Assembly (NCBI GenBank): GCA_934045905.1
Contig: OW203763.1
Span: 39,276,724-39,340,723 of the forward strand
Length of the DNA: 64,000 nucleotides
Direction of reading: 5' to 3'
DNA from: Leuctra nigra
Lineage: Eukaryota; Arthropoda; Insecta; Plecoptera; Leuctridae
Shown here one piece after another: positions 1 through 64,000 of the stretch. Position 1 is the stretch's first letter. Every line of letters begins with the position of its first letter. The notes below the pieces were generated by a model. The model had not been told where the DNA came from. It saw nothing but the letters and a program-made list of their open reading frames with translations, and did not search any database. The translations under genes and the position numbers were made by a program.

Positions 1-1374
1 TTGAAAAGTGATTCTAGGACTAAAAAATGTACGAACTGAAGCAAAATACCCTCCAATTGCCCTTGGTGCCCTTGTTGTTCCGCAGGGAGATTTTTTAAAA
101 TTTAAGCAATTTATAAATGATTCTGGGATGCTAAACTTAATTTTGTATGGTGAATGGGCAGGCAGTCTGATCGAGTGGGGGGAAGGATAATCTCCCCCAT
201 CCCCCCGTTCCTACGCGCCTGGTAGCACTAGAAACATGCTGATCCGCGATTGGATTTAGTACATTTTTACACTTTTGGCATATCATTATGCAACCTTGTG
301 ATTTTCTCAATATTTTTGGTATTTGAGACTGGAAAATAAGTACTTTCTGATTGAATGGTTACAAACCTAACCAAATCATGTGCCCTCGAATACATGTAAG
401 ACGGACAATAATTACAAACTTATTTATAAAAACACAAGGAAGAAAAGGGGGTTCGGGGGCGAAGCCCCCTAGAAAATTTGATATCGAGGCCAATCATTTT
501 GGTGCAATTTTGATGCTAACTTCACCAGATAGTGTTGGGAGGAAAAGCACGATATTTCTATAAAGAATTTTAATTTTGTCTGAAAGTATGAACTTGTTTT
601 CGTGATATTTAGCGCCCCCCTAGACCTTCATTAAATAATTATTTAATGAAGTACCTATAAGCATTTGTTTTCATGATATTGTCTTATATTTTGAACGTGT
701 TATTTTATAAATTTCGTAAATGGCAAGTCTAAGGGGTCGTAAGCCTCCCCCTGGACCTTTTTTAAAGAAATTTTAACTTTAATAAGCACTTGTTTTCGTG
801 ATATTTTCTTATATTTTGACCGTGATCTATGAAAAATTTAGTACATATGCCATGTGCAGGGGGGCGCATGCGCCCCCCTGGACATGGCGCCCCGGGCGGT
901 CGCCCGCCTCACCCGCCCCTCCCGGAGGGGTGGGGGAGGCGAAGGTTTTGGCGAGGAAAATGGTGTATTCAAGCAAGAAGATGAGGGGAAGACGAATGGA
1001 TGTAATTCAGAGTGAATGTTGATGTGCAGAGAGAGTATGTGGCAGATCGAAGGGAAAGGAGAGAAGGGTAACAAGTAGTGAAGGAGAAATATATAGTGAG
1101 TTCTGAGGTGTAAAATCAGCTTACTCTCAAGCAAAGCAGAGGGTAAAACAATTATGTCCAGGAAAGGAAAAATAAAACATTGACAGTATTTTCAGAAAAG
1201 TTGGTAAAGATCATGGTGGTATACAGGAAAAGACTAAAAGTGGAATGAATAAGACTGTGGGAACAAGAACAAATGTAGGCAAAGTGAATTAGAAATCTGA
1301 TGGATAATAATTGACCAATATGAAATAAGTTTCTATAGGAGATCCATTTTCGGAATCTGGTGAACAGTCCTTGC
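1..1374. other. No gene seen; repeat-like AT-rich DNA with GC-rich motifs
   Basis: I see no convincing exon here. Open frames are short and have no recognisable domains. G/C-rich patches stand out: GGGGGCGAAGCCCCC near 448-463, GCGCATGCGCCCCCC near 863-880, and a C/G-rich block around 885-940. Each lies in AT-rich surroundings. A motif of the same kind (GGGGCGAAGTC followed by an AAAATT stretch) recurs near 48612, so this is probably diffuse transposon-derived repeat rather than gene sequence. The tandem array begins at about 1375. Confidence 0.5.
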
Positions 1375-4300
1375 TCAAGAGAGAGGTCGCTTACCCTGGG
1401 ATAGTGTAATGGAATGGAAGTACCACCCCGACTGTAGGGGATGTTGGCAGTGTAGTCGTTGTGGAGACTCTATGATTCAAGAGAGAGGTTGCTTACCCTG
1501 GGATAGTGATATGGAATGGAAGTACCACCCCGACTGTAGGGGATGTTGGCAGTGTAGTCGTTGTGGAGACTCTATGAATCAAGAGAGAGGTTGCTTACCC
1601 TGGGATAGTGATATGGAATGGAAGTACCACCCCGACTGTAGGGGATGTTGGCAGTGTAGTCGTTGTGGAGACTCTATGATTCAAGAGAGAGGTTGCTTAC
1701 CCTGGGATAGTGATATGGAATGGAAGTACCACCCCGACTGTAGGGGATGTTGGCAGTGTAGTCGTTGTGGAGACTCTATGAATCAAGAGAGAGGTTGCTT
1801 ACCCTGGGATAGTGATATGGAATGGAAGTACCACCCCGACTGTAGGGGATGTTGGCAGTGTAGTCGTTGCAGACTCTATGATTCAAGAGAGAGGTTGCTT
1901 ACCCTGGGATAGTGATATGGAATGGAAGTACCACCCCGACTGTAGGGGATGTTGGCAGTGTAGTCGTTGTGGAGACTCTATGATTCAAGAGAGAGGTCGC
2001 TTACCCTGGGATAGTGATATGGAATGAAAGTACCACCCCGACTGTAGGGGATGTTGGCAGTGTAGTCGTTGTGGAGACTCTATGATTCAAGAGAGAGGTT
2101 GCTTACCCTGGGATAGTGATATGGAATGGAAGTACCACCCCGACTGTAGGGGATGTTGGCAGTGTAGTCGTTGTGGAGACTCTATGAATCAAGAGTGAGG
2201 TCGCTTACCCTGGGATAGTGATATGGAATGGAAGTACCACCCCGACTGTAGGGGATGTTGGCAGTGTAGTCGTTGTGGTGACTCTATGATTCAAGAGAGA
2301 GGTTGCTTACCCTGGGATAGTGATATGGAATGGAAGTACCACCCCGACTGTAGGGGATGTTGGCAGTGTAGTCGTTGTGGAGACTCTATGATTCAAGAGA
2401 GAGGTCGCTTACCCTGGGATAGTGATATGGAATGGAAGTACCACCCCGACTGTAGGGGATGTTAGCAGTGTAGTCGTTGTGGAGACTCTATGATTCAAGA
2501 GAGAGGTTGCTTACCCTGGGATAGTGATATGGAATGGAAGTACCACCCCGACTGTAGGGGATGTTGGCAGTGTAGTCGTTGCAGATTCTATGATTCAAGA
2601 GAGAGGTTGCTTACCCTGGGATAGTGATATGGAATGGAAGTACCACCCCGACTGTAGGGGATGTTGGCAGTGTAGTCGTTGTGGAGACTCTATGATTCAA
2701 GAGAGAGGTCGCTTACCCTGGGATAGTGATATGGAATGGAAGTACCACCCCGACTGTAGGGGATGTTGGCAGTGTAGTCGTTGTGGAGACTCTATGATTC
2801 AAGAGAGAGGTTGCTTACCCTGGGATAGTGATATGGAATGGAAGTACCACCCCGACTGTAGGGGATGTTGGCAGTGTAGTCGTTGTGGAGACTCTATGAT
2901 TCAAGAGAGAGGTTGCTTACCCTGGGATAGTGATATGGAATGGAAGTACTACCCCGACTGTAGGGGATGTTGGCAGTGTAGTCGTTGTGGAGACTCTATG
3001 ATTCAAGAGAGAGGTTGCTTACCCTGGGATAGTGATATGGAATGGAAGTACCACCCCGACTGTAGGGGATGTTGGCAGTGTAGTCGTTGCAGACTCTATG
3101 ATTCAAGAGAGAGGTTGCTTACCCTGGGAAAGTGATATGGAATGGAAGTACCACCCCAACTGTAGGGGATGTTGGCAGTGTAGTCGTTGTGGAGACTCTT
3201 TGATTTAAGAGAGAGGTCGCTTACCCTGGGATAGGGATATGGAATGGAAGTACCACCCCGACTGTAGGGGATGTTGGCAGTGTAGTCGTTGCAGACTCTA
3301 TGATTCAAGAGAGAGGTCGCTTACCCTGGGATAGTGATAGGGAATGGAAGTACCACCCCGACTGTAGGGGATGTTGGCAGTGTAGTCGTTGCAGACTCTA
3401 TGATTCAAAAGATAGGTCGCTTACCCTGGGATAGTGATATGGAATGGAAGTACCACCCCGACTGTAGGGGATGTTGGCAGTGTAGTCGTTGCAGACTCTA
3501 TGATTCAAGAGAGAGGTCGCTTACCCTGGGATAGTGATATGGAATGGAAGTACCACCCCGACTGTAGGGGATGTTGGCAGTTTAGTCGTTGCAGACTCTA
3601 TGATTCAAAAGATAGGTCGCTTACCCTGGGATAGTGATATGGAATGGAAGTACAACCCCGACTGTAGGGGATGTTGGCAGTGTAGTCGTTGCAGACTCTA
3701 TGATTCAAAAGATAGGTCGCTTACCCTGGGATAGTGATATGGAATGGAAGTACCACCCCGACTGTAGGGGATGTTGGCAGTGTAGTCGTTGTGGAGACTC
3801 TATGATTCAAGAGAGAGGTCGCTTACCCTGGGATAGTGATATGGAATGGAAGTACCACCCCGACTGTAGGGGATGTTGGCAGTGTAGTCGTTGTGGAGAC
3901 TCTATGATTCAAGAGAGAGGTTGCTTACCCTGGGATAGTGATATGGAATGGAAGTACCGCCCCGACTGTAAGGGATGTTTGTAGTGTAGTCGTTGTGGAG
4001 ACTCTATGATTCAAGAGAGAGGTTGCTTACCCTGGGATAGTTATATGAAATGGAAGTTCCACTCCGACTGTAGGGGATGTTGGCAGTGTTGTCGTTGTGG
4101 AGACTCTATGATTCAAGAGAGAGGTTGCTTACTCTGGGATAGTGATATGGAATGGAAGTACCACCCCGAATATAGGGGATGTTGGCAGTGTAGTCGTTGC
4201 AGACTGTATGATTCAAGAGAGAGGTTGCTTACCCTGGGATAGTGATATGGAATGGAAGTACCACTCCGACTGTAGGGGATGTTGGCAGTGTAGTCGTTGT

Positions 4301-7300
4301 GGAGACTCTATGATTCAAGAGAGAGGTTGCTTACTCTGGGATAGTGATATGGAATGGAAGTACCACCCCGAATATAGGGGATGTTGGCAGTGTAGTCGTT
4401 GCAGACTGTATGATTCAAGAGAGAGGTTGCTTACCCTGGGATAGTGATATGGAATGGAAGTACCACTCCGACTGTAGGGGATGTTGGCAGTGTAGTCGTT
4501 GCAGACTCTATGATTCAAAAGATAGGTCGCTTACCCTGGGATAGTGATATGGAATGGAAGTACCACCCCGACTGTAGGGGATGTTGGCAGTGTAGTCGTT
4601 GCAGACTCTATGATTCAAGAGAGAGGTCGCTTACCCTGGGATAGTGATATGGAATGGAAGTACCACCCCGACTGTAGGGGATGTTGGCAGTTTAGTCGTT
4701 GCAGACTCTATGATTCAAAAGATAGGTCGCTTACCCTGGGATAGTGATATGGAATGGAAGTACCACCCCGACTGTAGGGGATGTTGGCAGTGTAGTCGTT
4801 GCAGACTCTATGATTCAAGAGAGAGGTCGCTTACCCTGGGATAGTGATATGGAATGGAAGTACCACCCCGACTGTAGGGGATGTTGGCAGTGTAGTCGTT
4901 GTGGAGACTCTATGATTCAAGAGAGAGGTTGCTTACCCTGGGATAGTGATATGGAATGGAAGTACCGCCCCGACTGTAAGGGATGTTTGTAGTGTAGTCG
5001 TTGTGGAGACTCTATGATTCAAGAGAGAGGTTGCTTACCCTGGGATAGTGATATGAAATGGAAGTTCCACTCCGACTGTAGGGGATGTTGGCAGTGTTGT
5101 CGTTGTGGAGACTCTATGATTCAAGAGAGAGGTTGCTTACTCTGGGATAGTGATATGGAATGGAAGTACCACCCCGAATATAGGGGATGTTGGCAGTGTA
5201 GTCGTTGCAGACTGTATGATTCAAGAGAGAGGTTGCTTACCCTGGGATAGTGATATGGAATGGAAGTACCACTCCGACTGTAGGGGATGTTGGCAGTGTA
5301 GTCGTTGCAGACTCTATGATTCAAGAGAGAGGTTGCTTACCCTGGGATAGTGATATGGAATGGAAGTACCACCCCGACTGTTGGGGATGTTGGCAGTGTA
5401 GTCGTTGTGGAGACTCTATGATTCAAGAGAGAGGTTGCTTACCCTGGGATAGTGATATGGAAGGGAAGTACCACCCCGACTGTAGGGGATGTTGGCAGTG
5501 TAGTCGTTGCAGACTCTATGATTCAAGAGAGAGGTTGCTTACCCTGGGATAGTGATATGGAAGGGAAGTACCACCCCGACTGTAGGGGATGTTGGCAGTG
5601 TAGTCGTTGCAGACTCTATGATTTAAGAGAGAGGTCGCTTACCCTGGGATAGTGATATGAAATGGAAGTACCACCCCGACTGTAGGGGATGTTGGCAGTG
5701 TAGTCGTTGCAGACTCTATGATTCAAGAGAGAGGTTGCTTACCCTGGGATAGTGATATGGAATGGAAGTACCACCCCGACTGTAGGGGATGTTGGCAGTG
5801 TAGTCGTTGCAGACTCTATGATTCAAGAGAGAGGTCGCTTACCCTGGGATAGTGATACGGAATGGAAGTACCACCCCGACTGTAGGGGATGTTGGCAGTG
5901 TAGTCGTTGCAGACTCTATGATTCAAGAGAGAGGTTGCTTACCCTGGGATAGTGATATGAAATGGAAGTTCCACCCCGACTGTAGGGGATGTTGGCAGTG
6001 TAGTCGTTGTGGAGACTCTATGATTCAAGAGAGAGGTTGCTTACCCTGGGATAGTGATATGGAATGGAAGTACCACCCCGACTGTAGGGGATGTTGGCAG
6101 TGTAGTCGTTGCAGACTCTATGATTCAAGAGAGAGGTCGCTTACCCTGGGATAGTGATATGGAATGGAAGTACCACCCCGACTGTAGGGGATGTTGGCAG
6201 TGTAGTCGTTTCAGACTCTATGATTCAAGAGAGAGGTTGCTTACCCTGGGATAGTGATATGAAATGGAAGTTCCACCCCGACTGTAGGGGATGTTGGCAG
6301 TGTAGTCGTTGTGGAGACTCTATGATTCAAGAGAGAGGTTGCTTACCCTGGGATAGTGATATGGAATGGAAGTACCACCCCGACTGTAGGGGATGTTGGC
6401 AGTGTAGTCGTTGCAGACTCTATGATTCAAGAGAGAGGTCGCTTACCCTGGGATAGTGATATGGAATGGAAGTACCACCCCGACTGTAGGGGATGTTGGC
6501 AGTGTAGTCGTTGCAGACTCTATGATTCAAGAGAGAGGTCGCTTACCCTGGGATAGTGATATGGAATGGAAGTACCACCCCGACTGTAGGGGATGTTGGC
6601 AGTGTAGTCGTTGTGGAGACTCTATGATTTTAAGAGAGAGGTCGCTTACCCTGGGATAGTGATATGAAATGGAAGTACCACCCCGACTGTAGGGGATGTT
6701 GGCAGTTTAGTCGTTGCAGACTCTATGATTCAAGAGAAAGGTCGCTTACCCTGGGATAGTGATATGGAATGGAAGTACCACCCCAACTGTAGGGGATGTT
6801 GGCAGTGTAGTCGTTGTGGAGACTCTATGATTCAAGAGAGAGGTTGCTTACCCTGGGTGATATGGAATGGAAGTATCGCCCCGACTGTAGGGGATGTTGG
6901 CAGTGTAGTCGTTGCAGACTCTATGATTCAAGAGAAAGGTCGCTTACCCTGGGATAGTGATATGGAATGGAAGTACCACCCCGACTGTAGGGGATGTTGG
7001 CAGTGTAGTCGTAGTGGAGACTCTATGATTCAAGAGAGAGGTTGCTTACCCTGGGTGATATGGAATGGAAGTATCGCCCCGACTGTAGGGGATGTTGGCA
7101 GTGTAGTCGTTACAGACTCTATAATTCAAGAGAGAGGTCGCTTACCCTGGGATAGTGATACGGAATGGTAGTACCACCCCGAATGTAGGGGATGTTGTCA
7201 GTGTAGTCGTTGCAGACTCTTTGATTTAAGAGAGAGGTTGCTTACCCTGGGATAGTGATATGGAATGGAAGTACCACCCCGACTGAAGGGGATGTTGGCA

Positions 7301-10300
7301 GTGTAGTCGTTGCAGACTCTATGATTCAAGAGAGAGGTTGCTTACCCTGGGATAGTGATATGGAATGGAAGTACCACCCCGACTGTAGGGGATGTTGGCA
7401 GTGTAGTCGTTGCAGACTCTATGATTCAATGAGAGGTCGCTTACCCTGGGATAGTGATATGGAATGGAAGTACCACCCCGACTGTAGGGGATGTTGGCAG
7501 TGTAGTCGTTGCAGACTCTATGATTCAAGAGAGAGGTTGCTTACCCTGGGATAGTGATATGAAATGGAAGTTCCACCCCGACTGTAGGGGATGTTGGCAG
7601 TGTAGTCGTTACAGACTCTATGATTCAAGAGAGAGGTCGCTTACCCTGGGTGATATGGAATGGAAGTATCGCCCCGACTGTAGGGGATGTTGGCAGTGTA
7701 GTCGTTACAGACTCTATAATTCAAGAGAGAGGTCGCTTACCCTGGGATAGTGATACGGAATGGTAGTACCACCCCGAATGTAGGGGATGTTGTCAGTGTA
7801 GTCGTTGCAGACTCTTTGATTTAAGAGAGAGGTTGCTTACCCTGGGATAGTGATATGGAATGGAAGTACCACCCCGACTGAAGGGGATGTTGGCAGTGTA
7901 GTCGTTGCAGACTCTATGATTCAAGAGAGAGGTTGCTTACCCTGGGATAGTGATATGGAATGGAAGTACCACCCCGACTGTAGGGGATGTTGGCAGTGTA
8001 GTCGTTGCAGACTCTATGATTCAATGAGAGGTCGCTTACCCTGGGATAGTGATATGGAATGGAAGTACCACCCCGACTGTAGGGGATGTTGGCAGTGTAG
8101 TCGTTGCAGACTCTATGATTCAAGAGAGAGGTTGCTTACCCTGGGATAGTGATATGAAATGGAAGTTCCACCCCGACTGTAGGGGATGTTGGCAGTGTAG
8201 TCGTTACAGACTCTATGATTCAAGAGAGAGGTCGCTTACCCTGGGATAGTGATATGGAATGGAAGTACCACCCCAACTGTAGGGGATGTTGTCAGTGTAG
8301 TCGTTGCAGACTCTTTGATTTAAGAGAGAGGTTGCTTACCCTGGGATAGTGATATGAAATGGAAGTACCACCCCGACTGTAGGGGATGTTGGCAGTGTAG
8401 TCGTTGCAGACTCTATGATTCAAGAGAGAGGTTGCTTACCCTGGGATAGTGATATGGAATGGAAGTTCCACCCCGACTGTAGGGGATGTTGGCAGTGTAG
8501 TCGTTGCAGACTCTATGATTCAAGAGAGAGGTTGCTTACCCTGGGATAGTGATATGAAATGGAAGTTCCACCCCGACTGTAGGGGATGTTGGCAGTGTAG
8601 TCGTTGTGGAGACTCTATGATTCAAGAGAGAGGTTGCTTACCCTGGGATAGTGATATGGAATGGAAGTACCACCCCGACTGTAGGGGATGTTGGCAGTGT
8701 AGTCGTTGCAGACTCTATTATTCAAGAGAGAGGTTGCTTTCCCTGGGATAGTGATACGGAATGGAAGTACCACCCCGACTGTAGGGGATGTTTGCAGTGT
8801 AGTCGTTGTGGAGACTCTATAATTCAAGAGAGAGGTCGCTTACCCTGGGATAGTGATATGGAATGGAAGTACCACCCCGACTGTAGGGGATGTTGGCAGT
8901 GAAGTCGTTGCAGACTTTATGATTCAAGAGAGAGGTAGCTTACCCTGGGATAGTGATATGGAATGGAAGTACCACCCCGACTGTAGGGGATGTTGGTAGT
9001 GTAGTCGTTGTGGAGACTCTATAATTCAAGAGAGAGGTCGCTTACCCTGGGATAGTGATATGGAATAGAAGTACCACCCCGACTGTAGGGGATGTTGGCA
9101 GTGTAGTCGTTGCAGACTCTATGATTCAAGAGAGAGGTTGCTTACCCTGGGATAGTGATATGAAATGGAAGTTCACCCCGACTGTAGGGGATGTTGGCAG
9201 TGTAGTCGTTGCAGACTCTATGATTCAAGAGAGAGGTAGCTTACCCTGGGATAGTGATATGGAATGGAAGTACCACCCCAACTGTAGGGGATGTTGGCAG
9301 TGTAGTCGTTGTGGAGACTCTATAATTCAAGAGAGAGGTCGCTTACCCTGGGATAGTGATATGGAATAGAAGTACCACCCCGACTGTAGGGGATGTTGGC
9401 AGTGTAGTCGTTGCAGACTCTTTGATTCAAGAGAGAGGTTGCTTACCCTGGGATAGTGATATGAAATGGAAGTTCACCCCGACTGTAGGGGATGTTGGCA
9501 GTGTAGTCGTTGCAGACTCTATGATTCAAGAGAGAGGTAGCTTACCCTGGGATAGTGATATGGAATGGAAGTACCACCCCGACTGTAGGGGATGTTGGCA
9601 GTGTAGTCGTTGTGGAGGCTCTATGATTCAAGAGAGAGGTTGCTTACCCTGGGATAGTGATATGGAATGGAAGTACCACCCCGACTGTAGGGGATGTTGG
9701 CAGTGTAGTCGTTGTGGAGACTCTATGATTCAAGAGAGAGGTTGCTTACCCTGGGATAGTGATACGGAATGGAAGTACCACCCCGACTGTAGGGGATGTT
9801 GGCAGTGTAGTCGTTGTGGAGACTCTATGATTCAAGAGAGAGGTTGCTTACCCTGGGATAGTGATATGGAATGGAAGTACCACCCCGACTGTAGGGGATG
9901 TTGGCAGTGTAGTCGTTGTGGAGACTCTATGAATCAAGAGAGAGGTTGCTTACCCTGGGATAGTGATATGGAATGGAAGTACCACCCCGACTGTAGGGGA
10001 TGTTGGCAGTGTAGTCGTTGCAGACTCTATGATTCAAGAGAGAGGTTGCTTACCCTGGGATAGTGATATGGAATGGAAGTACCACCCCGACTGTAGGGGA
10101 TGTTGGCAGTGTAGTCGTTGTGGAGACTCTATGATTCAAGAGAGAGGTCGCTTACCCTGGGATAGTGATATGGAATGGAAGTACCACCCCGACTGTAGGG
10201 GATGTTGGCAGTGTAGTCGTTGTGGAGACTCTATGATTCAAGAGAGAGGTTGCTTACCCTGGGATAGTGATATGGAATGGAAGTACCACCCCGACTGTAG

Positions 10301-13300
10301 GGGATGTTGGCAGTGTAGTCGTTGTGGAGACTCTATGAATCAAGAGTGAGGTCGCTTACCCTGGGATAGTGATATGGAATGGAAGTACCACCCCGACTGT
10401 AGGGGATGTTGGCAGTGTAGTCGTTGTGGAGACTCTATGATTCAAGAGAGAGGTTGCTTACCCTGGGATAGTGATATGGAATGGAAGTACCACCCCGACT
10501 GTAGGGGATGTTGGCAGTGTAGTCGTTGTGGAGACTCTATGATTCAAGAGAGAGGTCGCTTACCCTGGGATAGTGATATGGAATGGAAGTACCACCCCGA
10601 CTGTAGGGGATGTTAGCAGTGTAGTCGTTGTGGAGACTCTATGATTCAAGAGAGAGGTTGCTTACCCTGGGATAGTGATATGGAATGGAAGTACCACCCC
10701 GACTGTAGGGGATGTTGGCAGTGTAGTCGTTGCAGATTCTATGATTCAAGAGAGAGGTTGCTTACCCTGGGATAGTGATATGGAATGGAAGTACCACCCC
10801 GACTGTAGGGGATGTTGGCAGTGTAGTCGTTGTGGAGACTCTATGATTCAAGAGAGAGGTCGCTTACCCTGGGATAGTGATATGGAATGGAAGTACCACC
10901 CCGACTGTAGGGGATGTTGGCAGTGTAGTCGTTGTGGAGACTCTATGAATCAAGAGAGAGGTTGCTTACCCTGGGATAGTGATATGGAATGGAAGTACCA
11001 CCCCGACTGTAGGGGATGTTGGCAGTGTAGTCGTTGCAGACTCTATGATTCAAGAGAGAGGTTGCTTACCCTGGGATAGTGATATGGAATGGAAGTACCA
11101 CCCCGACTGTAGGGGATGTTGGCAGTGTAGTCGTTGTGGAGACTCTATGATTCAAGAGAGAGGTCGCTTACCCTGGGATAGTGATATGGAATGGAAGTAC
11201 CACCCCGACTGTAGGGGATGTTGGCAGTGTAGTCGTTGTGGAGACTCTATGATTCAAGAGAGAGGTTGCTTACCCTGGGATAGTGATATGGAATGGAAGT
11301 ACCACCCCGACTGTAGGGGATGTTGGCAGTGTAGTCGTTGTGGAGACTCTATGAATCAAGAGTGAGGTCGCTTACCCTGGGATAGTGATATGGAATGGAA
11401 GTACCACCCCGACTGTAGGGGATGTTGGCAGTGTAGTCGTTGTGGAGACTCTATGATTCAAGAGAGAGGTTGCTTACCCTGGGATAGTGATATGGAATGG
11501 AAGTACCACCCCGACTGTAGGGGATGTTGGCAGTGTAGTCGTTGTGGAGACTCTATGATTCAAGAGAGAGGTCGCTTACCCTGGGATAGTGATATGGAAT
11601 GGAAGTACCACCCCGACTGTAGGGGATGTTAGCAGTGTAGTCGTTGTGGAGACTCTATGATTCAAGAGAGAGGTTGCTTACCCTGGGATAGTGATATGGA
11701 ATGGAAGTACCACCCCGACTGTAGGGGATGTTGGCAGTGTAGTCGTTGTGGAGACTCTATGATTCAAGAGAGAGGTCGCTTACCCTGGGATAGTGATATG
11801 GAATGGAAGTACCACCCCGACTGTAGGGGATGTTGGCAGTGTAGTCGTTGTGGAGACTCTATGATTCAAGAGAGAGGTTGCTTACCCTGGGATAGTGATA
11901 TGGAATGGAAGTACCACCCCGACTGTAGGGGATGTTGGCAGTGTAGTCGTTGTGGAGACTCTATGATTCAAGAGAGAGGTTGCTTACCCTGGGATAGTGA
12001 TATGGAATGGAAGTACTACCCCGACTGTAGGGGATGTTGGCAGTGTAGTCGTTGTGGAGACTCTATGATTCAAGAGAGAGGTTGCTTACCCTGGGATAGT
12101 GATATGGAATGGAAGTACCACCCCGACTGTAGGGGATGTTGGCAGTGTAGTCGTTGTGGAGACTCTATGATTCAAGAGAGAGGTCGCTTACCCTGGGAAA
12201 GTGATATGGAATGGAAGTACCACCCCAACTGTAGGGGATGTTGGCAGTGTAGTCGTTGTGGAGACTCTTTGATTTAAGAGAGAGGTCGCTTACCCTGGGA
12301 TAGTGATATGGAATGGAAGTACCACCCCGACTGTAGGGGATGTTGGCAGTGTAGCCGTTGCAGACTCTATGATTCAAGAGAGAGGTCGCTTACCCTGGGA
12401 TAGTGATATGGAATGGAAGTACCACCCCGACTGTAGGGGATGTTGGCAGTGTAGTCGTTGCAGACTCTATGATTCAAAAGATAGGTCGCTTACCCTGGGA
12501 TAGTGATATGGAATGGAAGTACCACCCCGACTGTAGGGGATGTTGGCAGTGTAGTCGTTGCAGACTCTATGATTCAAGAGAGAGGTCGCTTACCCTGGGA
12601 TAGTGATATGGAATGGAAGTACCACCCCGACTGTAGGGGATGTTGGCAGTTTAGTCGTTGCAGACTCTATGATTCAAAAGATAGGTCGCTCACCCTGGGA
12701 TAGTGATATGGAATGGAAGTACCACCCCGACTGTAGGGGATGTTGGCAGTGTAGTCGTTGCAGACTCTATGATTCAAAAGATAGGTCGCTTACCCTGGGA
12801 TAGTGATATGGAATGGAAGTACCACCCCGACTGTAGGGGATGTTGGCAGTGTAGTCGTTGTGGAGACTCTATGATTCAAGAGAGAGGTCGCTTACCCTGG
12901 GATAGTGATATGGAATGGAAGTACCACCCCGACTGTAGGGGATGTTGGCAGTGTAGTCGTTGTGGAGACTCTATGATTCAAGAGAGAGTTTGCTTACCCT
13001 GGGATAGTGATATGGAATGGAAGTACCGCCCCGACTGTAAGGGATGTTTGTAGTGTAGTCGTTGTGGAGACTCTATGATTCAAGAGAGAGGTTGCTTACC
13101 CTGGGATAGTTATATGAAATGGAAGTTCCACTCCGACTGTAGGGGATGTTGGCAGTGTAGTCGTTGTGGAGACTCTATAATTCAAGAGAGAGGTCGCTTA
13201 CTCTGGGATAGTGATATGGAATGGAAGTACCACCCCGAATATAGGGGATGTTGGCAGTGTAGTCGTTGCAGACTCTATGATTCAAGAGAGAGGTTGCTTA

Positions 13301-16300
13301 CCCTGGGATAGTGATATGGAATGGAAGTACCACTCCGACTGTAGGGGATGTTGGCAGTGTAGTCGTTGCAGACTCTATGATTCAAGAGAGAGGTTGCTTA
13401 CCCTGGGATAGTGATATGGAATGGAAGTACCACCCCGACTGTTGGGGATGTTGGCAGTGTAGTCGTTGTGGAGACTCTATGATTCAAGAGAGAGGTTGCT
13501 TACCCTGGGATAGTGATATGGAATGGAAGTACCACCCCGACTGTAGGGGATGTTGGCAGTGTTGTCGTTGTGGAGACTCTATGATTCAAGAGAGAGGTTG
13601 CTTACTCTGGGATAGTGATATGGAATGGAAGTACCACCCCGAATATAGGGGATGTTGGCAGTGTAGTCGTTGCAGACTCTATGATTCAAGAGAGAGGTTG
13701 CTTACCCTGGGATAGTGATATGGAATGGAAGTACCACTCCGACTGTAGGGGATGTTGGCAGTGTAGTCGTTGCAGACTCTATGATTCAAGAGAGAGGTTG
13801 CTTACCCTGGGATAGTGATATGGAATGGAAGTACCACCCCGACTGTTGGGGATGTTGGCAGTGTAGTCGTTGTGGAGACTCTATGATTCAAGAGAGAGGT
13901 TGCTTACCCTGGGATAGTGATATGGAAGGGAAGTACCACCCCGACTGTAGGGGATGTTGGCAGTGTAGTCGTTGCAGACTCTATGATTCAAGAGAGAGGT
14001 TGCTTACCCTGGGATAGTGATATGGAAGGGAAGTACCACCCCGACTGTAGGGGATGTTGGCAGTGTAGTCGTTGCAGACTCTATGATTTAAGAGAGAGGT
14101 CGCTTACCCTGGGATAGTGATATGAAATGGAAGTACCACCCCGACTGTAGGGGATGTTGGCAGTGTAGTCGTTGCAGACTCTATGATTCAAGAGAGAGGT
14201 TGCTTACCCTGGGATAGTGATATGGAATGGAAGTACCACCCCGACTGTAGGGGATGTTGGCAGTGTAGTCGTTGCAGACTCTATGATTCAAGAGAGAGGT
14301 CGCTTACCCTGGGATAGTGATACGGAATGGAAGTACCACCCCGACTGTAGGGGATGTTGGCAGTGTAGTCGTTGCAGACTCTATGATTCAAGAGAGAGGT
14401 TGCTTACCCTGGGATAGTGATATGAAATGGAAGTTCCACCCCGACTGTAGGGGATGTTGGCAGTGTAGTCGTTGTGGAGACTCTATGATTCAAGAGAGAG
14501 GTTGCTTACCCTGGGATAGTGATATGGAATGGAAGTACCACCCCGACTGTAGGGGATGTTGGCAGTGTAGTCGTTGCAGACTCTATGATTCAAGAGAGAG
14601 GTCGCTTACCCTGGGATAGTGATATGGAATGGAAGTACCACCCCGACTGTAGGGGATGTTGGCAGTGTAGTCGTTGCAGACTCTATGATTCAAGAGAGAG
14701 GTTGCTTACCCTGGGATAGTGATATGAAATGGAAGTTCCACCCCGACTGTAGGGGATGTTGGCAGTGTAGTCGTTGTGGAGACTCTATGATTCAAGAGAG
14801 AGGTTGCTTACCCTGGGATAGTGATATGGAATGGAAGTACCACCCCGACTGTAGGGGATGTTGGCAGTGTAGTCGTTGCAGACTCTATGATTCAAGAGAG
14901 AGGTCGCTTACCCTGGGATAGTGATATGGAATGGAAGTACCACCCCGACTGTAGGGGATGTTGGCAGTGTAGTCGTTGCAGACTCTATGATTCAAGAGAG
15001 AGGTCGCTTACCCTGGGATAGTGATATGGAATGGAAGTACCACCCCGACTGTAGGGGATGTTGGCAGTGTAGTCGTTGTGGAGACTCTATGATTTTAAGA
15101 GAGAGGTCGCTTACCCTGGGATAGTGATATGAAATGGAAGTACCACCCCGACTGTAGGGGATGTTGGCAGTGTAGTCGTTGCAGACTCTATGATTCAAGA
15201 GAAAGGTCGCTTACCCTGGGATAGTGATATGGAATGGAAGAACCACCCCAACTGTAGGGGATGTTGGCAGTGTAGTCGTTGTGGAGACTCTATGATTCAA
15301 GAGAGAGGTTGCTTACCCTGGGTGATATGGAATGGAAGTATCGCCCCGACTGTAGGGGATGTTGGCAGTGTAGTCGTTGCAGACTCTATGATTCAAGAGA
15401 AAGGTCGCTTACCCTGGGATAGTGATATGGAATGGAAGTACCACCCCGACTGTAGGGGATGTTGGCAGTGTAGTCGTAGTGGAGACTCTATGATTCAAGA
15501 GAGAGGTTGCTTACCCTGGGTGATATGGAATGGAAGTATCGCCCCGACTGTAGGGGATGTTGGCAGTGTAGTCGTTACAGACTCTATGATTCAAGAGAGA
15601 GGTCGCTTACCCTGGGATAGTGATACGGAATGGAAGTACCACCCCGAATGTAGGGGATGTTGTCAGTGTAGTCGTTGCAGACTCTTTGATTTAAGAGAGA
15701 GGTTGCTTACCCTGGGATAGTGATATGGAATGGAAGTACCACCCCGACTGAAGGGGATGTTGGCAGTGTAGTCGTTGCAGACTCTATGATTCAAGAGAGA
15801 GGTTGCTTACCCTGGGATAGTGATATGGAATGGAAGTACCACCCCGACTGTAGGGGATGTTGGCAGTGTAGTCGTTGCAGACTCTATGATTCAATGAGAG
15901 GTCGCTTACCCTGGGATAGTGATATGGAATGGAAGTACCACCCCGACTGTAGGGGATGTTGGCAGTGTAGTCGTTGCAGACTCTATGATTCAAGAAAGAG
16001 GTTGCTTACCCTGGGATAGTGATATGAAATGGAAGTTCCACCCCGACCTTAGGGGATGTTGGCAGTGTAGTCGTTACAGACTCTATGATTCAAGAGAGAG
16101 GTCGCTTACCCTGGGATAGTGATATGGAATGGAAGTACCACCCCAACTGTAGGGGATGTTGTCAGTGTAGTCGTTGCAGACTCTTTGATTTAAGAGAGAG
16201 GTTGCTTACCCTGGGATAGTGATATGAAATGGAAGTACCACCCCGACTGTAGGGGATGTTGGCAGTGTAGTCGCTGCAGACTCTATGATTCAAGAGAGAG

Positions 16301-19300
16301 GTAGCTTACCCTGGGATAGTGATATGGAATGGAAGTTCCACCCCGACTGTAGGGGATGTTGGCAGTGTAGTCGTTGCAGACTCTATGATTCAAGAGAGAG
16401 GTTGCTTACCCTGGGATAGTGATATGAAATGGAAGTTCCACCCCGACTGTAGGGGATGTTGGCAGTGTAGTCGTTGTGGAGACTCTATGATTCAAGAGAG
16501 AGGTTGCTTACCCTGGGATAGTGATATGGAATGGAAGTACCACCCCGACTGTAGGGGATGTTGGCAGTGTAGTCGTTGCAGACTCTATTATTCAAGAGAG
16601 AGGTTGCTTTCCCTGGGATAGTGATACGGAATGGAAGTACCACCCCGACTGTAGGGGATGTTTGCAGTGTAGTCGTTGTGGAGACTCTATAATTCAAGAG
16701 AGAGGTCGCTTACCCTGGGATAGTGATATGGAATGGAAGTACCACCCCGACTGTAGGGGATGTTGGCAGTGAAGTCGTTGCAGACTTTATGATTCAAGAG
16801 AGAGGTAGCTTACCCTGGGATAGTGATATGGAATGGAAGTACCACCCCGACTGTAGGGGATGTTGGTAGTGTAGTCGTTGTGGAGACTCTATAATTCAAG
16901 AGAGAGGTCGCTTACCCTGGGATAGTGATATGGAATAGAAGTACCACCCCGACTGTAGGGGATGTTGGCAGTGTAGTCGTTGCAGACTCTATGATTCAAG
17001 AGAGAGGTTGCTTACGATGGGATAGTGATATGAAATGGAAGTTCACCCCGACTGTAGGGGATGTTGGCAGTGTAGTCGTTGCAGACTCTATGATTCAAGA
17101 GAGAGGTAGCTTACCCTGGGATAGTGATATGGAATGGAAGTACCACCCCGACTGTAGGGGATGTTGGCAGTGTAGTCGTTGTGGAGACTCTATAATTCAA
17201 GAGAGAGGTCGCTTACCCTGGGATAGTGATATGGAATAGAAGTACCACCCCGACTGTAGGGGATGTTGGCAGTGTAGTCGTTGCAGACTCTTTGATTCAA
17301 GAGAGAGGTTGCTTACCCTGGGATAGTGATATGAAATGGAAGTTCACCCCGACTGTAGGGGATGTTGGCAGTGTAGTCGTTGCAGACTCTATGATTCAAG
17401 AGAGAGGTAGCTTACCCTGGGATAGTGATATGGAATGGAAGTACCACCCCGACTGTAGGGGATGTTGGCAGTGTAGTCGTTGTGGAGGCTCTATGATTCA
17501 AGAGAGAGGTTGCTTACCCTGGGATAGTGATATGGAATGGAAGTACCACCCCGACTGTAGGGGATGTTGGCAGTGTAGTCGTTGTGGAGACTCTATGATT
17601 CAAGAGAGAGGTTGCTTACCCTGGGATAGTGATACGGAATGGAAGTACCACCCCGACTGTAGGGGATGTTGGCAGTGTAGTCGTTGTGGAGACTCTATAA
17701 TTCAAGAGAGAGGTCGCTTACCCTGGAATAGTGATATGGAATGGAAGTACCACCCCGACTGTAGGGGATGTTGGCAGTGTAGTCGTTGTGGAGACTCTAT
17801 GATTCAAGAGAGAGGTCGCTTACCCTGGGATAGTGATATGAAATGGAAGTTCCACCCCGACTGTAGGGGATGTTGGCAGTGATGTCGTTGTGGAGACTCT
17901 ATAATTCAAGAGAGAGGTCGCTTACCCTGGGATAGTGATATGAAATGGAAGTACCACCCCGACTGTAGGGGATGTTGGCAGTGTAGTCGCTGCAGACTCT
18001 ATGATTCAAGAGAGAGGTTGCTTACCCTGGGATAGTGATATGGAATGGAAGTTCCACCCCGACTGTAGGGGATGTTGGCAGTGTAGTCGTTGCAGACTCT
18101 ATGATTCAAGAGAGAGGTTGCTTACCCTGGGATAGTGATATGAAATGGAAGTTCCACCCCGACTGTAGGGGATGTTGGCAGTGTAGTCGTTGTGGAGACT
18201 CTATGATTCAAGAGAGAGGTTGCTTACCCTGGGATAGTGATATGGAATGGAAGTACCACCCCGACTGTAGGGGATGTTGGCAGTGTAGTCGTTGCAGACT
18301 CTATTATTCAAGAGAGAGGTTGCTTTCCCTGGGATAGTGATACGGAATGGAAGTACCACCCCGACTGTAGGGGATGTTTGCAGTGTAGTCGTTGTGGAGA
18401 CTCTATAATTCAAGAGAGAGGTCGCTTACCCTGGGATAGTGATATGGAATGGAAGTACCACCCCGACTGTAGGGGATGTTGGCAGTGAAGTCGTTGCAGA
18501 CTTTATGATTCAAGAGAGAGGTAGCTTACCCTGGGATAGTGATATGGAATGGAAGTACCACCCCGACTGTAGGGGATGTTGGTAGTGTAGTCGTTGTGGA
18601 GACTCTATAATTCAAGAGAGAGGTCGCTTACCCTGGGATAGTGATATGGAATAGAAGTACCACCCCGACTGTAGGGGATGTTGGCAGTGTAGTCGTTGCA
18701 GACTCTATGATTCAAGAGAGAGGTTGCTTACCCTGGGATAGTGATATGAAATGGAAGTTCACCCCGACTGTAGGGGATGTTGGCAGTGTAGTCGTTGCAG
18801 ACTCTATGATTCAAGAGAGAGGTAGCTTACCCTGGGATAGTGATATGGAATGGAAGTACCACCCCGACTGTAGGGGATGTTGGCAGTGTAGTCGTTGTGG
18901 AGACTCTATAATTCAAGAGAGAGGTCGCTTACCCTGGGATAGTGATATGGAATAGAAGTACCACCCCGACTGTAGGGGATGTTGGCAGTGTAGTCGTTGC
19001 AGACTCTTTGATTCAAGAGAGAGGTTGCTTACCCTGGGATAGTGATATGAAATGGAAGTTCACCCCGACTGTAGGGGATGTTGGCAGTGTAGTCGTTGCA
19101 GACTCTATGATTCAAGAGAGAGGTAGCTTACCCTGGGATAGTGATATGGAATGGAAGTACCACCCCGACTGTAGGGGATGTTGGCAGTGTAGTCGTTGTG
19201 GAGGCTCTATGATTCAAGAGAGAGGTTGCTTACCCTGGGATAGTGATACGGAATGGAAGTACCACCCCGACTGTAGGGGATGTTGGCAGTGTAGTCGTTG

Positions 19301-22300
19301 TGGAGACTCTATAATTCAAGAGAGAGGTCGCTTACCCTGGAATAGTGATATGGAATGGAAGTACCACCCCGACTGTAGGGGATGTTGGCAGTGTAGTCGT
19401 TGTGGAGACTCTATGATTCAAGAGAGAGGTCGCTTACCCTGGGATAGTGATATGAAATGGAAGTTCCACCCCGACTGTAGGGGATGTTGGCAGTGATGTC
19501 GTTGTGGAGACTCTATGAATCAAGAGTGAGGTCGCTTACCCTGGGATAGTGATATGGAATGGAAGTACCACCCCGACTGTAGGGGATGTTGGCAGTGTAG
19601 TCGTTGCAGACTCTATGATTCAAGAGAGAGGTCGCTTACCCTGGGATAGTGATATGGAATGGAAGTACCACCCCGACTGTAGGGGATGTTGGCAGTGTAG
19701 TCGCTGCAGACTCTATGATTCAAGAGAGAGGTTGCTTACCCTGGGATAGTGATATGGAATGGAAGTTCCACCCCGACTGTAGGGGATGTTGGCAGTGTAG
19801 TCGTTGCAGACTCTATGATTCAAGAGAGAGGTTGCTTACCCTGGGATAGTGATATGAAATGGAAGTTCCACCCCGACTGTAGGGGATGTTGGCAGTGTAG
19901 TCGTTGTGGAGACTCTATGATTCAAGAGAGAGGTTGCTTACCCTGGGATAGTGATATGGAAGTACCACCCCGACTGTAGGGGATGTTGGCAGTGTAGTCG
20001 TTGCAGACTCTATTATTCAAGAGAGAGGTTGCTTTCCCTGGATAGTGATACGGAATGGAAGTACCACCCCGACTGTAGGGGATGTTTGCAGTGTAGTCGT
20101 TGTGGAGACTCTATAATTCAAGAGAGAGGTCGCTTACCCTGGGATAGTGATATGGAATGGAAGTACCACCCCGACTGTAGGGGATGTTGGCAGTGAAGTC
20201 GTTGCAGACTTTATGATTCAAGAGAGAGGTAGCTTACCCTGGGATAGTGATATGGAATGGAAGTACCACCCCGACCCCGACTGTAGGGGATGTTGGTAGT
20301 GTAGTCGTTGTGGAGACTCTATAATTCAAGAGAGAGGTCGCTTACCCTGGGATAGTGATATGGAATAGAAGTACCACCCCGACTGTAGGGGATGTTGGCA
20401 GTGTAGTCGTTGCAGACTCTATGATTCAAGAGAGAGGTTGCTTACCCTGGGATAGTGATATGAAATGGAAGTTCACCCCGACTGTAGGGGATGTTGGCAG
20501 TGTAGTCGTTGCAGACTCTATGATTCAAGAGAGAGGTAGCTTACCCTGGGATAGTGATATGGAATGGAAGTACCACCCCGACTGTAGGGGATGTTGGCAG
20601 TGTAGTCGTTGTGGAGACTCTATAATTCAAGAGAGAGGTCGCTTACCCTGGGATAGTGATATGGAATAGAAGTACCACCCCGACTGTAGGGGATGTTGGC
20701 AGTGTAGTCGTTGCAGACTCTTTGATTCAAGAGAGAGGTTGCTTACCCTGGGATAGTGATATGAAATGGAAGTTCACCCCGACTGTAGGGGATGTTGGCA
20801 GTGTAGTCGTTGCAGACTCTATGATTCAAGAGAGAGGTAGCTTACCCTGGGATAGTGATATGGAATGGAAGTACCACCCCGACTGTAGGGGATGTTGGCA
20901 GTGTAGTCGTTGTGGAGGCTCTATGATTCAAGAGAGAGGTTGCTTACCCTGGGATAGTGATACGGAATGGAAGTACCACCCCGACTGTAGGGGATGTTGG
21001 CAGTGTAGTCGTTGTGGAGACTCTATAATTCAAGAGAGAGGTCGCTTACCCTGGAATAGTGATATGGAATGGAAGTACCACCCCGACTGTAGGGGATGTT
21101 GGCAGTGTAGTCGTTGTGGAGACTCTATGATTCAAGAGAGAGGTCGCTTACCCTGGGATAGTGATATGAAATGGAAGTTCCACCCCGACTGTAGGGGATG
21201 TTGGCAGTGATGTCGTTGTGGAGACTCTATGAATCAAGAGTGAGGTCGCTTACCCTGGGATAGTGATATGGAATGGAAGTACCACCCCGACTGTAGGGGA
21301 TGTTGGCAGTGTAGTCGTTGCAGACTCTATGATTCAAGAGAGAGGTCGCTTACCCTGGGATAGTGATATGGAATGGAAGTACTTCCCCGACTGTAGGGGA
21401 TGTTGGCAGTGTAGTCGTTGCAGACTCTATGATTCAAGAGAGAGGTTGCTTACCCAGGGATAGTGATATGGAATGGAAGTACCACCCTGACTGTAGGGGA
21501 TGTTGGCAGTGTAGTCGTTGTGGAGACTCTATAATTCAAGAGAGAGGTCGCTTACCCTGGGATAGTGATATGGAATAGAAGTACCACCCCGACTGTAGGG
21601 GATGTTGGCAGTGTAGTCGTTGCAGACTCTTTGATTCAAGAGAGAGGTTGCTTACCCTGGGATAGTGATATGAAATGGAAGTTCACCCCGACTGTAGGGG
21701 ATGTTGGCAGTGTAGTCGTTGCAGACTCTATGATTCAAGAGAGAGGTAGCTTACCCTGGGATAGTGATATGGAATGGAAGTACCACCCCGACTGTAGGGG
21801 ATGTTGGCAGTGTAGTCGTTGTGGAGGCTCTATGATTCAAGAGAGAGGTTGCTTACCCTGGGATAGTGATATGGAATGGAAGTACCACCCCGACTGTAGG
21901 GGATGTTGGCAGTGTAGTCGTTGTGGAGACTCTATGATTCAAGAGAGAGGTTGCTTACCCTGGGATAGTGATACGGAATGGAAGTACCACCCCGACTGTA
22001 GGGGATGTTGGCAGTGTAGTCGTTGTGGAGACTCTATAATTCAAGAGAGAGGTCGCTTACCCTGGAATAGTGATATGGAATGGAAGTACCACCCCGACTG
22101 TAGGGGATGTTGGCAGTGTAGTCGTTGCAGACTCTTTGATTCAAGAGAGAGGTTGCTTACCCTGGGATAGTGATATGGAATGGAAGTACCACCCCGACTG
22201 TAGGGGATGTTGGCAGTGTAGTCGTTGTGGAGACTCTATGATTCAAGAGAGAGGTTGCTTACCCTGGGATAGTGATATGGAATGGAAGTACCACCCCGAC

Positions 22301-22732
22301 TGTAGGGGATGTTGGCAGTGTAGTCGTTACAGACTCTATGATTCAAGAGAGAAGTTGCTTACCCTGGGATAGTGATATGGAATGGAAGTACCACCCCGAC
22401 TGTAGGGGATGTTGGCAGTGTAGTCGTTACAGACTCTATGATTCAAGAGAGAGGTCGCTTACCCTGGGATAGTGATATGGAATGGAAGTACCACCCCGAC
22501 TGTAGGGGATGTTGGCAGTGTAGTCGTTGTGGAGACTCTATGATTCAAGAGAGAGGTCGCTTACCCTGGGATAGTGATATGAAATGGAAGTTCCACCCCG
22601 ACTGTAGGGGATGTTGGCAGTGTAGTCGTTGTGGAGACTCTATGAATCAAGAGTGAGGTCGCTTACCCTGGGATAGTGATATGGAATGGAGTACCACCCC
22701 GACTGTAGGGGATGTTGGCAGTGTAGTCGTTG
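1375..22732. repeat. 100/102-bp satellite array, about 210 units, with higher-order structure
   Basis: A head-to-tail array runs without interruption from about 1375 to the first N gap. There are two unit classes: 100 bp with CGTTGCAGACTC and 102 bp with CGTTGTGGAGACTC. Units differ at few positions (for example GGTTGC/GGTCGC/GGTAGC, and ATGGAATGG/ATGAAATGG/ACGGAATGG). Blocks of units recur in the same order at spacings of 8465, 7870, 1016 and about 1715 bases, so the array grew by segmental duplication. The 102-bp units stay in frame and give long open frames with a Cys-rich 34-residue repeat on the plus strand; I treat these as a by-product of the period. On the minus strand nearly every unit has CCCCTACAG and, 37 nt later, a GTAAGC preceded by CCCAGG, which resemble a splice acceptor and donor. 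Array length in the assembly may be wrong. Confidence 0.97.
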
Positions 22733-22932
22733 NNNNNNNNNNNNNNNNNNNNNNNNNNNNNNNNNNNNNNNNNNNNNNNNNNNNNNNNNNNNNNNNNNNN
22801 NNNNNNNNNNNNNNNNNNNNNNNNNNNNNNNNNNNNNNNNNNNNNNNNNNNNNNNNNNNNNNNNNNNNNNNNNNNNNNNNNNNNNNNNNNNNNNNNNNNN
22901 NNNNNNNNNNNNNNNNNNNNNNNNNNNNNNNN
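22733..22932. other. Assembly gap (200 N)
   Basis: This is a run of exactly 200 unknown bases. The 100/102-bp satellite ends on its left side and the unrelated 95-bp satellite begins on its right. The true distance, and whether the two arrays are adjacent in the genome, cannot be told from this sequence. Confidence 0.99.
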
Positions 22933-25900
22933 CTTGAGCACGCGTGTGGGCTGCGTGGGGCAGTGTAAGCCTGCATAGCCCGGCTGCATGCGCACATGCA
23001 CTAGCGCTCACCTTCATTGTAGAGAGTCTTGAGCACGCGTGTGGGCTGCGTGGGGCAGTGTAAGCCTGCATAGCCCGGCTGCATGCGCACATGCACTAGC
23101 GCTCACCTTCATTGTAGAGAGTCTTGAGCACGCGTGTGGGCTGCGTGGGGCAGTGTAAGCCTGCATAGCCCGGCTGCATGCGCACATGAACTAGCGCTCA
23201 CCTTCATTGTAGAGAGTCTAGAGCACGCGTGTGGGCTGCGTGGGGCAGTGTAAGCCTGCATAGCCCGGCTGCATGCGCACATGAACTAGCGCTCACCTTC
23301 ATTGTAGAAAGTCTTGAGCACGCGTGTGGGCTGCGTGGGGCAGTGTAAGCCTGCATAGCCCGGCTGCATGCGCACATGCACTAGCGCTCACCTTCATTGT
23401 AGAGAGTCTTGAGCACGCGTGTGGGCTGCGTGGGGCAGTGTAAGCCTGCATAGCCCGGCTGCATGCGCACATGCACTAGCGCTCACCTTCATTGTAGAGA
23501 GTCTTGAGCACGCGTGTGGGCTGCGTGGGGCAGTGTAAGCCTGCATAGCCCGGCTGCATGCGCACATGCACTAGCGCTCACCTTCATTGTAGAGAGTCAT
23601 GAGCACGCGTGTGGGCTGCGTGGGGCAGTGTAAGCCTGCATAGCCCGGCTGCATGCGCACATGCACTAGCGCTCACCTTCATTGTAGAGAGTCTTGAGCA
23701 CGCGTGTGGGCTGCGTGGGGCAGTGTAAGCCTGCATAGCCCGGCTGCATGCGCACATGCACTAGCGCTCACCTTCATTGTAGAGAGTCATGAGCACGCGT
23801 GTGGGCTGCGTGGGGCAGTGTAAGCCTGCATAGCCCGGCTGCATGCGCACATGCACTAGCGCTCACCTTCATTGTAGAGAGTCTTGAGCACGCGTGTGGG
23901 CTGCGTGGGGCAGTGTAAGCCTGCATAGCCCGGCTGCATGCGCACATGCACTAGCGCTCACCTTCATTGTAGAGAGTCTTGAGCACGCGTGTGGGCTGCG
24001 TGGGGCAGTGTAAGCCTGCGTAGCCCGGCTGCATGCGCACATGCACTAGCGCTCACCTTCATTGTAGAGAGTCTTGAGCACGCGTGTGGGCTGCGTGGGG
24101 CAGTGTAAGCCTGCATAGCCCGGCTGCATGCGCACATGCACTAGCGCTCACCTTCATTGTAGAGAGTCTTGAGCACGCGTGTGGGCTGCGTGGGGCAGTG
24201 TAAGCCTGCATAGCCCGGCTGCATGCGCACATGCACTAGCGCTCACCTTCATTGTAGAGAGTCATGAGCACGCGTGTGGGCTGCGTGGGGCAGTGTAAGC
24301 CTGCATAGCCCGGCTGCATGCGCACATGAACTAGCGCTCACCTTCATTGTAGAGAGTCTAGAGCACGCGTGTGGGCTGCGTGGGGCAGTGTAAGCCTGCA
24401 TAGCCCGGCTGCATGCGCACATGAACTAGCGCTCACCTTCATTGTAGAGAGTCTTGAGCACGCGTGTGGGCTGCGTGGGGCAGTGTAAGCCTGCATAGCC
24501 CGGCTGCATGCGCACATGCACTAGCGCTCACCTTCATTGTAGAGAGTCTTGAGCACGCGTGTGGGCTGCGTGGGGCAGTGTAAGCCTGCATAGCCCGGCT
24601 GCATGCGCACATGCACTAGCGCTCACCTTCATTGTAGAGAGTCTTGAGCACGCGTGTGGGCTGCGTGGGGCAGTGTAAGCCTGCATAGCCCGGCTGCATG
24701 CGCACATGCACTAGCGCTCACCTTCATTGTAGAGAGTCTTGAGCACGCGTGTGGGCTGCGTGGGGCAGTGTAAGCCTGCATAGCCCGGCTGCATGCGCAC
24801 ATGCACTAGCGCTCACCTTCATTGTAGAAAGTCTTGAGCACGCGTGTGGGCTGCGTGGGGCAGTGTAAGCCTGCATAGCCCGGCTGCATGCGCACATGCA
24901 CTAGCGCTCACCTTCATTGTAGAGAGTCTTGAGCACGCGTGTGGGCTGCGTGGGGCAGTGTAAGCCTGCATAGCCCGGCTACATGCGCACATGCACTAGC
25001 GCTCACCTTCATTGTAGAGAGTCTTGAGCACGCGTGTGGGCTGCGTCGGGCAGTGTAAGCCTGCATAGCCCGGCTGCATGCGCACATGCACTAGCGCTCA
25101 CCTTCATTGTAGAGAGTCTTGAGCACGCGTGTGGGCTGCGTGGGGCAGTGTAAGCCTGCATAGCCCGGCTACATGCGCACATGCACTAGCGCTCACCTTC
25201 ATTGTAGAGAGTCTTGAGCACGCGTGTGGGCTGCGTGGGGCAGTGTAAGCCTGCATAGCCCGGCTGCATGCGCACATGCACTAGTGCTCACCTTCATTGT
25301 AGAGAGTCTTGAGCACGCGTGTGGGCTGCGTGGGGCAGTGTAAGCCTGCATAGCCCGGCTGCATGCGCACATGCACAAGCGCTCACCTTCATTGTAAAGA
25401 GTCTTGAGCACGCGTGTGGGCTGCGTGGGGCAGTGTAAGCCTGCATAGCCCGGCTGCATGCGCACATGCACTAGCGCTCACCTTCATTGTAGAGAGTCTT
25501 GAGCACGCGTGTGGGCTGCGTGGGGCAGTGTAAGCCTGCATAGCCCGGCTGCATGCGCACATGCACTAGCGCTCACCTTCATTGTAGAGAGTCATGAGCA
25601 CGCGTGTGGGCTGCGTGGGGCAGTGTAAGCCTGCATAGCCCGGCTGCATGCGCACATGCACTAGCGCTCACCTTCATTGTAGAGAGTCTTGAGCACGCGT
25701 GTGGGCTGCGTGGGGCAGTGTAAGCCTGCATAGCCCGGCTGCATGCGCACATGCACTAGCGCTCACCTTCATTGTAGAGAGTCTTGAGCACGCGTGTGGG
25801 CTGCGTGGGGCAGTGTAAGCCTGCATAGCCCGGCTGCATGCGCACATGCACTAGCGCTCACCTTCATTGTAGAGAGTCTTGAGCACGCGTGTGGGCTGCG

Positions 25901-27849
25901 TGGGGCAGTGTAAGCCTGCATAGCCCGGCTGCATGCGCACATGAACTAGCGCTCACCTTCATTGTAGAGAGTCTTGAGCACGCGTGTGGGCTGCGTGGGG
26001 CAGTGTAAGCCTGCGTAGCCCGGCTGCATGCGCACATGCACTAGCGCTCACCTTCATTGTAGAGAGTCTAGAGCACGCGTGTGGGCTGCGTGGGGCAGTG
26101 TAAGCCTGCATAGCCCGGCTGCATGCGCACATGCACTAGCGCTCACCTTCATTGTAGAGAGTCTTGAGCACGCGTGTGGGCTGCGTGGGGCAGTGTAAGC
26201 CTGCATAGCCCGGCTGCATGCGCACATGAACTAGCGCTCACCTTCATTGTAGAGAGTCTTGAGCACGCGTGTGGGCTGCGTGGGGCAGTGTAAGCCTGCA
26301 TAGCCCGGCTGCATGCGCACATGCACTAGCGCTCACCTTCATTGTAGAGAGTCTTGAGCACGCGTGTGGGCTGCGTGGGGCAGTGTAAGCCTGCATAGCC
26401 CGGCTGCATGCGCACATGCACTAGCGCTCACCTTCATTGTAGAGAGTCTTGAGCACGCGTGTGGGCTGCGTGGGGCAGTGTAAGCCTGCATAGCCCGGCT
26501 GCATGCGCACATGCACTAGCGCTCACCTTCATTGTAGAGAGTCTTGAGCACGCGTGTGGGCTGCGTGGGGCAGTGTAAGCCTGCATAGCCCGGCTGCATG
26601 CGCACATGCACTAGTGCTCACCTTCATTGTAGAGAGTCTTGAGCACGCGTGTGGGCTGCGTGGGGCAGTGTAAGCCTGCATAGCCCGGCTGCATGCGCAC
26701 ATGCACAAGCGCTCACCTTCATTGTAAAGAGTCTTGAGCACGCGTGTGGGCTGCGTGGGGCAGTGTAAGCCTGCATAGCCCGGCTGCATGCGCACATGCA
26801 CTAGCGCTCACCTTCATTGTAGAGAGTCTTGAGCACGCGTGTGGGCTGCGTGGGGCAGTGTAAGCCTGCATAGCCCGGCTGCATGCGCACATGCACTAGC
26901 GCTCACCTTCATTGTAGAGAGTCATGAGCACGCGTGTGGGCTGCGTGGGGCAGTGTAAGCCTGCATAGCCCGGCTGCATGCGCACATGCACTAGCGCTCA
27001 CCTTCATTGTAGAGAGTCTTGAGCACGCGTGTGGGCTGCGTGGGGCAGTGTAAGCCTGCGTAGCCCGGCTGCATGCGCACATGCACTAGCGCTCACCTTC
27101 ATTGTAGAGAGTCTAGAGCACGCGTGTGGGCTGCGTGGGGCAGTGTAAGCCTGCATAGCCCGGCTGCATGCGCACATGCACTAGCGCTCACCTTCATTGT
27201 AGAGAGTCTTGAGCACGCGTGTGGGCTGCGTGGGGCAGTGTAAGCCTGCATAGCCCGGCTGCATGCGCACATGCACTAGCGCTCACCTTCATTGTAGAGA
27301 GTCTTGAGCACGCGTGTGGGCTGCGTGGGGCAGTGTAAGCCTGCATAGCCCGGCTGCATGCGCACATGCACTAGCGCTCACCTTCATTGTAGAGAGTCTT
27401 GAGCACGCGTGTGGGCTGCGTGGGGCAGTGTAAGCCTGCATAGCCCGGCTGCATGCGCACATGCACTAGCGCTCACCTTCATTGTAGAGAGTCTTGAGCA
27501 CGCGTGTGGGCTGCGTGGGGCAGTGTAAGCCTGCATAGCCCGGCTGCATGCGCACATGAACTAGCGCTCACCTTCATTGTAGAGAGTCTTGAGCACGCGT
27601 GTGGGCTGCGTGGGGCAGTGTAAGCCTGCATAGCCCGGCTGCATGCGCACATGCACTAGCGCTCACCTTCATTGTAGAGAGTCTTGAGCACGCGTGTGGG
27701 CTGCGTGGGGCAGTGTAAGCCTGCATAGCCCGGCTGCATGCGCACATGCACTAACGCTCACCTTCATTGTAGAGAGTCTTGAGCACGCGTGTGGGCTGCG
27801 TGGGGCAGTGTAAGCCTGCATAGCCCGGCTGCATGCGCACATGAACTAG
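22933..27849 (-). repeat. 95-bp satellite array derived from a Nup154 exon and its splice donor
   Basis: About 52 tandem 95-bp units are nearly identical. On the minus strand each unit reads as the 3' end of the Nup154 exon at 27762-28012: residues HVRMQPGYAGLHCPTQP, then TRVLKTLYNEG, then the donor GAAG|GTGAGC, after which the next unit starts. The right-hand end of the array runs directly into that exon. Because 95 is not a multiple of 3, successive units fall in different frames, so read-through gives the same segment in three frames. Most units have ATGCACTAG where the exon has ATGAACTAG, but several units keep the exon-like form. A 1330-bp block (14 units) is repeated exactly enough that 25199-25471 and 26529-26801 give identical translations, which shows higher-order duplication. 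Confidence 0.95.
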
Positions 27850-28012
27850 CTGCAGCGTGGTCGGCCGAGATATCGGATTCAGCAGAGCGCTGGCAGTGAA
27901 GTACAAGCGAACCCCGGCGCGAGACACGGCCATGAAGTTCAGGTGGCGGGATTCTGCCATCTCAATCACACAGAGGCTGTGTATCGGATACAGCACGGAG
28001 GCGTCAACGCAG
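27762..28012 (-). CDS. Nup154: Nup154 (NUP155-family nucleoporin), exon E: end of the propeller region
   Basis: This is the last exon of the gene that I can identify. Seen: a pyrimidine-rich acceptor ending CTGCTCCAG just above 28012, an open frame of 83 codons plus one base at each end, and a donor GAAG|GTGAGC at 27762/27761. The translation contains LCVIEMAESRHLNFMAV, SRAGVRLYF and LVHVRMQPGY. Family members have VIENSES, THAGVRLYF and LVHVRLPPGF at the same points (from memory of NUP155). The first base completes a Gly codon split with exon 29433-29853. The 3' 84 bases or so and the donor are the unit that was amplified into the 95-bp satellite just downstream. Which of about 52 equivalent donors is used cannot be read from sequence; I chose the first one met. 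Confidence 0.9.
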
Positions 28013-28108
28013 CTGGAGCAGGAGACACAGGGGTCAGACCCAGAACAGCCATAACGACATGCAGTATTTTGACTGTGAAATGGGCGTCTTCAGTATGTGC
28101 AATGGGAG

Positions 28109-29057
28109 CAGTGCCGTAACTAGAGATTGATGGGCTCCTGGCAAAATGGCATCTGGTGCCCCTCCCCTCCACCACACACACACGCACACATATATTTATT
28201 TATTTAGTTACATTTACAGTTTATTCCATTTCAAAAAGGGAATGGAAGTTCCAAGAAGCTCGCAATTCTCCCACAGATGGCATAGGTAGTTTGCGGTACC
28301 ACTACCATAAAGAATTTGCTTTGGTGATTATCACTCAAGTGTTGGAACGACCACTAGATCTCTAAATCAGCCATAAAATAAATAATTTATCTTTTTGCCC
28401 TAAAATCCTCTTTTTAATAGCCTGGGCTAACAAAATGCATTTAAAAAGTAATATAAATCTGTTGTAATATGTTCGTACTTTCTCAGCTAATTTGGCACTA
28501 CCTGGATTTTCTGTTGTCTACTCTGTATTTGCTTCCCGCCTCCAACCAACCGACCAATAGATGAGTGCTAGATGTAATACGGTAGATGTGGGAGGAATGG
28601 GCGAGGTTCACATTCCCTTTTTGAAATGGAATAAACTGTAAGTATATTGAATACTGTACAAAAACAACATTTGTAAATTGACTGCATAGCACCTTCTCAC
28701 CTATAAAAGTATTGAGATCTAAGGATCTATAGCGAAACGATGTTAAAATATGGTCGCACTTAAAATTCGTCATTCATGAAATCATTTAACCCAGATACTG
28801 CCGCCAAGCACTACACTTAACTTGGTGCTTGAATTTGACATAAAATAAGCATCTTAATTTCAAACATAAGCCGCAATAGAATCAGAATTTGGAAGCAATG
28901 TATACCACGTTGAGTAAAAGAAAATATATATATTCGGAAAAATGTATTTGGAAACGTTAATAACATTCTGCTTTATTTGAGAAGTGCCCGTGGTGCCCCC
29001 CTAGTGCCTGGGCCCCTGGCATTTTGCCGCCCCAGCCACCCGGTAGTACCGCCACTG
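28109..29057. mobile_element. Non-autonomous hAT-like element, 949 bp, in a Nup154 intron
   Basis: The element starts CAGTGCCGTAACTA and ends TAGTACCGCCACTG, which are imperfect terminal inverted repeats of the CAGTG(G/C)CG type. An 8-bp direct duplication, AATGGGAG, lies on both sides (28101-28108 and 29058-29065), the signature of hAT superfamily insertion. An inverted pair around TTCCATTTCAAAAAGGGAATG lies inside (about 28213 and 28611). No transposase frame is present. It sits in the intron between exons 29433-29853 and 27762-28012 and touches neither splice site. Confidence 0.88.
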
Positions 29058-29432
29058 AATGGGAGATGACAAAATTTCTTAATATTTTCATCAAAGCGTT
29101 TCATATCTGTGTCTCAAATGTCTTATATCATTGTTCCATATGTGTTCATATCTCATAAACAAGTGTACCTCATTGCAAATTTGAACCCTCTTCTATATCC
29201 TAAAACCGCAGTCACCAATACGATGGACTCTGTTATTGTATGTCATATTATTTGTATAATATTAATGATATTGAAAGAGAATATATCAATGTAACAATAT
29301 TTGTTGACTTCAGTCAAATGGCAGTTGATAGAACTTGATTAGGGATTCCAAAACAGCTCAACGCAAAATCTAGAAAATGGAGATCGGGCCTTCTACCTCA
29401 GATGTAATGAGTGGCAAGATTGGCGCACTTAC

Positions 29433-29853
29433 CCGATGACGCGGGTTGCATTGGCAACGATCTCGTCCAGCGTCATGCTGGCTACCATGCGGATGGAGTC
29501 GCCAGACTCTCCCAGATAGTAGACCGTGATCGTCCCGCCGGCAGACAGTGTGTACAAGATGTTTCGGCTCTCATCCACAACGATCTGCATGGTCGGATCA
29601 TCCGGATAGAACTGCGTCTTTATGATTCTCGGTACAAGGAACCACAAGAATCCGCTGGAACGGTTTACTATCTTGCCACAATTGCCCTTCTTATCTTGGT
29701 AGAACACTTCCATGAGATTTCCCTCGATGTCCCCAAAGAAAATGCGGCCTTTGCTGGTAGTTGCAATTGCGTTGGTAGGAAAGCATTGGATGGGGATACC
29801 CAGCATAGGTTCAGTTTGGAATTCGAGGTCGGTAATTCTCCCGGAATCGTCTT
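29433..29853 (-). CDS. Nup154: Nup154, exon D: beta-propeller core
   Basis: This is the best conserved exon: 139 codons plus two bases at each end. The acceptor is TTTCTTTTCAG above 29853 and the donor is GG|GTAAGTG below 29433. Diagnostic stretches are GRIFFGDIEGNLMEVFYQ, GFLWFLVPRI, DPTMQIVVDESRNILYT and GGTITVYYLGESGDSIRMV. These line up without large gaps with NUP155-family propeller sequence such as GRIFLAGKDGCLYEVAYQ and DPILQIAIDNSRNILYT (from memory of the family). The protein is an inner-ring scaffold nucleoporin of the nuclear pore. Its N-terminal propeller lies next to the nuclear membrane. No stop or frameshift is seen, which favours a working gene. In the family the N-terminal propeller is followed by an alpha-solenoid, and its exons are not visible in this window. 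Confidence 0.94.
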
Positions 29854-29926
29854 CTGAAAAGAAATCATTAAATAAGTTTCAATCATCCTGACTAAAGGCT
29901 CGTATTTATTAAAATTGTGGTCCTAC

Positions 29927-30078
29927 CTTTGAACTTCAATCCGAGTATAATGATTTCAAAAACCGAAACTAGACACACAACGTGCTTGATCCTTTTACTA
30001 AACACTCCGCGCTTGGGGGCTAAAAGGCCGCAGCTCAGAATGGGCGAGTGCATTCCTTCGTATGCAGTTATTTCCCTC
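29927..30078 (-). CDS. Nup154: Nup154, exon C: early propeller
   Basis: The exon is 152 bp: one base to finish a codon, 50 codons, and one base carried into the next exon. The acceptor is CTGTTTCAG above 30078; the donor is AAAG|GTAGGA at 29927. It encodes ITAYEGMHSPILSCGLLAP and then KRGVFSKRIKHVVCLVS followed by IIILGLKF, matching the NUP155 pattern AGIFQPHVRHLLVLATP and VDIVILGL. The G left at its end joins AA of exon D to make a Glu codon, so the 73-bp intron between them (29854-29926) is phase-consistent. That intron is the only one seen here without inserted DNA. Confidence 0.9.
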
Positions 30079-30403
30079 CTGAAACAGAATGAAGGCAAAT
30101 GATGTACCTAAAACAGAGGCTTCACATGAGTAAGAGAGACGAACATTCGCAAAGTAACTGAAAACAAAGCAGGAAGCAGATTTTGCTAGTGGCATTTTAT
30201 TAGGAGTCTTTCAGGATTTTCAGAGGTATAAGAATTCGAGATTCAACAAACACAACCAAAAGTCATAAAACGGTATTTGAACGAAATGGATTGGCTGCTG
30301 GTCAGGTTCCTTGACAATCATTGTTGACAGGTTCCTTGTTATTATCAATTAAATCAGAGCTCATCTTCTAGAGTAAGATTATAATAAGTTTTCACATACT
30401 TTA

Positions 30404-30882
30404 GGGTTGGGCGAACCGATTCGAAAACCGAACCGAACCGAACCGAACTTTAAAATGAAATATCCGAACCGAACCTCCCTCGCTGCGCCAATGTGACATT
30501 TCACTCAAAATTTCGTTCTAGTGTCGTGTTCTAGATAGAAATCTGTGTGACATTGAAGCCAAAGAAATAATGATGCAAATTGTTACAGTGCATTAATAAT
30601 TTCAATTTTATTTTATTCTTCTTAACTTTTCTTCGTGCATAAATTCAATGATGTGAATATGTGGGCACTAAAATACTAAAAAATGGGCACTAAACATATG
30701 GGCATATACCTAAATTAGTTAACTTTGCTAATCTCGTGAAGCAAAATTTTAACAAACAATGTTGGATGTTATTTTTTTTAAAGTGATAAAGCCCCTGCAG
30801 AACCCGAGGATCGGTTCGGTTCGGTCAAATATTTAAAGTTCAGTACGAGGTTCGGTTAAAAAATATGAGGTTCGCCCAATTC
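30404..30882. mobile_element. Small TIR element (MITE, possibly Tc1/mariner-like), about 479 bp
   Basis: The ends are GGGTTGGGCGAACC and, inverted, GGTTCGCCCAATTC, flanked by TA on both sides (30402-30403 and 30883-30884). Just inside both ends are short reiterations of the CCGAA/TTCGG type. No coding capacity is seen. It lies in the 4.4-kb intron between Nup154 exons B and C. The superfamily is inferred only from the TA flanks; a hAT-like origin is also possible. Confidence 0.6.
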
Positions 30883-30884
30883 TA

Positions 30885-31389
30885 ACCGACTTGATGACGA
30901 CATCACATCTTAATCAGCCAATTCATTTCTTTCAAATATGTACCGTTTTATCATTTATTGAGTGTACCTACTACAAGTGTAGAATAACAAACAAGTGCTG
31001 TCCTGGGCCGAAGTGAACAAATATGAAATAAACAACAACAAAAAAGTCATGCAAAATCTGTAAAGAAAATGTATAAAATTTAATGAACAGACACGAATAT
31101 AAACAGCAAATAACATGTAGGTAGCTCAAAATGCTCGAAACATTCCAGCAAAAGCACACGAATTACTAGATACATCGATCTCGTCCGAGCAAGAGGTCGC
31201 CCAGTTCGCTCCAAATGCACAAAGTAGAGTCAGATACCAGTGTGTCTATTTAAGAATCGAAACCACTTTCGAAAATATTCGATTATGCAAAATCAATAAA
31301 AGAAATCTCATGATTTTTAAGTGTTAAATTAGCTGAATCAAAATCGAGAAATGGCCCCCAGGATCGACGTCGGCGACGTATCCTCAGAA
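30885..31389. other. Intronic sequence, nothing identified
   Basis: This is intronic DNA of Nup154, AT-rich, with only short open frames without recognisable domains. No repeat boundaries or RNA genes could be supported. Confidence 0.5.
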
Positions 31390-32074
31390 CTTAGAAGACT
31401 CCGATGTGTAGGAGGCGACGTACACAGAGGGTGAAACAGAGGGTGGCGACTGAGTATCTTTAGAGACGTGTAGGAGGCGACGTACACAGAGGGTGGGACA
31501 GAGGGTGGCGCCTGAGTAACCAGGAGGACGTGATGGAGGCGACGTACACAGAGGGTGGGACAGAGGGTGGCGCCTGAGTAGCAAGAGGGGCGTGATGGAG
31601 GCGACGAACACAGAGGGTGAAACAGAGGGTGGCGACTGAGTAGCTAGAGGGACGTGATGGAAGCGACGTACACAGAGGGTGGGACAGAAGATGGCGCCTG
31701 AGTAGCAAGAGGGACGTGTAGGAGGCGACGTACACAGAGGGTGGGACAGAGGATGGCGCCTGAGTAGCAAGAGGGACGTGATGGAGGCGACGTACACAGA
31801 GGGTGGGACAGAGGATGGCGCCTGAGTAGCAAGAGGGACGTGATGGAGGCGACGTACACAGAGGGTGGGACAGAGGATGGCGCCTGAGTAGCAAGAGGGA
31901 CGTGATGGAGGCGACGTACACAAAGGGTGGGACAGAGGGTGGCGCCTGAGTAGCAAGAGGGACGTGATGGAGGCGACGTACACAGAGGGTGGGACAGAGG
32001 GTGGCGCCTGAGTAGCAAGAGGGACGTGATGGAGGAGACGTACACAGAGGGTGAAACAGAGGGTGGCGACTGAG
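31390..32074. repeat. 62-bp minisatellite, first part (about 11 units)
   Basis: Tandem units of 62 bp contain GGCGACGTACACAGAGGGTG and GACAGAGGGTGGCG. Since 62 is not a multiple of 3, all three minus-strand frames stay open over hundreds of bases, giving Ser/Pro-rich low-complexity translations that I do not regard as protein. The array sits in the intron between Nup154 exons B and C. A transposon at 32075-32984 splits it from the second part. Confidence 0.93.
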
Positions 32075-32984
32075 CAGGGCTGCCACTGACTAAGATCCTC
32101 CAAAAAAGTGATTTAAGTGACTAAAATTTACGAAAAAGTGGGAAAAAGTGAAAAAAAAATTCCGAAAAAGTAACTAAAAAGTGACTAGTTTTCTATAATT
32201 TCACAATTTATTCTCATTTTCCGATACAATTAAAATGTTTAATAGATATGTTTTAAGATAATTGAACAAGTCACCATAGAGAACACACGTACATTCTTCA
32301 AAATAGAAATGTATGCACAATCAAGTCTGCATGTTCATAACTCGGAAGACCTTTTTGTTGACATTTGGACCGATCAGTGGTCGAATTGGAAGTCAGTCCA
32401 TGGGGGGATGGTGTACTGGCAGGATTTCTGCCAGGGGGGCAGTGAAGGAACAAAATTTGGCACGCATTAAGGCGCGCCCCCCACGTTGCCCCGCAGGGCG
32501 TTTTTGGGTTTTTGACACATTGAAATCAATTTTGATATGTTCTGAGGTGTATTTTGTTTTTTTAAATTTTTCACAGTTTTCACTTCAATTAGGTGTGTGT
32601 GGGGGGCATGCCCCAAAAACCTTGCACCGTAGGGCGTTTTTTGACACTTTGAAATTAATTTTAAAACGTTCTGAGGTGTATTTTGATTTTCATTTTTTTT
32701 GGCAATTTCCCAGTTTTCACTCTAATAAGGTGTGGGGGGCTTACCCCAAAAACCTTGCCCCGCAGGGCGTTTTTTGGTTTTGTGACACTTTGATATCAAT
32801 TTTGAAACGTTCTGAGGTGTATTTTGATTTCAATTTTTTTTTTTATATCACCCAGTTTTCACTCCAGATATCTGAAAAAAGGGAGAAAAGTGACTAATCT
32901 TGTAAAAAAGTAAATAAAAGTGACTGGAGACCAAAAAAGTAACTTTAAGTGATAAAAGTGAATAAGTAGCACTAAGTAACCCTG
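32075..32984. mobile_element. Non-autonomous DNA transposon inserted in the 62-bp minisatellite, 910 bp
   Basis: The element interrupts the array cleanly: it starts CAGGGCTGCCACT and ends AGTAACCCTG. Both flanks read CTGAG (32070-32074 and 32985-32989), a sequence that occurs once in an uninterrupted unit, so this is a 5-bp duplicated target. Inside are three diverged direct repeats of about 120 bp containing GAGGTGTATTTTG and CCCCGCAGGGCGTTTTT, and AAAAAGTGACT motifs near both ends. The open frame at 32313-32897 just reads through these repeats. The superfamily is uncertain; CAGGG termini would suit a hAT relative, but 5 bp is short for a hAT duplication. Confidence 0.75.
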
Positions 32985-33965
32985 CTGAGTAGCAAGAGCG
33001 ACGTGATGGAAGCGACGTACACAGAGGGTTGGACAGAGGGTGGCGCCTGAGTAGCAAGAGGGACGTGATGGAGGCGACGTACACAGAAGGTTGGACAGAG
33101 GGTGGCGACTGAGCAGCAAGAGGGACGTGTAGGAGGCGACGTACACAGAGGGTGGGAAAGAGGGTGGTGACTGAGTAGCTAGAGGTACGTGCAGGAACGT
33201 ACACAGCGGTGGGACAGAGGGTGGCGACTGAGTAGTTGGGACGTGTAGGAGGCGAAGTACAGTGGGACAGAGGGTGGCACCTGAGTTGCTTAAAGGTCGT
33301 GTAAGAGGCGACGTACACAGCGGGTGGGACAGAGGGTGGTGACTGAGTAGTTGGGACGTGTAAGAGGCGAAGTACAGTTGGACAGAGGGTGGCGACTAAG
33401 TAGCAAGAGGGACGTGTAGGAGGCGACGTACACAGAGGGTGGGACAGAGGGTGGTGACTGAGTAGCTGGAGGTACGTGCAGGAACGTACACAGCGGTGGG
33501 ACAGAGGGTGGCGACTGAGTAGTTGGGACGTGTAGGAGGCGAAGTACAGTGGGACAGAGGGTGGTGACTGTGTAGCTAGAGGGACGTGTAGGAGGCGACG
33601 TACACAGAGGGTGGGACAGAGGGTGGCGACTGAGTAGTTGAGACGTGTAGGAGGCGAAGTACAGTGGGACAGAGGGTGGCGACTGAGTAGCAAGAGGGAC
33701 GTGTAGGAGGCGACGTACACAGAGGGTGGGACAGAGGGTGGCGACTGAGTAGTTGGGACGTGTAGGAGGCGAAGTACAGTGGGACAGAGGGTGGCGACTG
33801 AGTAGCAAGAGGGACGTGTAGGAGGCGACGTACACAGAGGGTGGGACAGAGGGTGGCGACTGAGTAGCTTAAGGGACGAGTAGGAGGCAATGTACAGTGG
33901 GACAGAGGGTGGATACTGAGTTGAAAGAGCGACGTTTAACAGCTGGTGGGACAGAGGGTGTCGAC
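32985..33965. repeat. 62-bp minisatellite, second part (about 17 units, some shortened)
   Basis: This continues the array at 31390-32074 after the inserted element. Alternating full-length units and shorter ones with GTAGTTGGGACG and GAAGTACAGTGGG suggest a higher-order dimer or trimer. The leftmost units match those before the insertion. The right-hand end decays around 33900-33965 into unique DNA. Confidence 0.92.
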
Positions 33966-34482
33966 TAATATGTGAAACATTGCAGGACATGCGGAAATCC
34001 TCAAGATTGTGTAATCTCCTTTTAATGGTTTTAAAAGTATTGGTGGATGGCAAGAGCTTGGATGTAAATTGTTTGGAAAGGAAAGAAATCGAAGGAAGAG
34101 CCGTGACATACAGTTGAATGAAAGGAACGCAAAAACGGAAGTAGGAATGAATGGATAGATTAGGGATTGGAATGGGTTGGACAGTGTTGTAGTTGAGGTA
34201 GGGCTTGGGAATGATTGTACGATGAAAATATTTTTAAATGTTTAAGTTTATATGTATTACTTGCCACCTGTATCAGTGTACTATTTGCAAGATGTTTTAA
34301 TAAATTGAATTGAATAGAGAGTAGGTTATTACTTATTTCATATTCTGTCTTTCTTTTGAATAGCAAGGCAGTAGTCATGACGGCTTGTTATTGGAAAAAT
34401 AAACACGCTTGAGGTATGTTATCATAGCATTTAGGGTGATGCAATATAACTACAGATTGGATAGGCTATGTGTTTGACTCAC
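33966..34482. other. Intronic DNA with a LINE-tail-like segment
   Basis: No exon is seen. Near 34235-34315 the sequence ACTATTTGCAAGATGTTTT followed by AATAAATTGAATTGAAT looks like the 3' tail of a non-LTR retrotransposon of the kind common in insect genomes, but too little remains to classify it. Confidence 0.4.
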
Positions 34483-34579
34483 TCTCCATTCAATTTCCAG
34501 AGGTATAAGTCACTGTCGACGGTCAGCCACGCTCGAGCGATTTCAGGGAAGATTCCCATTGTCCAATTGTGTTTCATGC
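34483..34579 (-). CDS. Nup154: Nup154, exon B
   Basis: This 97-bp exon has two bases, 31 codons and two bases. It encodes MGIFPEIARAWLTVDSD followed by LYLWKLNGE, almost the same as the NUP155 signature MGVFPEISRAWLTIDSD (from memory). Two acceptors are possible. GGACGCAG just above 34579 keeps phase with exon A and gives an ungapped join. TTTTGCAG above 34617 would break phase, so I chose the former. The donor is GGAGA|GTGAGT at 34483; the carried bases GA plus G of exon C make Glu. Confidence 0.9.
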
Positions 34580-35016
34580 CTGCGTCCAAGTCAAGGAAAT
34601 GTTCAGCATCACGTTTACTGCAAAACAACTCACTTATACAATATTTTTTTCGTTGTTCTCACCAAGAAGTTAGGTAAAATAATCGAAATGTGTGTCATGT
34701 TTTCATAATATTATTTCAATACAGGCTATCATCAGACTTTAATATTTTTCGCATTACATGTTTTTCCTAAAATCTTGACATTTGCCAACTTCAGGCCAGT
34801 TCAATTTATAGTTCTTCTTACCTCTATGCTAATACCTACCACATACTTGTTATAGCCAAGCCTGAGAGCCAAGCCGAAGGCTACAAAAAGTATATGCTAA
34901 TTATTTAGATCTAGAAGAGCGCTAGCTATTTGCTGTCAAGCAGGCCTTGTCCCAGCCCGCCCGTTATTTTCACAGGTCGATAACAACTATAAGAATTGTC
35001 GTGAATATACTCCCTA
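34580..35016. other. Intronic sequence, nothing identified
   Basis: AT-rich intron DNA between Nup154 exon B and the long-inverted-repeat element. I see no coding signal or repeat boundary. Confidence 0.4.
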
Positions 35017-36002
35017 TTAGTCCGGTAGCTAAGCACTTGAACTATGCATTTTGTGATAAAGCTTACAGCTCTTGCAAATATCTCAATTGGACCCTCCTGA
35101 ACATTTCTGAAAGAGAGGGCATTTGATTCCAGCGTGCAGGCTCAAGATGGCGGCCTATTAAAGATGGCGTCAACTGCTTTTATATTATTGGCAATATCTT
35201 GGCTCCCATTCGCCCAATTTTACTTTTCTTTATTTCAAATTGAAGCTGAATGATATCTCCATCTTTTCTATAAAAAGTGTAATCATCATAAATCTCAAGG
35301 TTATTGAATTATATTTAAAGTTAAGTACAAGGTGACACTTCGAGGTTCATTTTTCTTCATTGGATCCTATTTATATTGTTAACAATATAAACAACAATAA
35401 CAATATAAACAACAATAATAAAATTGTTAACAATATAAATAGGATCCAATGAAGAAAAATGAACCTCGAAGTGTCACCTTGTACTTAACTTTAAATATAA
35501 TATTGTCTGTGAGTCTACGAAAAATGTTTTTCAAATAAAATGTACTGCAAATTTCATTAGCTTTCATTTGGTATGCTTTGTTATTGATATAAAGTAAACA
35601 GAAGCGGAGATAATGTGCATTAAACATGCGAGGATATGAATACTTGACCCCTGACAATTCATAAAGTATTTTTTTAGGAGGTACTTTAGACTATGCTCGG
35701 TAGGTCTAAAAGTAGTTTTGGGTACCTCAAGGTACGCACATTACACTTTCATTTGGTTGACATCTGCCCGCGCAAATGGTGGTTTTTGGAGTATTTTGCA
35801 ACCCGGTTTCTTGTGGGGTAACGGGGCAAAATTCAGTACATTCAGTTTGCATATTTGAATGAAGGATGACATTTTGATTTATATCCATATTTTTTTGTTA
35901 GGGCAATACCCATAAATCAAAATTTTGGAATTTTTGGAAATTGGGGGGAATTACCCAAAATGGTTTTGATGGCAGTAAATCTCTACGCAATAAAAAGTTG
36001 TT

Positions 36003-37020
36003 AAGCGAGCGGAGCGAGCGTCTCCACTTGACTCTTGCGGCACTTTCTCTGTGTGTGTGTTTGTTGTTTTTTTTTTTTTTTTTTTTTTTGCTGGTTCAAC
36101 CCAGGCCGCACCGGTCAACGTATCGATCTGAAATTTTGCACACACCTTCATCTCACACTAACTTAGACCTGTATAGTTTTTGAGAAAGATCCGTTCACAA
36201 ATAAAAAAAATCGCGTTTTCCCATATAAATAGCATTCGAGGAGTCCGTTGCGGCCGCCCGATGCGCTCCATTCAAAACAACTCGGAAGCAAGCAGCTGTC
36301 TATCTATTATTGTTTGAATACGTAACAATTATTTCTTTGCGGTTGGATAATAGTTAAAGCAATACATGCGAGGTTATACTTAGGGTTTATTCTATTATTT
36401 TTGAAGATGTAGTTAATTGGTATAGGTATTTATTGTTTATGAGAGTTTTAACATGCAGTCTTACTTCCAATCTTTTCAAAGGCTGAGCAAATTATTTGTA
36501 GACCGATGAAATGTCTGCTTGATTGTAGAAATAGATTGGTTGGTTGATAATTGAAATTATGTTTATGAAATATTTATTTCATTTGTATCAGATACAATGT
36601 GTTAGGTTTGTGTTAGGTAAGCAATGTGCTAGAAGAAATAAGCTCTTTTATACGGAACGGCAAGTAACTGTTTGGATAATGTTTCTTAAATTATGTTTGC
36701 TCATATTAGCACTTAGATAATGGCCTATTTTGTGGTTTGAATCTCTGTATTTTTTATTTATAATAATTCCATAATACCTACGTACCTAAATACTGAAATA
36801 AATACACATGAGTGTGTATCATGTTGCAATGACTTGCAATAACTGTTGCAATAACTTGCAATGAGAAGCAAATCCAGCTATTTTTTATATAATTTAGTGG
36901 ATCGTGCTCCTAGATTTCAGTTGTTTTAGGTATATTATTGCCGGCTTTTAAGGAATTATGGTTCGAGGTTTTGCAGGTATCCGTGCTCGCTTATCAACGC
37001 GTTACACAGAGCGTTTTCCT
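36003..37020. mobile_element. Nested insertion of about 1 kb in the left arm, flanked by TTAA
   Basis: The right arm of the enclosing element gives the uninterrupted sequence, in which AAAAAGTTGTT runs straight into GAATATGACATCAAG. In the left arm the same join is split: AAAAAGTTG, then TTAA, about 1 kb of other sequence starting GCGAGCGGAGCGAGCG and ending TTTTCCTAG, then TTAATGAATATAACATC. TTAA at both ends would suit piggyBac-type insertion. I did not find convincing terminal inverted repeats, and there is no transposase frame; a T-rich stretch lies at about 36067-36090. Confidence 0.5.
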
Positions 37021-37438
37021 AGTTAATGAATATAACATCAAGATTGCTATATTTTGTGTTTACAATCACAAATTGAGTACAAATTGAGTCGCTTTTATGG
37101 GGATATAATGGAAATTATCGGGAAAAAAATATTTTTTGAGGGCCAAATGTATTTACTTTCTATATTATAAATAGGTATGACATTAGTGAACCTATTCATA
37201 TATTTTTTGTATGGGTTAAACAATTATTTCAATATTTTCACAAAATTAAGTGCATTTAATGGGCTCAGAATAGTCATTTTCAAAATGTTGTGAACATTTT
37301 GAAATAATGGTTTGAGAGAGAAAACTTTTATTTAATAAACAAAACACTGTCATCAGACATGACTGCCACTAGGACACAGTATAGTAAAATAATAAATTGA
37401 AATTGAGAATAATAAATGACTAATGGCTAATATTATAA

Positions 37439-37831
37439 CTAATATTGATTATAAAGATGATTACGTAAAATGGAAATGGAGCCCTTCAATGATAAAATGC
37501 TAATGTGTGATATAAATGATTTACTAAATTTAAATGCCTTGCAAAAATCCTTAAAAAAACTGGTGATGGTTCCTCTTGCTCCGATGAGCAGTCCAATCAC
37601 CTCTAACGACGTGGCTCCGTACTTCTCCAGGAAGTACGGGATGGTGGGATTGTAGATGTCTTTCTTCTCTGTGTCTACGTCTTCGCTCTGGCCGGCGTGC
37701 GTCTCGAAGCGGATGGTCGGATCCATGATGTAGCCGCGACGAGAGACTGGATCAATGGCAATGATGTCGATGCGCCGATTGCTCTCGTCGACAGCTACAC
37801 CATGCACCTCTTCGGCATGAATATGTGAATA
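37439..37831 (-). pseudogene. Retroelement C-terminal endonuclease-like (REL) domain fragment
   Basis: An open frame of about 130 codons sits in the loop of the long-inverted-repeat element. It begins without a clear start in EEVHGVAVDESN and runs through RRIDIIAIDPVSRRGYIMDP, TIRFE, TEKKDIYNPTIPYFL and EVIGLLIGARGTITSFF. The order of Asp (in RRID), Asp (in MDP), Glu (in RFE) and Lys (in EKK) resembles the PD-(D/E)XK restriction-like endonuclease at the C-terminus of R2-like non-LTR retrotransposons. There is no reverse transcriptase upstream, so it is an isolated piece. Residues after FCKAFKF look unrelated and end at a stop near 37439. Family assignment is by memory of the pattern. Confidence 0.6.
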
Positions 37832-38907
37832 TGTTCACTAATGTTACTCATACCTATCTTTAATGTAAACAAATTATATTTGGCCCTCTTATAAATCATA
37901 CCTACTTTTCCCGAAAATTATCATAAATATTTACCCATAAAAGCCACTTAATCCCATTAAAATGGGTTGTAAACACAAAATAAAGCAATCTTGATGTCAT
38001 ATTCACGAACAACTTTTTATTGCGAAGAGATTAACTGACGTCAAAACTATTTTGGGTAATTTCCCCCCAATTATCAAAATTTCCAAAATTTTGATTTAAG
38101 GGTATTGCACTTACAAAAAAATATGGATATATATCAAAATGCCATTCTTTATTCAAATATGCAAACTGAATGTAATTATTTTGCCCCGTTACCCCACAAA
38201 AAAAACGGGTTGCAAAATACTCCAAAAACCACCATTTGCGCCCCCTAGGGGGTTGTTGCCCCAAAGAGCAGATGTCGACCAAGTGAAAGTGTAATGTGCG
38301 TACCTTGAGGTACCCAAAACTACTTTTAGACCTACCGGGCATAGTCTAAAGTACCTCCTAAAAAATACTTTATGTATTGTCAGAGGTCAAGTATTCATAT
38401 CCTAGCATGTTTAATGCACATTATCTCCGCTTCTGTTTACTTTATATCAATAACAACGCATACCAAATGGAAGCTAAGGAAATTTGCAGTAGGTACATTT
38501 TATTTGAAAAACATTTTTCGTAGACTCACAGACAACAATATAAATAGGATCCAAAGAAGAAAAATGAACCTCGAAGGGTCACCTTGTACTTAACTTTTTT
38601 TATAATTCAATAACCTTGAGATTTATGATGATTACACTTATTATAGAAAAGATGGAGATATCATTCAGCTTCAATTTGAAATAAAGAAAAGTAAAATTGG
38701 GCGAATGGGAGCCAAGATATTGCCAATAATATAAAAGCAATTGACGCCATCTTTAATAGGCCGCCATCTTGAACCTGCACGCTCGAATCAAATGCCCTCT
38801 CTTCCAGAAATGTTCAGGAGGGTCCAATTGAGATATTTGCAAGAGCTGTAAGCTTTATCACAAAATGCATAGTTCAGGCGATTTTTGACCCTTAACTACC
38901 GGACTAT

Positions 38908-39171
38908 ATACCAACATGTGGATTTGGCCGGCTTCTTTTGACGCTGACCCTACGTATCGTTAACAGTCTCCTTGTACTGTTTTCAAGGTGTCAGTTTATA
39001 CAATTAGAAATGAAAGTTAAAAAATCTATTGGTTTAACTAGGTACCTGACAACACATAGATACCCAATTTCAAAGTGTTTCAATCATCTCTTCAAAGCGA
39101 AAAAATGGTCCGAAAAATGGTCAAAAACAATTTTTAGCCATTAAACAAAACATAACAGCCATAAAGGATAC
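38908..39171. other. Intronic sequence, nothing identified
   Basis: Short AT-rich intron segment between the long-inverted-repeat element and Nup154 exon A; no signal recognised. Confidence 0.4.
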
Positions 39172-39446
39172 GATAAAGCTGAAACATGATCGCAGGCGGA
39201 TGTGGAACTTTGGAGGTCTTTCCGAGCAGCTTGATGTCTGAGGCTCCAGTTCTCGCCCCCGCATTATTAATAGTGTGGTAGTCGAACTCTGAGTTCCCGC
39301 TGATCGTCGCCCCACTTCGTTGCACTTTCATCAGCGAGAACAGGGACGGTGTTGCCGCATCCGCGTTCAGAAACTTCACAAGTGTCGAACCACCGAGTGT
39401 CAGCAACTCCGTTTCATTCTTGGCATCCGTTGACAGTATGTAGCTC
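39172..39446 (-). CDS. Nup154: Nup154, exon A: N-terminal region
   Basis: The exon has one base, 91 codons and one base. It encodes TELLTLGGSTLVKFL, DAATPSLFSLMKVQRSG, ATISGNSEFDY and KVPHPPAIMFQLY. The NUP155 N-terminus has the same layout: an amphipathic helix, a PSL..LM segment, PTVSGMSDMDY and VPLPPELVEQF (from memory). The acceptor is CTTGTAG above 39446. The donor TATC|GTATCC at 39172/39171 is weak but gives an in-phase join to exon B (C plus GC makes Arg) with no gap against the family. The first exon with the start codon is not identified. The 5' part of this exon is the ancestor of, or a sister to, the 121-bp satellite that begins immediately upstream. Confidence 0.87.
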
Positions 39447-40229
39447 CTACAAGACAGATGTTACACTTGCATCAAGATGAGTGATGGAGTTGCAGCATCT
39501 TAGACAGATGCCTCTCAAGTGTCAGCAACTCTGTCGGCTTGTAGCATCCCTTGACACCGTGTAACTCCTACAAGACAGATGTTTCACTTGCATCAAGATG
39601 AGTGATGGAGTTGCAGCATCCTAGACAGATGCTTCTCAAGTGTCAGCAACTCTGTCTGCTTGTAGCATCCCTTGACACCGTGTAGCTTCTACAAGACAGA
39701 TGTTACTCTTGCATCAAGATGAGTGATGGAGTTGCAGCATCCTAGACAGATGCTTCTCAAGTGTCAGCAACTCTGTCTGCTTGTAGCATCCCTTGACACC
39801 GTGTAGCTCCTACAAGACAGATGTTACTCTTGCATCAAGATGAGTGATGGAGTTGCAGCATCCTAGACAGATGCTTCTCAAGTGTCAGCAACTCTGTCGG
39901 CTTGTAGCATCCCTTGACACCGTGTAGCTCCTACAAGACAGATGTTACACTTGCATCAAGATGAGTGATGGAGTTGCAGCATCTGCAGACAGATGCTTCT
40001 CAAGTGTCAGCAACTCTGTCGGCTTGTAGCATCCTTTGACACCGTGTAGCTCCTACAAGACAGATGTTACACTTGCATCAAGATGAGTGATGGAGTTGCA
40101 GCATCCTAGACAGATGCTTCTCAAGTGTCAGCAACTCTGTCGGCTTGTAGCATCCCTTCACACCGTGTAGCTCCTTCAAGACAGATGTTACACTTGCATC
40201 AAGATGAGTGATGGAGTTGCAGCATCCGC
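39447..40229 (-). repeat. 121-bp satellite array, part 1 (about 6.5 units), derived from Nup154 exon A
   Basis: Tandem units of 121 bp begin at the acceptor of Nup154 exon A and run to the LINE insertion at 40230. On the minus strand each unit has an acceptor (CATCTGTCTTGTAG), then GAGCTACACGGTGTCAAGG, then codons for TELLTLEKHLS and, one base out of frame, DAATPSLILMQV. The exon has TELLTL, VKFLNA and DAATPSLFSLMKV in the same order, so the unit is a diverged, frameshifted copy of exon A lacking 15 bases. Units are homogeneous among themselves but about one quarter to one third different from the exon, so they diverged before the array spread. Confidence 0.9.
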
Positions 40230-40390
40230 TGCAGTTCATGGCTAGTACCCGAGGAGAACGGACGTACTTCCTAAACATCACAGCGAGCACTGATAACAGG
40301 ACGAGAGCGCTGCTGCGCCGCAGCTAACAGGTTAGTGGTTGGTTTTGACCAAACAATTATAGAACACACAAGAGAGAAAATTAAGAAAAA

Positions 40391-41482
40391 ATGAATCAGA
40401 CGAACAATAAAACAACGAGAAAAAACACAATTCAATGTCAAATAGAAAGAGAGCAACAACGATTATCACCGCTGGAAATTCACGAATTTCTACACGCAGA
40501 TTTGCAACTGAACGTGGATCAAATAGAAGCAATACAACTTAACGCAGAAAACAATTCGTTCTACATAAAAATTGTATCAACACTTCTATTTCAAAAATTA
40601 ATTCAAGCTCATGCAGGATTAAAAAAATTCAAATATCAAAACGGATCAACTGGTCAACTAAGAATTATGAACGCGGAAGAAAATCTTACAACTGTCAGAG
40701 TATTTAATATCCCTCCAGAAGTAAACAACATGGAAATTAAGAAAGAACTAGACAATTACGGAACAATAAAAGAAATAACAGATGAGAAGTGGTCTACACG
40801 ATTTAAATACCCGGTAAACAATGGAATCAGAGCTATCAGGATGACAGTAAAAAAACCTATACCATCTTACATGAGTATAGGTGGATACAGAGCCCAGATT
40901 CAACACTTTGGACAAGAAAAAACATGTCAAATATGTGGAGAGAGAAATCACATAAAACAAGATTGTCCAGAACGCCGACACATAGCACATGTTCCTATTA
41001 ATAACGGGAACAGATATGCTCAATACCAACAACAACAGCAACAGCAGCAACAATAACAACAACAACAACCAAAACCACAACAGACACGTTCCACAGAAAG
41101 AAATTGGAAGTAATGAGAATATGATGCAGTTTGAAAATCCACCTGACGACACTACACTAATACACAAGGACATTGACGATGAAACAATAATTGAGGTAGT
41201 ATTGGAAGTAGAACCCAGAGAAAACGAGAAGAAGAAGAAGAAGACGAACCAGAGATAGATACAACACGGGAAGACAACCGGGAAACAACAGAGTCAGAAA
41301 GTAGTGTAGAACACGATAATGCAGATCAAACAAAGACAAATGAAGAAGACAAGAAAAGCGGAGGCAAGGGGAAAAAAAAGAAATCAAAAAATGGCAAACC
41401 ACAAGAAAACAGGGCATCTCAATCGGAAATAGAAAGCGAATTAGAAAGCATAGACAACGAAGACATGTCAGTAGAAGAGTAG
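40391..41482 (+). pseudogene. LINE ORF1: CCHC zinc-knuckle RNA-binding protein with frameshifts
   Basis: The open frame runs 222 codons from 40391 to a stop at about 41056 in a glutamine (CAA/CAG) tract. Residues 64-140 look like a weak RRM-type fold (RVFNIPPEVNNMEIKKEL, DNYGTIKEI), and then a CCHC knuckle, CQICGERNHIKQDC, follows. After the glutamine tract the sequence goes on in a second frame (VPQKEIGSNENMMQF) to about 41258, then in a third (DEPEIDTTRED, ending EDMSVEE) to the stop at 41480-41482, an acidic Lys/Glu-rich tail. These shifts lie at simple repeats (CAA and GAA runs), so slippage or sequencing error is likely. ORF1 proteins bind the element's RNA. Confidence 0.8.
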
Positions 41483-41718
41483 AAAGTAATAAGAGAAAAG
41501 CCAAGAGTAAGGAACTCGACAAGAAATGAAACACTGAACACCGAAAGTAAACCTAAAACAAAAAAAAAAGAAAATACACGATCCGCCATTAATTCAACCT
41601 CTTACGAATCTGTTCAACACAGCGACAACCAATAATACGAATATAAGCCAAAAGGAACCTGGCGCCTCCACATTGGCAAAAAAAGAATGACAAAAATTCA
41701 ACAACACAAACAAACAAA

Positions 41719-44700
41719 ATGACAATAATACGGACCTTAGCGACATTAAACATTAATGGCATCAGAAATAAAGTCACTCAACAACTATTAAAAGACTTCA
41801 TAAGAAACAATGACATCGACATACTGTTATTACAAGAAATCAATGACGAAAACCTGGACTTCCTAACACCATATGAATACCATGTCAACGTAGGAACAGA
41901 GGGAAGAGGGACAGCAATTGTATACAGGCCAGGTGTTAAAATAAAAGGATTCGAAGGACACGAAAATGGTAGAATAACAACAGCAATTTATGAGGAAAAC
42001 ACACTTATAATTTACATCTACGCCCCCTCGGGATCACAAGCCCGAAAAATGAGAGAAAAATTATTCCAAACAGAGATTCGACCATACATTAACAAGAACA
42101 TAAATCATATATTAATAGCAGGAGACTTTAATTGCGTGATGAAAAGAGAAGATCAAACAGGAGAATTCCAAAACTGCTACTCGCTAAACCATCTAGTAGA
42201 GTCCATGAATCTAATAGATGCGTGGGAAAAGTGTGGACCACAGAGCAAAGGCTTCACCTTTGTCAGAGCTAATTCCGCCTCCAGAATAGATAGATTCCAC
42301 GTCTCAAACACTATGAAATCAAACCTGCACAAGATGTTCACACTACCAGTCTCATTCAGTGATCACCATGCAGTAATTCTTCAAATATCAACACAGTCAA
42401 TCCCCTTGCGGCTAGGTCGTGGCACGTGGAAAATAAACGCGTCTTGCTTCAACTCTGAGAAGGTGCAAGAAGAATTTCCAAAAATATGGGAAAAACTGAA
42501 AGCTAGGAAAAAAAATCAACAATCAATGGTTCAATGGTGGGTACAAGTAGCGAAACCTGGGATAAAAAAATTCTTCAAATGGATATCAATAAAAAAAGCG
42601 AGGGAGAACAGAGAAACAATGGCCTTTTATAATGGAGTAATGGAAGACTGTATGAAAGAACAAAACTTAAATAAGATTCCATCAACTGATTTAGCCAATA
42701 AAATAAGACAAATAAAGAAGAAATTAACAAAAGGAAAGAGCAGCAAATGATTGGCATTCAAATAAGAGCTAAACAAGAGTCACCAATTGAAAATGAACGA
42801 ACGTCAATATATCACATAGCAAAAGAAAGGAAAAATGGGAACAGAAGAGTAATAACAAAAATGAAATCGATCACTGATGAAACCCTACAGACAAATTCAG
42901 ATATCATCCAAGAAGCCGAAAAATATTTCAAGACACTATTTGAAGATAATGAAGATGTTCAAGCAATACCAAATGAAAACTTTCTGAACCACGTGAACGA
43001 AGTGCTGTCCCAGACGGAAGCAGACGAAGTGGAGAGAGACATATCAACAGGGGAAATAGAATACGCATTGTCACAAACGCAGCATCACAAATCACCAGGG
43101 CCAGATGGAATCACGTATGAATTTTATAAGCATTTCTGGGAAATAGTTAAGGTGGAAATTACTAATATTTTCCAAGAGATCTTGACACCATTGCCGGGAA
43201 CAAACAAAGAAGGACTGACGGATGGTGTGATAATTCTCATCCCAAAAGAAGCAAAACCGAACAAAATAACAGATTATAGACCGATTACACTCCTCAATAC
43301 AGACATCAAACTTTTCATGAAAATAATTGCTAAACGATTTAAGAACGTCATCCCAAATTTGATTGAAGAAGGACAAACATGCTGCACCAACAAAAGTATT
43401 TTCCACAATATCGAAACAATACGGAACATAATTATGCACTACGAAATTAACAAAACAGAGTCAGCGGCTATAATTAGTCTCGATTTTAATAAGGCGTTCG
43501 ACAGAGTACAGCACAAATACCTATGGGAAGTCCTTAAAAAATTTGGATTCAACGAAAAAATAATAACTTGCATACAATCGTTATATGGAAAAGCAAACTC
43601 CAATCTGCAAATTAATGGGCACATTTCAAAAAAAATACACATAAAAAAGTCAGTCAGGCAGGGTTGCCCCTTATCAATGGCGCTCTTTTGCCTGTCACTG
43701 CAACCGTTAATAAAAGCCATACAAAATCAACTTTCAGGCATGACAATTAATGGAATAAAAGAAGCCGTAAACGCCTATGCCGATGACGTAACCATAATTC
43801 TAGAAAAACAAGAAGACAAAAAAATGCTAAATATAATTATAGAAGAGTATGAAAAAATATCGGGTGCCAAGATCAACATTCAAAAATCAGCGATAATGCC
43901 ACTTGGCAATTGGGAATTGCAACAAGCAAGTAGCGTTTTTCCAACAGTCAAGTCGTTGAAAATACTTGGGATAGTCTTTGAAGATAGTATGGAAAGAACA
44001 ATAGACAACAACTGGCATCAACTATCCAACAAAATAAGAGTGAAAGCTAGGGAACATCAATCACGAGAGCTAAACATAATACAAAGAACCTGGATTATTA
44101 ACACATTTATGTTGTCAAAGTTGTGGTACGTCGCCCAAATTCTCCCATCAAAGGTCAAGATTTCGCAAAAAATTGAACAGATAATAGGGAATTTCCTGTG
44201 GAGAGGATTTTGGTATAGAGTTGGAAGAAGTCAAGTCAGCTGAACACGAAAAAAGAAGAAGGAGGTCTTGGCCTAATAGCAGTGGGACCCAAATGTATGG
44301 CACTGATTGGAAAACGAATTATAAACACCCTTAAAGATAAATCGGATACCTTTAATAAAGCACAGACAATATTAATGATGAAGAACCCACCAATTTACTT
44401 CAAAGATACGATAAACAAAATACAAGCGATACCAACAACGCAGATGGACTTTAAAGAAGAAACAATTATTACCAAAAAACTCTACATAGCACTTTTAAAC
44501 TGTAATAAAAAAGAACACAAGAATGTCCAAAAACACCTCCAAAAAAATTGGAAGAGAATATGGAGCAATAACTTCAATAATAATATCCAGTCTGACTGGC
44601 AGCAGTCAATGTATTTAACGATAAACGACTGCATAGCTACAAAATATAAACAACACTGCCATAATATCAATACTGATCCCATTTGCAAACATTGTAATAA

Positions 44701-44977
44701 TATTGACACCCTTGACCACAGATTAACAGAATGTATAGGGAAACATAACTGGCTATGGCTAAAAGAAAAAGTTAATAAAATCACAAATCAGGCTAAAATA
44801 ACCGATGAACAACTATATAATTTAGATTTTAGGTTAAAATGTGGGGATGTGCAGAGGGCAGTGGTTTGGCTGGTGTCTGGAACTGTACACTGCAATCTAA
44901 TCTTAGCTTCAGCGGTAGCTGACGAAGGGAATGTGAAAAGCATGGCTTTTCTAAAAACTGAGTTAAGAACAAAATGA
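41719..44977 (+). pseudogene. LINE ORF2: APE endonuclease plus reverse transcriptase, two frameshifts
   Basis: Segment one (41719-42750) is an AP-endonuclease-like domain with LNINGIRNK, ILLLQEI, YIYAPSG, IAGDFNCV, SRIDRFHVS and SDHHAV, the usual order of catalytic motifs. Segment two (42747-44243) is the reverse transcriptase: KSPGPDGITYEFYK, PITLLN, SLDFNKAFDRV, VRQGCPLSMALF and the active-site YADDV. Segment three (44250-44977) starts in a third frame with GGLGLI and has a C-terminal CKHC...HRLTEC knuckle. The breaks near 42735 and 44235 are single-base shifts, so this copy cannot make the full protein unless they are sequence errors. All catalytic residues are otherwise present. Such a protein copies its own RNA into nicked chromosomal DNA. 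Confidence 0.92.
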
Positions 44978-45394
44978 CTGGAAATTGGAAAACAAGGTAG
45001 AACCAAATACTTTGCAAGACATATTTTCTGTTTTTAAAATTTAAGTGTAAGGCAAATGTTTCAAATGTGTGTATTAAATTGATAAAATACTGGGAACATG
45101 GGAAACTGAATGAATTGCATTAGATGAACAGAAGATTATTGTGAGATTGTGAACTTGAGTGAAAAATGTGAATGTAATTGTAATATTGTGAAATGGTTTT
45201 TGTGAAATGTAAATTGTAAAATTGTGAACGTTAATTATGAAATGTCATCCGTGAATTGCAAAATTATAATTTGTATGATTTATCAATCGAAAAACTGTGA
45301 AATTGTGAATTGTAAATTAAGAATTGTGATTTATGAAATGTGATGTGTGAAAATGTCAATTGTAAAATTGTAAAAATAAAACAATAATAAAAAA

Positions 45395-47768
45395 AGATGC
45401 TTCTCAAGTGTCAGCAACTCTGTCGGCTTGTAGCATCCCTTGACACCGTGTAGCTCCTACAAGACAGATGTTACACTTGCATCAAGATGAGTGATGGAGT
45501 TGCAGCATCCGCAGACAGATGCTTCTCAAGTGTCAGCAACTCTGTCGGCTTGTAGCATCCCTTGACACCGTGTAGCTCCTACAAGACAGATGTTACACTT
45601 GCATCAAGATGAGTGATGGAGTTGCAGCATCCTAGACAGATGCTTCTCAAGTGTCAGCAACTCTGTCTGCTTGTAGCATCCCTTGACACTGTGTAACTCC
45701 TACAAGACAGATGTTACACTTGCATCAAGATGAGTGATGGAGTTGCAGCATCCTAGACAAATGCTTCTTAAGAGTCAGCAACTCTGTCTGCTTGTAGCAT
45801 CCCTTGACACCGTGTAACTCCTACAAGACAGATGTTACACTTGCATCAAGATGAGTGATGATTTTGCAGCATCCTAGACAGATGCTTCTCAAGTGTCAGC
45901 AACTCTGTCTGCTTGTAGCATCCCTTGACACCGTGTAACTCCTACAAGACAGATGTTTCACTTGCATCAAGATGAGTGATGGAGTTGCAGCATCCTAGAC
46001 AGATGCTTCTCAAGTGTCAGCAACTCTGTCTGCTTGTAACATCCCTTGACACCGTGTAGCTCCTATAAGACAGATGTTACACTTGCATCAAGATGAGTGA
46101 TGGAGTTGCAGCATCCGCAGACAGATGCTTCTCAAGTGTCAGCAACTCTGTCTGCTTGTAGCATCCCTTGACACCGTGTAGCTCCTACAAGACAGATGTT
46201 ACACTTGCATCAAGATGAGTGGTTTAGTTGCAGCATCCGCAGACAGATGCTTCTCAAGTGTCAGCAACTCTGTCTGCTTGTAGCATCCCTTGACACTGTG
46301 TAGCTCCTACAAGACAGATGTTACACTTGCATCAAGATGAGTGATGGATTTGCAGCATCCGCAGACAGATGCTTCTCAAGTATCAGCAACTCTGTCTGCT
46401 TGTAGCATCCCTTAACACTGTGTAACTCCTACAAGACAGATGTTACACTTGCATCAAGATGAGTGATGGATTTGCAGCATCCTAGACAGATGCTTCTCAA
46501 GTGTCAGCAACTCTGTCTGCTTGTAACATCCCTTGACTCCGTGTAGCTCCTACAAGACAGATGTTACACTTGCATCAAGATGAGTGATGGAGTTGCAGCA
46601 TCCTAGACAGATGCTTCTCAAGTGTCAGCAACTCTGTCTGCTTGTAACATCCCTTGACACCGTGTAGCTCCTACAAGACAGATGTTACACTTGCATAAGA
46701 TGTGTGATGGAGTTGCAGCATCCTAGCCAGATGCTTCTCAAGTGTCAGCAACTCTGTCTGCTTGTAACATCCCTTGACACCATGTAGCTCCTACAAGACA
46801 GATGTTACACTTGCATAAGATGTGTGATGGAGTTGCAGCATCCTAGCCAGATGCTTCTCAAGTGTCAGCAACTCTGTCTGCTTGTAACATCCCTTGACAC
46901 CGTGTAGCTCCTACAAGACAGATGTTACACTTGCATAAGATGTGTGATGGAGTTGCAGCATCCTAGCCAGATGCTTCTCAAGTGTCAGCAACTCTGTCTG
47001 CTTGTAACATCCCTTGACACCGTGTAGCTCCTACAAGACAGATGTTACACTTGCATCAAGATGAGTGATGGAGTTGCAGCATCCTAGACAGATGCTTCTC
47101 AAGTGTCAGCAACTCTGTCTGCTTGTAGCATCCCTTGACACTGTGTAGCTCCTACAAGACAGATGTTACACTTGCATCAAGATGAGTGATGGAGTTGCAG
47201 CATCCTAGACCGATGCTTCTCAAGTGTCAGCAACTCTGTCTGCTTGTAGCATCCCTCGACACTGTGTAGCTCCTACAAGACAGATGTTACACTTGCATCA
47301 AGATGAGTGATGGAGTTGCAGCATCCTAGACAGATGCTTCTCAAGTGTCAGCAACTCTGTCTGCTTGTAGCATCCCTTGACACCGTGTAGCTCCTACAAG
47401 ACAGATGTTACACTTGCATCAAGATGAGTGATGGAGTTGCAGCATCCTAGACCGATGCTTCTCAAGTGTCAGCAACTCTGTCGGCTTGTAGCATCCCTTG
47501 ACACCGTGTAGCTCCTACAAGACAGATGTTACACTTGCATCAAGATGAGTGATGGAGTTGCAGCATCCTAGACCGATGCTTCTCAAGTGTCAGCAACTCT
47601 GTCGGCTTGTAGCATCCCTTGACACCGTGTAGCTCCTACAAGACAGATGTTACACTTGCATCAAGATGTGTGATGGAGTTGCAGCATCCTAGACCGATGC
47701 TTCTCAAGTGTCAGCAACTCTGTCGGCTTGTAGCATCCCTTGACACCGTGTAGCTCCTACAAGTTTAC
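45395..47768 (-). repeat. 121-bp satellite array, part 2 (about 19.6 units)
   Basis: This continues the array at 39447-40229 after the LINE. Unit variants are TCGGCTTG/TCTGCTTG, GCATCCTAGACAG/GCATCCGCAGACAG and AGACCGATGC. Three neighbouring units at about 46690-46970 share TTGCATAAGATGTGTGATGG and CTAGCCAG, a local triplication. The array ends sharply at about 47768 with CTCCTACAAG running into TTTACACACAAAATG. The last unit therefore has a different sequence in front of its CTTGTAG acceptor, possibly the ancestral intron. Confidence 0.94.
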
Positions 47769-47925
47769 ACACAAAATGTTTGCCATTCAAAGAAAATATT
47801 AGAACCATTGTTGATCATCGGCCATTGCCAACTAAAAAATACTTACAGGAAGCCTGAATGCAAACCAGTTTACATAAAAGAAAATATAGTTACATTTCCA
47901 TCTTTACATTCTAGAGTCTAAAGTA

Positions 47926-48183
47926 ATGTCCACAACAATGACACACAATTACAATCATAACACAAGACAGGGAGCGCACATTCATACAATCCACTATCGG
48001 ACAGAATGTACACAAAATAACTCAACCTACATCAACTCACTGCTCTACAATGCTCTGCCAGATAAGAATATCACCTGCACTGAATATAAACACCAACTTA
48101 ACATTCTCTTTACAGACAAAGCCTATCATTCTGTTGATGAATATCAACATGAACTGAGGCGGTCTGTTGTCAAATTCATTTAG
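47926..48183 (+). pseudogene. Non-LTR retrotransposon C-terminal fragment
   Basis: An 85-codon frame encodes HNYNTRQGAHIHTIHYRT, INSLLYNALPDKN, YKHQLNILFTDKAYHSVDEY and stops. The pattern HNYNTR...YN.LP...FK..L...YSV.E is what the very end of many insect LINE reverse transcriptases looks like (by memory). The rest of the element is missing. AT-rich 3' UTR-like DNA follows to about 48300. It lies just past the end of the 121-bp satellite and is unrelated to the LINE at 40230. Confidence 0.6.
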
Positions 48184-50375
48184 ACTCATTTTTTTATGTT
48201 CTACTCGCCACATACCTATACTTCATTACCTACTATATTTTATTTTTAACTAACAGCTGTCCAAAATGTGCAACTAAACTTAAGTTAATAAATACCAACT
48301 GCAATATGAAAAGATTTCCTCGAGTGATGAGTGATCTTCAGTCCGCAGATGCTCCCCCAATTCGACTTGTGAGTGAGCACAGTAAATAGTACGGTGACTT
48401 TTAGAAGTTGTTCACAACACTATAATCTGGAATACAACTTCTGAATGTCGTGTTCTTGACTTGAGAGACAATTTTGATAGGTAAAACACTTTTAACACAT
48501 TGCTTGTTTGTAGAAACAGGAGGTACGAAGTACTCTAAGTACGGTAGTACCCACGAAAACATTTCGAGAGATGTACAAAAATCACTGACAGTGACAGCAA
48601 GGGGGTGTTTCAGGGGCGAAGTCACCGAGAAAATTGTCTCATTTTGGGGCAATTTTGAACCATATTCAGGAAAAGAAAAGCAACATTTCATTAAAAAATA
48701 TAACTTTTTGGTGAAATCCTAAGAGTGTTGTTTGTTTATTCAGTCATATTTTATAAAATAGGTACCGTGTTTTCGATTTACTTAGCATAGTACTTAGTAC
48801 TTTAGATCATAACAAAGGTGTAGAAACGTTTACCATTCTCTGTGACATTGGAACAGAGGTGAGATTTTAGACACACAGTTGACCTCGCTGAGAGTTTTTT
48901 TATTTTATTTTGAGAATCCTGCTAAAACGATTTTATGACACAAAAGAGCATTGCATTAGTTGCTCCCCCCCCCCCCCCCCCTCCCCCCTTGCCCTGCATG
49001 GATTTAACTCAATGATTTGACTCGACTATTCCATGTGGCGCGCTTACCTGATTTTGTTATGACTTGGGATGATTCATTGGAATTATCAGAATAAGAAAGT
49101 CAAGATAAAAATCCGCATTTCCAAGTATGCACGCGTACAAATAAGAGAAGGGATGAGAACTCAAAAACTAAACACTATAGTTTAGGTACCTAGTAATTTA
49201 TCAAAATCATGCATTTGTCAATTCTCAGAACGCAAGGGATTCACCAATGTTGTTTCGGAGTATGTTTTTGAAATCCAACAAAGCTTAGAAACTGCCAGAT
49301 GAATGTTGACAAGTGAGGTGACTTCATTGCACGCAACTGTTGGGAATGAACACTTGAAAAGCGCGATGCATTAATACATATTAGAATGCAGACCTTCTGA
49401 GAGTTCTATATGAGGGTGTTATAGAAGTATATCGTGGGATTTTTGCAGAAGACACAAATATTCATCTTGTAGGTTAAAATGTATTTGAAAAATAAAAATG
49501 TAAGTTTAATACTCTGCATGCAAATCCTATGTATATTATTTTATCATCTCAACTTAATGTAATCTCACAAGCAGGCAGTGCAAAGAAGAACGACGATAGA
49601 AATTCAGTCAAAAGTTCAGTCAATCAGTCAAATATAACATGATTTGCCATGGCTAACATGTCCACGGGGGGGGGGGGGGGGGGGGGGCAAGGGGTGTACT
49701 ACATGCCCCCTTGATTCATTTATGAAAATACTAGAAAAAAATATATGCAATGTTTTGCTTGACTTTGTACGAGGAAAGTGAATGCAAATGCTTATACAGT
49801 ACACCCAGCGAGCGTAGAGAAAGTTCACCAAACGCTGTGCAAAATTCAACAATGGGCTTAGCTTGTAATCCGGAGTGTTTTGACGCGTGCCCGGTTGTAA
49901 ATATCTCTCAACCACTGCAGGTAATCGGGACAGGGTTGTTTTGTTGTGGTGCCAAATATCTTTCAATGCAGTTGGCTTTTAAAATTCCAGGAAAGTTGTT
50001 TAAAATGGCAACAGTGTAGGTGGAAGGGGTGGCAGGATAAAGAGTTGTATCTTGTCAGAGCTGAACTGTCGAACAAGGGTCGAACAATACTGCTCATCTT
50101 ATGAAAGGAGTTTCTCCACGCTCGCTGGCCGTACTATACTATGATATTTTTGGTAATTTCCGAATGATCTAAATTTACATGATTCTAAAAAAGTTGAAAA
50201 AAGTTGCTCAAATCAGAAGAAAACATATCTTTAAGACTATTTTCTGTTACAAAAGCAAAAAATGCTCGGAATTAAGTTAAAATTGTCCAATTCTTTACCA
50301 GGGCTATCAGCTGGTCCATGTGCTGAGGGACCTTCCCCCAGACCACCCCAATGAACTAATCCCTGGGGCATGTTT
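48184..50375. other. Intergenic or intronic repeat-like DNA with poly-C and poly-G tracts
   Basis: No gene is supported. A C-tract lies at about 48965-48981 and a G-tract at about 49664-49687, about 0.7 kb apart. Near 48601-48640 GGGGGTGTTTCAGGGGCG followed by AAAATTGTC resembles the G-rich motif at 440-480, marking shared dispersed repeat. ATATTTTATAAAATAGG near 48748 resembles sequence near 60700. Confidence 0.45.
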
Positions 50376-50965
50376 TACATGATCATGGCCATGGCAGCAT
50401 GGGTTGTCATGTAGGTTACATGATCATGGCCAGGGCAGCATGGGTTGTCATGTAGGTTACATGATCATGGCCAGGGCAGCATGGGTTGTCATGTTAGGTT
50501 ACATGATCATGGCCATGGCAGCATGGGTTGTCATGTAGGTTACATGATCATGGCCAGGGCAGCATGGGTTGTCATGTAGGTTACATGATCATGGCCATGG
50601 CTGCATGGGTTGTCATGTAGGTTACATGATCATGGCCATGGCTGCATGGGTTGTCATGTAGGTTACATGATCATGGCCAGGGCAGCATGGGTTGTCATGT
50701 AGGTTACATGATCATGGCCAGGGCTGCATGGGTTGTCATGTAGGTTACATGATCATGGCCATGGCAGCATGGGTTGTCATGTAGGTTACATGATCATGGC
50801 CATGGCAGCATGGGTTGTCATGTAGGTTACATGATCATGGCCATGGCAGCATGGGTTGTCATGTAGGTTACATGATCATGGCCAGGGCAGCATGGGTTGT
50901 CAGGATAGGTTACATGATCATGGCCATGGCAGCATGGGTTATGTCATGTTAGGTTACATGAATGA
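50376..50965. repeat. 41-bp minisatellite, about 14 units
   Basis: Tandem 41-bp units read TACATGATCATGGCCATGG, then CAGCATGGGTTGTCATGTAGG. Units vary between GGCCATGG and GGCCAGGG and between GCAGC and GCTGC. TGATCA and CCATGG palindromes lie side by side in each unit. The last units (50900-50965) carry small indels. The open frame at 50856-51050 reads out of the array and is not a gene. Confidence 0.95.
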
Positions 50966-52997
50966 CCCACTTGAGCAGAACAGTGTATGGTTTCGTACAT
51001 CACCTGTATTCCAAGAACACCAGAAACAAGAAACATTCTGTTTTAGATAGAGAAGAACCTAGAAATGTTTTGGCTTAACCTCTGTGATCTAGACGAAACT
51101 TTGCTCGGTGAAGCGGATATTTGCCATAGCCATTATTCTAATAACCTATTATAATGAATTCGCTGCAAGATAAATCTTGGTAGGTACAATATATTTGAAA
51201 ACTCGATGAGTGAACTAAGAAGTGGTCCATAGTGTAATAATCTCTCAGTCCTGGGTAAAACAGTAGGTAATATTCTTCTACCATGGAAGTGGTAATGAAA
51301 TAAGCTAGACAATGGTGAGACGTGAATTGTGATGCTAAACCTAGAAAAGCAACCAAAAAACATTGTTGAGTTCAATGTAATCCTACTCATTTTGTTTTTC
51401 CATAGGTATCTAAATATGATATGAAGAACCAAACAATTGTATTCCCTTTCAAATCATGGATTGACAATTGATTCTCCCGTGTATTAGTACCTATTGGAAT
51501 ACAAGTCGCTTTTCCTGGGGCCCTATTCTAGAAGTTTTACATTCCCAATTCTAATGAAATTCGATTCCATGCAATGTTAATCCTTATGGCCGTGACCATA
51601 TTCCATCAGAATGGAATTGGGAAATCGTTCTAGAATAGACCTCCTGCTCTTCTCCGAACGAACATGCCATGGCGAAGAAAGTTAAGATGGCGTCGTTTTA
51701 CTAACCCCCTCAATTGTTTTATAGTTTGTGGTACAGCAGGTGATTTAATTAGTTAATTTCTTATGACAGCATTTAGCATGAAACCATGCGACGCAGTTAT
51801 CTATGACAGTTTTGTCAACTACCTACTAATCAGCACCTTTCAACTCAGAATGAAAACCAAGCGATCGGTCTACCCCGACCAACCCCAGCCGTTACTGAAA
51901 TGCTCAAATATCACATTTTCAAGTAATTAGCCGAGTCAACGAATACATTATTACATAATTAATTATTTGTGATATCGTATTTGTCAATTAAAACTTACAT
52001 TTTCTCAGGATGATCGCTATATACTCGGAATAGTAACCAACCAATTAACCACGCGTCATTGCAGCGACATTTCAACAACTGAACACCACTACTTGCGTAC
52101 TACTGCGCAAGACCGGGAATCAAATTCAAAATGGCATCTCGATTTTGTCTTGGCTAAAAGTCAAAATAAAGACTTTGCAATAAGTTTTAGAGTAATGTTT
52201 ATTGAATGAGTATGAATGATGGTACCTATACTATTTTTCTGTGAGATAAATAATTTTCAGATAATAAATTCTGTACATTTTAAAATAGTAAAACGTACCC
52301 TTGATCTCAATGTCATCACCATGGTAACATTATTGTTGTGTACATAGAAAGGATAGGTATCTTCAAACCCAGTTTTTCAGCCAAAATATCTATTGAAAAT
52401 GAAATGTTCATTTAATTTTCGAATACGAGATGAACATTGCAAAGACTTGAGACTCTTGCAATCGGTGAACGATGCGATCAATATAAATATGTGAAACTTT
52501 TATATCGGAGGACATTTCTAGGTCCTTCCATGCCCTATTGACACAATAAACGCGGCCATAAATTGCAAATAATGAACCACACCACAGTTTAATAAAATAA
52601 AAGCTCACCAATCGATCTTCTCTCCAACGTTCTATAACTTTGTATCTAGTAGATATTTACATTTGTAACACGTCCTTGTTGTGGTATCAACTAATGTATC
52701 AACAATTAATTTTTTTTATTTTTATTTTATAAATAATTAATAACTGGCAACAAATATTTAGTACTCAGTAATAGTGCAACTGCATATTATAATCAGTGTA
52801 TGTACGTGTTACAAATGTAAATTTGTATTTCACTTTATAATTAATAACTGACACTTAATATTTAGTATTTAGTAATCGTTCACCTATATATATTATATTC
52901 CGTATATTGTATTCCATATAATGTATCTCGTATATTATCTAGAAATCTAGTATATGATTATGATTAGTACCTATATGATTAGAAATTAAGTGCTTAT
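50966..52997. other. No gene seen; AT-rich DNA with a small MITE
   Basis: Apart from the palindromic element at 51521-51641, no feature is clear. A short inverted pair, ACATTTGTAACACGT (about 52660) and ACGTGTTACAAATGT (about 52804), may bound another small element. Confidence 0.45.
51521..51641. mobile_element. Short palindromic MITE, about 121 bp
   Basis: The ends CCCTATTCTAGAA and TTCTAGAATAGACC are inverted copies. The inverted match continues inward through CCCAATTCTAATG and CAGAATGGAATTGGG, so the whole element folds into one hairpin. No clear target duplication is visible. Confidence 0.6.
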
Positions 52998-54657
52998 CAG
53001 TGGCGTGCCGACCTATCTAAATTTGGTGCAATTGCACAGTCATTTTTTGGGGGTGGGTGGTCCCCGCAAGGGGACCTACCCACCATGAGACACATTTTAT
53101 AATGTAACAGTGATACATTCTCAAGTATCTCATGTATCACACAAACATGCACAAACGTGGTGCTAAGGGTGATTACGTCTTATTTCACCAGCAAAGAGTA
53201 ATATTATAGTTGCATTGTAAAAAGGTATCTATAAAGGAAAGGGAACAAAAGATTTCTATCAAGAAATGTATGCAGTAAACATGTCAATTTGTGCTAATGC
53301 TTGATACATTTTGGGGATTGAGTATGACTAGGTGGGTGGGTGGTTACAAAAAGTGGTTGAAGGTTCGGTGGGTGGATGGATACTAAAATACTTATGAAAC
53401 AATATTCAAATGACCTATTTTCAGTACTTATTGAAATGATTTGATGAACCATAAAAACAGAATAGCTTTTAAAGAATCATATTCTATTTTATTTCATGCT
53501 CCTGCATGCTGTATCGAAAATAGTAATTTTTTATCAGCAAATAAGCATCGAAAATATAAATATCGCTGCGATACATTTCCATCATGTAGGTACCATAAAA
53601 TCATTTTAAGCCCCTCCTTGGGTAGCCTAAAACAAAAAATATTCGCTGCGCAGAATTTGTACATATGTGATTTTATTACAAAATGTAAGTTAATGACTTT
53701 TCTGTTTTCATTCACAATTATACCTACCTGTAAAATAATTTTAAACGCTTGCTTATGACGTTGAAAACCAAAAAAATAGCTGCCCGGCATTTTAATGCTT
53801 TTTTTTATATGAATGACTTTTCTGTTTTCTCTCAAAAATATAGTACATGTAAAATAATTTTAAGCCCGTTTTAATGTAGCCAAAAACAAAAAGTTTCGCT
53901 GCGCGGCTATTTTATGTGTGATTGTATTGCTAATGTCAAATCATTTTTAACCCGTCCTAGGGTACAAAAATACAAAAAATTCGCTGCGCGGCATTACCAA
54001 AAATATAGAGGTATACCTATTAAATCATTTTAAACCCGCTCTAATGTAGCCAAATTCAAAAAAAAATCGCTGCTCGGCTTTTTTATGCATAATCAGATCA
54101 CTTATATAAATTAAGGACTTTTCTGTTTTCCTTCAAAAACAGAGTAAATGTAAAATCATTTTAAGCCCGTCCTGGGTAGCCGAAATCCAAAAAATTCTCT
54201 GCGCCGCATTTTTATGTGTGTTTTTTATTTGATAAATTAATCACATTTTTGTTTTATTTCAAAAATCTAGTACCAGTAGAATCATTTTAAACCCGTTCTT
54301 ATGTAACCAAAAACAAAAAGTTTCGCTGCGCGGCTATTTTATGTGTGATTTCATTGATAATGTAAAATCATTTTAAAACTGTCCTAAGGTAGCCAAAAAA
54401 CAAAAAATTCGCTGCGCGGCATTTTTATGTGTTCTTTTTTCAAATGAACTATCGACTTTTTTGTTTTCTTTTAAAAATATACCTAGTACCTACCTGTAAG
54501 CTCATTTTAAACCCGTTCTAATGAAGCTAAAAACAAAAAAATCGCTGCGCGGTTTTTTGTGTATTTTTTATTGCTAACATAAATGACCATTGGGGGTGGG
54601 TGGGTATACTCGTCAATGAATTTGCACAGTCCTCAAGATAGGTTCGGCACGCCACTG
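52998..54657 (+). mobile_element. Non-autonomous hAT-like element, copy 1, 1660 bp
   Basis: Terminal inverted repeats are CAGTGGCGTGCCGACCTATCT at the left and its complement at the right, with one base difference. The 8-bp target duplication GTGCTTAT is perfect (52990-52997 and 54658-54665). The inside has diverged direct repeats of about 85-150 bp around AAAATCATTTTAAGCCCGTC and TTCGCTGCGCGGC. No transposase is encoded; open frames are at most 113 codons and repeat-derived. Near the ends are GGGTGGGTGG blocks. Copy 2 at 61791-63443 is in the opposite orientation. Confidence 0.95.
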
Positions 54658-54665
54658 GTGCTTAT

Positions 54666-57244
54666 CCATGTAAAATATGCCCCGTCACAAGTCTTCATGA
54701 GCTATTGGAGTATATATCAATTATCAAACTACTATGTGAACACTGTGTGAACACACTCACCACTCTCTATACCATTTTGAAAAAAAAATACAAAAAATCA
54801 GACTCAACATCTAATAATAAATCTGTCGACCGTTCCAACCATTGGTTCCAACACAATGTTGGGTCGGATAGGTGGAAAATCCACCATCAATCTTAGGCTT
54901 TCACTTCAGTGATGTCGGCTGGCCGCTCCTGANNNNNNNNNNNNNNNNNNNNNNNNNNNNNNNNNNNNNNNNNNNNNNNNNNNNNNNNNNNNNNNNNNNN
55001 NNNNNNNNNNNNNNNNNNNNNNNNNNNNNNNNNNNNNNNNNNNNNNNNNNNNNNNNNNNNNNNNNNNNNNNNNNNNNNNNNNNNNNNNNNNNNNNNNNNN
55101 NNNNNNNNNNNNNNNNNNNNNNNNNNNNNNNNAAGATAATGCCCTGCACAAATACTCCATTCAGTTATCATCACAATCTTATTTTCATTCATTTACGCTC
55201 ATACTCATATCAAGATTCATGGACATCATTACTACATTCATACTAGTAGAGACGGTTGTCTCACTCCTATACTAATAACATTGACCGCAGTGAAGCCATT
55301 TTAGACCCTGTGATTGGGGAAATCTGGTAGGCCCCCGTGATTTGAGAGACATCAATAGCGTGAAGAGTGAACTACTTGATGACCAATCTCTGACGATGGC
55401 TCAACCGCTAATTCATAGTTTGCACTTGATGTGCCTGCTGGCACGCAGAACAGCTGTTATTTGATGGTATTTAATGGTTTTATAGTTCATTTTATAGTTT
55501 AATTGTAAATATCTGATATAAAACAAAAGAAGATCGTGCATAGCATATAAATGCAACGACGGCTCAATGGATAAATTTAGCAGTTTGTTCATATTTTTAC
55601 CACTAGTGCTGATATATGCGCTAACGATGCCGGGATACCCCAATATTTCTCAATACTTCTCATGTCGAAAAGGCTTCACGTTCATTGGTGGAATGAGAAT
55701 ACCTCTGCTATAGTGTAGTGTATATCTATATATATCTCTCTGCCGTGCTCATATTATCTCAATTCCCTCAGCCTGTTAGTCTACTCTAGGTACCTATGTT
55801 GTTGAGCCTAATTGTAGGTTGTCAAACTGGTTATTTGTAATATTACACACCACATTGTAACATCTCAAACTAGTGATCTTGAATTTTACTTTCTCTTTTC
55901 TCTCTGGCTGACTTGTTTAATTGCTTCCTAAGGCTGGATCTTTAAGATCATTAGCAGTTATCTCAACCAAGACAAACTATAAAAACAAAATAAGATTGTT
56001 TTAAAGCAACAAATAAACTGTTGAATTGTTGTTTTTTTGGAAAGCTCATATCTAACTGAAAGTATTACTAACTACTAACTAGTATTTTATATCTAATTAT
56101 CTAAGATAATTGATTATTTCTGATTGATTCTTTTGACAGGATGATAGAATTAACATTTTTAGAAATCATCACTTAAAATTATAAGCATTCTGTATTAATT
56201 AAAGCTTGTGCAATAGTTATTAGGTACCTAATCATAATTCAACATTGATCCATATTTTCTCTTAGAATAAATGACTAATAATAGCCAAGAATTAGGTACC
56301 TAGTACATACTTTAGCAAAATAATTTTTCACAGCAAAATTGTGATATTATTTAATTTATGATGTTCAATCAAAAGTGGCATTCAAAATACATCGGGGATT
56401 TTATTCAAATTCAGAAACTATTTTTTTTCTGATGCAGAAGATGTATAAAACTAGATTTTAAAGGGCAAAGGCGAAATATAATTATCAATTTGCAGAGCAT
56501 TTCGTTCCTTTATAAAATAGTGTCAAATCACCTTTTCTCTTACGCTCAATTGAGTTAGTATCAAATTGTAATTATGTTACAATGATATTGTAAAAACTAA
56601 AAAGGAAATCAATATGACAAAATTGATGATTTGAAATACTCGTGCTTGAATAACTTGGTTTCTGTGGTACCTATTTGCTCTGCTTTGTTGTTCTTCTAAG
56701 CGACGTTTAGCCGATGAGACTCTCAGCATCTTCAGGTGTCTGTTTAAGCTGACAGAGTGAAGAATAAAAAAAGAAAAGAATCCAAAGAACAAGCAAAGAA
56801 TTAAATTTACCTCTTCGGCAAAACGTCGTATTGAAAAAAACGGAGCAAATACCACAGAAATCTAGGACGTTGTAAATGTAATAATACAATTCTCTGAAAT
56901 CAATGGTAACATTCATGCTTTAATAAGATTCAGTCCACTTACTTTGTACTTTTAGTAATTGACTTGGACATAAACATCACTGATTTTAACATTTTAAATG
57001 TGTCGTTGATCTTCGTAGAGTAATTAGTTAGTTAATAAGTAATATCTTTTTTATCTGTTAAATTCAGATGGTTTCATAATTTTTTATTTTGGTTTTGTTT
57101 GTACTGTATTTGCAATGGGTTTATCCCATGTTGTTGTTTTTTTTATTTTCGTGGTTCTGAATGTCACACTGTTCTGCTTAGGCAAATGTCGACGTACGAA
57201 TGATTATGCTGATGAAGTAATTGCCTCCTTGACTGCACAAACAG
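54666..57244. other. Intronic or intergenic DNA with a 200-N gap; nothing identified
   Basis: N gap at 54933-55132. Otherwise AT-rich with many GGTACCTA motifs. If the SLC35B4-like exon at 57245 belongs to a full gene, this is probably its last intron; I could not find the preceding exons. A minus-strand frame at 56577-56855 (92 codons, hydrophobic ends and a basic middle AKRRLEEQQ) is not recognised and may be chance. Confidence 0.45.
54933..55132. other. Assembly gap (200 N)
   Basis: A run of exactly 200 unknown bases, the same length as the gap at 22733-22932, so the number is a placeholder and not a measured distance. Confidence 0.99.
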
Positions 57245-57500
57245 ATATCTCTGCATCAGCTCTGTTTACGTCCTAACCACCGAGTGCTCTTCGTTGACTG
57301 TTACATTGGTCGTTACTCTACGCAAGTTTGTTAGTTTATTATTCTCAATTCTTTACTTCAACAATGAGTTCACTATTGAGCATTGGATAGGCACGCTATT
57401 AGTGTTTTCTGGTACCTTCATATTCACGGAGATTGGTCCAATGATGATGAAAGCTCTTCAAAGTATTAAGAAGAAAACAGAACCAAAGAAGATTGATTAA
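57245..57500 (+). CDS. SLC35B4: SLC35B4-like nucleotide-sugar transporter, last exon
   Basis: The exon follows an acceptor CTGCACAAACAG at 57244, has one base to finish a codon, then 84 codons and TAA at 57498-57500. It encodes YLCISSVYVLTTECSSLTV, TLVVTLRKFVSLLFSIL, NNEFTIEHWIGTLLVF and a basic tail ending KKTEPKKID. The TECSSLTVTLVVTLRKFVSL stretch is the hallmark of SLC35B4 (UDP-xylose/UDP-N-acetylglucosamine transporter; Drosophila Efr is a relative that also carries GDP-fucose). The last two membrane helices and the cytosolic Lys-rich tail are present; a Lys-rich tail suits ER/Golgi residence. Earlier exons must lie upstream, outside what I can recognise. Confidence 0.88.
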
Positions 57501-59446
57501 GTATTGCTTAGATCAATTACTTATTGATCAATTGCTTTTAAAACTGCTCAGTCTAGGGATGGCTACTGGTATTAGTACTGGTAAATTATGGTAAATTTTC
57601 TGACTTTACTTGTAAAAAATTTTAAATGTATTTTTAGCCTGTTTGAGTTTCAATCAATATTTCTATGAAATATACTGTTTTAGTTGGAATTTAAGTCGAC
57701 CACTTATTTGCTGGTAACTATTCACTTAGCGACAGTCGCCATTTAAATTTGTTTTCTGGAGGTCTGTCTTAAGGTACTGCAAGCATGAGCGATTTTGCTG
57801 CTTGTTGTTGACACTTTTTTGGGTACGATTGGAGACAAAATGGGTGAACGAATTTATTTGCATTTTTAATCATTGTTAGATCAATGACAAACTTAGGGTT
57901 GTTACTGGGTACATTTTTAATTTTTAGATTTGTTAATTAGTAAATTGATTATTTGTGAAAATTAGCTATTTTCTTTTCTCGCTGGGTGCTGTATAAAAAA
58001 TAAAAGTGAAATGTGCCAAGTAACAAGTTCATCCTTGAACAACACACTCGTAATATTTGAGGTCAATTGGTTCACTGGTTTTGTCTCCAATCAAATCCGA
58101 AAAAGCATCGTTTTGCGCGGTTTTCTTGAATAACCGGCACCTAATTAACAAGGCACGACTCGAAAATAAAAAGTGCTACTAATATACAATCAGACTGATC
58201 ATGTGAACATCCTATCAGAGTTACATTCACTTACGAAACATTTTATCTTTCTCAATTTGCTCCAACAGCCGAGCGCTTGTATCACCTTAAGAATTCACAA
58301 TAATATTTCTAATTATAATATTCCAATATCAGAATCTTGTCATTGGCTTAGCAGGCTCAGTGTAGTGATGATGTAACTTTACCGATACTTTGAACAATTA
58401 TTAAGAGGGATAACGTAGGCGAGACGTACTCGAACAATTGCCTGCCACAAGATTTGTTGATCAATTGGCAAGAAAAGTTACATGATTCCTACACTCTCCA
58501 AATATGTTAACTCATGTCTGACAACTCGATGGCAGAATTTGTCCTGTAAGCTTTTTCAACCGTTACCACTTACCAGTAAAATTTAAATTTTTTTTTCAGA
58601 ATCTTTGAAAGTGCCATTCCCTTCTCCTCAATTTGTATATGATTCTCTTATTGTTTTGTGTTACTATTAATTACTTTTGGGACACAAAGTGCCAATGTTA
58701 AAATGGGAATTGCACCTCTTTATGGCTTGCTCAAATTTGCTTGTTTAGATTTTGGCTTGCTTTTACCTACAAAAGCCATAATGAGGTATTCTATTAAACT
58801 ATTGTGGATGATATCTATCTACTAAGGGTAAATAGTTATTTTTATGAGGTGGTCTACAGAAGATTGAACCCCAGAAACTCAGGGCAGGGCATTACTGTTG
58901 TTTGGCAGCTTTTATTGATGTGTGCTGTAAAGTAATCCATCATGTATTTTAATTTGTCGGAAAAGATAAGGTTTTACTTCCTACTGTTGGTTGACTCTTG
59001 AGATTTCACTGTGATTAGTATTTTATTTTTAACTGGCTACGCATGAACTTTAATGTCTCGTGAGCTGTGAACTTTACTGCGACTTTTGGCTTTCTCGGTA
59101 ACATGATTAGGAAAGACTTTACTTATTTGATTTTTTATTTTCACTATGACAATAATTAAAAACAAGAAATTATTTCCTGTTTACTGTTAAATAGCTTGAG
59201 CAAAATGTTATCACTGGTTCACACTACACTGTCAAATATCACATTTTTATTCTATGTCTAGAACACCAGTATGTTGACGCTGATTATCAAAAAGTTGATG
59301 GCAATTTATTATAACCTTGTACAGAGTTCAACCAATTCCTTGTTTATTTTTTTTGAAATCATAGTTATTGATGATTTAATTAAAACCACTCTGAAATGAT
59401 TCAAATGTCTGTTTTTTTAATCTGAGATAACAATATTTTTTTGCAG
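57501..59446. other. Intergenic DNA, nothing firmly identified
   Basis: Covers the 3' UTR of the transporter exon and the space or 5' intron before the TGF-beta-like exon. AT-rich with T-runs. I see no coding signal. Confidence 0.45.
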
Positions 59447-59584
59447 TGAATTGTTCCCGCCTTGTTTCTCCTTCTTTCCTCTTCCCTTCCTCAATGACAG
59501 GCATGCACTTTGACCAGACTTGGTGCACTACACGCTGCAAAATCAACCCGGCTTCAGTCTCGATTTACGTGCGGGCCAGCAACG

Positions 59585-60110
59585 ATGTTGTTCGACGTCT
59601 CCGCAATCATGAAACGGAATCAAATTTTTTCCGTCGTTATAATCATATCGTTTCACTTAGGTTTGTGTCGTGTACAAACAAACCATGAACATTTGGGATC
59701 AGCCTGGACTGAATTATTTGATAAACCAAATTTAACGGAGACCGAGGGAACGTTGCCGACGGTTCCGAATGTTCACTGTTCTGGATGTAGAGCACCTATG
59801 AATGGTTCTCCAAAATTAACTGCTAGCTATTGCCAGGGCTGTTCGATTCGTCGAGCAGAACTAGAAGCAACGTTAACGAACAATGAAATCACAGCTTTAC
59901 GTATAGAACGAGTTAAACAGCAAATCTTGAACAAACTTCGATTAACGAAACCTCCGAATGTCGGCATTGGATTAAGCGGAATACCCAAGCCGCTTATAAG
60001 AGCAGCTTTAGTGCGGTCAGAATCAACATCTTCTCAGGATGATGTCGACGTCAGCGATGTAGACCACTTCTACGGAACAACCGATCAAGTCATCCTGTTT
60101 CCTCAGGAAG
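59585..60110 (+). CDS. Activin/inhibin-beta-like TGF-beta ligand, first coding exon (signal peptide and start of prodomain)
   Basis: The exon runs from a strong acceptor (TATTTTTTTGCAG at 59446) or from a transcript start to the donor GAAG|GTAAGT at 60110. In-frame ATGs are at 59585 and 59609; from the second the protein opens with KRNQIFSVVIIISFHLGLC, a good signal peptide. The prodomain has two CxxC pairs (HCSGC, YCQGC) and a helix with ALRIERVKQQILNKLRL then KPPNVG, and ends near QVILFPQEG. Activin-type proproteins share C..C, I..IK..IL.KL.L..PPNV and an II.F.E.G stretch (from memory). The mature cystine-knot exons are not in the window. Myoglianin or dawdle are alternatives to activin-beta. 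The secreted ligand would act on type I/II receptor kinases. Confidence 0.72.
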
Positions 60111-60795
60111 GTAAGTCAAATATTTTCATTTCTTACAGATTGTCATTCAAATAAACTTTTCAATTGGTTTACAACTTTTAATATTTGAACATGATGCAAT
60201 TCAAGATCAAGTTGCAACAGACTGTCATTCAAATGTCACACCTTTCCCATTACTTGAATCAACTATTTCAGATCAATCAAAGATACAGTAATTGCAATGA
60301 TAATATGATAATATTAATTATGTTTAAATAAATGTCATAAATTACATGATTGGTTGAAAATATCCAAGATGTGTTTCCAATGTCAATGACACATGAACAG
60401 AAGAACAGAGCATTTAGTAAACAAAGCTAATGATATATTGTTGATTTCTTAAATTATAGAATTGCCATTTTCCCTGATTTTGTACTATTTCTATGACCAG
60501 TGTACAAATTGAGTGTTGTTTGTACTTATTGTTCTCGAACATTGTTTTAACATCATACTTTAATTCCGCACTTTTAATATAAGATTGTCAATTAACATTT
60601 TTTTTTATCTAAATTATAAAAATATGAATAGGTACCTCATACCTCGGGGTGTCACAGATACATAATGAAGGATTTACACTGCAATCGAATTGGTTTCAGT
60701 CATATTTTATAAAACTGGAATTTTCGATTTATTAAAACATTCCTTAAAATGGTAAAACTGCTGGAATGACGAATAAATTGATGAACAATGAGGAG
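60111..60795. other. Intron of the TGF-beta-like gene, nothing identified
   Basis: Starts with GTAAGTCAAA. AT-rich with no further exon recognised. The motif CATATTTTATAAAACTGG near 60701 is shared with the region near 48748. Confidence 0.45.
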
Positions 60796-60995
60796 CTTCG
60801 GATCAAAACGAAACTATTGCACTTTTGTATTCCGAGATAGCGTAGAACGCTTCCGAGTTTTATAAGTACTTAGTATAAAAGGTATGTAAATAATAACGTA
60901 ATTAATACCAATCCATAATCAAAACAGTTGTAATATGAAGGATAACTTAACAAATGAGGGAATAAAATATGCCATAGTTACGTTTTGATCCGAAG
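60796..60995. mobile_element. MITE, about 200 bp
   Basis: Inverted ends CTTCGGATCAAAACGAAACT and, at the right, AGTTACGTTTTGATCCGAAG match over about 25 bases with one to three differences. No coding potential. Target duplication is not clear. It is in the presumed first intron of the TGF-beta-like gene. Confidence 0.65.
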
Positions 60996-61201
60996 TAGTG
61001 GAATAGTTGTATTTTTAGCAACGTGATTAAAAACTGTTATTTTGTGAGGCAGATTTCAATATTTTTTACGTACCTACAGTATTCAAAATAAGTGAATAAT
61101 GAAACAATCGGACCCATTTATACAAATGATAATGTTCATATAAATCTTTGTCTAAGCTCTGACATGACAATAGCTATAAACAATGCAGTGGTTAATTTGA
61201 T

Positions 61202-61447
61202 GGCGGACGCGTCCCCTCACACTTTTTCAGAGTGGACATCGTCCACCCACTTATTTTTCATGAAAGTAAAAATTGCATTAAAACGGTGTACAAATCTTGT
61301 AGAAAGGCACCAAATTCGTTCCTGAATTCAAAATTTGTTCCTGGGCTCCCCGGACCCACATTGAATTGGGGCCCTCCCCCCAAACCCCCAATTGTTTTCG
61401 TAAGGAAATAATATGTTTCCATTAGGTACAATAGCCAAGCGTCCGCC
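61202..61447. mobile_element. Possible small TIR element, about 246 bp
   Basis: Short inverted ends GGCGGACGC and GCGTCCGCC bound a segment with a G/C-rich block (GGACCCACATTG, GGGGCCCTCCCCCC) unlike the AT-rich surroundings. No duplication is visible and the inverted match is only about 9-11 bases, so this is tentative. Confidence 0.35.
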
Positions 61448-61790
61448 CACATACAGTATTTATTATTTTACAAATTCACCACTGAACAAGAGTGATTGAA
61501 TAACTGGCGCGAGAACCAAGCAATCCTATTGGCTAAAGAGAAATGAAGTTGAGTTAAGAATTACATTTTTTCGTTTCAATTTTTTTTTATTTTTTTTCTA
61601 AATATATAGAGCTTGTTTTGAAGCATGTAAAGCACGTGTGTTCGAATCAACTTTATCTCAAAGTTTTTTTTCATTACTAAGTAGTTGTGTTTTGTGGTTT
61701 TGATCCCATAATAAGCTCATATTATTAATCAATTGGAAATGTTTATTTTCAATCTGTAGTCGTATACAAACGAGCATGAGTTGGATAACC

Positions 61791-63443
61791 CAGTGGCGTG
61801 CCGAACCTATCTTGAGGACTGTGCAAATTCATTGACGAGTATACCCACCCACCCCCAATGGTCATTTATGTTAGCAATAAAAAATACACAAAAAACCGCG
61901 CAGCGATTTTTTTGTTTTTAGCTTCATTAGAACGGGTTTAAAATGAGTTTACAGGTAGGTACTAGGTATATTTTTAAAAGAAAACAAAAAAGTCGATAGT
62001 TCATTTGAAAAAAGCACACATAAAAATGCCGCGCAGCGAATTTTTTGTTTTTTGGCTACCTTAGGACAGTTTTAAAATGATTTTACATTATCAATGAAAT
62101 CACACATAAAATAGCCGCGCAGCGAAACTTTTTGTTTTTGGCTACATAAGAATGGGTTTAAAATGATTCTACTGGTACTAGATTTTTGAAAAAAAACAAA
62201 AATGTGATTAATTTATCAAATAAAAAACACACATAAAAATGCGGCGCAGAGAATTTTTTGGATTTCGGCTACCCAGGACGGGCTTAAAATGATTTTACAT
62301 TTACTCTGTTTTTGAAGGAAAACAGAAAAGTCCTTAATTTATATAAGTGATCTGATTATGCATAAAAAAGCCGAGCAGCGATTTTTTTTTGAATTTGGCT
62401 ACATTAGAGCGGGTTTAAAATGATTTAATAGGTATACCTCTATATTTTTGGTAATGCCGCGCAGCGAATTTTTTGTATTTTTGTACCCTAGGACGGGTTA
62501 AAAATGATTTGACATTAGCAATACAATCACACATAAAATAGCCGCGCAGCGAAACTTTTTGTTTTTGGCTACATTAAAACGGGCTTAAAATTATTTTACA
62601 TGTACTATATTTTTGAGAGAAAACAGAAAAGTCATTCATATAAAAAAAAGCATTAAAATGCCGGGCAGCTATTTTTTTGGTTTTCAACGTCATAAGCAAG
62701 CGTTTAAAATTATTTTACAGGTAGGTATAATTGTGAATGAAAACAGAAAAGTCATTAACTTACATTTTGTAATAAAATCACATATGTACAAATTCTGCGC
62801 AGCGAATATTTTTTGTTTTAGGCTACCCAAGGAGGGGCTTAAAATGATTTTATGGTACCTACATGATGGAAATGTATCGCAGCGATATTTATATTTTCGA
62901 TGCTTATTTGCTGATAAAAAATTACTATTTTCGATACAGCATGCAGGAGCATGAAATAAAATAGAATATGATTCTTTAAAAGCTATTCTGTTTTTATGGT
63001 TCATCAAATCATTTCAATAAGTACTGAAAATAGGTCATTTGAATATTGTTTCATAAGTATTTTAGTATCCATCCACCCACCGAACCTTCAACCACTTTTT
63101 GTAACCACCCACCCACCTAGTCATCCCCAAAATGTATCAAGCATTAGCACAAATTGACATGTTTACTGCATACATTTCTTGATAGAAATCTTTTGTTCCC
63201 TTTCCTTTATAGATACCTTTTTACAATGCAACTATAATATTACTCTTTGCTGGTGAAATAAGACGTAATCACCCTTAGCACCACGTTTGTGCATGTTTGT
63301 GTGATACATGAGATACTTGAGAATGTATCACTGTTACATTATAAAATGTGTCTCATGGTGGGTAGGTCCCCTTGCGGGGACCACCCACCCCCAAAAAATG
63401 ACTGTGCAATTGCACCAAATTTAGATAGGTCGGCACGCCACTG
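61791..63443 (-). mobile_element. Non-autonomous hAT-like element, copy 2, 1653 bp
   Basis: This is the same element as 52998-54657 in reverse orientation, starting CAGTGGCGTGCCGAACCTAT and ending CGGCACGCCACTG. The 8-bp target duplication GGATAACC is perfect (61783-61790 and 63444-63451). Open frames of 105 and 113 codons have the same translations as in copy 1, so the two copies are very close in sequence and young. Confidence 0.95.
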
Positions 63444-63479
63444 GGATAACCCACAGCATACGTTTGTGCGATTACAATT

Positions 63480-63975
63480 CTGTTTGTTTACTTTCCATCT
63501 GGGTGATATACAAGATGACCTAAATGAGGACTTTAGTACCTTCACTCAAATCAATGAAATAGTGCTATTAACAAACAAACAAATAATGAATATTTTAAGA
63601 TTATATTGGCAAGACGGATTGAATAGCTTGTATAACCGCAATGAGGGATTCTTTACCTTTACATCATTCATAGAGGGTGATTTTCTAGTTTCAATAGCAG
63701 ATGATTGTAGTAACCCCAACCAATTCTTTAACTGAGAGTTTCCCCAATAAATTTTAAGATTTGGGATTTTGATGATCTCTTCAGAAAAATGCCCACTCCA
63801 ACATATCGATGCTGGAGTTCTATTCTGTGACATAATCCCCAAAAATGAGGAATTATTTAATACATCAATTGGATTCAGAATGTCATGCTATCCAGTTATG
63901 TACAATCATCTAGTTTCATTCAAGTTCAAAAGTTCGCTGATAGATAACGTGGTAAAAAGTTATGGCCTTGGATAA
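63480..63975 (+). pseudogene. Unidentified protein-like ORF, interrupted by stops
   Basis: After the hAT element, a frame stays open to a stop at 63733-63735 (TFHLGDIQDDLNEDFSTF, IMNILRLYWQDGLNSLYN, FFTFTSFIEGDFLVSIADD). After one more stop it continues in the same frame to 63975 (CPLQHIDAGVLFCDIIPKNE, MYNHLVSFKFKSSLIDN). Composition looks protein-like and not repeat-like. The ILRLYW...FTF pattern, and ESFPNKF in another frame just after the first stop, faintly recall divergent insect ionotropic receptors, but this is not a firm match. It could be a decayed gene, two exons with a small intron, or chance. The window ends shortly after. Confidence 0.3.
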
Positions 63976-64000
63976 ACAATGCGATTTATCTATTAAAAAA

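Follow-up and report, generated by a model that had tools for sequence, protein, structure and literature searches.

In chicken, a phenomenon termed exon stuttering ('sequence stuttering') was described in 2026 and tied to dot chromosomes (PMC12954441). There, an outer part of a coding exon is reported to be multiplied in tandem, together with its donor or acceptor, across the neighboring intron. The source exon stays intact, more than one intron per gene can be affected, and differences in intron length between individuals count among the marks of the phenomenon; the arrays comprise 1 to 44 units (median 4), and the phenomenon is called unreported in any other vertebrate. Of 236 chicken introns, 46 were placed off the dot chromosomes, the link to the latter being an association and not part of the definition. 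Intron gain by tandem duplication, as in the potato RdRp gene and in the ATP2A1 case of Hellsten 2011 cited in the same paper (PMC4974935), likewise involves the tandem doubling of a stretch that spans an exon-intron border or contains AGGT. Long tandem arrays within introns of protein-coding genes are also found in Drosophila, where kl-3 and kl-5 possess giant introns filled with simple satellites (PMC6508621).

Here, we analyzed 64,000 nucleotides from one genome assembly of the stonefly Leuctra nigra (the window). In a NUP155-family gene that lies partly in the window, the borders of four exons, each consisting of part of the exon and its own donor or acceptor, recur as head-to-tail copies that extend into the neighboring intron. 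The units are thus built from a neighboring exon border and splice site, unlike the simple satellites of kl-3 and kl-5. The arrays have units of 95 bp (array E), 102 bp (array Y), 121 bp (array N) and 122 bp (last exon). In each case the true exon border is the end unit of the array, one of the four source exons being known only from a sister copy of the gene. We consider it very probable that the arrays are local tandem expansions from exon-intron borders, that is exon stuttering, affecting a second, diverged NUP155 copy. In the literature searched, no arthropod case of exon stuttering was found, and the term occurs there in PMC12954441 only.

Array E and the end of exon E

Exon E (27762-28012, minus strand, 251 nt) lies between the acceptor CTCCAG/C and the donor AAG/GTGAGC, ends with ..LKTLYNE-G in phase 1 and on its own matches the NUP155 family with an E value of about 1e-15. 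With its last 89 nt begins array E (22933-27850, minus strand), for which TRF reports a period of 95 and 51.8 copies in the window. When cut in fixed 95-base steps from the exon end, the array yields 51 whole units and one 73-base partial unit. Each whole unit comprises 89 nt of exon end and the 6-base donor GTGAGC, and the last nine bases, AAG/GTGAGC, are invariant in 51/51 units. The original prediction of a 95-bp satellite made of an exon end and its splice donor, continuous with the exon itself, is therefore borne out, although the exon part measures 89 and not about 84 bases. An anonymous satellite is rejected on the same grounds. The partial unit ends at a 200-N assembly gap (22733-22932) that separates array E from array Y, and the unit count is consequently a minimum, as are the lengths of both arrays. 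As in chicken, the copies cluster beside their source exon: BLASTN of exon E against the window gave 52 hits including itself, all within 22933-28012, and all of the at least 26 matches of a two-unit query in the window's own assembly fell inside array E (26/26; counts in this search are lower bounds, very common words having been skipped).

The units are nearly identical, as compared with an edit distance of <20% in the chicken PHF8 example. Variation is confined to 11 of the 95 columns, and 48/51 units are at most one site away from the consensus. The last 89 bases of exon E are matched exactly by four of the 50 other units, and the exon's T at column 7 is present in 8/51 units, the exon's own included. 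Blocks that carry an identical series of variants reappear at distances of 11 and 14 units, which is the pattern given by multi-unit duplication. In the true reading frame six of ten variants are silent, where 2.84 are expected (p = 0.026); this signal is weak, there are two stops among the ten variants, and the five other frames gave p values of 0.13 to 0.97.

Beyond the first donor (27756-27761, minus strand) translation reads ..LYNEG-E-R-stop, the stop being the third codon, and only this exon-proximal donor is therefore predicted to keep the frame. The series of identical 5' splice sites had been put forward as about 52 equivalent sites. Serial identity holds, with 51 donors in view since the truncated final unit is missing its donor end, but judged by reading frame the donors are identical without being equivalent. 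Coding-repeat expansion of the protein is rejected as well, 95 not being a multiple of three and a stop following the first donor.

Arrays Y and N and the last-exon array

Array Y (1375-22732, minus strand) consists of 212 units of 102/100 bp, each made of the terminal part of a later NUP155 exon (..SLHNDYTANIPYSRGGTSIPYHYPR), the donor GTAAGC and about 14 nt of further intron. On its own, it gave no signal against Pfam and PDB, and an excess of synonymous changes was absent in all six frames. Its source exon is seen in the sister copy (copy B), where a 100-bp array begins within an exon that has MKCYEEMLDKLDSLMSQSLHNIYTANIPYSRGGTSIPYLYPR ahead of GTAAGC, which rules out an unrelated satellite; a similar exon, MDCYKEVTNILDHLFGQSQSS.., is present in the NUP155 gene on scaffold C2. 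With the anchor placed inside the exon part, the GT is intact in 208/212 units.

Two arrays grow from acceptors. Exon N (39172-39446, minus strand; SYILSTDAKNETELL..MFQLY) is N-terminal and has the acceptor CTTGTAG/G. The 121-bp array N, whose units hold a diverged version of this acceptor and exon start, is divided on the minus strand into an exon-proximal block (39423-40227, six units followed by the exon start) and a distal block (45395-47763, about 20 units). Between them sits a LINE-type retroelement (40228-45394, plus strand) with open reading frames for an endonuclease (PF03372) and a reverse transcriptase (PF00078), its ends being taken from the block limits and not mapped. The array matches exon N with a local score of 78 (maximum of 27 in 1000 shuffles), and the acceptor AG is present in 26/26 units. 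The 25 of 27 cut units that aligned show a mean identity of 97.5% to their own consensus, and the similarity of the array to exon N is only about 75-80%. The 122-bp last-exon array lies beyond the window and carries the acceptor and the start of the exon in its units. All four arrays thus hold adjacent coding exon together with a splice site, in the case of array Y by way of the sister copy, and in all four, splicing at a repeated copy rather than at the site next to the exon would lead to a premature stop.

In BLASTN searches of the window, exon E had 52 hits, exon N 25 and exons A, B and C one each, self-matches counted. The window's 62-bp and 41-bp arrays were hit by none of these five exons. 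In the loci examined, the array Y query found matches in the window and in copy B, the array N query in the window alone.

The constancy of the donors in arrays E and Y could be taken as a sign of selection on the repeated splice sites themselves, with decoy donors binding U1 snRNP, slowing or damping splicing, or guarding a long intron from early polyadenylation. We regard this as improbable. All 11 variable columns of array E fall into positions 1-79 of 95, and the chance of missing the last 16 is about 0.12 by a hand calculation. In array Y, columns 51-58 within the exon part are just as invariant among 189 aligned units, so that the donor is not singled out. Moreover, arrays grow in the same way on the acceptor side, donors as such therefore not being needed, and the NUP155 copy on C2 showed no arrays.

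Three copies of NUP155

Exons A (34483-34579), B (29927-30078) and C (29433-29853), all on the minus strand, are NUP155-family exons that are not repeated. Via GT-AG sites, exons N, A, B, C and E can be linked into one open frame, which matches NUP155 with E = 2e-74. Exon N alone found no match, to PF08801 or otherwise; its addition to the other exons lifts the score against chain 7fik_W, which is 225.6 bits without it, to 253.8 bits. Nucleoporin_N (PF08801) is matched by exons A+B with 60.9 bits (14 intron residues in front included), by C with 60.0 and by E with 26.8, the curated cut-off being 23.7. Downstream of the window, further NUP155 exons (E = 6e-42) follow in their proper order, likewise on the minus strand, and cover positions 340-414 and 492-571 of Nucleoporin_C (PF03177); positions 1-339, and with them the middle exons, were not found at the window locus, where the 200-N gap stands. 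Four C-terminal exons align to Nup155 and the last one closes with a stop codon. Altogether ten exons of the gene were found, all of them open, and the source exons have kept their coding character as in exon stuttering. For a 321-aa piece, none of 792 candidates in a protein database was significant.

A NUP155 gene without arrays resides on C2, where 0/13 exons or exon pieces are repeated, a situation resembling PHF2 versus PHF8 in chicken. In the N-terminal part it scores 393 bits against vertebrate NUP155, compared with 253 bits for the window copy. The window gene is accordingly best described as a diverged second copy of NUP155; its assignment to the family was correct, the unqualified name Nup154 was not. 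The segment at the end of exon E, whose presence in relatives the original prediction presupposed, is carried by the C2 copy, the one relative examined, and is followed there by an intron that matches in residue and phase and has the donor GTGAGA. Unlike in the intron-gain cases, no new intron is needed here since the array-free copy already has it, and array E is not an instance of intron gain.

Copy B is located about 0.86 Mb from the window gene on the same scaffold, C13. Array Y and the last-exon array are common to both copies; they appear to be older than the split of the two and to have been kept since. The N-terminal exons of copy B were not found within the 80 kb examined, and a 200-N gap stands upstream of its middle exon (C13:40150852). 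As the window locus, for its part, lacks recognizable middle exons, the N-terminal exons of the window may belong to either C13 gene. Between the two copies, dN/dS amounts to 0.42-0.50 over 741 nt.

Such weak constraint, the missing middle exons, the lack of an in-frame ATG before residue 39 of exon N and the better-conserved copy on C2 would all fit a pseudogene, with the arrays as products of drift in nonfunctional sequence. The window copy may indeed be decaying. Nevertheless, a dead gene is rather unlikely: the ten exons are open, N-A-B-C-E are joined in frame with GT-AG sites, the C-terminal exons align to Nup155 up to a terminal stop codon, dN/dS is below 1, and an exon of a different gene that bears such an array passes its Pfam cut-off.

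Occurrence beyond NUP155, origin and meaning

This latter exon, encoding a zinc finger, was met in random sampling together with its border array and belongs to an unlinked gene. The zf-AD family is typical of insects, and many zf-AD genes are present in this genome. Twenty other zf-AD exons were chosen from the 35 other zf-AD matches listed because they start at profile positions 30-36 (exact starts not mapped). Within the 500 bases upstream of them, a repeat of the exon start was found in 0/20 (best score 22.0 bits, shuffle maximum 29.2). Together with the 0/13 for the C2 NUP155 gene, this rejects the idea that every exon of this genome behaves in this manner. Two tandem repeats from the random sample (L043 and L037) contained no exon when inspected by eye. 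Tandem repeats cover 3.2% of ten 2-kb pieces of C13 and 6.3% of ten from other scaffolds, a small sample that gives no support for C13 being unusually rich in repeats.

A 200-N gap borders or interrupts three arrays (E and Y at 22733-22932, the zinc-finger array at C2:5001013), copy B has such a gap too, and scaffold joins across such gaps are inferential. Inflated or misjoined repeats with false links between exons and arrays are, even so, a very improbable explanation. Exon E, exon N, the last exon, the seed exon of the sister copy and the zinc-finger exon each run gap-free into their own array, array Y and the last-exon array are found again at the sister locus, and the units carry structured variants.

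Expansion from exon-intron borders, the reading we prefer, would start with the tandem duplication of one border segment per array, and unequal exchange and conversion would then account for growth and uniformity. The arrays would be tolerated because they extend into the intron and splicing presumably relies on the site directly at the exon, with the other copies remaining as intronic decoys. Splice-site use as given here is predicted from the DNA. Likely outcomes are variation in intron length and some unproductive splicing, and no new protein; any function of the arrays is hypothetical. A wider proposal is doubtful and put forward tentatively: exon borders might be recurrent satellite nurseries genome-wide, splice-site arrays might outlast gene duplication, and a live exon end might share in homogenization, co-evolve with its decoys and set splicing.

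In comparison with chicken, the same anatomy is found here in an arthropod, on a scaffold of 51.7 Mb that is not a dot chromosome and also in an unlinked zinc-finger gene, and the arrays are several times larger, with up to 212 units as opposed to 1-44. This suggests that exon stuttering needs no dot chromosome and can build satellite-sized arrays. Array E furthermore represents a natural experiment on splice-site choice, with 51 donors that are identical over three exon and six intron bases and spaced 95 bases apart, the first of which alone would keep the reading frame.

Array E and the gene that carries it

The 95-bp array that the original prediction derived from a Nup154 exon is real (22933-27850; TRF: period 95, 51.8 copies), and the NUP155-family membership proposed for exon E (27762-28012, minus strand) is borne out by matches to NUP155 chains in the PDB (E about 1e-15). 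On the minus strand, the unit consists of 89 exon bases followed by GTGAGC; the predicted composition of exon end plus donor thus stands, with a coding part of 89 instead of "84 or so" bases. Divided at fixed 95-base steps from the exon end, the array yields 51 whole units, where about 52 donor copies had been predicted; the remaining 73 bases stop at a 200-N gap. This gap borders both array E and the 102/100-bp array Y treated below, so that the copy counts of both are minima. The 9-mer formed by AAG and GTGAGC is identical in 51/51 units. The first unit is exon E's own end and departs from the array consensus at one of 95 bases, a silent difference (GTT/GTG, valine), and four of the 50 other units are identical to the last 89 bases of the exon.

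Variants within array E recur as blocks at spacings of 11 and 14 units, a signature of multi-unit duplication. Six of ten variable sites tested are silent in the coding frame (2.84 expected, p = 0.026), the same test giving p = 0.13 to 0.97 in the five other frames; two of the ten variants are stops. An eleventh site, excluded because it belongs to a codon split by the unit boundary, is silent in exon E (CAG/CAA). This silent excess weakly suggests, and would fit, passage of the variants through the live exon.

Joined in transcript order, exons N, A, B, C and E form a frame free of stops with GT-AG at all four introns between them, and the product matches residues 19-410 of chain 7fik_W (E = 2e-74), which we take to be from Xenopus, as well as residues 13-416 of 5a9q_A, presumably human. 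Exon N (39172-39446, minus strand) alone has neither a Pfam match nor a significant PDB match and is assigned through the 7fik_W score, which is 225.6 bits for the other exons and 253.8 bits once exon N is added; it contains no in-frame ATG before residue 39. The same strand carries C-terminal exons further downstream, beyond the window, four of them matching 7fik_W residues 1027-1324 (E = 6e-42). The last exon terminates in a stop codon and was assigned from its position, its reading frame and its match to copy B, the sister gene on the same scaffold, C13, rather than from the PDB alignment. Since the Nucleoporin_C search did not find the window copy's middle exons at this locus, and copy B has no N-terminal exons within the 80 kb examined, the N-terminal exons in the window may belong to either gene across the gap.

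Intron N-A also holds an inverted repeat (arms 35038-36002 and 38008-38876, about 0.9 kb, 88-97% identical), perhaps a transposable element. A 131-aa open reading frame (37439-37834, minus strand) without Pfam match appears to resemble a transposon-derived protein common in arthropods. Elsewhere, a 1.67-kb inverted repeat of 99.2% identity (52998-54668 and 61782-63443), with a 200-N gap (54933-55132) between its arms, may be either a duplication or a palindrome created in assembly, and an open reading frame on the plus strand (59498-60154) matches the TGF-beta propeptide below threshold (18.2 bits against a cut-off of 25.8).

Arrays at further exon borders

When the five exons were compared with the window by BLASTN, exon E gave 52 hits and exon N 25, and A, B and C found only themselves. 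Array N (121 bp) occupies two blocks, 39423-40227 and 45395-47763, separated by a LINE-type element, and consists of diverged copies of exon N's acceptor and start. Its local score against this acceptor and exon start is 78, compared with a maximum of 27 in 1000 shuffles; of the 27 units cut out, 25 were aligned, with a mean identity to the consensus of 97.5%, and the acceptor AG is retained in 26/26 units. TELLTLEKHL can still be read in one frame of the consensus and DAATPSLILMQV in another, the exon N counterpart being TELLTLGG..DAATPSLFSLMKV; translation of the consensus unit in exon N's own frame meets a stop.

Array Y (1375-22732, 212 units) matches nothing in Pfam or the PDB, and none of six frames shows a coding signal. 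Its origin is settled by copy B, because there the array (100 bp, 47.8 copies) begins within an exon reading MKCYEEMLDKLDSLMSQSLHNIYTANIPYSRGGTSIPYLYPR, followed by GTAAGC. By eye, a similar exon, MDCYKEVTNILDHLFGQSQSS.., is present in the better-conserved NUP155 copy on scaffold C2. At the intron-side end of array Y the flank is alike in the window copy and copy B, and 208/212 units of the window copy keep the GT. A 122-bp array (4.7 copies) situated just beyond the window repeats the last exon's acceptor and start and is common to copy B.

In these arrays each repeat unit is a segment of an exon border placed in the adjoining intron, and the real exon border is an end unit. We propose that a single tandem duplication at the exon border would have come first, with growth and levelling of the array through unequal exchange thereafter. 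The splice site used is probably the exon-proximal one, since reading past it meets a stop in arrays E, Y and N: read-through of array E's first donor ends in this way, as does that of array Y (..PRVSNLSLES-stop). At the last exon an upstream acceptor would yield a different C-terminus, ..NNHATRTWST.

Two 62-bp arrays in intron A-B (31411-32074 and 32985-33935) were matched by none of the five NUP155 exons tested, and a 41-bp array of 14 copies (50375-50961) lies upstream of exon N.

Three NUP155 copies in one genome

In the genome searched (536 Mb, 144 contigs; the window is C13:39276724-39340723), Nucleoporin_C has ten matches, of which four lie on C2, two downstream of the window and three in copy B (C13:40124262-40150794). 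The tenth, on C1 (positions 290-503), has an open frame of 1176 aa and was taken for another nucleoporin. The conserved gene is the C2 copy (C2:37373541-37388140), whose N-terminal part scores 393 bits versus 253 for the window copy. Its tblastn pieces break at the window's exon breaks, and the intron after exon E sits at the same residue and phase, with the donor GTGAGA. The 20 kb examined around it contain no array with a period of 25 or more, and none of the 13 exons or exon pieces tested is repeated. Because its N-terminal pieces share no more than about 38-58% identity with the window copy, the C13 copies are old or fast-evolving paralogues.

Between the two C13 copies dN is 0.10 and dS 0.20-0.23 (741 nt); the resulting dN/dS of 0.42-0.50 indicates weak constraint. 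Y units are 94.0% alike between the copies; within copy B the figure is 94.4% and within the window copy 96.3% (sampled pairs from 39 and 179 units, respectively). Aligned flanking gene stretches, introns and some exons pooled, are 75-89% alike. The simplest reading is that arrays Y and last-exon are older than the split of the C13 copies; exchange between the two loci is possible.

Spread beyond NUP155 and relation to known systems

The sample comprised twenty 2-kb pieces at round coordinates, with ten each from C13 and from other scaffolds. One C2 piece contains a 121-bp array (C2:5000630-5003342, partly a 200-N gap) whose units combine an acceptor with the start of a zf-AD zinc-finger exon; at the end of the array stands the exon itself, which clears the Pfam cut-off (35.6 versus 28 bits). 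Many zf-AD genes, a family typical of insects, are present in this genome, which fits an arthropod source. Copies in the 500 bases upstream were found for 0/20 other zf-AD exons. The process extends beyond NUP155, yet is uncommon among the exons tested. By TRF, repeats of period 25 or more cover 3.2% of the C13 pieces and 6.3% of the others, so that C13 is nothing special on this small sample of 2-kb pieces.

Intron gain by tandem duplication (PMC4974935) is related to yet distinct from the arrays described here, because the array-free C2 copy has an intron at the same place after exon E. The anatomy is that of exon stuttering, the tandem repetition of an exon border and its splice site into the adjoining intron, described on chicken dot chromosomes (PMC12954441); the arrays of L. 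nigra reach up to 212 units and reside on a C13 scaffold of 51.7 Mb.
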